From Cerrena zonata (lineage: Eukaryota; Basidiomycota; Agaricomycetes; Polyporales; Cerrenaceae), in contig JASBNA010000103.1 of NCBI GenBank assembly GCA_038087015.1, positions 33,391 to 97,390 of the forward strand: a DNA stretch of 64,000 nt, in the 5' to 3' direction. A program made the position numbers and the translations under genes. Below, one piece after another: positions 1 through 64,000 of the stretch; the stretch's first letter is position 1, and every line of letters begins with the position of its first letter. The notes beneath the pieces are model-generated. The model was given only the letters and a program-made list of their open reading frames with translations. It searched no databases and was not told where the DNA came from.

Positions 1-42
1 ATCTCGGAAGTCCTAGACAGAGTTCGCCCTTCACTTCCTAAG

Positions 43-616
43 ATGATATCAAGCTCCGAATCAAGTACCAGCACCGCTATTACATCCCCTCCGGAGATGT
101 TTGATATACACGAAATCCGTCGTCGACACCCAACGATTGTACCCCTTCTTTCTTGGATCCCGTCGCTTCTCCTCACAATCTACATCATTCAATGGATTAT
201 ACACTTCCCGCCCAAACACTCTAGCGATATCATCGCAGGTACCATTATATTCCTTCGTCCAGTTCAGATCTCCCTCATCGTGCAATTCTGCTTTGCCCGA
301 GCTTTCGTGAATTGTATTCGACAGTTCTCTGGATGGACCATCAAAAAAGAAGCCATACGTATACTTTGCGCTTCACTTCTTTTGTCCTTTGGAGGCGCGG
401 TGACTATGTTTGTTGCTGTGGCTCCACCAGATGTACATTTGCTTTGGGGAATGATACATGCTCTTTCCTTGGTGAGTCTTTACTTATACACGTGGATAAC
501 AACGTCGGGAGATGGCTTACTTGTCCCTGCAGTGCTCGTCAATCATTGTCGGGATGTTTGTTGGAGTTTTATTTTTCACTCCGAACCCGTCTCGGCGGGG
601 GGCTATTCACCTTTAG
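43..616 (+). CDS. Small multi-pass membrane protein, unknown function
   Basis: I do not recognise a named family. Two exons (43-471 and 512-616) rejoin in frame across a 40 bp GTGAGT..AG intron and give about 177 residues; without splicing the frame runs on to 735 but loses the last membrane helix. The protein has a Ser/Thr-rich start and about four or five hydrophobic helices, the last being SIIVGMFVGVLFF in exon 2, so it is probably an integral membrane protein. The frame is open from the ATG at 43 back to the window edge and a possible acceptor (CCTAAG) lies just before that ATG, so upstream exons may be missing. Two decayed copies of the same sequence lie at about 2255-2400 and 4750-4865, so this is a locally duplicated family of which this is the only copy that still reads through. 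Confidence 0.5.
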
Positions 617-1003
617 AGCTATCTGTGATCTTAATATTTATTTCACCTCACTCATGGCCTATGCCAATGATTTGGACATCAAACTTACGTCCCAGTATGC
701 ATGTAGCATGGACATTGTTTATATCCAGAACCTGAGTTCGCCATAAGATCTATAGCTAGAGACCAGCGAAGAGCGCGGGAATATTTATATTTCGGCGCCT
801 TGTCGTTAGTTGAACATCCGTTCGATATCTACTCTCAACGTTCTCAACTGGCAACCTCAGGCTACCGTCACAGCACTAAATGTGCAAATATTGGACGAGA
901 TCTGGGGAACTGAGATTTGCTAGCTTGTGTCATATACTACAACCTTTCTTCGACCAATATCTCTATTTCACGTCCATACAAAAACTCATAACCCATTGCC
1001 TGA
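617..1003. other. Intergenic stretch, no gene seen
   Basis: No convincing open frame or repeat. It holds the 3' flank of the membrane-protein gene and presumably the promoter of the kinase-like gene that starts at 1004. Confidence 0.5.
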
Positions 1004-2128
1004 ATGGCTGACGCCTCGAGGACTGACAATAAATCTGTTTGTGCTGCGCGTTATATTATATATCTACTAAACTGAACTATAATAACAGACGTTGGACCTT
1101 TTCTCAAGTGTCACCATACAGGGTCTTGTTGATAGTGAACCATTCGTTTTACAAAGGACCATTTCGTTCCCCTCCCGACTAGCCTCTTATTACAAAAAAT
1201 GGATACATCACTGCAGCATGCAGTGCCACCCTATACCAAAACATGGTCGTCACTTACACCTCCGACTCGGTGAACTCATCGGAATTGGACGCGACTCACA
1301 TGTCTACGGTGTGCATGTCCTAAACATCACCTCCAACTCGAGCATTGGTTCTGATTCACAGGACGCACAACCTCAACCCGATCTTAACCTTCCAGACTTA
1401 TGCATTAAACTGGTCGAGCCAGACAAACCACGGTCATTGGCTCGCGAGGCGTGGTTCTACGAACAATTGGATAAGATGGGTCTGCAGGGGGTAGCGGCTC
1501 CACGTAATTATGGACTCTTCACTGCCCATTGTCCCTTTTCCCAGGTCATACCATGGCGTACTGAGGACTGGTTTTTTCGTCAGGAAGGACGTGACGCGGC
1601 ATCATATGAAGGAATCCAATTCGATCGACAGTGCTATGAACCCGAGGACGATATACCATTATACGATGATGATCATGGTAGCAATGTTAATTCACATTGG
1701 AAGACCTTCCTACAAGATTCGGAGTCGCCCATTGTTTCCCTGATGTTACTTGAGAGATTAGGAGAAACCCTGCAACCCGAGTCAAGAAAGAGACCATTCT
1801 GTGGCGAGGCTATACGGTAAGTATTGGTTTAGCATTGGTTCGCATACCTGTTGTGTGCTCATTGTTTATTGTCAGGCAAGATATTAAAGATATCTTAGAG
1901 GATATCTCATGGAGTGGATTTGAGCATCAGGACCTACGATGCAATCAGTTTGCTCGTTCAATACACCCCACCCCTTGTCCTCGACATGGTCGTGCCCATG
2001 AATGGCATATATTAGATTTCCAGTGTATTGTTAGAGTATCTGCTACGGATGACGATCGGAAAGAGCTCAAACGGATCTCGCAGCGCGTAGTTGATCTTAA
2101 GTACTTCTGGTGTCTATCATTGTGCTGA
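1004..2128 (+). CDS. Protein kinase-like domain protein (fungal type)
   Basis: Three exons (1004-1036, 1089-1816, 1876-2128) join in frame across introns of 52 and 59 bp and give about 337 residues. The start is the ATG at 1004, which gives MADASRTDNKS before exon 2; the long exon itself has no ATG before about residue 50. Kinase-like features in order: a glycine-rich loop (GIGRDSHVYG), a candidate ATP-binding lysine (LCIKL), a hinge-like MLLERLG, then HQDLRCNQ in the place of HRDLKxxN and DFQ in the place of DFG. This arrangement is seen in basidiomycete-specific kinase-like proteins, which are often expanded in number. The DFG glycine is replaced, so activity is uncertain; it may be a pseudokinase or a small-molecule kinase. 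The last ten residues may belong to an unrecognised intron. No operon-like context; the next gene is on the other strand. Confidence 0.7.
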
Positions 2129-2254
2129 TTCTGTCTCCGTTGATGGCCTATCAACGGCATGTTTGTGGGCTGTGTGTCTTAGAGAAGTTATTTTATGTGT
2201 TGCCATGGGGGGAAATTGAACTCTGCTGGGCACCTGAACGCTCAGACCGTTCTG

Positions 2255-2400
2255 CTCAAGGCTCCGAAGCAAGTACCAGCAATACTCTCACATCACCTCT
2301 AGAGATGTTTGACAGACGATCTCCGTCATCGAAGCTTTCGTGAACTGTGCTCAAAAATTCTCAGGATGGACCGTCAAGAAATATAATTACTTCATTCTTC
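2255..2400 (+). pseudogene. Decayed copy 2 of the membrane-protein gene at 43-616
   Basis: About 2257-2310 matches the start of the first gene (the stretch coding SESSTSTAITSPPEMFD) without an ATG. At about 2335 it jumps directly to the stretch coding AFVNCIRQFSGWTIKK, so about 180 bp of the gene are deleted, and the match ends near 2395. No open frame survives. The rest of 2129-2619 holds no gene that I can support. Confidence 0.7.
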
Positions 2401-2619
2401 TGAAGCACATCGGAAGTGATAATATCTGCTAGTGTGTGTTACATTTATTTCTTTTGGCAAGCATTTCCTTGTGGATACCACGAGTCCTTTCTCTTCAAGC
2501 ATACCTTTTTCCTATCCTGTTCCTGCTTTTTTACTTGGGAGTGTTCGTTTTTAATCCCGCAGAGAGAAAAGACGTAGGTACAATGATCAGTCTCTCTTCT
2601 GTGCCTTCGTCCTCAAGGG

Positions 2620-4468
2620 CTATAAATATAGCATGCGTGCATCAGGGATTGTAACTACGAAAGATAAAACAACAAATTCACACACATTGAACGTCGAGTC
2701 AACTATTTGGAGGTCTATCCCCTGAATAGTCTTGAGAATACTCATCGCATGCCTCTTCTGCTTCCCAAACGAACATTTCAAGACTGAAACGCTCTGAATA
2801 TGCGGAGCTAAACTCGTGCACATCAACACTACGTCCTTTTCTTTAAGTACCATGCTCTCGAGATACAGTGCCTCGAGAACATGACACAGTCGCGGTCTCC
2901 CATGCTGAGCGTGTGCTGCGATAAGCTGACATACGTCGGGGCCACATGAGTGAAGTCGTACGCAGCGGATATCTGGAAGGAGACTGAGTAAAATGATTAA
3001 ATCGCCCGCGGACAATTTCGTAGATAGAGTTGTGATGTCGATGAATGTTAACTCTTTTATGTTCCGTAGATTTAGCACAAGGTGCACGAGGGATGCCACT
3101 GTGAGCCTAATAGATGGCCCTAATGAGTATGACAACAAAGGTTCCCCCGCAAGTTCTGAGGTCGTGCATACTCCAGTAGGAATCCGTGATTGATATATTT
3201 CAATCTTTTGACTTTGTCTGTCTATCGCAACTTTCTCCGCACCGGATAGACAGGGGAGACACCGTGGATCCAACGGTAAGATGTCCGTAAAGGACCTAGT
3301 ACTTGTGTTTTTGAGGGAGATATGTGTTGATGACCCCACTGTAAGACTGGATAGAATATATAGGATATCGGCTGAAGGCAATTCTAGCGTGAGGTATTTG
3401 AGATTAACAACTGGGATGGGTTCCTCGAGTTTCACTGTTTCTTCGATTTCGAAGAGGCTCGTTCCATCCGAGATGGATAGAAACAGAGTCTCCAGCAAGG
3501 GTGCCCGTCGTATGATAGAAATAATGTCGAAGGTGCCTGGGAGAATTGTGGGGGATGTTATTTTGAGCGTCTTGAGGTCATTATAAATGGTAGATGACGA
3601 AGGTAGGAGGATTCCATCGAGAGAAAGATACCGGAGATTAGGGCATTGATCGAAAAAATTATTTATGCGACGATCTTCTGGGTACTCAGATTCCTGGGTC
3701 GGTGTGCAATGGACACAACGGATCGAGAGCATTTCCAATAATTTAGGTTCGAGCTTGACGGTGGTCGTAACGAACCACTTGTTGGGGATTGCCCATCCCA
3801 GCGCGAGGTCTCGAATAGAATTAATCTCTCGAACTATGAATGCTTCATAGTTCTTCCTTCTCGACTCATCCCTTGATGAGGAAGGGAATGCGAGAGAGTC
3901 GGGGTCAGCAATCTTCACACTTCGAGGAATCGTCCTGTTGCGCTCCACAAACAGGTCTAAGATACGAGGGGATATTGCATTAAGGCTCAAGTCAATGCAA
4001 CGCCACAATGACGGATTTCTTAGGCAGATATCTCTCCACATCGCACAGGTCCATGAGAGCCTGGTGATACCTCGATAGTTGTAGCCACCGTTCCCGACGA
4101 TATCGAAGATGCATACAAGCACCTTCTCAGGAAGGTTGTTGATTGTAGCTTCGGTATTGCGCCGGGATTTCAGATTTGCTACCGCATACTTGAATGAGTT
4201 GATCATGTCGCTCATGGTCCTTGTAGCATTAGAGAGATCGACATCAATGGCTGTGCGTGCATTCTCGTTCGAGGCCTCGGGAAACAATCGTTCAAATCTG
4301 ACCGAAGCAATCAGCGTGGACTATGATACAGTAGTTGTAACTGTAAGAAATCCGCTACCTTTTTTCTGGGGGCCACTCGCTCTGAAGCGATGCCAGAAAC
4401 GTTTCTAGACTTTGCGTCAACAAACCACATCCTTTTGGCGGTATGTTCGTATCGCACGTAGCATCCAT
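2620..4468 (-). CDS. F-box protein, paralogue 1
   Basis: F-box proteins recruit substrates to SCF ubiquitin ligases. Exon 1 is 4468-4359 and exon 2 runs from 4297 to about 2620; the 61 bp intron joins ..PPEK to RFERLFPEAS. The start (MDATCDT) was chosen because the same N-terminal exon, with xFLxSLQ and a WPxEKRFERLFPE junction, exists in the second copy at 34268-36212. The F-box lies at about residues 90-145: NNLPEKVLVCIFD followed by WRDICLRNPSLWRCIDL. The remainder, about 440 residues, has the leucine-spaced strands of a degenerate leucine-rich-repeat substrate arm. Total about 595 residues. The 3' end is uncertain: the paralogue has a small last exon, and here a GTGTGT donor near 2690 could remove the final 20 residues. 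The target is unknown. Confidence 0.8.
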
Positions 4469-4749
4469 ATGTAGCTCGAGTGCTGATTGTTCGATTGGGC
4501 TACAGTGAGCGTCGCTGTGTTAGATAATTAATGGCTCGGAGGTATCGATACAGAACCGTGTGATGAGATCCCACACATGGTTGCGTCGAGCCTCGGGGGC
4601 ACTACGTAAGCTTACAATGATGCCCACACTCGGAAATCGAAGTCTAAATAAAACAGTTATGGAAATCGTCATGATACCAGCCGTGAGCCAAGCCTACGAG
4701 GCTACGCCACTTCGAAATATAATTGAAAATTTACTGCGCGTCCCCAGTG

Positions 4750-4865
4750 TTCATGCATCATGAATCGCATTCGACAATTCTCAGGAGAGGTCTCCAAGAA
4801 AGAAGAAATACGTATGCTTCGCACTTTGCTTCTTTTAAGCTTTGAATGTTTACCGGGACGTAAGC
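4750..4865 (+). pseudogene. Decayed copy 3 of the membrane-protein gene at 43-616
   Basis: The short frame that begins MNRIRQFSGEVSKKEE matches FVNCIRQFSGWTIKKEA of the first gene, and the nucleotide match continues to about 4862 (TTTGCTTCTTTTAAGCTTTG against its counterpart). It then runs into unrelated A-rich sequence. Only the central part of the gene is left. The rest of 4469-5037 shows no gene; it is the upstream region of the F-box gene plus this remnant. Confidence 0.7.
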
Positions 4866-5037
4866 GTATGTTTCAAACGTCACAATATCTCTCCAAAAAG
4901 TCAGAAACAGAAGATGTCAGAGAAAGACGAAAAGAGACACATATTACACACAAATCTGAAACCGAAAGCAAAAGATATAAGTACAAAACAAAGGAAAAGA
5001 AAGCAGAGGGAAAAGCAGAATCATAACACATCGTCAT

Positions 5038-6454
5038 TCATGAACCTTTCATAACACCCTCGCCCGTCTTTGAGTCCGAATCATCAGGAGCGAGGTCTTT
5101 CCAAGGCACGTTCCATGGCATCTCCACGATCCCAATCACATAATCCCCCATCCCTTCTTCCGACCCGAGAGGCTCCTTAACGATAGAAAGCCGTTGTTTC
5201 CCCTTACCTTCTTTGCTCTCCCCACTCGACATGGAAATTCCGCTTATCCTCTTGCCTCCGATACCACATGTACCCAAGTGGTTGGGATCAGGCATCTTGA
5301 TCACCACGCTCACTTGCATACCTTCTACTTCGCCACTCTCCTCCTCTTCCTCATCTGCAGGAGGAATAAGACCGAGATGACGAGGATGGACGCCCATCTC
5401 TATCAGGAGAGCGAGGACGTAGGGGCTCGAAAGGAGGTAAGCGCGAATACGGATAAGCAAGGGTTCTCGAGGTGAGGGCTGTTGTGTCGGAGTAGGTAGC
5501 TGATGGGGAGTATTTGCATTCGCAGTTGTCGGAGCAGCAGTCTGAGTCTGTCTCGTCCAGTTAGCATGCGAAGGTGTCCTTCCAGACGGCCTCGCTCTTT
5601 CTACACGTTCTCGGATTTCTCGGATGGTGGGAAGAGCGTTGTGAGGTGGAGGTGGAACGGGGGCCGATATGCGACCGATACGGCCTGGGAAGTAACCTAG
5701 AGAGGGTTCGGGAGATATGAGGGTGGGTGATATCGTTGGAGAAGTAGGCTGTGGTATTGGGTTTGAGGGAGAAGTGGATGTGTCAACTTTGGAAGAGACG
5801 AACAGGAGCTTCGCGGAGAGAGGCTAGAGAGGAGTTTGGTTAGTATTCGGTAGCTTAGGGTTTCATTCAAAGTATCGAGTGTCCAAAGCACGAGGCTGTA
5901 AAACTTGGCGAGTTGGAACTTCATAGAATGGAGACATACTCCCCATTTAGGACACGGTAAAATTAATCTACTTGAGATTCATAACCTAGGGCAAGCGAAA
6001 GCATCCTTGTCGTGATTTCGAAGTGAGGCATATTTAAGGTTTCACAATGCTGTTCAACCTCACACGAGTAGATCATCGAACGATCCTCGATCACATTTGA
6101 CTGTAAATGAAAATCACTCACTCTTACACAATCCCACTTCCCTTCAGCCTTCAATTCCTCCGGCCAAACGTCCCATATCTCGGGTTTCCTGAGTTCTCTT
6201 CTCTTCTTCCGGTGACCACCGTCATTATCCAAATCGTCCAAACCGAACCCACGTCGGAGGGCCCACGCAACTCTCCTTGTCCCGAGTCCGCATCCCAGAA
6301 AGAAGAGAAACAAAGCAATAAAAGCGATCAAAAAGCTGAACGGAATCGACGATGATGGGTTGAGTGGTTTCGGACCATTATCGGTATTAGTACCCGTCGA
6401 TGTCGACGTCGGACTGACGCTCCCTGTGGATGATTGGATGGCCATGGCGTCCAA
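5038..6454 (-). CDS. Single-pass membrane protein, basidiomycete hypothetical
   Basis: Exon 1 (6454-6122) codes for a Ser/Thr-rich N-terminus, one strong transmembrane helix (about residues 38-58, FSFLIAFIALFLFFLGC), a basic stretch after it and a PEIWDVW motif. A GTGAGT donor at 6121 joins in frame to a CTCTAG acceptor at 5824, giving a long exon 2 (5823-5038). Exon 2 codes for a Ser/Pro-rich linker, an IREIRERVERAR helix, an acidic stretch and a conserved-looking C-terminal strand region with DYVIGIVEMPW. Total about 372 residues. The basic run following the helix suggests that the tail faces the cytosol. The 298 bp intron is long for this window, so a small exon could be missing. I know proteins of this layout only as hypothetical proteins and assign no function. 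Confidence 0.6.
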
Positions 6455-8069
6455 GCACGATCTGGACGGGTCACCTCATGGAGGTTGGGACGAGAGGAGA
6501 AGAGTGTCTGCCTGAGAGAAATTGATGTCTGTGTGCAAAGAGTAAGCAACGCATGAGAAAGTTAGCTGATAATAACCCGTCTTAGCCAATGGAAGCTACC
6601 AGTTGCAATCCAAGTACGGAAAACTCCCGTCAATCACCTTTCAGAATGTCGTCGCGGAGCAAAAGCAAGATCCCATCATCTCTCCGCAGCACAGTCGCTT
6701 CCTCGACAATTCCTAAAACAGTAATTCAGTTGGACGTGTGAAAGGGTGTTGCAACGTTAGACATTAATGACAGTCTTATAGCTGTTACTTTTCTCGAGTT
6801 CTTAGTCTTCAATATGTGAATATGTCACATTATTTTCAATGCAAAAAGTTACTAGGCTTCAAGATGATAGGCTGTGGGCGAGTAACTACCGCCCATGGGG
6901 TTCCGAGTCAAGTCTCCAGGACATCTTGAATACGAATCTGATTCAGGAAGACCCCTCAACCTGTAGGCACGAAGTCGTTCTGTTCTATGGTACTCTATGA
7001 CAACGCTTCAAAGGCTCTTTAGCTAGAAAATTGGTGAGGCCGGCTCATGCTCCTTCCTGGTGAACGTAGGTTTACAGCTAATGCTCAGGCTTCAAGCTCA
7101 AGGTTCAAACGTTCAAACATCACAACGCACAAATGGTTCAGAGAAGTCGAAGGAAGCATGAAAGTCTGGTGAGTGGTCCGCATACTATTCCAATGACATA
7201 CGCTCACTCAACTTGGTGTGCCAACGGTGAGGTAATTATATGATTGTGAAACGTGACATATTCAGGTTCAATATGTTGCCGATACAGGTTTCCAACGGTC
7301 ACAGAGTGTCTTCGAGCTATCGATTTTGGCACAACAGTTTCCTTTGTCTCAATGCCTTCCATTCTACACGACGACATGCCTGAATGGTATGGCCGCGGCC
7401 AGGCTTTTCGAAGATGTTTTCTAACTTTCTGGGTGTTTCCCTGCCCTTCCCTTTATTAGGTTCAATTTCAATTCCAACGGAAGAATCAACGGATTCACAA
7501 CGTTATTGAGGGGTGCTGACTGAGACGTGAAAGTTGTACCATTCTTCTATTCTTCCCTGTCAGAAGATTGTACAGGGTCAAGCGCCATCAGCATGTAACT
7601 GAAATTTATTACCTGCCGGGCTCTCGCTAACGTATGTTACAGATTACAGGTGAACATAAATATTTGCGATACCCTGAGCTTTCTGCTGAAGAACAATCAA
7701 CCAAACGGTAATTTTAGGTAGAGGATATCGATATCGTTCTACAATGTATACCGGATTCATCAACCTTTCAGCCTTCGTCTCGAACCGTATCCCATAACCC
7801 TGTTGCAGCACATGAGGCAAACGGCAATTAAGCACGCATACAGGACTGCATGCGATACATACGTTCAATAATGAAGCGAACAATAGAAGCCTCTCCGAGA
7901 CAGCGAAGACAGGCGTACCGTGCCCTCAATCATTGAATGTAAACGTAACCAGTGAACGTAGTCGAATCAGTATAAAGAGGCAATACAGTAGTATGTCTCT
8001 CCATATACTCCATATATCTGTATTCTCTGACTATTCTACACAGTTCTACACTATTGTCTCTCAATCAAT
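6455..8069. other. Intergenic stretch, no gene supported
   Basis: About 1.6 kb with only short frames on both strands, none with recognisable domains or consistent splice signals. The last part (about 7950-8069) is AT-rich with pyrimidine runs and is probably the promoter of the WD40 gene. Confidence 0.5.
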
Positions 8070-11000
8070 ATGTCTCAACGTGAGTATCACCGTGTTCTCT
8101 CTTGCCTGTTTCTGATGCTATAAATATAACCCTAGAGCATGACAGGGTCTTGAATCATGTACCTTCCAATTCCGCTTCTCATGTTGCTACAATGCCCTCC
8201 CAAACGCCGTTCGAAAACGCCTCGAAAACGATCACAAATTCCGATCCATCCAAATCCCCTTGGGGTATTTTCCTCGATAAATTGCAACAGTTTGGACGCA
8301 AGGGTGAGTAATAGTTGTTTTGATTGACTTCTATTACTTACTATCAAGCCCTAGACGTGATAGAATCCATAGACGAGTGTTTCTACCACACGGGAGGACT
8401 CGATTTCGAACACTTTCGAACGTTAGTTCCTTAGATCGGACTATTACTGTTAATGAAATACTTACCCTCTTTGTCTCTATAGAAGCATCAAAGATACTAA
8501 CTGGAAAGTACGTAACTCGTTTTTTAAATACGCTGTATCCACTCACTAGGATGGCCAACTTATTAGCTCCACCATGTCACTGTCAAGGCTCGCCAGTTGC
8601 GAGGGACTTTAGCAGTTGGAATGCTCACGTCAGTGTGCGACATACGAAATAATCTAGCTGAGTTGCTATTTCTTTGCGAACAGAACGCAGCAGTACTATT
8701 CCCCCAAAGAATCTTCCCGCCTGAGACGTTCCGGGACCAATATTGTCAAGATAGGTCCCTTCAGAGGACTGGAATGAAACGTGTCTTACACGGTCTGAGT
8801 TCCTTTGGGAAGGACAAACCGACATTTGGACAGCTTCCAGTATCCATGGAGGAACTAGCTCAGTGCTTCACAACCTTTCTGGATTGTCTCAATGAGTACC
8901 CGGATCCAGAGACGGAGGAACTCGGTTATGCAGTCTTCACTCTGGCGAGCGACTTGGAGGCGAGTACGGCAGCTTTGTTGAATATCTCTCGTACTGAATG
9001 ATCAATAGTATTGGTCTTCATGTTTGAAAGAATACCAGGGTAGGAAAATTATTAAACGTTCTATACAGCTACTCAAACATTGGTATCTTTATCCCTAGGA
9101 CAATTGACGGAGCTGGCTGTGAGACAATATATACACGACATTACACTTGAAATAGATGTGCAACTGCGCATCGTTGCAGACCAACTACCTAAATTTATCA
9201 CATCTGGTTCGTCCCTCTTACACCATTTCCATTCTCGAACCTAAAAATGTGGTTCCACAATGTCTCGCTATAAAGGCTTCAAAACCATTATTTCCCATCA
9301 AAAGGATGTCGCCGATAATCTAGTGATTCTAGCGACATTTTTTACTTCAACGGCAGCTACGACACTACAATTCTCATACGCGCAATCCGAATCTCCTTTA
9401 TTCACTAGTGTGAATGCGTTTTGGTTCCTGGCCCTGGTCTTCAGTCTTGGAGCAGCCGGGAATGGCCTCATGTCTCTAAGTTGGAAGCGGCCGATGAAGT
9501 ATGTAACTAACCAGCTGTGCCTAAAACTTTACTGAACCAGAAGTTTTGCTATAAGCAACCACCCGGTTGCGTCTTGGATCCTTATATGGGTAACACGATC
9601 GCCTCTCCTCCTCGTAATTTTGGCTTTCGGGTGCTTTAGCGTGGGCATTGTATTGCTCGCTTACTCTTCGGGCCAGGTGCGTAGTTAGTTCATCAACTAT
9701 GGTCACCACTGAGCGTTTTTTTTGTGCACATCTAGAACAAAATTGTCTCCACACTTGTCGCAGTCCTATCCGGCATTAGTTGTTTCTTCTTGTTCGTCCT
9801 TTATATCTCGATCATTGGGGACAAACACACTACACAATGGTTGCGAAGAATCATCCCCGACATTATGAACTCAATAGGGAACAGATGTCACCTATATACC
9901 GACAGAATCAAATCTTTCTGTCTAAGGGATAAAATAATTCTGCCTTACCATAATGATAGACATGACCAGTCGGCTAGCTCATTGACATCGCGAGGTGCAA
10001 CCAGCACTCCGCCAGCACCTACTACTCAAAATAGTCTCAAACCAGGGTCAAAGGGACGGACTTTGAAATATGCAATCAGGTACATCATGCACAGATCGCC
10101 TTTTGTAAACAAGTTAACAGCGATGAAACGTCACGAAGAAGAAATCCGGATATCTGCTGCTGCAGTTTCCTCCATGCAATTTTCGCAACATGGAAACCTG
10201 TTGGCGATATCAAGGTCTGCATCTTATGATACATGCTTGATATCTTCTCACTCCTTCTGGCTTAGCATGGGTGGAGAATTAGTAGTCAAGGATGTCGGAG
10301 TATGTCTCTATTTTTACCTTCTGTCTTGTTTGGACCTATCTGATGCGGTAGCATTATAGAATAATAATTTGAAGTCTGGGCTGAAACGGTGCTATCTCGA
10401 TGGTCTTGTTAGTCAGGTTCTTTGGTATGTACCGGTACTGGCTAGCTCATGTATACTCATGCATACTCATCGTATTGTGACTAGGTCTCCAGATGGCAAA
10501 TATCTTCTCACCAAGTCAAAACATAGGATTGCGTTACATACCAAAGTTAGGAATATCCTCAAACATTATCTCATACATGAGAGCTAATTTGGTTTATTTT
10601 GATAGGAGAATGTCGAAGTGTGGACTCTGGAATGTAAAGAGCCCATAGCATCTATAGCATGGCTGCCATCAGGTACAGGTACGTGTGGAGTGAATCTTTA
10701 CGGGATGACAATGAACCCCCTTTCGAAGGATTTTTGTGTGCAAAAGCTAGGGTCATCGAGAAATATCCCTTCAAAGACCCCATCTCTACCGTGCCGGAAT
10801 GCGAGTACCGATACAATATCCATAAAATCGACTTGCTCGACATCGCAGTTGTAAATCCCTACCGCTTGGGTGACACAATTGAACGTGTAGTATGTATAGG
10901 TACACTCGCTGCCTCTGATGGTGGTTTAAATCCTAGTAGCAAGGCTCGTACTGAGAAACGAGTATTGGGTATGTTCATTGTCTGGTTATTCTGTACTGAT

Positions 11001-11727
11001 GTGACTGACGATCACGATTTACTATTTAGTCTACAACTTGGATAAAGAGCAAACGGAGAGGTGCATCCCTCCATACTCTCGTTACCGAGCAAAACTAACA
11101 TTCAATCTAGCTTTATGCCCATCTTGCACGATGTCAACACTATCGTTATTTCGAAGACTTCTGAAATTCAGTCTGACATCAGCATTTTGATCAGCTATAA
11201 CAAGGTTCGTTCTTTCGTATCATAGATTCAGCATGTTCTATTCCTTAATTACCCGTAGGCACCTCCCCAACGTTGGCGAATCAAACCTGAGTCGACACGC
11301 ATCGACCTACGCCATACATATATGTCTAATACTAAAGTAAATTTCGCAGGACCTGCGATATTTGGTGGAAGTCAGGATCAATTCGTTCTTTGCGGCACCG
11401 ATAGTAGGTCGTTCACTCAGCACTTGTTGAAGAACTTTTTGACTAAGTACTTACCGGCTAGCTGGCGATATCTACATTTGGCACCGCATTTCTGGTGTCA
11501 TTTTACGTCACATAAAGCCAAATCCACAAGATTCTGTTGGTCCTGCTCGAACAAACGATGAATCCTCCACCGAGTGTAAGGATCATCCAACATATATTGC
11601 CTGGAACAAAGGCTCGAATGCCTTCATGTTTGCGACTGCAAAACATGACACCCGTGGACAGGTAGAACTGTGGTCTGAAACCGAAACCGAAACCGAAACC
11701 GTGGGAGTGACAGCTACATCAGGATAA
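8070..11727 (+). CDS. Membrane-anchored WD40-repeat protein (19 exons)
   Basis: Hand splicing gives 19 exons and about 869 residues. Every junction keeps the frame: 8070-8079, 8136-8303, 8349-8421, 8483-8507, 8550-8595, 8658-8990, 9099-9206, 9276-9498, 9541-9676, 9736-10214, 10266-10299, 10360-10424, 10485-10545, 10606-10678, 10729-10968, 11030-11060, 11111-11204, 11259-11403, 11462-11727. The N-terminal third is helical. About four transmembrane segments follow (for example WILIWVTRSPLLLVILAF and LVAVLSGISCFFLFVLYIS). The C-terminal half is a WD40 propeller, with VSSMQFSQHGNLLAIS, QVLWSPDGKYLLTK, VEVWTLE, IAWLPSGTG, GDIYIWHR and VELWSE strands. This domain order is known from Agaricomycete proteins annotated only as WD40-like. 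A scaffold role at a membrane is inference. Four GAACC-type hexamers code for the Glu-Thr tail (11676-11700). Confidence 0.8.
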
Positions 11728-11962
11728 AAACCAAATACTTGTAGTTTGTGATATTTAACATTGCGAGGTATGTATCCTAGGCAAGCAGATATTTGTAGTG
11801 TCATTTTGTGTTGGGTAGCTTTGGGACGGGTGGTGCATTGCGAGACATATGTAGTATTTCATAGGTACTCTGTATCAGGTCGCCGGAGAAGCGTATTACT
11901 ATAATAACAATAGGCACGAGCGTAAATTTTGCCAGATATTTCTGCGAAAATAACGTGCGGGC

Positions 11963-13268
11963 CTACAACCTCACCTTTGACCAGTCCATCCTCCGAATAT
12001 ATTCTCGACTAGCAGAATCAGCTCCCTTAATAGCATGGAATACATTGTCCTCTGTAATACTGTCACCAATGTCCATCGACCAGATGGTTTCTCTAGGCGA
12101 ACATGCGAGTTTCGCTACTGCGCGGAGTTCTTCATCGGTGACATTCGGTATCCCCAAGAGTTCAAAGGTTACGGGAAGATCCACTGTGAGCATGAATTCA
12201 ATGTACTTCTCCAGCTCGGACGAAGGGGCATTGGTCAATATGAGATGAACGACGACACCAAAAGCCACTAGGTTCGTGAAAGTGATCAGAACCTGCATGA
12301 GAACCATCCGTCTTCACCCACCTTTTTCTCCATGAAGTAATCCATGTAGTGCATCGATCGCTGTGAGCCCATTATGTATCTGTCCGCATTATGATTAGCA
12401 GCCAAAATCCGAAATTACGGGGAAATGCGTACGCTATGTGCTGCTGCAACTCCACCCGATTCGAAGCCGAGACCGCTTAACAAGGTATTGGCTTCAACAA
12501 CAGCTTCGAAGGCAGGAGTAACAGCATGGACTTTGTTGGCTTCGTATGCGACCTTCCCGTACTTTAGTAAGATCTCCTCGCACTTCTCGCTAATTGCACC
12601 AGAGACTTCAGTAGGTAGGCCTCCCCAGGGAACGACACTTTGCTTGCACGATTTAGCTTCTATATGTGTTGCAATTGCATCTCCCATTCCGGACGCAAGG
12701 AAACGAGCAGGAGCCTTTGCGATAATTGATGTATCCACCAAAACAATATCCGGGTTCTTCCTCATGAACTTGTAATGGTCAAAGTGGCCGTCCGGAGTGT
12801 AAACAACAGATACCGCGGAGCAAGGAGCATCTGTAGCTGCGATGGTAGGCAGGCTAGCTACAGGGGTATGGATAGTTTCTGCTATAACTTTGGCACAGTC
12901 AAGAGTTTTGCCTCCTCCGACTCCAATCACGAAGTCGACATGGTTGCTTCGAGCATACTCTGTTAAGCGGTCTATCTCCTGGGTCGAAATCTCTCCAATA
13001 AATTCTGCATAGGTCACGTTCAACGACGCTATGCGAAGATTATTGGCCAGATCATTTCCAGCTAAGAATCAACTGTGAGTACCATTCGTGTTTGGCAACA
13101 TTTCGGGTACACACCGATATGGTATACCACAGAGTCACAAATCAGAAGAGGTGCATTTCCGAGTGCAGATAAATATTTGCCTGCGTTTCGAAATGCAGAC
13201 GGACCTTGGATGTATTTCAAGGGAGCCTGAAACAATCGCTCAGTAATTTTATCAGGGTTGTGAGGCAT
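11963..13268 (-). CDS. Glycerol dehydrogenase (iron-type alcohol dehydrogenase family)
   Basis: Oxidises glycerol to dihydroxyacetone with NAD in characterised relatives. Four exons (13268-13115, 13061-12433, 12379-12322, 12267-11963) join in frame across introns of 52-54 bp and give about 381 residues, the usual family length. Visible features: the NAD-binding GVGGGKTLDCAK, the LPTIAATDAPCSA segment, and the three metal ligands in order, D in SGMGDAIATHIEA, H in AAAHSIHNGLT and H in ALHGLLHGEKVAFG. The start MPHNPDKITERLFQAPLKYI fits bacterial and yeast GldA-type proteins. A further small exon after the terminal KVRL is possible, since GTGAGG follows SK. Related proteins occur in bacteria, Schizosaccharomyces and basidiomycetes. 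No frameshifts or missing ligands, so it is probably functional. Metabolic neighbours (SDR and polyol dehydrogenase) lie 4.5 kb or more away. Confidence 0.88.
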
Positions 13269-16200
13269 GCCGTGTGATCAGTGTGTGTAGTAATCGTAGG
13301 AATTGCGACCATAGCACTCCCGTATATATGTCAATCTTGGAGGTAGTCATCTGAGTGGTCACGTTGAGCCTAAAGTCACCGTGAGTTCGAATGACGTTAT
13401 GGAACATTTCTCAAGTGATTTTATTAGGGGCTATCACGGAGTCTGCTTTGCATGTAGCTCCTGAAAGACTTGAACTCTGTCATCACTTGTACATGATCAA
13501 AAGGAAAACCACACACTCCTTCACGGTCCTATAAATCAGGGTCTCGACGACTCGGATGAGTTCAAGTTGTCAATTCTGATGTAAATCATTGAGTAAATAT
13601 GAGCATAGAAGAGATAGTTAAGAGTACATTTCGTTTAGAAGTCTGTGCTGTAGCAGGTGGCGAAAAATCTCAAGAAACATGATCATGATGGTCGGTATGA
13701 AAGGAGGAGCCTGAGGGCGCCAATTGTGTGACAGTCAACTTGAGCGACAGTACTATAGCAGTTTCAGTATGTTTGGTCTGAGGATATCGACAATATTACT
13801 GAATGGCCACCATGCCCTGATATAAGTAGATGTGTTCGGCAGAGGATCCGACGAAACCACTAATAAAATATATCCCGTGCTTCGGTAGCTTCATTGTTTG
13901 AATAACTTGAAGTCTTATGGACTGAGATGCTCACCGGCCACTAGTATTGGTTACCACTATATTACTATACGAAACTGTCCTCCTCATATCTTTTGAGCAC
14001 TCTCCGGAGATAACTTGATGTTCAAGCTATGTAGCAAGATAGACCGAGCGGAGTTTCGGGGCTTCAAACCGGTTTCCCCTATCCAGAAGCCCGACCCTAT
14101 GTCTCACTAGGCTTTCTATAACCGCCACGATGACAGTGACCCCGACCCTTAATAGCATAGATCTAGTACCTATACGCCATGCGTTCAATTTCAATGATCA
14201 CTGTAATCACCAATCTGACACTACAGAGGCGCGTCACACCGCATGAGGAAGACAAGGTTGTCGCTGTACCATCACCCTCCTACAACGCCATTTATTTTCG
14301 GGGTCGGTTTATGGCTATGATTATCCTCCTCTCAATGCTTCCTCTAAGGCCTCCAATACTTCGCCGTTCGCAAACCCCTCCACTAGGCGCTACAAAATTT
14401 TGCAAATCCATGGAGTTCGATAACTACCACCTTTTAGACCCCTCCGATGTCCACGTCACTGGATGCAATTGGTGTTTCTACAGTACATTGGGCGCTCAGG
14501 TACTGGTCCCGAAAACTGTATTGATTGAAAAAAGGCAGGTATCACCGTCACTTTGTGGGCAAGGATACTCAAGTGCTCCTTGCCGTACCTTGGCTCAAGT
14601 CCGCATCCACTATCCATTCAAAGGCGCTGTACGCACTCAAGAACCTATCTTTCCCCACGACACGAACCTAATACAACTCCTTAAGTATATCTATCCGGAG
14701 TAGGACCTGTCGATGCTGGTCTCTCAAGGTTATAACATTTGTTACTCAACATTCTCCCGTATACTACTTGAATGTATTTTTGACTGCATCCTGATTTTTG
14801 ATGTCAACAGACTACCCAATCCTCCAAGCTGACTCTGCTCGCTCATTGGGTTCTGAATCGAACCTCCCACTTGGACACTGGTAGTATATCGTTTCGTCTA
14901 CTAATCGTTGCATTGAATTATCTAACCCCGGACGACCATGCTTTGAAATGGCAAGACATCTACGCAGAAGGGATCCGTCACCTGAATTCTTAACCTCGCA
15001 AAGCTCGTTCGCTATTCCGAACGTTACCCCATTACTTCTGTGGGTATAAACGCGGCTAACGATGATCCATCCTTTACAGCCCACTTAGTGCAGCCGGTGA
15101 CTTTACCCTTCTGCACGTCACCGGATACTCTGAATGTCTACTTTGTAGTTCTAGATCACATCTATAGACAATATTTCCCAAAGTCGAGAGCGGAGATCGC
15201 GTGTATTCGCCCATCTTCTCTGAGTCGGAGTCTTTCTGTTTAATATGCGTCGATGATTGCATAGGCATCTAATGTTCTTGTCTATATACATTTCCTTCTG
15301 ATCTGTATTGACCATGTCACATGGACGACCGTTCTAAAAGGCTTTTACTTAGCGATTTCTTCTGTGCTATTCTGCTATCACAGATTTTGTCGGGCCGGGT
15401 GAGTGATCTCTCATTAGGATGCATGTTTCTGATACCCTGAATATTGTAGATGACCTGCTGATCTATTGTTGACGCTACGCAATACAATATTTGCCTACGG
15501 CAAGTGAACTATCTCACATTCTATCCAGCCCAACTCCGGCGTTTTTATTTTGACTCGGCTGACCGAGTGGCCTATCTCTAGTTTACTGACATCGTATCGC
15601 CGACCTAGGCATCTATTCCCCGTCGCTCGGTCATTGTGCGATGCTCCGTGTACTCACCGGAGGTCTTACATGCATCGTTTGCTGGTCTAGACATGCAATT
15701 CGGCGTACATAGACAGAGTTCATCCTGGGGTATGTTCATCAGACGTCGCGCCACTGCCACGTCTATAAAAACTTCGGGACCTTTCAATATGGTTGAATCC
15801 TACTCGCGTTTGGATTGAATTGACTCGCTTCAATAACAAACCGAGTGGCCGACTTTCCTCTCAGACACACGATCATCATGCACTATATCTGCCTGAGCCA
15901 GGCCGTATCGTCTACTTTCATGTTACGTCAATCCTCATGAGGCATCCTGGGAGAATTCATGTCGAACTGTTCACGGGATGACGACTACTCACCATCGAGT
16001 CAGCTGCTACACCCACTTCGACAGGGATTTTCTCACAAGCGGTACAATTAGGTAGGATACTGTTAACAAGCTTAACCTGTTTGGTGTTACATTCTCACTA
16101 CTGTGCGTTCGATATCGGTGGAGGTTTGTTTGCACAGTTCGACGTTGACGCTCCTCCCATGATCCTGGGAGCCGTAGAACGTGATGGTGGCATACACTCC

Positions 16201-17747
16201 CCATCCAATCCCTTCGCTAGAAATGTGCTCGGCGTGTCCATGTTTGAACGTCGAAATTGTAGAGCTTAAATCTCGTGATACCGGCCATCTCCCTTCTATG
16301 AGTGCTTGAAGTTAGTACGCAGCATTTCAAAGTTTATCGTCCCATTCATTCGCTATTTCCTTACCGCACGTAGCTTCCCTTCGGCGCCATACGGTCTTTA
16401 GAACGAGGACACGTATCCCACTCTTCACCCTTCTTCTGTCTTCCCCTCATTGTAGCTCCGATGTTCAACGGTAACCTACCACCTCCTACCACCAACTGAA
16501 CCTATTTTAACATCGGCATCCGGTGAATGCTGTCACTTACTTGAACCTTCTTTATGGGCGATGAGACATGGTGCCTAGTCGGTGTTAATAATCCATATCA
16601 TTCGGCAAGTTCTTTCGTCCACAACACCGTAGAATCTTAGTTCTTCGTGACACGACCATGTCAGTGCGTTGTGGGTGGTATAACGCGGTCCGTCTGATCC
16701 GCAAAGCTGGGGTACAACTGTCGACCCTCTCTACGGAACGGTATCTTCGAAAGGAGCACCGTTGCTGATATGGTTTAGTTGTGTCTCCTTGTGTCTTCCA
16801 GTTGCAACGCCTGCTTTCATTAAAATGTTTGCACGGTCCGGGCCTTAAGCTTCAAGCCCTCAATCCATAAGCACCGATTACCTAGCACAATCTTGATGAA
16901 GGGCCGTAGCAGTGAACTCCATTGTATGAGAAATGGTCACGCAGCACCCTTGCATTCTTTCAGCTGCTCCCGGAGATCCGTCAATTTACGTGGGTAGATA
17001 CCGAGTCGATCTCAATGGGCGAGGAGCAGTGCAAATTATGATAGGCTGCACGCTGCTACACCCTAAAGTCAGGTTCTTCATTTTTTCTTCTGCCGCGAGA
17101 CCCGTGATTATGGTTGTCCTTCTCTGACACAATAGTGATATCCGGTACAATAGAATGCATCTTGATAAAATGATTCAATCGCGTGTTCTTCGGGAATGTA
17201 CAATGGGGAATAAACATACGACGTGTTGCTGGATGTTTGAGTCCATTCTATGTCCTAGCATGACTACGCGTCGATCTCACGCAGAGCCACTTGTTTTGTG
17301 TTACCGATCCGAGCCACCGAACCGTCACAGCCAAATCTCTCGATACAAGGACCGAAGAGGAGTAAAATCATCTGAACGGTGGAGAAGCAATATTTAGAGA
17401 AGCTCTGCACGAATTCGAAGATAGTCCGTAATAAGAGGGTTTCGAACTGATGACCTGTTCTGACATAAACCAGAATGTGCATGGGACTTTCAGATTCATA
17501 AAACGTTGGCAAAGACCAGAGCCTACATGACAGCTTGTCAGGCTCTCTAGGACCGGTGGGGCACTACCCATGGAGTGGGGTGCCTTCGAAGACAGGAACT
17601 GTGGAGTGTACGGAGATAATCCAGCAGGGCCCAGTCCAAAAACGTTACGGTATATCACGATATTGAAAACACCCAAGACACAGGTTACGGAACACAGATC
17701 TTCTGTACATCTAGAACTTCTTTGCCATCCCGATTTCATTCCTTCGT
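13269..17747. other. Gene-poor stretch, nothing supported
   Basis: About 4.5 kb without any gene I can support. The longest frame (14179-14703, plus strand) would give 174 residues with no recognisable domain, no similarity to its neighbours and no splice structure. Composition is balanced and stops are frequent in all frames. It may be old, decayed mobile DNA, but I found no terminal repeats or transposase motifs. Confidence 0.4.
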
Positions 17748-20700
17748 TTACCGGCCCATCCAGCCCTAACAGAAAAAGAAGTAATTAGCCAAAGAAATCT
17801 CAAATATCGATGCAAATGACCGTGCTCGAGGCATAGGTCTGGAGCACGAATTCGTGCTGTAGAAACAAAAAAAAGTAATTTGATCACTCACACCATCGAC
17901 AACCAACAACTCGCCACAGACATACTGACTAGCAGGACTAGCTAAAAAGACGACAGGTCCAGCAAAGTCTTTCGGATCGCCCCATCGCCCGGCTGGGATA
18001 CGTTCGGAGATCTGACGGAGGCGTGTAGGGTCCTTTAACAACTTTTCATTCCTATTGGCGGGGGGGGGATTCAAATCCAATTAATGAGCGTGTGTCACTC
18101 GAGAGAGTTTGAGATGGAACGGGGAGGACGTACATATCAGTGGCAATGTAACCCGGGACGATCCCATTCACTTGGACGTTATCTTTACTCCATTCGTTGC
18201 TCAACGCTTTGGTGAGTTGCCCCAAAGCGCCTTTTGCAGACGCGTAGGCTGGTACGGTGAGACCTCCCTATCAGAAGCAAGCCGGAAGGAAGGAGAATTA
18301 GCGTCCAGCCGGGTGTAGATGGAAACTCGAAGGATAAACTTGGCAATGGGGATTCTCAAAACGAGGCTCTGAGAAGCTCCAACAGTCCAAGGAAAGAAGG
18401 AAGAGATGTACAGAACTCCTGCTGTGCATGCACAGCAGATGAAAGGTAAACCGATGTATGCAAAAAGCACCGGTCCAAGGGAGGTTTGTGGTTATCGTTC
18501 GAGACTAGAAATCTAGTCACCGAAAGGGTTCAGAAGACACGGAGGCCTGGAACATATGAGGAACGGATAACACCAAGAAGAGGGGGGAAGCATGGCAACA
18601 GAGAGTTTGAATCCGGAAAGACTGGAACCTTGCATCGCCTCTACACAAGAAGCGGCGAATGCTAAAAAAGTAGAAAGCAAAAATCCCAGTCTACACACGT
18701 TCGCAATTACGAATAATGCCATACAAAATCCGACCACCGATTCCAAAAGAAAGTCCGAGAACAAGATACCGGTAGGTAACACCCCCTCGAAAAGAGAAGA
18801 CGGAACCGGAGATGGAACCCAAGATAACATGATTAGCAGCACACAACCAACAAGATAGCAGGGATCTAGAAGCAAAGTCTCTCGGAACGTAAAACGATGT
18901 GCACCCCGGAAAGAAAGAAGTCATCTCTATTGAAGGCGGAAAGGGACTCGGAATCGATAAAGGTGGGAGGGACGGGACGTACCTGATAAGTCAACAAGGA
19001 ACAGAAATTGATGATCTTCCCTCTCCGACGAGGAACCATATGTTTCCCGGCGGCTTGACAGAGAAGCCAGCATGCTTTGAGGTTAATGTCCAGGACCTAT
19101 TTTGTGTGAGTACCGGGGGGAGCCATAGATAAAGGTATAGAGATCAGAGATAGAAGTAGGGGGAGGGGGGTGTAAAAAGGTGGATGAGAACCGGGGTGGT
19201 GGAGACGTCATAGAGCAAATCGGGATATGGTGGGTGATGAGCAAGAAAATATACGGAGAGTGCGAAAAAATTCCGAACAATGGTCACCCAGGAGGAAAAT
19301 CCGATCGTATGAAGAAACGAGAGGAGACGATCAAAGCAAGCGATATCCGGGGATAATAAGATCAGAAAGAAAAACAACCCTCAACGCATTTGTCAGGTAG
19401 TTGAATATAGACATACGGCGCAGCGCGATGAATGAATTGTTGTAATTCGGAAAAAGGGCCGAGAGAGGGTGCGTTGGAGAAGTCCAGGATAGACCGAGCC
19501 AGACAACACATCAGGGTGACAACGTGTGCGCGGGAGATGTTCGAGAGCAATGTGGAGGTGGGGACGAGGAGACGCAATGGGGAAAAGGCACGTGTATGGG
19601 TAGGTGGGAAAAGTCAGAGAGAATCGGGAGGCATGGAAGCAATGGGGATGAGCGAACAGAGGGGAAAGGTATGACGGGGGAGGGAGGAGAATAGAAAGAT
19701 GGAAAGAAGCAACAACGTGTTTGCGGAGACGGAAAGACAGACGGAGTAATAACACGCGGATCAGAATCAGAAAAGCGGGGATAAGAGGGAGGAGGAACAG
19801 AGATGGGTCGATGTTCGCGTATACACCATGAGCGTACACGTAACGAAACATACGCACATCATTAACGGAAAGAACAAGAATACCGGGACGTAATTGAAAA
19901 AAACCAGGAGAAAGGAAAGAGATGGACAGATAGCACATTCGCGGCAGAAGTTGGATTGTCAGAAAAGAAAGGATCAACGCCACGCGGCGTCCAGTGTCGG
20001 GAGAATAGCAAATGCCAGAGACACGGATAGAACAATCCCAAAACGAGAGTGAGCGAGATAGGGAAAATAGTTTGAGTTTGTAGTCCGACGCATTCGCGGC
20101 GATATTCAGTTTCGGTAGTAAACCGACCGCAAGAAGTGTGAGCGAATGGGAATGAATACCGTTTGCGTCACCGATAGGTCGTCCGGAGTTTATCAGATTA
20201 CGAGAAACGCGGGGAGAATGGATGTTGGATGTGTGAGAATGGGAATATGTGCGGGGAAATAGAGAGGGTTAGGAGGAAGGTTATTGAAGACCCAAGGGAA
20301 AGAGGTGTGTCGAAATAGGTAGGGGTGTAGGTAATAGAGAATTCCCGTTCGGGTCGGCATGCGTTGTATTCGTGTGTTCATGAGAAGGTTTTGAGGATCG
20401 GTATGTCGAGAGTATGTCATGAGATTATAGTTGTGGGAAGGACGTGGGTGATGGGTGTGGTGACGTCACGGCGGTTATTCGTAGATGAGCGAGTGGCGAA
20501 ATGTTGAACGAGGTAGGGAAACATATGAGAAAGAAAGATCAACGTATCAGTCAGCGCTGTTTCTCAATAACGAAAGAAAAATCAAAAGTTGAACAAAATG
20601 GTAAGCAATAGAGATGAAGATAAGCATGATCATGACTCGTCAACCCAAAGCAACCAAACGACGCTCGCCTTCCGCATCAGGCAAAACCCCCCACCGACAA

Positions 20701-23700
20701 TCCTCAACCCCGACAATTCAACGCAAACTGAACAAGACGGAAGGCCACCAACTCCGAACTCCCCTACCCAAAACTCTAAACACACACACCACCGGTATCG
20801 GTATAGGTATAGAGCAAAAACTCGAAGGGCTCCCTATGTCCCTCATGTCCTTTAGGTTCTCATTTCCCCATACCCTTCGAGTCTGTTCTGTGACTCTATC
20901 TCCAGAACACCAAACTCGCTCTGGAACTCTGGAACTCTGGAACACACCCACGAGAGCTCTCAAAGTCCTCCCATACAATGCAATGCAAAGAAAAAAAACG
21001 ATGTCATAGATACCATAAAGATAACCCTCCTACCCCTGATCTCCCTCGTACGAAAACGAGTAACCGTTTACGAGAGAGAGACACACACACAGGGTGGGTA
21101 CACACAAGGCTAAAGGGCCTAGAACTCCGGCACCGGAAGTGTGTGAAAGAACTAGATAGCGCGATGCATAAAACAAGCAGCCAGCATTCTGAAGTGTAGG
21201 TGAGAAGTACATTGATGGGCAACAACGGTCGAGCCGAGGCCCATTATGACGACACCAGGAGGGCTTAAAAAAGAGATCATCAGAGGGCGAGGGCGGGATG
21301 GGACCGAACGAACGAAGAACCATCACGTATGGGTGTCGTTGACAGTACTGATCGTCCCTTTGCTTAAAGGAGCAAAAGGCGAAACACGTGTGAATGACAG
21401 GACGAATGGGAAGGGGCGGATGTAATGGCATCGTTCGTTCGTGTTGGATATTAATGGCCCCCTCCCCTTCCAAGATGACTTCGTTGTAGAAACCCCATGT
21501 AGGATGTTAGAGGTTATTAAAAACCACGAGTGATGGAGAAGGATGTGGAAGAAAGGACGTTCAAGGGGTAGGTTAGAAGATAGGGAAGATAGCGGTAATG
21601 TGGACGTCATGAGAAGAAGAACGAGAAGAAAGGAACGGCTAGGACGTTCGAAATGCCCAAATGATGAGCGCAATGCTTAGTATAGGTGACAAGCAGGTCT
21701 GGGTGGGGGTTCGTGTACGTTATGTCCGCAGTATGGGTGTGTGCGCTCCCAAGTTGATGTGGGATTTCCTTCCAATAATCCCTCCATGATGAAGGAAGAG
21801 TGGAATGATATGTTTTTCCACCCGACCCAAGATACACAACTAACCCATGGCCAGGAAAAGATCAAAAAACCATACACACGAAAGGACACAAGACCATCCT
21901 AGACCGGAAGTTACGGGACGCGGGGCCTTCCCTGCATCATCGCCCAAGAACAACCAGAAACATAGGAACGTGCACCAACAACCCATTTGATGATGATGGA
22001 AAATGGGAATATGATGATAAACCCATTCTTTCTGATGTGTGGGAGGAGGCGTCAAGATAAAAAAAAACCCAAACCACCTCCAGCGCGCCAACCTCGTTCT
22101 TTTTTGGACCGGAATAGAAATCCAGAGGGGGGGGGGAGTCATAGGGAAACCCAAAAGTCAATGACGAAGAGGGTCAGGAAACGTGACGAGGAGGTACTCC
22201 TTCCCCCTCATCCTCTTCTGTGCATCTGAACTCAAGTTAGATTTGGATTTGGGATGAGTCTATGAGTGTATGCGTCTTCTCCTTCCATCGTAGGGAGTAG
22301 GGAGTAGATAGAGAGGATTGGTGCATGAGATGAATGGGAGGATGACGAACGAGGGTCCTCCCATCTCACCATCCTCACCACCCAAGATGCAAAGTTATCC
22401 CTTCGAGTGACATAACCTCGGAAACCCACTTTCGGGTCTCAAGGAGCGGAAGTGTAGCAAGGGCGCAAAGAAAGAAGAGGAAGAAGAGGAAGAAGCGAAA
22501 CCGGGCCAAGGAACCCATGAGAGAACCCACGAACGACCGAGCGAGGATCAAACCAAAGAGAAAAATGAACGGGTCAAAGAACGAACGGAGCTCTTTGACC
22601 CAGAACCACATCATTGAACTGCGCAGAGATCCGAGATGGCGAATCGCGAATTCAATGGTGAGATGGATAGGGATAGATAGATGTGCACTAGCGCAATCGG
22701 GAAAGTAGGATGGAGAGGGGTGAGGGACGAGAATGGTTAAGTCTCGGAGGATTTTGTGTTGGTGGGGGAATATATAAGAATGGAGTATGGAGATTGATGA
22801 GGGACGGTGAGGAGTTTGTTTGGAGTGTACGAGAGATTTGGAGAGGAACAAATGCCGAATAGCATTTTATCACTCAGGTGATGATGAACACTTATCAGTG
22901 GGAGAACAGAGAGATGAGAACGAAACCCACAAAAAAGAGTCAACCGGGAACAAAGGGAAGGAGACTCGTCAGAGCATGATGACGTCACACCCTCTCCTCC
23001 CCAGAAAACCCACTCCCAAAAACAAACAACCAAAAAACAAAAACACAAGAAAAAAAACACGCACATCATCCCAATCCGCCTCACCAAACTCCACAGCAGG
23101 CGCCCTCCTCTGAATCCCCGCACAATTCACCAACACATGGATCTCCCCGCCCATCACCTCGAGTGCTTTGTCGAACAGCACTTTGACGGAGGGGATGTCC
23201 CCGATGTCGCATTCCACTATCTTTACTTTCTGTTTGGTGTCGTTCTCATTCTCATTTGTGGAGGGAGAGGAGGAGGGAGAGGGAGAGAAGGAGGGGGAGG
23301 GGGAGAAGGAAGGGAGAGAGGAGATGGTGTTAAAGGTATCGAGGTTGGACGAGTTGGGACGTTGGACGAGACAGATGTTTGCGCCTGCTTCGGCGAGAGC
23401 TATAGCGCATGCTGCTCCGATACCTAGAGATAGAGAAGGATGAGAGATGATTTAGGTGTGAGGGAAAGATAGGGGTGGGGATGGTGATGTTTGGTGGGGA
23501 ATGGAAAGCAACAGAAAACAGAAAACAGAACAGAGGGCGCAGAAATGGAAGGGAACCAGAAATACGAAATACCGAATACCGAAAAAGGTCAAATTGGTAT
23601 TAGTATTTGACCTATAATTATACGACCAGTTTTTTGCGTAAAACCACGATCGCCTACCACCCAGACAATCAAACGATCAAACATCTCAACAATCGAACTT

Positions 23701-24226
23701 CGATGTGCTCCGGCTTACTCAGAACACGTAGGAAAAACGACAGCGAATTCGAAGAATAAGGGACGCAAAGCAGAACTCCCTCGAATCCCCGCCCGTTCTA
23801 AATTCCTCTGTTCTCCGGGCTGTCGGAGAACGTAGGTGTGAACGGTAAGCAAAACCGGCATTGGAGTTATAGTTTACTTTGGCTTTTACACGTTCAAGTT
23901 CACATACACCTTATCTGTGTGTATGTGCTGTATGCAAAGTGGAGTCTCCTGACACGGGGAGTCAAACGAAATCGGCAAGCAATGAGTAAGGGGGAACGTA
24001 GATAGCGAACATAAAGCGGAGATGATGAGGAAGACCATGCCCCCTCGAGACGCGCGCGCAAAAAAACACGACAGGTAAGGGTCGGAAGTTTGTGGAGAGA
24101 ACAGAAAGACAGGAAGGAGGGTACGTTACCTCTGGTAGCGCCTGTGATCAGGACGTTCTGACCGAGTAGGGAGAAGAGTTGAGGGGAAGGGAGAGCAGGG
24201 GTCGGATCCATCGCTATGCTGGCCAT
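17748..24226 (-). CDS. KduD-like short-chain dehydrogenase with three long introns
   Basis: Six exons (24226-24130, 23423-23065, 19096-18983, 18267-18134, 18051-17892, 17765-17748) join in frame and give about 293 residues. The protein aligns end to end with bacterial KduD (2-deoxy-D-gluconate 3-dehydrogenase / 2-dehydro-3-deoxygluconate dehydrogenase): cofactor loop TGATRGIGAA, then [37 protein letters not shown], the catalytic Ser in [12 protein letters not shown], the catalytic Tyr and Lys in [11 protein letters not shown], then [28 protein letters not shown] and the end VVDGGWMGR. Introns are 706, 3968, 715, 82 and 126 bp; the first three are far longer than any other in the window. A Ser/Pro-rich, Asn/Glu-rich insert (about residues 57-92) lies between Rossmann strands 2 and 3. 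It is divergent from the polyol dehydrogenase at 25143, suggesting shared sugar catabolism. The exact substrate is unproven. Confidence 0.85.
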
Positions 24227-25142
24227 CGTTCAATTCGCAAATGGACAAATTGAGAGTCAAAAAAGAGAAGAGGCAAACGGGGAAGTCGAAGAGGCAGTTA
24301 GGGCTGCGTCGGTCGGGTACTTGAGCAGTCTGAGGACCGAAGCTGGAAGAGTGTTAAGTATTAAGCGAGACGGTGAGTACGGTCCCGAGGACAGAGTAAT
24401 GCGGAAGAGTGGGCCGGGGAATGGTGTGGTAGGAACATTGTGTTGGAAGTGGTTTTTATGAATGCACCATTTGCAGGAATACACAAGGAACTTGGTGTGA
24501 GCACGGAATGGGTGGCAAGGACGCGACAGAAAGTGGTAGCCGAGGTCAATTAGGACGAGAGGGAAAAGAATTCGGTAAAGAGGCTACCCCAGATCGGGTA
24601 TTTCCCCGGAATCGGAAGTTCGGCGCGAGAGTCGAACTCTGGACCTCTCTCTGGTAATTTACACGACCCCTAAGGTGGTTGGGGAGAGAAAAGGAGAATG
24701 ACAGCTCCGCCTCTCAGTTTGGGACGGACGGGAGGAGGACACCGCTGCGTCCGAGTGCGTGAGAGGGCGTTCTGGGTCATAGAGTTCAGCGCAGGAGAGA
24801 GGCAGCTTCAGTGAATGGGGTCTGCAGGTGGTCACGTAGAGGACAAGCGTTGGCTGCATCTGGCGATGGGGATCTGGCTGGAGAGAGCCGTGGGCGTGTG
24901 TTCTCAATCTGCGGCACCCCGGCCCTGCGAAGCGAGCCTGCTTACCTCATCCAAGGGCGATCTCACTCTCTATAGCTTGACGGCGGATCGGACCGAATGG
25001 GGGACGAAGTGCAAAGAGTGTTCCCTCTTCCTTCCACACTCACGAGACTCTCTCCCGCCATTTTCCCTGCTATAAAGTAACCCCTCCTCAATCTCATCCA
25101 TGCCTCATCCCGACCCCACCCTCCTCAACCACACATCCCACA
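24227..25142. promoter_or_regulatory. Divergent promoter region between SDR and polyol dehydrogenase
   Basis: A 916 bp intergenic region separates the two start codons, the KduD-like SDR reading left and the polyol dehydrogenase reading right. The right end has GCTATAAAG (about 25070-25078), a good TATA box about 70 bp before the ATG at 25143, and a CT-rich leader with short exact repeats of CTCATCC/CTCATCCATG. The left half is GA-rich on the plus strand, so a pyrimidine-rich leader for the SDR. Co-regulation through shared elements is inference. Confidence 0.5.
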
Positions 25143-26499
25143 ATGAGCCCAATCGCACTCCCCACACAGCACGCTGCCGTCCTCCACGGCCCCAAAGACC
25201 TCCGCTACGAACCCCGTACTCTCTGGCCCCCACAGCAGGGTCATGTCCAGGTCCAAATAGTCGCAACTGGCCTCTGTGGTAGTGACCGTAAGTAACTGCT
25301 TCTCTCACATGCACACACCTGAACCCAAACCAACACCACCCACACAGTCCACTACTACATGCACGGACGCAACGGTGACTTTGCCCTCCAAGCACCCCTC
25401 GTCCTCGGTCATGAATCAGCCGGTGTCGTGACAGCCGTAGGACCCGGTGTAAAGAACTTTGTCGTCGGCCAACGCGTCGCCATCGAAGCTGGTATCATGT
25501 GTCGTGATTGCTCGTATTGCAAGCGCGGCCGTTATAACCTCTGCAAAAACATGCGCTTCGCCTCCTCCGCCAAAACGTTCCCTCATTTAGATGGGACACT
25601 CCAGGATAGGATGAACCACCCTGCCCATGTCGTACACCCGTGAGCACCCTTTTCCTTCTTACCCATTTCAAGCAAAACCCATCATAACTCAATTTCAAAT
25701 TTCGTGTATGAATAAAACAGACTACCAGATAACTGCACATTCGACCAAGCAGCCCTCGCCGAACCCCTCTCCGTCCTCCTCCACGCATCCCACCGCGGAG
25801 CCTTCTCCCCCTCCTCACCCCCCCAAACCGTGCTCGTCTTCGGCGTAGGCGCAATCGGTCTCCTCGCCTGTGCCCTCGCAAAATCATACGGTGCAACCCG
25901 AGTGTGCGCTATCGACATCAACCAAGCACGGTTAGATTTCGCGAAACGTGAAGGGTTCGCACAGGAGGTGTTTTGTTTGCCTGGAGGTGATCGGGCAAAG
26001 ACGACGGAGGAGGCGTTGAAGAGGGCGAAGGAGAATGTGGGGGCGGCGTTGATTGCTTTTGGAGAGCAGGATGGGTTTGATTTGGTTTTTGAGTGTACGG
26101 GTGCGGAACCGTGTATCCAGATGTCGATACATGTGCGTCTCCTCTCCCCTCCCTCCCCTCCTCCTTCCTTCTCAAAAACTAAAACTAATCATTCGATTCT
26201 AACTCACAGGGCGCGATAACCGGCGGCAAAGTCCTCCTCGTAGGCATGGGCTCCAGAACGTCACACTCCCCCTAAGCGCAGCAGCTCTCCGAGAAGTAGA
26301 CATCCAAGGCTCCTTCCGATACGCCAACACCTACCCAACAGCTCTCCAACTACTCGGAGAGGGGAAGTTGGACGGGATCGAGAAGATTATCACTCATCGG
26401 TTCCCGTTGGAGGAGAGCAAGCGGGCGTTCGAGTTGCTTGCGAAGGGGAGAGATGAGGAGGGGAGGATGGTGTTGAAGGTGATGATTGGGGAGTGTTGA
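25143..26499 (+). CDS. Zinc sorbitol/xylitol-type dehydrogenase, frameshifted in last exon
   Basis: Medium-chain zinc dehydrogenase oxidising a polyol to a ketose with NAD(P). Exons are 25143-25287, 25348-25639, 25721-26132 and 26210-26499, and the first three join in frame. Features: GLCGSDLHYYMHGRNGDF with the catalytic Cys, GHESAGVV with the catalytic His, the structural zinc cysteines in CRDCSYCKRGRYNLC, AEPLSVLLHA, the Rossmann loop FGVGAIGLLACALA, and DINQARLDFAK. In exon 4 the frame breaks after GGKVLLVGMGS: the family continuation QNVTLPLSAAALREVD is present but one base out, which needs one extra C near 26253. Full length would be about 382 residues. Codons are strongly C-ending up to that point, as in highly expressed fungal genes. 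It is either a sequencing error in a C run or a recent loss of function. Sorbitol, xylitol or L-arabinitol cannot be told apart here. Confidence 0.85.
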
Positions 26500-29400
26500 G
26501 TTTGTGTGCTGTGTGCATGGATTGTTTTTTTTTGGCTTTAGACGTTCTCCCGCCCCTCTCCTCCCCTCCTCTCTGACCTTTTGACCGCATTTCTTGTGAC
26601 CGCTTCCCCCCACCTCGACATTGTCCATTGTCCCCCACTACCTGCGCTCCCCCTCCCTCTGGACTTACTCTTCATGCCAACTCTCCAAAAAGTTCCTACT
26701 TACGCTACTTCACTTACAATTGTACTACTACTCATCTTTTTTTTTTCTGTCTTGGTTACTAGGTCGCATCGTCTCCTTTTAGTTTGTTTGCTTGTCATTT
26801 CTTTTGTGTTACTTATTAACCCACCTCCTTGCATACTTTTTTTTGTTACAACGCAAATCGCAATTGATCAATATATACCTCAATGTCTCAATGTCTCCAT
26901 CTCCAATCTCAATACAACCTCTCTCTACTCCCAAAACTCTTAGCCCATCTGACTCTCTCATAAACCTACTTGAATTTCAAGTTAGAGATCACACCAGACC
27001 CACCACCGAATATAGTCAACGCCACCAAGCCTCCAGCCTCAAAGACACACCTAAAACGCATGTACGATATATCACACCGGGTCCAATCATCTCACTAATC
27101 ACTCCCTCCCACTGACAGCCACAGCGCTATATAGATTACAAAGGTTCACCTGGCAGGGTACAAGTCCGTTCCCAAAAAGCTCTTGCTCCCAAATCCGACT
27201 GGCCGAGCGTTCCATGGGCATGAGGTGAGTAGGGGATTCGGACTGGATTGGGAGGGTGGGGGTTCTTTTGTGGGTGGAGATCGCGCTCGGGATGTTGGGT
27301 TTGATCTTTGAAGGTTTGATGGGTTTAGATGCTAAAGTCATTCGCTCAGTCGGTCACTCTTCTATGTCCGGTGTGTGGGTGAGTGGATGGTGGAGTGAGA
27401 GTCGGATGAAATGAGAAATCTGGACTTTCAAGGAAGGGTTGAACTTTACTAAGGTCTGGATCTTAGTTCGGGGGGCTGACGCTAAGAGTTTGTAGTCTGT
27501 AGTGTGCTGGATGTGGAGCCTGAGCGAGAAGCTTAGTGAGAAGGTGGATACTGGATAGAAGCGTTGAACGAAACAGAGTCCGGGATGTATATCCAGAGAC
27601 TGAGAGGTTGTCGTTCAATGTCGTACCGTATCTCCAACTTGAATTAATTATAGTACTATCTCATCTTTCGTATATCTGGTATCTCATGCGTTACTATCCT
27701 TCATTAAATCTTAATTGCACTAAAACGTAGATAAGATGAATGGACGTTGTGTAAAGGCTTACCAAACCTCGAGATAATGACTGCGTATCAAGTGCTACCA
27801 GGGACTTTTTGCAAATGACGTCGAAAGGTCGAATTTCCTCCTGTCAAAGCGTCCAAGGCCTAAACCCAAAATTCGAGCGAAAAAAAGATCATCTAGAAAA
27901 GTCCCAAAGTCCTGACAGCCTGAGTACATCCCGACCGGCTGCGAGTTGTAACGAACACGCCAAGCCAATCACATCCCCTCCCCTCATCCTTCCTTTCCCT
28001 CCGACCACCTCAGCCTAAAATAGGAATCCGAAAAGTCAGGAGGGACACCCAACAAAAACGGGACTGAGAGGATATAGACAAATCGCTCGAACACACGCTC
28101 TCGCTTCCGCTCGTCCGCTGTAAACCTGTCGCGAATTGTACATAATAACGGAGTCTCGGGACATAGGTCCACCATACAACTACCAAGCTTACTGTACTTT
28201 ACTCATGATCACCGGCACACTGGCAGATAATACATACTCAAGTTGTTGTATGTAATATGTAATAACACACCAAACAGGCAATCTACCACTAATTGAGCGC
28301 ACCCAATCAACGAGCGATCACTGGACTTTTCGAGCAGTAATTGACCACCGGGGCGCAGGAGGTAAGCGAGATGTGAGATTGGAAGAGATGTGCACGAGTT
28401 CGTGGTGGAGCTGGTAATAAATAAATAAAACAGGCGTAAGCAGCTAAGCGGAGCCGGTTTACCTCGCCACAGGATCGCGGGAGAAACGTCAGATGGAACA
28501 TTTCATTCAAGAGAATTTAGTTGCAGGGTCTTGTGAGGACGGTGTGTCAGCTTCGACTCGTGAAAATTTGAGGTTTACTAGTAAGCTCTCGACGATGAGT
28601 GACCAATCAATGACGATACGGACGCATAGAACGTGTTGCAGTTCTCTTGACAGCTTAGACACCCATTTCAGCTGGCCCTCGGGAAGGGCGTGTGTGTTGC
28701 ATGTGGACGCTTAATATTGTAAATTGAGTGTGGTATTTGAATACCCCGCGGGGGTGTGAAGTGACAAAAGGGTATAAGCTTACTGCTATAAATCGAAAAG
28801 ATGGGACGATTGGACGATTTAGGGGACGGAGTGGTTGGAGAAAGAAGTCGAAGTAAGCGATTATTGCTGCGAATGGGCTCGCCTGATTGGCTTGATCAGA
28901 ATTTCACTATCAGTTTACTAGGATAGTGCATTCGCCGGATCTATTGAGTGCTTACGGATGGTAGAAGGTGGCGAGTATACCCGTTCAAGAGCTTCGTTAC
29001 ATGAGAAGAAAAATGAAAGGAAATTCACACGGGGCGAGAGAGGATGAACTTGTGACTCTATGGTCGGCATATTGCAGGGTGCCATGTAAATTCCTAAAGT
29101 CTTGTCAGTATATCTTTGATGTACCGATGGGAATGGCGTCTTCGTTGGAGATGTGACCATAACTGCACAACTAGGATGACGTTAATCTGTGCATATTACA
29201 TCAGTTCATGTCGTTATGTCTAGGAGATGTCTGAATACCTCAGGATAGCCGAGAATTATGACCACTACGTGTAAATCGGAATGTAGCCGTTACCTCTGAC
29301 AAGATGAAGAACTTCCAGGCACGCAACTAGTCGTGCGACTGGTAAAGAATAGTCAAGAATAGCAAAGAACCCGTCGTCTCTGAACTGTAATTACCTCCAA

Positions 29401-32400
29401 CGTTGCCTCTGAGATGACATCTCTCAAAGACCCGGAAGAATGCAGGAGCCCGAGTGTCCAATGGTAGCCAATGGCAAATCAAGCTGACGGGATTCACGGG
29501 CTTTCAAACCTCGGTTGTTCTTTCTTACCTTTTTGGGACCACATATGATACACATCGTGTACCCTAGTGTACTCCATCAGATCGGTGGAATTTTCAGCCT
29601 TCAGATTGCCCCTCTCCTAAACTGTAAAATCCAATATTCGATGGATTCTAGTGCTTTTCAGACAGTCATGGACCTCAGGTTAGGTCTGGATAGGTCTAGC
29701 ACTCCGAGGGCGGGGAAGTGCGGCCCGCGCTTCATCACCTCCAGATAAAGAGATTGAGCCGCTTCGAAAATACGCTTCGAAATTTGAATTATTTGAGGTC
29801 TCGGGAGTGCGGGGAGATAAGGGAAAGATTGAATTGACCAGCTGATTCTTGGGATGTGAACAAGTGTGAGTAGAATCAGGAACCGCCATTATGAGCCGGC
29901 GGGGAGGACATTCTTAACAGGACACGGAATAAAGTGTGACCTACCTTGGACGACGGGACGTGCGTAGTGAGTTCGAGATAAGCAAACAGAGCTCAGTGGA
30001 CGTCATGTTGCCTATGCCTAAAACTCGTAATTGAGTTAATAGAACACATGCTGCGTCATCGACGCTACACTTCGTACTATCGATGTTCGCGTTGACGAAA
30101 TAAACACCCTGTTTTGCCACAAGGTTCAGAGCCAGCCTCTTGACCGTCCGTCCCTGTAAATCACATCGGATACTCGGTCCGATTTTCCTGAATACCGTTG
30201 AACAGGTGAAATTTATGCACTTGGAGCAATCCATAGGCGAGGTGTTCGTCCTGCATCGAACACGTTGCCGCGAATGACGACGTCAGTGTCCGGAATCTCA
30301 GCAAGACCCATGCGTGAGTACAGTCTGGACTTTTTCGAGCCCTCGATGGTGATGAGGGGCATCACGGTCGGTATTGTAATACTACTATACGCGAGGCTCG
30401 TGCAAGCGATCGTCTTGAGGAAGTCTGACGATTACAGTTTCTCCGTCTACGTCGTACCGAACTCCCGATGCAAAGGTAGTTGACGACCGTATGCATGGTA
30501 CACTTGAACTCTATGGTGTTGCCAAGTTATTGGTGCCGTTAGTCGGAAAGTGGTAGTGCGAGTAAATTCTACGTTATGGTAGGTTATACTTGGCCAGAAG
30601 TAGCGTCCACGCCCGTCTCATCGATCCGAGGCAGAACGCAATACCATCTAAATAGGGTCTACCATAGTGGCGATCCTTAGACAAGCTGTCGGATGCGCTC
30701 GAAGAGAAGGAGAGAAGCAAAAAGAAGCAGTTGTGTAAACTCCAGCACTCGCAGACAAGGTCCGTAATGCGATATTACCGAAATCGGACACGGAACGGAT
30801 AGAATGTTGGCTTGATTCCAATCGGTTTGAACGTTCGTCGGTGCACGTAAAAATGTGTGAGGATGGTACAGTCAATTTAGTCTGTGCTCAGAACTTCGGC
30901 GTAGGGTTTATCCTGAGGTGAGGGTCAATGTAAAAGTCATCAGGTATGCCTCGCCTTCGCAGGTACGAGTCGAGTGCACGGAACTTGCACATTTTACGTA
31001 CAAATGGTATCTTTACTACCTTCCCTCGAGGATCTAAAATATGTCAATCGGTGCTTGCTAAGCTGCCATCGGAATATAGAGGGTGTGTACGGAGTCGTGA
31101 TGTGGAAAAGCCCGTCAGAATCCATGTAGTTCCGATCAATATGAGGTATTTTGTCCAAGCGGGAAGTTAACATCCTCTCCGGACCCATGTCGCTCGTCCT
31201 GTATCCTGGTCCCATCTCGCCTGAAAAGAGATTGCAAAGTAATAAAGCATGGTCAGCTTGGAGTGTGTCAGATGGCTCAGGTATCGTCGGCGTGACCCCA
31301 AGGGTAGACAAGCGAACTCTATACGCTATAGCTAGTCTTGCTGGATCTTTCCGCAGTGTCAGCAAAGAGTCTGGTGAGTGCCACCATCATGCGGCGGCAA
31401 GCAGGCTTGGGTTGTGTACCAAGCGTGAGCGTCCGAGAAGTGACAAATGTAATACACCGATGAGTCCATGTGATGGAAGCTTTTTCTAACAGGAGAAATC
31501 GGTGAGCAACAAGCCGACATTCCAAACATCGGACCACAATTCAATACTGTGAACTCACCGCTGTTGATCACTGGCCATCACCGACGAGGGCGCTGGTTTA
31601 CGGTGGCGAGGAGCGGCGATATGTTCAGTAGAAGGTAAGTTAGCACCATACCACTATTCAACCAATAGGGTCACGTATTTTTCGGTTTCGGCAGTTGTAG
31701 ATGCGCCACAATGCCTTGATGGTGCTTCTAAAATGCGGAAAGATGCCGGCCCATAAAAGTGTACAGCTCTGCATCGATGTACAATTCTGGTTATACGAGT
31801 TCGAGAGACCCTGAATCTAGTTTACCCTGAAAGGGAGTATTCTCATGAATCAATGAAAGCTAACGCTCGGTTATCTTGGGCCAGACGCGGAAGTGAAAAC
31901 AACTCATTCTTATGGTCCAGAGGATCATTTAGGATCCTGGCCACTATTGAGTCTAGATCGTGATTCAGATTCACGGATAGCCGAGGACATGCGCTGTCTG
32001 CCGACAGCACCGACCGTGGTTGAGATGTCAAATGTCACCCCCTTGTTTATGCGTAGTGCTTGTAGGCCCCAAAGGAGAATAGAATATTGCTACACAGAAG
32101 ACAACACAGAAATTCAATGGGAGCCTAGGGCCAAGAATCGCGTAAATCGATTCAATGCGCAACCGGAACATGCAGACGATGACGACGACGAACCACAGTA
32201 AAACAAATGGTTACGGAAGCAGACCAGGTTACGAAATATGTGGGCTGCATCCTGTGTGACGTACAGAACAGCTTGAGGACATTTCCGGATGGCGAGTTGT
32301 GCTCGGTCCTACGGTCAATTTGGAAAGAAGGGTTTGACGGGATCTCCGACCGGCGTGTGGGCTTCTATTGCTCGGAAATGAAGGTTCGCTCACCACTAAA

Positions 32401-34267
32401 ATGCCTCCCTCACACGCAGGGTAAGGCGTGTAGAACATCTAGATATGAGAACCCTAGTTTGGGCGGCGAACGGACCGAACCAACGTACAACTTGATGTCC
32501 TACAGAACGCCGTTCAAAGACATGCAGGACATCAAGGTCAATTCCACATGGAATCTGATTGACTCCAGCCCCAGACAATAGCCCGCTGGCGATATGTCAT
32601 GGAGAATGGGTTTAGGACTCCAGCTACAAAACCAGCCAGTTCCTGTGAGAACATGAGTTCGAACCTGTTTCAAGAACATACGGGTGGCAGTTTAGGTTCC
32701 CAAAAAAACACAGATATGGGAACGAACCAGAGCTTCCAGGTCATTCATTCAGTCTTTTACGAGAGAGTATGATCACTGGGTAACAAGCTCGCATGACGCG
32801 CTAGTGGACCGTCAGATTTACGGCCCTGGTGTCCGACCAGATCACACGTATAGGTTGGGGTGTCTTCAGCGCCATTGACTACCACGAAGCCGGAGTAGTA
32901 AGCTAGGGCAGGTATGGGTGAGTGAAACATACACCTCGCTACTGATGTGAGGTAGTGAGGTATTCACACACCGGAGAATCCCTATACGTAGGAAGGGGAA
33001 TTGCCAATGGGATATCATTAAACCTCATTCGTAGGAGGATCAAGCTTTTACAGCGACAAGGTTGAGGTAGGCAGGTGCGTGTACAGTGTTGTCGCCGGTG
33101 CTGAGAACTTGAGCGCGATTCTCGATTTAACCCATTCAGCATTAGAGTGAGGTTAAAACCGCTCATAGTAGGGTACACTTGCCTCTTTATGCATGGTAGT
33201 GTGCTCTGCACATAGTGTATGGACGGATTGTACGGGTCCATCGTCCAACATTCAAGGCTTGTGTGGCTGAAGGCCAATCGTGTCGGTCCGAAGGCCGAGC
33301 CTGAAGAACGCTGGTAATGAAATGCTGGAGGCAGATAAGGTATTTGAACTTAGTACCACTGAGCAAGAAAATAGAAATACAGTACATATACACCATACTA
33401 AATCATAAGGATATCCCCAAGCGTAAGATGGCTGGGGATGGTTGCATGACAGGGACATCCGGGATTTGAAGTAACGGTAGACGGGAACGTAGTCATTGTT
33501 GCGCGGGCGGCTGGGGGGGGGGGGGGGGGGGGGTCGGGTGTATGTCTAGAGAAAGTACAAACAAAAAATTTTGCCTTAGAGGCTATAGTATCCGAATCAT
33601 TAGTAGTCTTTTGAGCCAGCTGCGCTGCCTGGACCAGTGTTGCATGCAAGTTCCAGCCTGAGATGTAGCCAGGTATTGGTGTAGCAGTGATCGGGGATTT
33701 CGCGCCTCTAAGAAGCATCCTGTCGCGTTATTAACGATAAAATGTATAATACGCGATAGCGAGTCCACTACGAAGTGATTTGCAGGTTGAGATTGGGTTT
33801 TATTGGAAGACAGAAGCCAAACGCGGTAAGACCGGCTCACTGTGGGCGCCATGTGGGCGTCAAGCGTTCTTTCCATTATACCCACGGGATAGTCGTGGTT
33901 CGATTTATTTCATTGACTGCCCTTGTCTTGTCTTTGTATGCTGCCTGGTCTGGAACGGCGATCTATACAGACATGTCAGAAGAAATGCATGTCTAGAGCA
34001 ACACTTCAAAGCACACCATACCTCTTTGAAGATAGGATCAATATGGACCTACAAACATACCAGCGATATCTCCGAAAACGTGTCTCTCCATTGACGTCAG
34101 TGTTTCTAAACCGGAACTCAGCTCTATGAACATTTGGCGGGATTAAAATACAGCTCGTAAATAGAAGATACTTTGTAAGGAAACTTTCAATATTTTGTGT
34201 AAAACGACTGTATTTCTGGTTTGATCAGCGTAGTGTGACATCAGACTTTAATGTTATCAACATTGTT
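26500..34267. other. Gene-poor stretch of 7.8 kb
   Basis: The first 600 bp are the CT-rich 3' flank of the dehydrogenase, with T runs. Beyond that only short frames appear on either strand (the longest about 124 codons) with no domain, splice pattern or repeat I recognise. A 21-base G run lies at 33513-33533. I found no transposase motif. The last 130 bp are AT-rich downstream sequence of the second F-box gene. Confidence 0.4.
33513..33533 (+). repeat. Homopolymer run of 21 G
   Basis: An uninterrupted G tract of 21 bases flanked by GGCGGCT and TCGGGTG. Long G runs form G-quadruplexes in vitro and are unstable in length. It lies in a gene-poor region. The exact length may be unreliable in sequencing. 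Confidence 0.9.
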
Positions 34268-36212
34268 CTACTTGTACCTCCATTTCTTGTTCTTGGGAGG
34301 ATAGGCTGATTTTGAATATTCCAAGTCCTCGGCAGCTGGAGATGCAGTTGCTTCTGTCATCGTATCTTCACTAGAAATAGCTGCATGATCTGTGAGCAAC
34401 CAGAAAGCACAATAATAAATAATAATAAATGATAGACCTACGTTTTTCGAACTGTGTCTCGGATACCTGAAGATCGATTCCTTGAACAGTCTCAAGGACT
34501 TTCATCACCTTTTCCTCCGCGTTCTCAAACCAGCATTTCAAGACAGAAACGCTAAGACCATGCGGAGCTAAACTCGTGGAGATGGCCACCACATCTCTTT
34601 CTTTGAGTGCCATGTCCTCAAGATACACCGCTTCGAGTACATGACACAATCGTGGTCTCCCATGCTGAGCGTGTGTTGCGAAAAGCTGACATATGCCAGA
34701 GTCGCATGAATGAAGTCGTAAACGCCGAATATCTGGAACGAGTCTGAGAAGGGTAACCAAATCGCCTGCTTTAAACTTCTCAGACTGGTTTTTGACTTCG
34801 AGGATCGCAAGTTCATGTATACCCGGTAGGTTGAGCGTAAGATGCGTGAGGGAGGTGACGGTAGGCGCATTGAAGGATGTTATCGAGTAAGTCAAAAAGG
34901 GTTCACTTTCTAACGTCTCCCCCGACCCGGTAGTATCTAATGTGCGAAAGATGTCGATTTTTCCGCTTTGCCTATCAATCGAAAGTTTTTCGGAGACGGA
35001 TAGACAAGGGAGACATCGTGGGTCCAGCGGTAAGATACTATTCATTGTGGCTGTGCCTGAAGTGCTCGTGTCCTTGAGGGAGATGCGTACGGATAAGCTT
35101 ACTGTGATATTAGACAGAATATGTAGGATATCTGAAGCAGGCAACTCTAGAGTGAGCTGCTTGAGATGAACAACCGGGATTAGTTCCTCGACCCTCTCTG
35201 CCGTTTTAATCCTAAAGATGCTCTCTCCATCAGAGACAGATAGAGACAAAAACTCCAAAGAAGGTGTCCGGCGCATGATGGAAAAGATGTCGAAGGCGTC
35301 AGGAAGGATTGTGGGGGATGATATCTTGAGTATCTTTAGACCGTTGTAGATAGTAGATGCTGAAGGCAAGAGGCACCCATCGAGGCAAAGATATCGGAGA
35401 TTGGGACACCCATCAAAGATATCTTTTATACAACGGTCCTCCGGTATCCTGGCAGCAGACGTAGAGCTCGAACTCGGCCTGGAGGGGATACATCTGATGG
35501 AGAGGGCCTCTAGTAGTATGGGTTGGGGCTTGGCAATTGTAAATAGATCGTTGGGGATCCGGCATCCCAGTTCAAGTTCCCGGACAGAGTCAATCCTCTT
35601 GATTAAAAAACGTTCGTAGGCCGTCCTTCTTGCATCGTCCCGGGGGGAACAGCTGCAGCAATCGTATTCGAGAATCTTCACACTACGAGGCATCTCCGGG
35701 TTTCGTTCCACATATAATTGTACGATACGAGGAGAAATCGTGCCGGTACTAAAGTCTATGCAGCGCCATAGGGAGGGCGTTTTCAAGCTGATTTTCCTCC
35801 ACAATGCACAGATCCATGAAATTCTGGTGATACATTCATGATCGTAGCCACTGTCGCCGGCGAGATCAAAGATATGCACAATCACTTTCTCTGGAAGGCT
35901 GTTGATCGGAGCTTCGTTATTGCGTAGTGAGTTTAGGTTCGCTATTGTCTCTTTGAATGAGCCGATTACATCGTTCATGGTCTTTGTCACGTTACGGATA
36001 TTTCTATCAATGGTCTTGCGTGCTTTTCGGTTCGGTTCTTCAGGAAACAATCTTTCGAACCTAAACATAGACTATCAATAGATGCGGTCATTGTAGCTAG
36101 CTATTCCTCACCTTTTCTCTACGGGCCACACCCGCTGAAGTGAAGTCAAAAACGCGTCCAAGCCCTGTATATCCAGACCACATTCCTGTAGAGACATGGC
36201 TATCGCAGGCAT
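34268..36212 (-). CDS. F-box protein, paralogue 2
   Basis: Three exons (36212-36112, 36060-34442, 34389-34268) with introns of 51 and 52 bp give about 613 residues. Exon 1 codes for MPAIAMSLQECGLDIQGLD and joins at WPVEKRFERLFPEEPN, the same layout as the F-box gene at 2620-4468. The F-box is at about residues 85-145: NSLPEKVIVHIFD and WRKISLKTPSLWRCIDF. Long stretches match paralogue 1 (for example HSCDSGICQLFATHAQHGRP and SGCPNLRYLCLDG-like strands), so the two are clear duplicates about 32 kb apart on the same strand. The third exon adds an acidic, Thr/Ala-rich tail ending in a basic KKWRYK. As an SCF adaptor, its substrate is unknown. No stop or frameshift is seen, so it is probably intact. 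Confidence 0.85.
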
Positions 36213-36689
36213 TTTGATATATAGCAGCTTAAGCTAATCATGTATGAATTTACTCACTGAATACAGAGAAAATGCTATAAACAGCGAGAAACGGCTGCTC
36301 GACTTATAACAGGATCGTGTGATCAGTTATGTAACGCGGCGCATGGCTGCCTTGCGGACACTATAAACAGGATCAATCGATGCCCGTAAAAAGCTGGGAT
36401 TCAACACATGCACCACGGCTCACCACAGTTATCATGAGGTAAAAGACCGATCTCATGCCCCAGCCCTGAAAAAAAACTTGATAAAAAAGACTCAGACCCA
36501 TTGCTAACATCAGGAAAAACCCCAAACTCTCATTTTGACTCAGTTATCTGCTAATCGTTCTATTTAGCGTAAAATACCGTCTAATTGTAATAATACAAGA
36601 TAATTTGCTTATAATTGTCACAAGTCGAGTTCGAGCCATGTAAAAGACAACTAACGAGATGCTAATCAGGGTAGCTCAGTGTAAGGGAT
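36213..36689. other. Intergenic stretch, no gene seen
   Basis: AT-rich upstream sequence of the F-box gene, then sequence running into the 3' end of the Plavaka transposase. The right 200 bp are candidates for the 3' terminal region of that transposon, but I could not identify an inverted repeat. Confidence 0.4.
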
Positions 36690-39238
36690 TCATTTGATTG
36701 TCCGATATGAGTGCTCGTCTACAAACGGGTTTACATAGAAGGTTTCACATTCTTCTAAGACATTATCAGACGTCCAACTCCTATCAACAACCGGACCAAA
36801 CTTCGGAAAGAGCATGACACTCCGTTTTATGTTTTGCACAGGGATGACAGAAGCATGACGGCTTCCGTGTCGGTATTCACGACTAACTTTGTACATAAAG
36901 TGGTCTTGATGGGGCGTACGTGAAAATGGAGAGAACCATTCAACGTACGCTAAGTGACTCGGCCATTCGGTGTCCAATCCAAACGTATCCCTGCATGTTG
37001 AATCTGACAGGAGAAATATAGTGCGAATCTGGGCAACCTGGTAACCTAGAAGGACAAGAAAAATGAATGTTAGAGATATAAAATTTGCACGTTAGGGGTG
37101 TTATGATTACCTTTGACACCTATTATACCACCATCACCACGATCGACAAGAACGGTGTCAAACCGAGCGGACACAGCGCGTGTTGTCCTGCCCTGTAAGC
37201 TGACACTAGTACTTGCTGGCTTGGCGTGGGCAACATCTGTGAACGAGTATTCTCCATGTACATCGTATTGATCGGAAGCAGAAAAACGGATCTTATGGAA
37301 AACAGAGAGTGAACGCATCGGCAGGTTGATACTAGCAGCAGCAACATCGAGCCGTGCGCCGTGAAGAGATGTGTTCTTCCATTTAGCGATGAATATAGCC
37401 AATGCATTGCGGATGTCTTCGGCACCATAGTTAAGTGCTATGTCATCGAGTTCTACGCCGCGAGCCGATGGATTTCGTGTCATTTGAATAGACAGAGACG
37501 AGCTAGATAATGATGGGGTGCTAGCCTGAGTAGTGTTTGACAGTTGAGAGGTTCCAGTAAGACGCCATTTTATATATGCTGCGTGACTGGTCATCTTCTC
37601 AAGTCGTTCGAGCCAAATCGTCATCTGGGCAAATTCCTCTTTGTGGTTCGTGGCCTCGTAAGCTTCCTTCGCAAAGTCAATATGCAACCGCTCCGTGGTC
37701 TGTGTGCTGTAGTTGTCGGTTGTACCGAAGCGCATAATGAGCTGTTTGTAGTGACCGACATTGTGCAGCTTTGGTAGGTTGAATTGGGTTCGTATTCCGA
37801 GATCGATAAAGACTGATTTGTTGGTATGAAAGTTGCTGAGGGCTTCATCCATGTCGCTGAGGGTTCGCTTTGTATGTACCTTGTACTGCGCCAAATAGAA
37901 GAAGTCCAGCATGCTGCGAACAGCTCGAACCAATCGTACCGTGGATGCTCCATTAGGAAGCCGAAGGTCTACAATCAGCCCAAGAAGTACGCGGCACATA
38001 TCACGGTGTTCTTGGCCTGACACTCGAGATAGCGTCGAGATACCCTTCGTGAAAAGACGTGTCCCATGATTTGGGGGCATCCTTCGACATCGTGCATCAA
38101 TCTCATTTGCACCAAATGCAGAGATAAGCCATGCAACAAGATGTTTCACCAGTCCTTGGTAAAGCTGATGGAGAACATCGGGGGTGATTGATTGGTAGAT
38201 GTTCACGTAAGGAAGATCATACCAGAATGGATGATAGATGGGTTTAATGCCTGCATCAAGACATGCACGAGTGAATTCGGAGGGATCATCATCCATGGCA
38301 TCGAGGGCATCGATGATGGGGAGCAATGCTCGAGGTCCAAGTATCGTACCAGATCCAAGCTCGTCATGAGGAATAGGACATGTCGGACACTCCCCATTCT
38401 TCAGACATGATACGAGAATTTGTTCGGGATAATCGCCTGCAAAGATGGCGAAGATTGGGTGACATCGGCGAACAACGCCATCGCCAGACATCATAGCAAG
38501 ACCATCAACTCCAGCCGTCTTGAGGGGAGCGAGAACAAAACTCATGCACGTATGAAAGAGATTGGCAAGTGTCCGTCGACGGGATGTCACTGATGTAATT
38601 TGTGAGAGTCGAGTGGTGGGAAGATATCCTAGTAATATCTGAGCACGCCGAGAGGGTTTGCGTCGAATATCCTTTGGGATATTTCCAATTGTGAGATAAA
38701 TCGGATACGCTGTCTTGTTTCGAAATAGAGTCAATTGGGTTTTATCGGTGGAAATAATGACTGGAATTATCGTGGCTCCTTCGCGTTCATCTTCCAACTT
38801 TATCTGCATGATATTAGTATATGATGTATGAGAGATGATGTCAAGATCCATACCTGAGTACTCCACCACCAAGTCCCAGTATGCATCTCACTATATTCAC
38901 GGTTCACTTCATCATCGTCTGTGTAATGACGCTCTGGTGCAAAAACCAGAACAGGCGCGAACTCCGGGTCGCCAAATAATGACCGAATACATTGGATGAT
39001 ATCGCGGTAGTAAAGCTCAAATGCTTCACCTGCAGCCTCGACAACGACCTCTTTACGTTGAAAACGGGGCCGCCCAGGAAGGTGTTCATCGATGATTTGA
39101 TTCAATTCATTTGAGTTGCTGTATGAGAGACCAAGACGTTCGCGCACCTATCAACAATTAAATAATGCAATTAAAAATACAACGGTCGCTCATACATACC
39201 TTGTCAATCTTAAGAAATTCAGTAAAGGCCGTTGAACC
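36690..39238 (-). CDS. Plavaka-type DNA transposase, 5' end missing
   Basis: Catalyses cut-and-paste transposition; Plavaka is a basidiomycete relative of the CACTA group. Exons read from the right: about 39238-39200, 39147-38854, 38803-37111, 37045-36690, with introns of 50-65 bp, all in frame. Family signatures in order: LPGRPRFQRKEV, FGDPEFAPVLVFAPERHY, HTGTWWWSTQ, IIPVIISTDKTQLTLFRNK (first acidic residue), YPIYLTIGNIPKDIRRKPSR, GDGVVRRCHPIFAIFAGDYP (second Asp), ECPTC, TTERLHIDFAKEAYEATN (candidate Glu), LAYVEWFSPF, FPKFGPVVDRSWTSDNVLEE and YVNPF near the end. There are no stops over about 790 residues, so it is recent. The usual N-terminal zinc finger and linker exons are not found: similarity ends near 39238, where unrelated repetitive-looking sequence begins. 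The element is probably truncated or interrupted there. Confidence 0.88.
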
Positions 39239-40090
39239 TCAGCCCTTTCAATGACATTTTCCCATGTACAATGGTACAAGTAGGGTGCTTAATACCCATG
39301 TACCATGAGGTAGTAGGGCCCAGCTGGGTTTCCCAGTAGCGCCACTATACATGGAGTAGTTGGCCATCCTAAAGTAAGGTTCACACCGTCATATACAATG
39401 AGTAGGTGGGTCCTGCTACTGCATGAGGATATATACCAGGACACCATCTATGATGGACAGAGGGGGGAGATTTTTATAATTCCTTGAGCCAACCCACTGG
39501 TCGTGGAATGACTAGGTCAGCTAGCAAGATGACAGTCCCCACAGCAGATGATATGGTGGGCCATGCTCGTGAGATTGGTCCATATGAAATGGGCTGATGG
39601 ATCATCCTAACACCTGCGAACCCATCCATATGAGGTGGATTAGAGGGGTCTACCAGGGTGAATGGGCTGCTCTGTACCTTTATATCTGTAATGTTTGGTA
39701 TGGGTGGAGTACTGTATAAGAATGTTGAAATTATTATTGTCACATATCAGTCGTATGCATATGTAAACATGGCATAGTGGCAAAAATACAGCATGAATCA
39801 GATGCGACATCGAGGTAGGCAAGGTCTATCTTGCGATTGGATATGATTTCGAACATCGGAAAATGATATTCCAACCGTCAATATAGGTAGTAATATGGGG
39901 AGAATGATCCCAAGGTACTGCAGCAGGACAATTCAATTCCATCCCAGCCTACAGTTCGCTAGTCGGGTTCAATCTTCAGTCGGGTGGAACTGCATCGGAC
40001 GACAGTATACGTTCGACAACATGTCACCGGATGTGAAAGGTGGAGAGCGACACAATGTAGCTATGACACGAGCATGTTACTGGTAGACAG
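39239..40090. other. Unassigned repetitive-looking block
   Basis: Starts with two related 24 bp stretches (39260-39284 and 39295-39319, both CCCATGTACMATG.. ending GTAGGG) and many short palindromic pieces such as TGTAC-N4-GTACA. No coding capacity is seen. It interrupts the expected 5' end of the Plavaka gene and precedes the TCGG array, with a few TCGG cores already present at 39963, 39980 and 39995. It could be an inserted small element or the terminal region of one of the two transposons. Confidence 0.4.
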
Positions 40091-40115
40091 TCGACGAGAG
40101 CAGTGGGGGCGATAG

Positions 40116-40731
40116 TCGGGTACATCAGTCGGTCTGTACCACTTTGTCTAGTCGGGTACAAATATCGCGAGGTGACCTCGGATTGTAGCATCGGGTACTA
40201 CTACATGGTTGAATATGTCGTGTAATTCAGTCGGGGAAACGTATCTGAATTCGTCTTCGGCAACAAATGTCGGTCGGTCCAAGTTGACTCAAATTTCGGA
40301 CGACAGACTCGGACATTATGATATTGAGCTACCTTCGGATTAAATCTTCGGGATAGTCCAATGTGAGACGCTGTCGGATGATTAGCTCGGGAGATTACAT
40401 TTCGAACAGTTTTCGGATGAATTTCTCGGTCAACCACGACTGGGACAAATGTCGGATAGCAGACTCGGATCTTGGCGTTTAGAAGTCAAATTCGGATTGG
40501 TACTTCGGAACTGACCTTGATCATGAAAATTAGGATGGTTGAGTCGCGCGGATGACGGATTAGAATATTATCGGCTGTCGCTCTCGGTCTGTCTGAGTTC
40601 AAAGCAAAACTCGCGTAGCACACACGGATTGCTCAATATCGAGCAGAAGTCGGACAGTATATTCGGCCAGACTAACTTTGAGAGAACGCCGGCTAATTAA
40701 GTTGGGAGGAAGCATTTTGACTAGTTCTCGC
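40116..40731 (+). repeat. Phased TCGG array, alternating 13 and 26 bp (39-40 bp period)
   Basis: TCGG cores start at 40116, 40129, 40152, 40178, 40191, 40231, 40257, 40270, 40296, 40309, 40335, 40348, 40374, 40387, 40413, 40426, 40452, 40465, 40492, 40505, 40571, 40584, 40650 and 40663. One-mismatch cores fill the expected slots at 40165, 40218, 40531, 40544, 40611, 40624, 40689, 40702 and 40728. From 40218 on, steps alternate 13 and 26 (sometimes 27). The sequence between cores is essentially unrelated from unit to unit apart from a preference for TCGGAT at the first core. No open frame explains it, since 13 is not a multiple of three. It resembles an array of protein-binding half-sites, as found in subterminal regions of large DNA transposons. 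Confidence 0.85.
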
Positions 40732-40885
40732 CTCTATATCTCTGCTTGCCCTAGTTAATGGATAGCAGGCTCAAATGGTAGAATCTCGGATGTCAGTAGT
40801 ACGATCAGAGCTGGAGCGATGTTGACTTCAGGTCAACGGTCGGGCGATTGACGACCTGTCTCAAATTAGTCACCAGCTCAACCTG

Positions 40886-40942
40886 TCGCCCGACATACAT
40901 ATGCTCGCCCGACATACATGTGCTCGTCCGACATACGTACGC
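40886..40942 (+). repeat. Three tandem copies of a 19 bp unit
   Basis: Units 40886-40904, 40905-40923 and 40924-40942 read TCGCCCGACATACATATGC with few changes; the third has TCGTCCGA. Each starts with the element-wide 8-mer, and a complement copy (TCGGGCGA) lies just before at 40840. Non-coding, between the TCGG array and the first cargo gene. Confidence 0.9.
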
Positions 40943-41079
40943 TCGGGTTGGCTTTCCCCGTTACTCCTTTACTCATTTACCTGACATAAGGCCCTGTATG
41001 GTTATACCGCCCGTATCCGGCAGTATCCGGTAAGTGATCGGCGCGATTCTCCCATGACGTAGTGCACTAGTAGTGGGAT

Positions 41080-42190
41080 ATGAGTCATGACTGTATCAGG
41101 ATCAAGACCGCTAAGCTGCGCGGCAACGTTTCGAAGAATAAACCACCATCTCTTCACCATCCTCTCTATTACAATTCATCTCCGATCGACATGCAACGAA
41201 TCAAATCTGAGGCGGATCTAATTCGCGATAACAGGAGGACCACTTTCGAAACCTGGGCACTGGCGATGGTCCACCTCCACCGCACGGGATCCGTGTCTGC
41301 CCTGACATTCTTCGAATCCGTACTACCCATGGTGGTAAGTGTTCTCATGCTAGAATAATAACAACTAATCACACTACGAAAATCAGACTGAAGCGAACTT
41401 GAATCGCTTCAGAGACAGAGGCACGCAGATGGAAGTAGAGGAGGGGATGACGCTGCTGTGTGGACATGTGGAAGACATCTGGGTGGAGGACTACAGGCCA
41501 TACGCTGGTTGTTTGGCTCCCAACTTAGAAAACCGAACGTTGGAACAGCGTCGCGATTCTCGTTCTCCCGCCCCAGCTGGTGGCACCATGCGGATAGGCC
41601 CGCCGCGTCGCTTTGCAGAAAGACGACGATCGGCCGAGCGTGCGCGAATCGAACGCGAGGAAGACATTCAGTCCAAACGGCGAGCTCGCGGAGAACTACT
41701 GAGAGGACTTGCAAAACGAGCGACGATCGCATCCAACGACGAGGAAGATGAAGTCGGTACGTATTCTGATCCAGACTCCATAACGCGCACTTATATCGCC
41801 ATACCAGCGATCTCTAGAGGGCGACGTGCAATCTCATTCACCAAGAGTGGCTCGGGTCAGTCATCCCGACCAGGTGTTAGAGTTGCACGGTCCCATGAGC
41901 CGACTGCGTCCACATCTCACCAACCTCGTCCGGACCCTATGGAAGGCTCTTCATCACGAGCTGGACCATCGGACCCGATGCGGTTGGGAAGGTTCAGTCG
42001 GGATGCGTTACACAAGCAACTCGAAAAACAAGAGAGCAAGATTTTCCAGCTCGAACTAACCCGAATGGACTTGGATACCAAAGAGCATGCCACGCGGGAA
42101 AGTATCTCTAACATTCGATCTTACTTGCAGTTGAGCGATGAGGAACACGAGGTGAAACTTGAGGAGGAGACAGAGTGGGACAGCGAGTAA
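41080..42190 (+). CDS. Element-associated coiled-coil protein, paralogue A
   Basis: Two exons (41080-41334, 41387-42190) joined by a 52 bp intron give about 352 residues from the ATG at 41080. Not a family I can name. It has a conserved N-terminal module: a FETWALAMVHLHRTGSV helix, LPMVTEANLNRF across the intron, then EDIWVEDYRPYAGCLAP. A basic, Arg-rich middle and an acidic stretch follow, then a C-terminal coiled coil (FSRDALHKQLEKQESKIFQL onwards) ending acidic. Paralogues B (42812-44097) and C (61398-62455) share the module, the position of the first intron and the coiled coil (KRIEQQ.., KRLEQQ..). A is the most divergent. The Arg-rich segment and coiled coil suggest a self-associating, nucleic-acid-binding protein, which is inference. 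It is the first gene after the TCGG array and repeated 8-mers. Confidence 0.65.
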
Positions 42191-42811
42191 TTCTCTTGCG
42201 ACTGCTGTGGAAGGTATGTATCTTATCGATGGTCGCTCGCTGTCTCGTTCCGCTAACATCCGCTTACAGTCTTTCAAACGCTACAGATGCAGTCCCTCCC
42301 ACTACGCTAACTTCCGCCATTTTCTTGATAGATATTGACAGTAAACTCCCAATACATCTACAACTCTCCACACTTATGAACATTGGTGCCGCTTTAGCTT
42401 CTTGATCTTAATACTCATTTCTTGAATTGTAATAACAGTTGTACCGCTTATTTCTTGGATTCCACAGTCGTTGCTTGCATTGTATATACCTCCTCCAATA
42501 ATTCTTATACACCGCTTGTACTATTCCCTTACTGATACTATTATACATTGTTTACGTAGTCCTTGAAACGTATAGTCGCATGGAAATGGTTTCTACTTAA
42601 GCAAAGCTATCATTGGGACCCCGAATGACTGATTTATGATCACGTACGTATAGAAACACTTTAATTTAATATTGCCTTATTGATTCCAACAGGTCTGAGT
42701 AGCGGGACCCAGGGCCGGCCGGTAACTATAATATTGACCCGAACCTCAGTGGAAGCCAATCCCGAGATCGTGCCATCTACATATCCCTACATTCGCTTGA
42801 AGCTGAAACCA
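42191..42811. other. Spacer between paralogues A and B
   Basis: No gene seen. T-rich 3' flank of A followed by a short frame (42680-42811) that is open into the B gene and may hold its true 5' end after an acceptor TCCAACAG at 42692. Confidence 0.4.
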
Positions 42812-44097
42812 ATGTCACAAGACATTCCTCAAACTGACAGAGGCAAGCCTCAAGGTGGTTGGAAATCGACATTTACTCAATGGGCGAACACCATGTTGGA
42901 TCTCCACCGGTCAGGATCGTTGGAGACACAACAATGGTTTGTGCGTGTTCTCCCAATACTGGTATGCTTTTCGTTCTCGAATCATCTAGTAGATCGGAGC
43001 CGAAGATCTGATTTTACCCCATAGACCGACGCAAACCTTACTGAAATGCGCAGTAAAGGAACATCCAAGGATGTAGACGGCGGTCTGGAAGTGTTGCGAA
43101 GATACGTATCCTCGAACTGGAGCGAGGATTGGAGATCGTTTGCTGGTGTGTTGGCACCAGTCGATAGTTCGCGGAACGGTCAACAGATACCCTCGTCTCG
43201 CCCTATGGCTCAAACCGGAGATGCTGGTCTGTTGTCCCAATCTCGGGGAGCTCGAAGACGAAAGTCGGCCGGTGACATTCAAGTCGACTCACCCTATACC
43301 GGCCCTGTAACACGAAAGCGGGCTCGTGAGCAGTCGGGCGTAGGAGCGGCCGAGGATATCTCACCATCAAGAGCCCCTCCTCCACCGAAGCGAGTCACTT
43401 CATCAGCTTCATCTTCAGCAGGGAGGAGAATGACCGTGGCGGTGGAGATCCCAAAGTACAAGCAACCCACAAGTACGCATATGATTTGGTCTCATTTCAT
43501 TGCCTCCGACTTACCACTGCAGGCTCTCCGGTTCTTCGCATAGGCCCTCCAAGTCGCGTTATTTCGACAGCGCTGAACGAGATCTCACCGTATCTGTCGA
43601 TCATGCCAAAGCAACAACTCCATTCCTCCAAGTCGGCGGAACGTCAACCAGGTCCATACAATCTTACCCCGAGTAATTTCATGGCTCCCGACTTCGGGCC
43701 TATGTCTTCAGTCCCTCATTCGCAGCACAGTGCAACCCAACAGCCTCTCTCCCATGCTCTACAAGTACCTCTGCAAGCACCTCGTCTCACAGCATCCTCA
43801 TCCGCACCTGCAGCGCTTTCACACACCCTAAATCGGTCGAATGAGCTGGCTGCATTCAGTCGGGATGTATTGCAGAAGCGAATCGAGCAGCAACAGCACG
43901 AACTCCTCCAGCTACGGGTTCAACAATTAGAGATAGAGGTAGAGCAGCGGGTGAGGAGGGAGAGTATCGCTCAGATCGAGGAATACCTTCAACACAGCTC
44001 ACAAACCCCACAGAATGAAGTTTTCGGAGAGTCTAACCCGTTTTTGCAAGATAACATAAAGTCTCAAGGAAGAGGAAAGAAAACGGTAAGAAAGTAG
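42812..44097 (+). CDS. Element-associated coiled-coil protein, paralogue B
   Basis: Exons 42812-42961, 43025-43472 and 43523-44097 join in frame (introns 63 and 50 bp) and give about 390 residues; the frame is open upstream to 42680, so the start is uncertain. N-terminal module: WKSTFTQWANTMLDLHRSGS, RVLPILTDANLTEMRSKG across the intron, then YVSSNWSEDWRSFAGVLAPV. A basic RRRKS and TRKRAR segment follows, then a proline-rich linker and a C-terminal coiled coil with alternating Gln/Leu/Glu. It is nearly identical at DNA level to paralogue C over the first exon (about nine bases in ten), so B and C are recent copies in opposite orientation about 19 kb apart. Exon 1 shares the LHRSGS/LHRTGS motif with A. 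No assigned function. Confidence 0.65.
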
Positions 44098-44709
44098 GGT
44101 AGCTCCTTCATGATATATTCTATGTCAGGTAGTTCAGATTCGCTCAATGTGTAGAGACAGTCTAATGTAATCTATTCTCCAATGTATTACAGGGGTATAA
44201 CCAAGAAAAGTATTCCTGATGCGTATGAGAGAGTCAAAGGAACATAGCGATTTTGTAGTCGCCAAGTAATAGAGAATATGAGATCGCGGCATGAACACAA
44301 TCCATAACACCAATGTAAGCTGGACCAAGGGATGCGAAAGAATGAAATCAGTCATTCAATATACATCTTCATATGCGAAAGCGGATAGAATATAGCGATG
44401 ATGATAAGATCGGTAAAACGAGACAAATCACAAAGGACGCAGGCGGTCGGACGAAGTTGGCGTTCGGGATGAAGATGAATTCTGAGCGGGTTGTTTTCTG
44501 GTATAATTAGAGAGCCTATTCAGACCGTGCTCTTGGCCGAGGAATCTGCAAACTTGTTTGGTGTGACCCGAGAGGAAAACTTGCCTATACCGACGACTTA
44601 CTCGTGTTTAAAAACCATTGCCAGTCATTATCTTTAGGATCTGTAGTGTCCCCAATTCCCTCATGTTAAAGGCATAGTTCACATTCTATTTGACGTATAA
44701 TACATTAAA
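44098..44709. other. Spacer between convergent genes
   Basis: About 0.6 kb between the end of paralogue B and the end of the SPFxF gene on the other strand. Only short, unsupported frames. Probably 3' untranslated regions. Confidence 0.5.
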
Positions 44710-47038
44710 TTACATTCTCAGGTCCTTATAAGTATCAAGACGAGCCAAGACAGAATAGTTAAACTGTTCGAAGGTGCGATCCTGAAGCAAAGACAGGCGA
44801 TCCTCAAGGTCTTCTGAGAGTGCAATCGTGTTGGAGATTGCTTCACTATGACTGGTAGCCCGAGGTAAGTCCAACAACGAATTGGAGCGACGCCGTTTGA
44901 GGGTGCAGTATGGGATTTCAAAATCCTCCTGCAATGCTCCAGGATTAACGCTGAAGCAATGCAACATACTTAGGGAGTGAATACCTGCGACGCCTTGAAG
45001 ATAATCGGACCATAATGTAGAGTCGGGTCGCTTTACAACTTTGTTAGACTAGCAAAAAGTGTTTGAGATCGGCTTAACTTACTGGGGTTATTCTCCTATC
45101 GGCCGACGTACTGTCACGTAGGATATATTCCTCATCCTGCAAGAGTGAGATTCATCACATAAATGCTTGTGCTGTAATGAAATAACCCTTACAAAAAGCT
45201 TTCCCTTCCCCTTATCCTCAGAGTTAACGTTCCGACCGGATTCGGGATGCTAAAATGATGTAAGTTATAAATTATAGTGGTGGTTGAGTCATGAATAATC
45301 ATTACCGCATTATCCTCCTCATCTTGCCTACCAACACCTGACAAGTCTCGTTGGCGAAGGTATTCGAGGTACCTACGGAATGACATTTGGTGTTGCTCGA
45401 TATCCCTGCTGGATACCTTTGAAAGCAGAGGCTCCGGAGCATTCACGTGTGAGGAAGGATAGCGCTTTTCAGGGAACATATGCTTGTACCGCTGGTGCCA
45501 GATCTCAATTGCATGGATCCGGAGATCTTCGTCCGATAAAACATTCTCAGGCTCAGGGGATGCCCGAAGTGTAGAAGATGGGTGTCCAGAAATGAAACTG
45601 AATCCGACGTCGCCTACTGAGGCAGCACGGCGTCCGTGGATGTTGTTCCCAGTCGCAAAAAGGAATGGACTCGGATTGCGATCACTGCTGTCTTCATCTG
45701 CCACCTGGTTGTCTAAGTTGGAAGAATGTTCGAGGGGATCATCGAATTCATGACCCCGGTGTTGGCCCGAGAGATTAAATGGACTCGGAGGGTGACTATC
45801 AGCATCGTCGTCCGCGCCTTTATCCGAGAAGGAGAATGGGCTTGCTGGAGGTTCCTCACTATCCTTGCCCGAGTGGTCGTCACTATCCTCGCCCGAGTGG
45901 TCGTCACTATCCTCGCCCGAGCAGTGACCAAAGCGAAATGGGCTTGGGGGAGTATTGTCGCTTTCCCCGCCCAAGTTATGAGTGAAGCGAAATGGGCTTG
46001 GAGGGGTATCATCGCTTTCCTCAGCCGACTGGTTGCCAGGGAAACGGAATGGGCTTTGAGGGATATTGTCGCTCTCATCCTCAGAGTGCTGGGAAGAGAA
46101 ATGGAATGGGCTTGGGAGGCTGTCATCGCTATCATCGCCTGAGTCTTGGTCAGCGGAAATTGACTGGGTTGGGGGATTAACCTCGTTGTCAAAAGATATA
46201 ATGTCCAAGTTCACCGGGCTAGCAGGACCACTGCTCTCGGCGTCGGAATGTTGTGGTGTAAACGTAAATGGGCTAGGTTGACCATCTTCACTGGAGTCAC
46301 CCGAGTCGCGATCGATGAGGTCATTCAAGGGGCTTGGAGGTCTGACCTGTTGGAGACTGAGGGGAGTCAACGGATGTGGGAGAGACTTTTGTAATGAGAA
46401 GTAAATTAGTCTCGCTGGAACTGCTTTACATCATTAGGAACTCACGAAGGAAGCTGGAGACCGGTCTCCGCCTGAAGATGCAGCAATATTGCGAAATTTG
46501 AATCGAGATGAAGGAGGGGTGGATGATCTAGATGCCGTCTCTTCTCTGTCGGGTACACTTCCGCTATGGAAAATAGCGACTTCATGTGAAGTGAGTGTTC
46601 CGGAAGTAGGGAGAGGGTGTGCATCGAAGAGAAATGGGGATTGCTGATGGCTACATTTTAAAGGATAGCGTGAGCTTATGGTGAAAGGCTCTGTTTATTC
46701 CAGATTGGTAACCTACTCATCGGTATCCTCAGAGTCATCAGACTCTACAACATCAGCTACAGTCATGAACGTGAGTCTTTTCGCATTATTGTAACACGGA
46801 ACAACTGACCGCTTGGTGGGATTGGTCCAACATTGGATCCACTAGGCTGTCGAGGGAGAATTCGGTCACCTAATGTTTCCCTGTCTCCCACTTTGAACAC
46901 AGTGCCCAACTTATGACGCTGCGCACTGGCCAGGAGTTCTTCTTCAAGCCGAGCCGAATACGTTACCGGTTGTCGTTTGTGTTTGACTGGTGGGGGAGGT
47001 TGTGCGGGCCCTTTCTTGTCATGAGATCGAGTTCGCAT
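44710..47038 (-). CDS. Ser/Asp-rich protein with repeated SPFxF motifs
   Basis: Eight exons (47038-46810, 46756-46717, 46650-46446, 46385-45306, 45249-45193, 45136-45083, 45048-44985, 44936-44710) join in frame and give about 651 residues. The N-terminus is basic (MRTRSHDKKG, then KHKRQP). The central exon 4 holds about ten units, each an acidic Ser/Asp run followed by PPSPFRF or a close variant (PSPFTF, PSPFHF, QSPFRF, ASPFSF, PSPFNL, PSPFLF), 20-35 residues apart; a first SPFLF sits in exon 3. A globular part follows (IEIWHQRYKHMFPEKRYP, a motif I cannot place), then a coiled-coil tail. Repeated SPF flanked by Asp/Ser looks like an array of short docking or phosphorylation motifs in a disordered scaffold. 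This is inference; I know no family with this design. Two internal 8-residue repeats (DDHSGEDS) carry the element 8-mer 24 bp apart. Confidence 0.65.
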
Positions 47039-47226
47039 CGTGGTGCAAGGTAGAAACGCAAGCAGGAAGTGTACTGATCTTAGCGATAGCCAAATGTAGT
47101 CAGATAGGGGGATGATTCTGATTGGCTGACCGTGATCGGCAGGTAATTTGACCGCTCACACTTTCCTAGCTACCGCCATCTGAAATACTCTAGTTTCTCT
47201 CTTATACCAGTTTTTAACCTTTAGAA
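47039..47226. promoter_or_regulatory. Short divergent promoter region
   Basis: 188 bp separate the ATG of the SPFxF gene (minus) from the ATG at 47227 (plus). The plus side ends in a CT-rich leader (TAGTTTCTCTCTTATACC). The arrangement suggests that the two cargo genes are expressed together. Confidence 0.5.
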
Positions 47227-50200
47227 ATGTCTATCCGCAATCATCAAGGCTTGAATATGGAAGGCGGAAGCCATTGGAGGGGAGCAGAAGTCGCGTTGTG
47301 GAGAGCAAGCTTCGTTGCGAGGGAAGCTATTTTACTTGCTCCTGACAACATGTCAAAGAAAGAGGCCGACTCTTACTTTAAAGCCCTGGTAGTATTCCTT
47401 GTAGGTTTATAGATGCTAACAGTAACGAGTGATACTAATACCTGCTTAGAAATCGCAATATGCTTCTGCTATCAGTCCGGACGTAACTGATGGACGTCCC
47501 ATCCGAGTGCGGCTTCCCTATATCGTTGTGGCCTGTTTCCACGAACACAACAGGGGACTAGCTCGGAATGATACAGCCCGAAAGGTCGACTATCTGAACG
47601 TATTCGAAGTTAAAGGCGAGGTGTTGAGTAGCACTAAGAACATTTTAGTCGGGCCCCAATGTCTCGGGTGTTTTGATGACGTTATTCGTGCAGAGGACGC
47701 CTTCTGGTTGAGGCTCGGTAAGCGTTCTACATTCAACCAGTCTGCTCGTTGCTTATGTTGTGGACAGTCGAAAAATTCAACACCCGCAGAAAGAACAATG
47801 GTGGCCAAGAACTTGTATTTTCTACCAACGTACATCCGTACACACGTGCCACCGCGTGGACATATCTCTACAGTAAAGAAGATCTCTTGCAGCGTTATGC
47901 CTACATACCTGGATCACCTGCAGGGTGGGCTATCGTAGAAGATATTCATCTTGTGTGGGACCAGCCGGAGATGGTATTCAGAGCCGAAGACGCGATGGAG
48001 GTAGACAACGTGAACTCAGAAAGTCAAGAGGAGGGCAAGGAGGTACAACCCGATCTACGAAGTATGATCCTCTTTTCAGAATTAGGGTGTGTGGCTAATA
48101 TTATGTTAGAAAAACGTCCTCGTGCTTCAACTGCTAGTGAGAGGGATCAGCCATCCGTACCACAGGCAGACCTGGTAGGCGTTTCCGATTCTCCCCAGGG
48201 TAAACCAGCCATGAAGCGAGTTCGTCTCGCTCCGTCGGACGCCCAAGTTGAAGAGGTTCCCGAACCCTCATCCAGTCGAGTGACGCTGGACCACCAGAAG
48301 TATCAATCTACGGGCTCCTATGACCAGGTGCAGACCTCTCCTGCAGACCAAGAAGCCTTACCAGGGAATAAAGAAGCGCAGAGCGATCTGGAGTTGGACA
48401 ACGAGGACGATACAGAGCCATTGCATAAGGCGGATCATCAAGATCGACTAGATGAAGATCCTGAAGATAGCAAGGGTGTTGTCGAGGAACAAGGTAAAAT
48501 ATCCCAATCCTTGTTTGTTACGTTATTGCTTATTGGTCGCCTTGACCACCCTAACAGGGACAGACGATGATGAAGTGGTAGAGATACAGCCGCCGAAGGT
48601 GGAGGAGAAGAAGATGAAGAAGAAGAAGACGAAGAAGTCGAAAGCAATTATCGAGGATGAGGTGGAAGAGATAGAGCCGCCGAAGGAAAAGAGGAACTTA
48701 TTCCTCCGCGAAGATGACGAAGTTGAAGACGTAGAGCACCTCCATGTAAGCAAAGAAGTTTATGGATATTGACCCTTCTTTCTCATTTGATTCTCATTTG
48801 ATTTGTACCAGTTGGAAGGAGGGCCGAATCACAATTGGGATGAGAATAGCCTCAGTCAGTGCTACTCTACACCATGCGACGCTAACCAGGCTCTGATTCC
48901 CCTTGTTATAGCCGCCTCGTTGGCTTTCCTGGAACAGAATCCCTTCCTTAAGTCGCTTGTCGTTACTCAAATCTCGGTAAGTCCTAACCAAACACATAGG
49001 ATCTATTTCTCACCAGTCTGTAGCCTGTAGCCTGTCGCAATTGTGTCTCTGCACAACAACCCTGCATTGTCGCCTTGGCGTATTTTCATGGATGCGTGCT
49101 TTGTAAAACACGGTCTCAAGGGTGTTCCTTGTGTCCTAAGGTCGGTAAGGGTAACATGAAGGATGCTGGCTGGTGTCGCTTTATTACCATCATTCACCAT
49201 GCTGCCGCGGTCCTAGGCCTCGAGTCCGAAAAAGGACCTATTGAAGTCCTCCCCGACTACACTGGGGTTGTATTGCCCCCATTCCCTAAGAGACTCGCGC
49301 CGCTCTTGAAGCGTACCTTATCGGCGGAGAAAATTCAGGAAATTTGGAAGGATGCCTTGAGCTTCATCAAAGACCCCAATTACTACGCTGTCCCTCATTC
49401 GATGCTCAAAGCACTTAAGGACGATCGGCCGACTCGAGCACGGTGGCCGAAGCTCGGACCTAACCAAGAAGTGAGGCGCAGACTGACGGTAATATATGCG
49501 AATATCAAAACTGGACTCCTGCCACGGATCTGGGCAACAGATTACCATGATGGGTTCAGACTTACAGGCCCAAGTACCTCTCTCTTGCCAATACAGATGT
49601 CGGCCAGTAGTACTGCCAAGGAGAAAGGAAAGGCGAAGGCAATCCCTGTTCCGACAGCAAAGGGGAAGGGGAAAGCGAAAGAAATCGCAAAAGCCCCACC
49701 GGTGAAGTCCAAGGCAGGAAAGCAGGTCGCCACATCAAGCAAACCAGCCGCGTCCAAGACACACAAGCTGACACCAGTGCCATCTCACACCGAAGAGGAT
49801 GAAGGTATGTACTATTTCGTCCGATCCGGTCAGGTGTTGGTGTTGGTTCCAGTACTAAATTCGGGCCACCAATGTAGAGGAGGCAATGACCCTTGAGGAA
49901 CGCATGATGCTGGCGGCAACAGCAGGTCCATCGAATGCAGCTGCTGACCCGACTGATGCTGACTTGATAGATGTCGGATACCAATCGTCATCCCTTCCCT
50001 CGCCCGGCAACCTCATTGCGACTCTGGCAAAAGAAGAGGGGCAATCAGGACAAGGCGCCGGCGGATCCCGAGCAAGTTCAAGTTCGGGTTCCTCAGATAC
50101 ATGGCTTGCGGCATTTTATAAGGTGGGAGTCCTCCCCACTGCTAGATACATGTCTCTAACTATCGGAGAACGCTATCAAAGCCATTGGTTGAAAATATCC

Positions 50201-51115
50201 GTCATTCACTAGAGACACTCAATGCAAACTTCAATCGGGAAACAGCTCATGACGAGCGAAGCCGCCAACAGGTCCAAATAGTCTGCGACAATGTAGAGAA
50301 GCTTGTCGCCGGATGGGAAAAGAATCGGAAGACCATGAAGGGCCGGTTTGACGAACTAAAGGAGGAAGTCAAGCAGCTGTTTGGCGAACTTGAATGTGCC
50401 TTGATTATCGGCAAAACGAATACGCAGCTCCTGAAAGCCTTGTCGGTAAAGGTCGATGGTATATCTGTATCATTGGAGGTCATCAAGCAGCAGATTGCCC
50501 GTAATACACCCCCAACAACAGCGGTTCTGTCCGAAGACCAAGTCACGAGTGTCGCCCGAAGAATCGAGGAGATGGTCATTTCGAGCATCAGACAAGAGAT
50601 GCTTCCATTGCAACAAATCGCAAAGGATCTTGAGGAAAGACAGAGTATCGGTCAGCACAGTTACTCCTCTCAACAGTCTCATGACGGTGCTTCGGCAAGC
50701 CAAGTGCAGACACCCGACAAGGGTAGCCTCTCGGACTCCCGCGAAGTGGTCGTCTCTCACATTTCATCCAACAAAGGTCACGTTCAAGTTGACACTCCCG
50801 TAATCAGTTCCACACGGCGGCCCCTTGGAGCTCTAGTGCAAGATGAAGAAATAGAGAGAGATTTGTCGGATGCACATGCTCCTGCATTGCAGGTGCAAGA
50901 TGTTGATGTTGATGGACTTCGGGCGAGTGCTGACGCGAACCTCACGTTACCGGAGGATGAGGAAGCTCATGATCCCTCTTCAACGGAACCAAATGCCAAC
51001 CCGGACATTGTGATGGTACGCATTTTGTTAATTTGCGAATGTTCTAGTTTAACACTCACCGATGTAGAAGGAAGGTGAATCCGGCGAAAGTGGTGATGAC
51101 ACCGCTTCCGTCTGA
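47227..51115 (+). CDS. Large cysteine-cluster and coiled-coil cargo protein
   Basis: Nine exons (47227-47388, 47450-47717, 47768-48493, 48558-48745, 48812-48976, 49024-49804, 49878-50122, 50182-51015, 51068-51115) join in frame and give about 1,140 residues; a further in-frame 51 bp intron near 48062-48112 would create KKRPRAS. In order: an N-terminal domain (WRGAEVALWRASFVARE, later YAYIPGSPAGWAIVEDI), a long acidic and Lys-rich region (KKKKTKKSK), then a cysteine cluster C-x2-C-x7-C-x11-C-x2-C-x6-C-x2-C starting ACRNCVS and ending CSLCP at about 49030-49140. Spacing of this kind recalls fungal zinc-cluster DNA-binding modules, whose known members contact CGG triplets. A coiled coil and Ser/Gln-rich tail follow (ENIRHSLETLNANFNRETAH onwards). 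A role as DNA-binding protein of the element is inference. Confidence 0.65.
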
Positions 51116-51328
51116 CGTATGGTGGAGTTGTATGAGAACTTGGTGTAAGTTGAAACCTCCGTAATCTGTCGATCTTCCTGGCTTTGTCCGCTTTGCGACA
51201 TGAATTTTACATCTCGCCCGATATCATGTACCTTTGTTATTACCCGACTTCCTGCTACCAATACAATTCATGCTATTCAAGTCTGCTTGCAAGTCAACGA
51301 TTCTTTCTATAAAACACATAGTATTGCA
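51116..51328. other. Convergent 3' ends
   Basis: 213 bp between the stop codons of two convergent genes. Contains one exact copy of TCGCCCGA at 51214. Confidence 0.6.
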
Positions 51329-54156
51329 CTACTTCCTATGGCCTCGCCTTGACTGGGGCTTGGATGTTCGTTTTGTGGGTGATTTCCCACCCCCAACGTC
51401 TAGGACAACTCGTTTCGTCGGGGCACTCTCATCAGGGAGCTCGCCTGCAATTCGCTTGCCGTTCCTGAAGATCTCCCCTCCCTTGGTATATACCGCTCGA
51501 CCCTTGTCTTTTAACCGTCCACTCTGCCGAGAACTCTCTTCCACGGTATTGGAATTAACAGCATAGGGAAGAGCTTGTTGATCTGCTTGACTACGTCCTT
51601 TTGATGGTCGTGTGGGTAACACCACTGGGGGATCAAAGGTGCGCGACAATGCATCTGGCCGTGGTTTGGATGGCTTCGGGATCCGTCTTGGTGGGGGCAC
51701 AATGGCATCCGACTCCGCTTCTTGGGAGGCTGCATCTTTTGGATCGGTCGTTGTCGTGGATGTTGGGACTTGAGTTGAATTCTTGTCAGATGCGGTGGCT
51801 TGATATTCTCTACTTCGCTTCGGTGCCTAAATGGTTTGATATTTTCATTGTGGCTAATGTAGATATGAAAGATTTCTCACCTTTAATTTCTTCGCGGTTG
51901 GTTGCTTGGTTGCTTGCTGTCCAGATGTTCTCAGCTCGCCCGATGCGTGACCTGTCAGAGGACATCTGAGCAGTATCTTTCTGTATGGGTAATATATTCC
52001 TTACCTGTGGATCCTTTATCAAACATCTTTAAAACTGTCGTTAGCAGTTTGAGGAGCTTGTCTTCGGTTGCGAGGGTTAGACTTGATCCCTGCGCATAGT
52101 CTGGAATCTCTACCGGCTCAGCATCCTCAGGGTCACGAAGAGAAAATTGCACGTCATGAATATCCCGAAGGATCAGCCCTGATGTTAGTAGAAGGTGCTC
52201 TACATGGGGCCCTGAGTTAGCTAAGTCCTGAATTTTCTTTTCCCATAGTTTGATGTAGCTTGCCACAACGCCGCTGACAGATTTATCGCCCGATCGCTCT
52301 TCAGCTTCATCGCCCGATGGATCTCCAGCTTCATCGCCCGATTCGTGTACATGTTCTGGAAGCCACCGAGTTCGGCTTGACCACGTCGCCCATCCTGAGG
52401 AAAATCGATCTCCAGGTGGCTTACGTGCCCGCGATTCTTGCTATAAGTCCACATGTTAGATAAGTAGAAAAGGGTTATAGGATGCTTTACCTGGGACATA
52501 ACAAGCAAGGACAAAAGCTCCTGATAGGACGAATGTTGAGACAGAGATTTGAGAAATGCTGTTCTATCCTCCCACTCGCAAGAGACCGACGCTGGAGAAA
52601 GATCTTCAACAAATGTATCGACCTCTTCAATGTCCGACCTGTCCGATCCATTATCGTCCGAGTCCCATCCCTCCAGCGCCTTGTCAATCTCTATCTCCTC
52701 AAATTCAGATTCACCATCGTCCGAGTCCGAACTTGCGGCCTTCCCTTTCCCCTTCTTGGCGGATTTCGTGCGTTTCTTCTCGGTATTGTTGGATTTGGAT
52801 TTCTCCTGAGTTTTCTCTTGAGATTTCCATTCAAAGACCTTGATCGGGTGGCCTTGATTCTTGAGGTCTTGTCGAGCCAGGAGGTGGAGGATCCATGCTT
52901 TCAACATGGATTTCTCCATATCTGTAGACTTTTCCATCTTGAAATCACTGGTAATCGCGTCTCGTGGTGGCAGATATTGAGCTTCCACGTATGCTGAGAT
53001 ATTCTTGTTTATCGTTTTGTAGGGTGGCCGTTTCTCACCCGACGCTCCCTGCGATCGGGCTGATTATTTATTTGGTATCAGTATTGATGGTAGGAGATCC
53101 TATCGGATAGAATACAAACCCCAAAGAATTCTGAGGTACTCTCCAAACATTCTCCTCCAGTTATCGATGCTTGAATGAGTACTCCAACTAGGCAGCACTG
53201 GGTCGCCGGCCGAATCGAATCTTAGGACGTACTCTGACTTCTTGCTGGCCACTTTGAGGGGAGAGATTTCGCTCGGGCCTTTAACAAAGCCAACATACCC
53301 CTCCGCTTTCCATTTGAGCGACGTTGAGTCATCAAGCGACCTTAAGAATTTTGGGCCATTGTCGTCTTCGTGCCTACATCGATGCAAAGGTTCGGGTCAG
53401 TTCACCAAGACTTGTCGGCTCAATCACTTACACAGAAACCAGCTTCCTTCCTTCGATGCCTTCTCTTACCGCTATCGCAATTATTCTGGTGTTGAACATC
53501 TTAGCAGTGTCATTGATAACTTTCTTGAACTGCGACTGAAAGTTCTTGTTTGCAAAGCTACAGTAAAGATATTGAGCTTCAAGAAGCTAAGTATCGTAGG
53601 AATTTATACGCGATCTGGGTCTCCTTCGCCGCTGTCCCCTCATTCTTCTCCTTCGCCATCTTTTCATAGACTCTTTTCTCCGCAATGCTCAGTTTTTCCC
53701 ACTCCTTCTTCTCTGTCTTGTTCATGGTACTGAGCCAGAAACGATGAGAGGCATCCTCAGTTCCCAGTGCGGCCACAACCTGGGGTCGGATAAGAGATTC
53801 CCAGTTCTTATGGTGAAACTCCTTCCGAGCCGTGACTCGAATAGGCTTCGCGACCCGCTTTTTCTTGATCGACTTGTTCGATTTGTAGCGGAACCAAGCG
53901 TTCAAAGACTATCGTACTGAATTCAGGCAGGGGTCACTTTAAATCGAACAAGTGCGACACCTACTTGATTTATTGCATCAGCTTGATCGGTACCAAGCTC
54001 AAACTTTTCAGTGAGATCGTCCTGGGCAGTCTTGATCACTTTCTCGCATTCACCAGCGCTATCCTCGGTGTACAATGCGTCGATGTACGTTTCAAGGTAG
54101 TCCTCCAGAAACTCGCTTTGGACTTGTGTGAAAGTATAGCGAGGTTGCTTGGGCAT
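51329..54156 (-). CDS. Homeodomain/HMG-like element-associated protein
   Basis: Eight exons (54156-53965, 53908-53610, 53557-53432, 53373-53120, 53059-52491, 52440-52005, 51951-51881, 51826-51329) join in frame and give about 814 residues. The N-terminus has a homeodomain-like pattern: YTFTQVQSEFLEDYLETYID, then SLNAWFRYKSNKSIKKK like a recognition helix. Next comes an HMG-box-like segment (ASHRFWLSTMNKTEKKEWEK, then RVYEKMAKEKN). A middle domain (MFNTRIIAIAVREGIEGRKL, then VLPSWSTHSSIDNWRRM), an acidic Ser/Asp region, three GDEA/GDPS-like repeats of eight residues, and a basic tail with SRRGHRK follow. Proteins with such an N-terminus occur beside KDZ transposons in other mushrooms, to my recollection. 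DNA binding is inferred from the patterns. It is divergent from the TET/JBP gene. The ATG at 54156 was preferred because a TATATA lies about 80 bp before it. Confidence 0.65.
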
Positions 54157-54634
54157 GGTGATAGTGACTTGGAGAGAGGCGTTTCTACCTGAGAATGTAA
54201 GGGTAGAGGGCCCCCGGAGGGGCCCCAGGCGGTATATATGTCCCTGATCCGTTATCAAGACCCATCGACCATGGAGACGGGGATCACCCGAAAGCTACTT
54301 TGCTGCCTTCGCCTGAGGCCTAAGTCGCGGATAGAAAGTGTTGCTCATAAGAATTTGTCCCTATTTACTTTCAAAGGACACAATGTATCCTCAGGTATAG
54401 TCTCCTTTGCAGACCTCAAGAAAGTAAGACAGTCGTTACTTCCATTACCTTGGTGCGATCACTCTCGCCGATGTTCCAGCGTCTAAGTATTCCCGATGTG
54501 GTGTTGACAACAGCCGCCTACCGCTGAAGCCTGAGATCAATATGTACGCATGTGCTGGCAGACTGCCAGCACGAGATCTGTTGTAGGTGTTCTCCGAGTC
54601 CCATTCCTCCTTATTCCTCATTTCATTATTCTCA
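54157..54634. promoter_or_regulatory. Divergent promoter with a perfect GC hairpin
   Basis: 478 bp between the homeodomain/HMG-like gene (minus) and the TET/JBP gene (plus). It holds TATATA at 54233-54238, placed for the minus gene, and a perfect inverted repeat at 54208-54225, GGGCCCC-CGGA-GGGGCCC. The hairpin lies between the TATA box and the minus ATG, so it would be in that leader RNA. Confidence 0.55.
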
Positions 54635-55928
54635 ATGGATCTCAACGACTATTCCCATACTATCGCAAAGTTTATGCATGAGCAATTTCGATACTGTCTG
54701 GCTAACACTACATCACACCCTGACGTCCCAAAAAAACCAACACCGCCTGTGTCTATGGGGGAGGAATTACTACGGGCTTGCCTGTCCGTTATCGAGATGT
54801 GCATCACAGCATTTTGCAACCCAAGTAAGGGCGACATTACGTCCTCCGAAAAATGCTAACAAGGGGGTTCATTATTTAGTATATGTCAATTGGGATTATG
54901 AGGAATATTGTGCCGAATGCCGCGGTGTAAAAGTGGCACGTGGCGATAATTCTGCCAAAGAGGGTAAGCTCCGTGAGAAATGGGGACCGAAAACCCGAGG
55001 GACCATGAGGATTGATACTCCTAGAACGGTTGTAGATCGGAAAGGTATCATAATGACCTGGATCCTGCCCGAAGTCATTCCTCAAAAATACCAAGTGCGT
55101 TGTGTTTCTTATATGTAAATATGCTATACTAATCTCGTGCGAAGGAGGAAGTGTATTTAGCCACAAAGTCACTTGAAGGGACTCTTGCATCAAATCTTCG
55201 GAGCGCTCGAGATAGCACGTCTTGGAGATCATCTCCTGGACTGTTCAACCCAGATTCAGACTATATCCGAAGCGGGTTTGCAAATCTCTCTCCTGCCTGG
55301 TATATGTCTGGCCGCTCAGTGAGATTTTCCTTCTCAGCATTGAACGCTAAATCTGAGCTCATTTTAGCACAAATCGGACGAACCTCGTACGACTCCTGTC
55401 TTAAGGCAATCAATAGGAAGACTATTCCTTCACACAGCACGTGACGCATTTGCAATTATGTCGGGCGTCTTGTTTATTGTACACCCAGAGCAGTATCAGA
55501 TGGCCAGGGCTATACATATGAAGATGAGAGGAAGAGGTTGCTGTGCCGATGCTATCCGTAACTGGCCCTCTGTCCAATCAGCGCTTTCTATCATTTCCAA
55601 CCGGGAGACTCCCTTTCATCGGGACGATCAAAGCAGAATGAGTTGGTATGATATACTTATGTCTATTGGGCCATATGATAAAGCACCATTTTATCTCTCT
55701 CCTATTGGGATCCGGGTCGATAACCGTGCAGGAACAATCTGTGCATTTAGCGGTGCTGCCTTCCGGCACGGAGTTCGAAAATGTAGCCAGTCGCGCATAT
55801 CCCTCGCTTGGTATCTCAGAGAAAATATCAGAGAGGGAGAAGCTGTTGAGCCGGCGAATGCGATGAGTCAGGCTGTGTACAGAGAGCATATTGGTAGCGC
55901 CAGCCACAAAGTTTGCCTTTCGATGTAG
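54635..55928 (+). CDS. TET/JBP-type 2-oxoglutarate/Fe(II) dioxygenase
   Basis: TET/JBP enzymes oxidise 5-methylcytosine or thymine in DNA, using Fe(II) and 2-oxoglutarate. Four exons (54635-54824, 54880-55094, 55145-55318, 55368-55928) join in frame and give about 379 residues. The N-terminal part is fungal-specific, with a WDYEEYCAEC segment. The C-terminal catalytic part shows VLFIVHPEQY, SALSIISNRETPFHRDDQSR with the iron ligands His and Asp of HxD, WYDILMSIGPYDKAPFYL, GIRVDNRAGTICAFSG, AFRHGVRK with the distal iron-binding His, and RISLAWYLRENI with the candidate 2-oxoglutarate-binding Arg. All key residues are present, so it is probably active. It ends 62 bp before the KDZ transposase ATG on the same strand, the arrangement known from other Agaricomycetes. 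It may demethylate or mark the element DNA to aid expression or transposition (inference). Confidence 0.85.
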
Positions 55929-55990
55929 ACTACGTACCTGGAACTTGTACTCTACGGTACTACATTGGGTCCTTGTAAACTCTCTTTATC

Positions 55991-58900
55991 ATGCCGCGTG
56001 AAAAACGGAATAGAGAACTTGTCCTGGAGGATGCCCTGAATAATACTTATTTCGATCCCGGTCCTCGCAGCAGAAAATCAAAGAAAACCCGATACACCAA
56101 GGTTCCAGTCCCGGGCCCAGCGCATTCTCCTCGCCGACCAACCCTCAATGTTAATGAGTCCAACACTCTGTTAAACTCATTGCAGCATCCTCCCGATACG
56201 TCAGCGCCTGATATATCGGATGCAGTACATCATGCTGTTGGAAGTCTCCCAGTGAAAGGAAAGGTAACGCACAGGTTCATTTCACAATTGTACTCTATAT
56301 TGATTGATGTGTTCCAGTCACCAAATGATTACATGCGAGAATACGTCGAGTCTAGGCAAGACATCCTATATGACATTGTCGCAAGAGATGCACCACCCTC
56401 CGTTCAGAAATGTCTTTCTTGCCATTCGATTAATCCCGCGAGGTCGATGCAGTGGAGGTGTCACAGTTGCTTCGGAGAACCAGTATTTTGCACTATCTGT
56501 CTCTGCGACTCTCATCAACGACAACCATTTCATCGTATATCGTGCTGGAATGAAAACTATTTTTATCCCTCAACTCTGCACGATGCGGGCCTTACCCTCA
56601 ATCTCGGACACGGTGGATCATTGTGTCCAGAATATGGATCGCGTCACCAAGGACTACCTGAGCGGACCCACCGCCCCTCCCAAGACATTGAGAATACTCA
56701 TCACTCGCCCGATATCAATGGAAATACCTCGCCCGAAGGTCCACCCATCAGTCGTACCATACCGATGGTCGATGGCACCCCAATATCAATTCCAACCCCA
56801 GAGCCAATCCCATCCAGATTTTGGGAATACGAAGATTCCAATTTGTATGAAACCTCCCCTTTGCAGCTTCCCCCTTCTCTCCCTGTGCAACCGTTGTCAC
56901 AGACGCCTCCTGTTCCTCCATTACAGCAATCCAGTCGATCAACCACCCCACCGGTTTCATCTCCACCGCCTCCAAGATCATCGCCCGAACCCATCTTTCA
57001 TCAAGTGCGTCCGACTCGCTATCGGATTCGGAGTCGGCTCGTCGAAATTGTCACAGACGAGGATCCTTTCTATCAAGGATCGAGCGAGGACGAGGGAGAA
57101 GAACCTGCTCCTGTTCAAAATACAAGTATCGCACTGAAGTCACAGCGTACCGACCAATCATATGACAAATTTCAATGTCCTCTTATGACTATCGTCGATA
57201 TGACAGGCGTTCACAAACTGAGAGTCAGATTTTGTCGGTGTCATTCTCTCACAACCAATCCCTTACATAAACAACTTCAATTGATGGGTCTCTTTCCTGC
57301 ATCTCGGAAAAAGACACGGACAGCGTTTACCTTTGGTCTTCTTGAGCACTTTGACATCTCCAATTTGGAGGGCAAGGTCTCCGCGTATACATACTATAAC
57401 TGTCTTATTCGCTTGACCTCCAACGTCTTTCCGAAGACAGTTCCAAATAGGTATCGGGAACTGATGAGAGCATCTCGTCAATGGAGAGATTTAATGTTGC
57501 GACGCCGTGCAGGGCATCCCTTTGTTATCCCAGACGCTGAAATATCGCCCGGTGGCCTTGCCCTATTCTGTCCGACATGTCCCCAACCGGGTGTCAATTT
57601 ACCGGAGAACTGGAAAGATGACCCGAAACAGTAAGACAATGTTTTCCGTCTTTGTTGCTAGTCTGACACTTAAATAAGGTGGAAATATATGCCCACATTA
57701 CTTGCCGATGGCAACTTCAAGCAAGACCACCTCGCCATGAAAAATGGTTTTGATGATGTCGCTCTGAACGATGGCCTGGCATACATGGTCTCCCGAAAGC
57801 GTTTTGATGCCTATATTACAGAGGCTCCTATAGTAAAGGCCCTGGTAAGATTATCACTGAGTCCAGTCCCTCCTTCAACGATGTTAACTCGATCCTAGTC
57901 ATCAACATGCCACGAGCATCGTGCTGTCAGCCAACAAAACCACACGCAGGCACATTTGGACGTCACTGGAATAGGGGCAATTGCATGTGGTAGACATGGT
58001 TGTTTCTACCCTAACAGCATTGTGAATTTTCGAAAAGGAGAGGGGTAAGGCTATTCCAAAACTTTTGTTGTATTTGGACTAAGATGCGTATATATCCAGC
58101 CAACGTTATATGGATTATGCCTTTGTCAACGCCATAAATTACATCGCTGGCCTTAGTATGGTCATGATGATCTATGATATCATGTGCCAGTACTTCCTCA
58201 ACTTCAAAAGACGGGTATCTAGCGTTAGCAACTATCTATCACTGCCTCCTAACATCGAAATCAAGAAGGCTATCGGCCTCTTTCACGTCCATGGCCATGT
58301 GAAGCAATGTTTTGCAAGGTATGCTCCGACATTTATTAGAGGAGCTGGAATGCTGGTGGGCGAGATCATCGAAACCCTCTGGAATCCCTTGAATCATACC
58401 GCAAGTAGTGCGCGAGCAATGTCATGGCACCATAGGCAGGAGTACATTGACACACATGTCGGCGATTCCAACTGGAAGAAATTGATCAATATGGGTACGT
58501 TCCTATATATTTTGTTATCATCAGCCATCTCAGAGCTAGTGCAGTACCCACGTTATTCAAGAATTGGGAATTAGCCGTCAAACAAGTACACGCATCGACG
58601 GCATATTTTGAGGCGCTTTGCGAGACCGTCGGCCCAGAGAATACTCGAAGATGGACTGAGCTCGAAGAAAAGCTACAAGTCGAGCGTGAGAACGATATCT
58701 CGGTCATGGACAACTTTGATATCTCGGATGAGAAAGGTATGTTGTACGATTCTCGGATACTTTGACCAATATTCAGTGCATCGCAGAGCTCGGAAAGGCA
58801 GCCACTGCAGGCCTGTGGATTCGAAAGGAAATTGACCCCATGAACGGAATACTTCCAGGTTCAGCAAAGTGGATATCGTCGGGTATACAGATCTCTGAAG

Positions 58901-60043
58901 AACAGTAGGCAGCATTCATATATTTTTAATGAAAATATTAATATTTCCCCAAGAATGGAACTCGCCATGGACATTCGCAAGTCGGGCAGCCGTCCTTCGC
59001 CCGACCGCCAGTCCGCGATACATGACAAGCGTGTTAAGCTTCAGAAGCGCATTGATGAATTTCATAGGAGTTCAAACATATATCTCCCGCCTGCTAACGA
59101 CGACTCTATCATACCCATAGACCCCCGCGAAGACTCTGACTGGGAGCTTGATGATGAAGGAGAGCTTGTCGTTCCAGGAAGCTACCCAGAGGATGTTGAG
59201 TTGGATCCAGGCATTGTCGATTTGCCCAACAGCTCCCTTCCGGCTGAAAAACAGACGCTCCTCCTTCCCTCCGCTTTCGGGCGGGGGGAATGCGCTGGAC
59301 GTTTAAAGGATATCGCAAAAGTAGAGCTTGCAATCAGGACAGGACAGGCCAACGATACTTTACACGCTCTACGCCTTGCGATTGGACAAAAATCATTTGT
59401 ATTTCGAAATAAGGTTCGCAAAGGACATACGAATCCCAACTCTGGCTACCATGACCGTCTAAGAAGCTATGCGGAGGTGCAGACGATCGGAGGAACAATT
59501 GATTACCTTGCAAAGGTGTATATGTCTGCACACAAGGCTATGATATCCCTCAATGCATCCGATGAGACAATGTCAAAATATCAAGTATTACACAAATCGG
59601 ATGTCGGAGCGAACACCGCGATTGTCGATTTTAACGCAGCCGGACAGCGGAATGCAACGCTGTCCTGGATATGGCAACGTCACCACTCAGCCACAGAGGA
59701 CCCAGTCTGGATACAGGAATGTACGTTTCTCATTCCTGCTACTTACCATCAGCTGTATATTGAACTCCCGAATATAGTGTATCGGGTCAACTGGCTTCGG
59801 GCGAAGTGTCGAAAAGATCGGTGGGATGAAGAATTGGAATTGATAAAATCGGAGCTGCATTGGACAAAGCTCTATTATCAACGCAAATCATCCCAATGGA
59901 ATGGGTATGCGCATGCTACTGACGACGCTATCGCCGCCCACAGGCATTATGCACTGAGACAAGCAAACACCTGGAGCCTGCTGGAAAGCCAAGCAAACAA
60001 CGCACTAGAGATAGTATCCCCTTCGTCCCTCAACATACTCTAG
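55991..60043 (+). CDS. KDZ transposase with cysteine cluster
   Basis: Eight exons (55991-57630, 57679-57844, 57899-58044, 58100-58494, 58545-58736, 58787-58904, 58954-59720, 59778-60043) join in frame and give about 1,229 residues. Features in order: a basic N-terminus; a zinc-binding cysteine cluster (CLSCHSINPARSMQWRCHSC, then FCTICLCDSHQRQPFHRISC) as in the CxC2-like domain of KDZ proteins; a Pro/Ser-rich linker; the KDZ core with FRKCxCH-like VRFCRCHS, QLQLMGLFPASRKKTRTAFT, ADGNFKQDH (first catalytic Asp), HLDVTGIGAIACGRHGCFYP, IYDIMCQYF (second Asp), HVHGHVKQCFARYAPTF, GAGMLVGEIIETLWNPLN (candidate catalytic Glu) and MSWHHRQEYID; then LWIRKEIDP, SGIQISEEQ and LSWIWQRHH. No stop or frameshift is visible, so the element may be autonomous. 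Start: first ATG after the dioxygenase, followed by basic MPREKRNRE. Confidence 0.9.
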
Positions 60044-60400
60044 TTAGTTGCACTCTGTACTTTTTTGTTATGCTAGTAAGAATTTTGCTTTCACTTTTTA
60101 CTCTGTACATCGCTCGATGTTTCGCTTGTTATGCCAGATTGCATCGGTCGGATCAAGAATATATGTATTTCGAGCTTGACATAGTCCTGCTATCTTATAG
60201 AAAATTAATCCTGGAAAATGGACTTTCAGGACAAAACAGTCGGGTATCAGGGTAAAGAAATTGACATGGACCCGTGGCAGCGATCTTATTCGCCCGAGAG
60301 GCTCCAGTCGCCCGAGAAGTTCCAGGCGCCCGAAACTAAAAAGGTGACGTGGAGCATGAGGGATACGTAGTCTTGAAGAATCACACGCTATCACGATCAG
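60044..60400. other. 3' flank of the KDZ transposase
   Basis: No gene. It carries two exact TCGCCCGA copies (60290, 60308) and a variant at 60326, about 18 bp apart, in the same orientation as the 19 bp repeats at the left end. Confidence 0.6.
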
Positions 60401-61093
60401 ATGTCGATCGTATCATCTTGCTTCAATACCACCATGTCAAGCCCACTGTCATCAGTGGATGATATAATAGTACCAGAGACGGCGGAGCGCATCTGTCTTG
60501 CCCGATTTGCGTATCGTCTTTGGAGACTTGATACTGCGGCACGCTCCTTCCCCTATCACTTGGAAAACGAGAAATTGTTCGAGATGACGTTGCGTTGGGA
60601 GATTGGCCTTGTTTTGGAACTGGTATGTTTTTAACGTGAGTGTTGTATTCTTTACTAATCCTACTCGCAGGAGGATTTTCGTTATGTCATGGCGGACGCA
60701 TGCATGCTGGGTTTGATGACCACCGAGCTCAGCAAGGAAATAGCCAAAAGGCTAGCCTGGGTGGATATCCTCTCCACGTTTCCGCCTGTCATTCGCTGGA
60801 ATAAAATCCCTCGGGGTAAAGATGACTCACCACCGCCTGTCCCTTGCCTGCCATGGATGTTTGGTTATGCTTCGAACTATCTTTCCACCCTTCTGCATTG
60901 GTGGGAAGAGCCCGAAACGGATGTGGGGAAGCCAGCATGGTGGTTTCAGCCGGTTAAGGAGGTGCGTATAAGTGATTATCTTCCTCATTTTTGCGCTTAC
61001 ACCTCTGAAAGAAATGGCTGTATGCAGTGCGAGTACCGCGAGACCTTCTCGGGCGGTATGTTGGTGCGATCTCGGATTCGGCAGAGGTCTTGA
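60401..61093 (+). CDS. Small unknown cargo protein
   Basis: Three exons (60401-60622, 60671-60961, 61028-61093) with introns of 48 and 66 bp give about 192 residues. I do not recognise the family. It is helical with several Trp-containing stretches: LARFAYRLWRLDTAARSFPY, FEMTLRWEIGLVLELEDFRY across the first intron, RLAWVDILSTFPPVIRWNKI, and LSTLLHWWEEPE. The C-terminal 22 residues are basic (VRSRIRQRS). No signal peptide or membrane segment. It lies between the KDZ transposase and the inverted paralogue C, so it probably belongs to the element. An alternative start at the second Met (MSSPL) is possible. Confidence 0.6.
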
Positions 61094-61397
61094 GTAGGGC
61101 GAGGGTAATTCTTGCTCATGTAGTCGCTGGTGAATCCGTTGATGTAGAGGCTCTTAACTTCTAAGGCATCATAGTAAATGTCCTAAGGATTAGATGTTAA
61201 TATGCGGATAATGCAAACAGGTGTAGAGCTGGCTGGAGCACATCGATCTAGATTTGGATATCCAATCTTGTTGTCCGACTTTTGTGCATTTTCAACCCTT
61301 GCTGTGAATTCCTTGAAATAAGGTCGGACAAGTAGAGAATACAGGACAAGAAATACTAATTACAAACAGGAAATGTGTACCAAGCTTGTTTCGCTAA
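61094..61397. other. Spacer between convergent genes
   Basis: 304 bp, AT-richer, with nothing coding. 3' flanks of the small unknown gene and paralogue C. Confidence 0.6.
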
Positions 61398-62455
61398 TCA
61401 GAGTTGCTTTGATGACCTCAGTCGATATTCCAGTTGGTTCCCTACTGACGACCCAGGGCCCCTCTCTTGCAGCACCTCTTCCACTTCTCTGAAGCCCGAA
61501 GTCTGCCCCTGTTGGAGAAGATGTTCAATCTTAGCAATACTCTCCACCTTTGCTCGCTGCGACACTTCAATATGCATCTGTTGGAGCTCTAGCTCATGGA
61601 GTTCTCGATATTGTTGCTCGAGTCGCTTCTCGAGATCTTTTCGTTGGTAGGATCCACTGGGGAGAGGTATGTCAAGATAGTCTGGTATAGCATCGGACGT
61701 GGGGATTGTTTCATGCAGTCTGGATCTAGAAAGAGATTGTTGCTCTAAAACCCATTCTTTTGTACGTAGCTCGTCCCACTCAGGGGAGTTCGAACTAGCC
61801 TTTGGAGATCCTGCAAAGCTTAATGTCAGTTTCTGAGTAATGTCATTACAATGAGAAGCGAGCGTACTTGGTACAGTCGTCTTAAATTTTGGGACCTCCA
61901 CTACCATCGTCATCCTCTTCGCCGAGGCTGGCACAGTGACTTGCTTCGATGGAGATGGGGCTTTCGTAGGTAAAGTATCTTCGTCCTCCTTTATTCCTGT
62001 TTGCTGTCGAGCTCGCTTTCGCGTTAAAGGGCCAGTATAGGGTAAGCCGAGTTGAAAGTTTCCGGCCGACTTTCGTCTGCGAGGTCCCCGAGCCGAACTA
62101 TCCACTGGTGACAAGACGCCAGCAAACGATCTCCAATCCTCGCTCCAGTTTGTTGATACATATTTCTGCAACAGTTCTACACCGCCATCTACATCCTTGT
62201 ATGTTCCTTTCCTGCGCATTTCCGTAAGGTTTTGGTCGGTCTATTGGGCAAGATAGATAATCATCCCTAAACTGATAAATGTTTGTATCATGAAAAACAC
62301 ACCAGTATTGGGAGAACACGCTCAAACCATTGTTGTGTCTCCAACGATCCCGACCGGTGGAGATCCAACATTGTGTTGGCCCAGTGAGTAAACGACGATT
62401 TCCAACTACCTTGATATTTGGGTGCATCAGCTTGAGGCTCTTGTTGCGACTCCAT
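61398..62455 (-). CDS. Element-associated coiled-coil protein, paralogue C (inverted)
   Basis: Exons 62455-62303, 62240-61868 and 61810-61398 join in frame (introns 62 and 57 bp) and give about 312 residues from the ATG at 62455. The N-terminal module (SWKSSFTHWANTMLDLHRSG, ERVLPILTDQNLTEMRRKGT, YVSTNWSEDWRSFAGVLSPV) is nearly the same as in paralogue B, including both intron positions. Then come RRRKSAGNF and TRKRARQQ basic segments and a coiled coil (LEKRLEQQYRELHELELQQM). The second intron is also open in frame, so its removal rests on the match to B. Opposite orientation to A and B, near the presumed right end of the element. Function unknown; the duplication and placement suggest a role for the element rather than the host. 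Confidence 0.7.
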
Positions 62456-63057
62456 CAGGAGAAATCAGAAGCAGAGAGACAGACGTGCGATCTCATTGCA
62501 ATTGAACCATGGTGATCACTCCCGGCCTGCCCTGAGCTTAGGCACTCGGATGCAATGTTCATCGAGATACCTAATATATCCCGATCTCTCGTCTTATCTC
62601 ATGCGAACGGACATCAGCGGCGTCACCCGCAATTGCATCATCAATTTGCTTCCGAGTGGCGTACAATGCGGCCGTCGCTGGATACCTACCCTGAATCTGA
62701 TCAGATCTCGTTAATGAGGCCTAGACACCTGTGCCAAGTGGCATTGTATTTGAAACTTTGCCCGGTCTCGACTTTGATTCAGTCGGCCGACCACGAGAAA
62801 TTCCAGCAGCATCATCCAATGCACGCTGTTTCGTGCAACCTCATACAATAGTAATGATTAATCTTTGTCGAAAAGTCATGTATCGGGTGCAGTAGGTGTA
62901 CAATATGCTGCTATCTAGCAGCAGTACGATGTATACAACTTGTTGGCATTTGGAGATCTAAAGACACACTTGAGGTTAACGCATATTTTATCCAATAGAT
63001 TGGATGGTCAGTCACTAGCCTGTAGTCATCATATTTATAACGCTTGTTATTGCTCCT
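62456..63057. other. Intergenic stretch, possible element end
   Basis: No gene supported. If the element is bounded by its inverted paralogous genes, its right terminus may lie here; I could not find an inverted repeat matching the left side, nor a second TCGG array. Confidence 0.4.
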
Positions 63058-63712
63058 TTAGTTGGCGGTCCGGTAACACTCACAACAGTCGACATGACTG
63101 TCAATGTGAGCGATGTGTCTATCACACCGCTTACATTTAGGACAGGCCGTACACATGTGGGTGTGGTTATAGTGGCAGAGAGAGCGATAGAAGCAGAATG
63201 AACACTCTTCACCACGTCGACCTTCCTTTGGAGGGCAAGGGCATTCCACCGAGTTGTCTTCAATGTCCCTTCGATTGAATGATCGGCCGAATGTCTTCAA
63301 GTCGTAGAAGTAACGCGCTTCCTATCATTTCTTCTTATCAGAAAGACATATTTCTAGTCCTAGTCGTACATACCTTGTTCCCCAGAGTCTCATGGGCATG
63401 GCTGTATGACGAAACACTTAGAGTATATGTTTGTATTTGTGAAGGAAAACGACTCACTCTATTAATCGGACCATCGTATCGGTACATCCACGATCAGGGT
63501 GATGCTGTAGTCTCTATAATTGATCTTGTATTATAGGAAGATATGAAGCCACTTACTTTGGAAACAGCATCTTTCCAAGCTGCTTCAATCATCCGGTCGC
63601 TGAAGGAAGGCTCCGCCTGCAGCTACAGAGATATCAGCGATAGACCTTCTAGTTATTGGGTGAGTTGTAATGATACCAATTCGTAGTAGTTTTTTTCTTC
63701 AGCGTTGGCCAT
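63058..63712 (-). CDS. J-domain protein with cysteine-rich tail
   Basis: Five exons (63712-63677, 63622-63557, 63513-63458, 63401-63374, 63321-63058) with introns of 43-56 bp give 149 residues. Residues 7-70 form a J domain: NYYELLQAEPSFSDRMIEAA, KRLQHHPDRG with the HPD motif that stimulates Hsp70 ATPase, then LIDHAHETLGNKEARYFYDL, matching helices I-IV in order. The C-terminal part has about a dozen cysteines plus histidines (CPCP, CSFCF, MCTACPKCKRC, DCCECY), probably zinc-binding, but it does not have the CSL pattern of Dph4. The exons are tiny, so no single open frame reveals the domain. Whether it is the last cargo gene of the KDZ element or the first host gene after it is undecided. 63713-64000 holds nothing I can call. 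Confidence 0.75.
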
Positions 63713-64000
63713 GTCTATGAGGAAAGAGGAATGGGTGAAGGTAAGGGGAAAGAGCAGCTGCGCATACGAGAGTTTGAACCCTGAGTTTGAACCGCTAATA
63801 AATCGATTGGCGGAGATCATGATCGGGCCGAACGAGTTCGAGGGTCTCGGGAGCATCATACAAGGCTGTAATTCATACCAACCATTGATAGGTATATTGG
63901 TCGTCGAGGTGAGTCATGCGAGCGAAGTAATTGGAAATAATGTCGTTATATGCAGCCAAATCAGGATTACTTGAAGACAGTCTCCTGACTGAACGAAACC

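What the first reader, a model, noticed from the sequence alone, without database searches (positions are those of the whole stretch)
40116..40731. Non-coding array of TCGG cores spaced alternately 13 and 26 bp
Twenty-four exact TCGG cores, plus nine near-matches in the expected slots, lie in about 600 bp where chance predicts two or three. Their steps alternate 13 and 26-27 bp, so each 39-40 bp unit is TCGG-N9-TCGG-N22. Between cores the units do not resemble each other, so only core and spacing are kept. That points to selection on paired DNA contacts, such as a protein binding direct half-sites, rather than to a young satellite. The position fits a subterminal transposase- or regulator-binding region of the adjacent KDZ element, or the 5' region of the Plavaka element.
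Basis: partly seen in the sequence, partly recalled or inferred. Interest (0 to 1): 0.88.

Follow-up and report, generated by a model that had tools for sequence, protein, structure and literature searches.

The report
Protein-docking array at transposon ends
A fungal jumping gene that carries its own DNA-demethylation enzyme has, near its ends, rows of a short CG-containing signal spaced 13 letters apart, most likely docking sites for one of its own proteins.

Summary
The array is real: 25 TCGG in 616 bp (2.9 expected) on a 13-bp lattice, far above shuffles. It is not part of Plavaka. It lies 0.88-1.45 kb inside the left end of a ~29-kb TET/JBP-encoding Kyakuja-like (KDZ) transposon starting at 39240, beside the 5' part of a Plavaka transposase gene. 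Relatives in the same genome gave the test. The element's right end carries the mirror-image array; a diverged relative, E2 (62% CxC2 identity), has arrays at both ends although blastn finds no match there outside the terminal repeats; a third, E3, has a CGG lattice at one of two ends. Genome-wide, 34 of 40 strict-pattern hits fall in six arrays, all at these ends. Best explanation: subterminal docking arrays for an element-encoded protein reading CGG every 13 bp, for end recognition and perhaps to direct TET. Candidate readers: CxC2-KDZ, or a conserved third gene with a Zn2Cys6-like cysteine pattern that no profile search confirms. CpG decay in one copy spares the left end (0/210 vs 92/2281) but not the right. 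Binding untested.

The parts
39240..64000 (+). Left ~24.8 kb of a TET/JBP-encoding Kyakuja-like (KDZ) transposon, E1; cut by the end of contig C103 = window end
   Evidence: 99% copy on C73 starts at 39240; right end found on C73 at 152086 and on C31 at 12242
39240..39360 (+). Left imperfect terminal inverted repeat, begins CAGCCC
   Evidence: positions 5-121 match the inverted right end on C73 at 73%; E2 ends 86% and 78%
40116..40731 (+). TCGG/CGG array on a 13-bp lattice, 39-bp units; on-lattice CGG from 40117 to 40690
40886..40945 (+). 3.2 copies of a 19-bp repeat with TCGCCCGA; C73 has two more copies
   Evidence: 38-bp indel at 40885
49024..49893 (+). Open exon of the third element gene: CX2CX6CX9CX2CX6C near its start, candidate reader of the array
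   Evidence: no significant Pfam match
55368..55925 (+). Tet_JBP (PF12851) dioxygenase exon
   Evidence: E=6.4e-12
55979..57631 (+). CxC2 (PF18803) cysteine-cluster exon of the KDZ gene, alternative reader
   Evidence: E=6.7e-24
58083..58571 (+). KDZ transposase (PF18758) exon
   Evidence: E=8.3e-28
37073..39147 (-). Plavaka transposase exons (37073-38887 and 38803-39147), host gene flanking the insertion; not part of the array
   Evidence: PF18759 E=1.6e-85 and 3.7e-26

Best explanation
The array is a subterminal docking region of a TET/JBP-encoding Kyakuja-like (KDZ) transposon. Shown by sequence: CGG cores lie on a 13-bp lattice 0.7-1.7 kb inside both ends of E1, both ends of E2 and one end of E3, always reading the same way relative to the nearest end, while the sequence around the cores differs between elements. 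Inferred: an element-encoded zinc-cluster protein contacts one CGG per 13 bp and coats the array as a multimer. Candidates are the CxC2 part of the KDZ transposase and the conserved third gene with a Zn2Cys6-like cysteine pattern. Inferred further: the coated arrays mark the element's own ends for pairing and excision, as TNPA does on En/Spm, and may bring the element's TET enzyme to these CpG-bearing sites.
For: Lattice far beyond shuffles at 5 of 6 distinct ends. Same orientation and similar distance from the end. E1 and E2 have no blastn match (E<=1e-3) in E1 128-1764 nor around the right arrays, so the lattice outlives sequence similarity. 34 of 40 genome-wide strict-pattern hits are in six arrays at these ends; the reversed control pattern gives 5 in all. 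In E1 left, cores are conserved and spacers nearly random. At the five array-bearing ends the array segment is CpG-rich (observed/expected 1.06-1.38) next to CpG-poor outer 800 bp (0.41-0.73). A third gene with six invariant cysteines in 14 of 14 aligned relatives accompanies Tet_JBP matches in 22 of 26 genome matches. En/Spm TNPA binding to subterminal repeats and its link to methylation: passages of PMC2613891 and PMC4219821.
Against: No binding data. One of six distinct ends (E3 left) has no lattice. More distant elements differ: family F has 121-bp-period terminal repeats, C41 a 54-bp satellite, neither with a CGG-13 lattice. The third protein matches no zinc-cluster profile significantly (PF00172 best E=0.15, below cut-off, for one E2 fragment; none for the window's protein). 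The sparing of CpG at the left end is not seen at the right end. E1 right and E2 right units still resemble each other, so part of the regularity there is simply tandem duplication.
Confidence: 0.7

Rival explanations
1. Promoter-side regulatory array: sites upstream of the first element gene, bound by an element or host regulator to control transcription, with no role in end recognition.
For: The left array lies ~0.7 kb upstream of the first long open frame at 41369; CpG sparing in the C73 copy covers 39240-41200 as a block, as a promoter would show, and is absent at the right end.
Against: The same array, inverted, sits at a similar distance from the right end in E1 and E2, and at the right end alone in E3; symmetry with the ends is not expected of a promoter for one gene. 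Both roles can coexist, as for TNPA.
Confidence: 0.15
2. Decayed satellite: leftover of neutral tandem duplication of a 39-bp unit.
For: E1 right shows a 78-bp higher-order unit and E2 right clearly similar units. Subterminal satellites of other units occur in C41 and F.
Against: In E1 left the cores stay at 0.93 while spacers fall to 0.51 with 0.42 expected by chance; E1 and E2 keep core and spacing without alignable sequence; E3 keeps 10-11 CGG on the lattice with little else.
Confidence: 0.08
3. Host-side target: the array is where the host's methylation or silencing machinery recognises the element.
For: CpG-bearing cores; the element body shows methyl-CpG-type decay in the C73 copy (92 of 107 C-to-T changes at CpG).
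Against: A target harmful to the element should be lost, not maintained at both ends of diverged elements; the left array region shows no CpG change in C73 (0 of 94).
Confidence: 0.05
4. Part of the Plavaka element.
For: Plavaka transposase exons adjoin it in the window.
Against: The C73 copy has the array and no match to the window's sequence left of 39240.
Confidence: 0.01

Closest known systems
TET+ Kyakuja DNA transposons (Kojima 2025, PMC12730594; abstract, sections 3.2.1 and 4.2 and search passages seen)
   Same: KDZ transposase with a TET/JBP gene, 5'-CA..TG-3' termini, 7-bp target duplication where one could be seen
   Different: That paper says Kyakuja lacks TIRs; here imperfect ~120-bp TIRs exist. 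The word subterminal does not occur in it and no zinc or cysteine-cluster third protein is mentioned
En/Spm (CACTA) subterminal repeats bound by TNPA (passages of PMC2613891, PMC4219821)
   Same: Short GC-containing motifs repeated near both ends, bound by a second element protein, sensitive to methylation, diverging between families
   Different: Other superfamily; strict 13-bp lattice in one orientation per end; element also carries TET; binding here untested
VANDAL/VANC anti-silencing arrays in Arabidopsis (passages of PMC5735166, PMC10398659)
   Same: Noncoding tandem arrays of a short motif, element-specific, evolving fast, in an element that counters methylation
   Different: No VANC homologue was looked for; here a TET enzyme is encoded; arrays are concentrated near the ends and lattice-spaced
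Zn2Cys6 regulators and their CGG sites, e.g. Pho7 (passages of PMC5559640)
   Same: CGG triplets as the usual recognition unit, Pho7 reading TCG(G/C)(A/T); cysteine spacing of the element's third protein
   Different: Third protein is not a significant PF00172 match and lacks the usual basic loop (my reading); its DNA binding is unknown

Membership tests
TET+ Kyakuja (KDZ) transposon | KDZ-superfamily transposase with associated cysteine cluster | tested here: met
   PF18758 E=8.3e-28, CxC2 E=6.7e-24
TET+ Kyakuja (KDZ) transposon | TET/JBP gene inside the element | tested here: met
   PF12851 E=6.4e-12 between the two ends
TET+ Kyakuja (KDZ) transposon | 5'-CA..TG-3' termini | tested here: met
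   CAGCCC..GGTGTG in E1, E2, E3
TET+ Kyakuja (KDZ) transposon | 7-bp target site duplication | tested here: inconclusive
   Perfect GCCTGTC in 1 of 4 two-ended copies (E3 on C1); none seen for C37, C73, C53; C73 left and C31 right flanks share TCACACA
TET+ Kyakuja (KDZ) transposon | no terminal inverted repeats (as stated for two Laccaria families) | tested here: not met
   E1 TIR 118 bp at 73%, E3 131 bp at 66%; so 'Kyakuja-like' is used
TET+ Kyakuja (KDZ) transposon | placement in the Kyakuja branch of a transposase tree | not tested
   No tree built
En/Spm-type subterminal binding array | motif repeated near both ends | tested here: met
   E1 and E2 both ends; E3 one of two
En/Spm-type subterminal binding array | bound by an element-encoded protein and needed in cis | not testable with these tools
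   needs binding and excision assays
Zn2Cys6 protein (third gene) | six cysteines CX2CX6CX5-12CX2CX6-8C (signature recalled) | tested here: met
   invariant in 14 of 14 aligned; of 16 relatives held, one more (C6 fragment) shows it and one (C48) does not align there
Zn2Cys6 protein (third gene) | PF00172 above curated cut-off or profile match to a solved Zn2Cys6 chain | tested here: not met
   best 12.7 bits against 21 for one E2 fragment; LEU3 chain E=1.5 over 16 residues, behind viral chains; none
VANC-type anti-silencing array | arrays and surroundings kept hypomethylated by an element protein | tested here: inconclusive
   mutation proxy only: left end 0/210 vs 92/2281 CpG, P=0.0004; right array 3/86 and right terminus 2/32 not spared

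The most novel reading that the evidence does not exclude
TET-encoding Kyakuja-like elements carry a three-part, sequence-specific anti-silencing system: a zinc-cluster protein reads CGG every 13 bp in terminal arrays and delivers the element's TET dioxygenase there. It would be a fungal analogue of VANDAL/VANC that works by enzymatic oxidation of methylcytosine, with the array motif changing from family to family.
Probability: 0.25. Interest if true: 0.87.

Novelty: new variant of a known kind. Interest (0 to 1): 0.66.

Why it matters
Why DNA transposons carry TET enzymes is unsettled; Kojima 2025 speculates that the mushroom type acts without target specificity. CpG-bearing, lattice-spaced arrays at the ends of a TET element, together with a conserved third gene of zinc-cluster type, make a targeted alternative directly testable. 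The lattice also gives a similarity-independent way to recognise the ends of these very large elements.

Tried and rejected
Plavaka origin: rejected by the C73 copy. Coding repeat: the array has stops in all six frames. The 54-bp repeat on the left side of the C41 relative is open over 383 codons in one frame and was dropped as evidence; the C41 right-side 54-bp satellite (39 copies, 2.1 kb) has no CGG-13 lattice, and C41's right end was not located. Family F (C73:182699-200413) has 121-bp-period repeats at both ends and few CGG; I first took it as lacking the third gene, but tblastn found a weak relative without the strict motif (E=1.3e-7), so it is no clean negative control. Near-miss cores on the lattice show mixed changes, no clear C-to-T bias. 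Protein database search with the third-gene exon: 3112 candidates, none at E<=0.001. Structure prediction of a 60-residue piece of it alone: mean pLDDT 49.6, unusable, so no fold search was run. Two relatives (C48, C6 pieces) were fetched but left out of A3.

Full report
OBSERVATION. The array exists as described. There are 25 TCGG in 40116-40731 against 2.9 expected. In the region 600-1600 bp from the element's end, TCGG forms 49 pairs at multiples of 13 bp (13-78); the maximum was 4 in 1000 dinucleotide shuffles and 14 in 2000 random placements of the same number of sites, and 13 is the best of periods 7-30. CCGA is absent from that region. The array is noncoding and Tandem Repeats Finder does not report it.

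WHERE IT LIES. The window is the end of contig C103 of a 55.5-Mb genome. A 99% copy on C73 starts at 39240. Just left of it, on the minus strand, lie Plavaka transposase exons, the one with the start of the domain at 38803-39147; a further exon-like stretch runs up to the junction (my reading), so the element probably interrupts that gene. The element encodes Tet_JBP, CxC2 and KDZ domains. On C73 it ends with an inverted repeat at 152086, so it is about 28.9 kb there. Contig C31 begins inside a copy 99.6% identical to the window over 10.4 kb and gives its right end. Termini are CAGCCC...GGTGTG in E1, E2 and E3. Of four copies with both ends in hand, one (E3 on C1) has a perfect 7-bp duplication, GCCTGTC; C37, C73 and C53 show none. 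The C73 left flank and the C31 right flank share TCACACA, as if one insertion had been split by exchange or by the assembly. Seven-bp duplications and CA..TG termini fit TET+ Kyakuja (PMC12730594, section 3.2.1 read), but that paper reports no TIRs and these elements have imperfect ones; no tree was built. That the host is an agaricomycete is an inference from element type.

COMPARATIVE TEST. E1's right end carries the mirror array. In C73 it starts about 2.3 kb from the end, with two copies of a ~715-bp inserted repeat between; in C31, which lacks these, on-lattice CGG run from 0.96 to 1.66 kb. E2 (C53:206096-251752; CxC2 62%, KDZ 75% identical) has arrays at both ends (0.86-1.33 and 0.68-1.22 kb), though blastn (E<=1e-3) finds nothing between E1 and E2 from E1 128 to 1764 or around the right arrays. 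E3 (C37:315454-341443, copy on C1; CxC2 46-60% by exon, KDZ 66-67%) has at its right end CGG sites with steps 26, 13, 52, 39, 13, 25, 78, 39, 13, 13, mostly preceded by G rather than T: 16 lattice pairs in each copy, shuffle maximum 10 in 1000, and 0 of 2000 random placements reach it. E3's left end, tested with an inserted repeat cut out, has none. So 5 of 6 distinct ends have the lattice, all reading the same way. Genome-wide the strict pattern TCGG-N22-TCGG-N9-TCGG gives 40 hits: 34 in six arrays (left ends on C103, C73, C53; right ends on C73, C31, C53) and 6 singly on other contigs; the reversed control gives 5. In a sliding scan of six held stretches the listed top CGG-13 scores lie at these ends; C41 (maximum 5) and the C53 285-295 kb stretch (maximum 1) have none.

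WHAT IS CONSERVED. In E1 left, core columns average 0.93 and spacers 0.51 over ten hand-anchored units, 0.42 being chance. In E1 right and E2, units share more sequence. What recurs across elements is CGG, a 13-bp step and a 39-bp period, with two boxes per 39 bp in E1 and up to three in E2.

CANDIDATE READERS. One is the CxC2-KDZ transposase. The other is a third gene whose exon 49024-49893 holds CX2CX6CX9CX2CX6C. The six cysteines are invariant in 14 of 14 aligned relatives. Of 26 genome matches to the E2 version of this protein, 22 lie 5.5-9.8 kb from a Tet_JBP match by my count; the other four are two in E2, where one search lists no Tet_JBP, and two on C7. The spacing fits Zn2Cys6, whose members typically recognise CGG triplets, Pho7 reading TCG(G/C)(A/T) (PMC5559640 passages). 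Against this, no profile search supports membership and the single-sequence model was uninformative. I give the two candidates about even odds. Both follow the same phylogeny, so array and reader cannot be matched by covariation with the data here.

METHYLATION PROXY. Over 23,905 positions aligned between window and C73, 92 of 107 C-to-T changes (either strand, window to C73) are at CpG: 3.7% of 2491 CpG positions against 0.17% of 8973 other C/G. I read this as methyl-CpG decay of the C73 copy. In the left 2 kb 0 of 210 CpG positions changed against 92 of 2281 elsewhere (P=0.0004); array alone 0 of 94 (P=0.049). Non-CpG C-to-T is also low there (1 of 715), so gene conversion is not excluded. 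The right array (3 of 86) and right terminus (2 of 32) are not spared. At the five array-bearing ends the outer 800 bp are CpG-poor (0.41-0.73) and the 800-1500 bp segment is CpG-rich (1.06-1.38); the arrayless E3 left end also rises, 0.83 to 1.03. This fits sites kept against CpG loss; it does not prove demethylation.

MECHANISM AND NOVELTY. Best supported: a subterminal docking array for an element-encoded protein, working like the TNPA sites of En/Spm (passages) and possibly like VANC targets (passages). Shown: array, near-symmetry, recurrence without sequence similarity, confinement of the strict pattern to these elements in this genome. Inferred: binding, a multimer on a 13-bp step, a role in excision, TET delivery. 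Literature: searches for KDZ/Plavaka, Kyakuja/Zisupton, Zisupton with subterminal (2 papers), Kyakuja with tandem repeats (2 papers) and KDZ with subterminal (0 papers) showed no description of such arrays in the listings; I saw passages of PMC12730594, PMC12810828, PMC9297572 and PMC12387193 and did not open the rest. Most subscription journals are outside that library.

Noticed in passing
window 39995-60308: Dispersed octamer TCGCCCGA/TCGGGCGA: 19 in the element part of the window, 0 in the 39.2 kb outside; TCGNNCGA 38 against 5.5 expected inside, 10 against 8.4 outside. Enriched in E2 as TCGGGCGA (8) plus one TCGCCCGA. Some sites are tandem, some in coding exons; it contains the TCGG core.
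   Followed up: partly
window 60266-60271; C73 159115-159828; C37:316002-316718: A ~715-bp inserted repeat with strong internal inverted similarity: three copies in E1 on C73 (absent at the window site, where alignments overlap by 6 bp), one in the C37 E3 copy and several in the C1 copy.
   Followed up: partly
window 42850-43171 and 62094-62414: 84.5% inverted repeat inside the element, with a second piece 43242-43399 / 61935-62092.
   Followed up: no
window 53648-64000 and C31:1-10380: Contig C31 starts inside the same element at 99.6% identity; C73 left and C31 right flanks share TCACACA, suggesting exchange between copies or an assembly switch.
   Followed up: partly
C73:182699-200413 (family F): Another TET-KDZ element with 121-bp-period repeats within the first ~1 kb of both ends: a different terminal repeat architecture.
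   Followed up: partly
C41:262021-264131 (L025:21-2131): 39 copies of a 54-bp unit with internal inverted symmetry, on the far side of the KDZ gene in a TET-KDZ element.
   Followed up: partly
window 45192-46430: Minus-strand open frame with in-frame 24- and 57-bp tandem repeats.
   Followed up: no
window 18001-24000: Strong strand asymmetry (AT skew 0.23-0.33, GC skew 0.13-0.25) with purine-rich repeats.
   Followed up: no
window 34374-36071: Long minus-strand frame with a weak F-box-like match (E=1.5e-4, below cut-off) next to the Plavaka transposase.
   Followed up: no
genome G000: 53 Tet_JBP and 141 KDZ exon-level matches in 55.5 Mb: a large population of TET-KDZ elements.
   Followed up: partly
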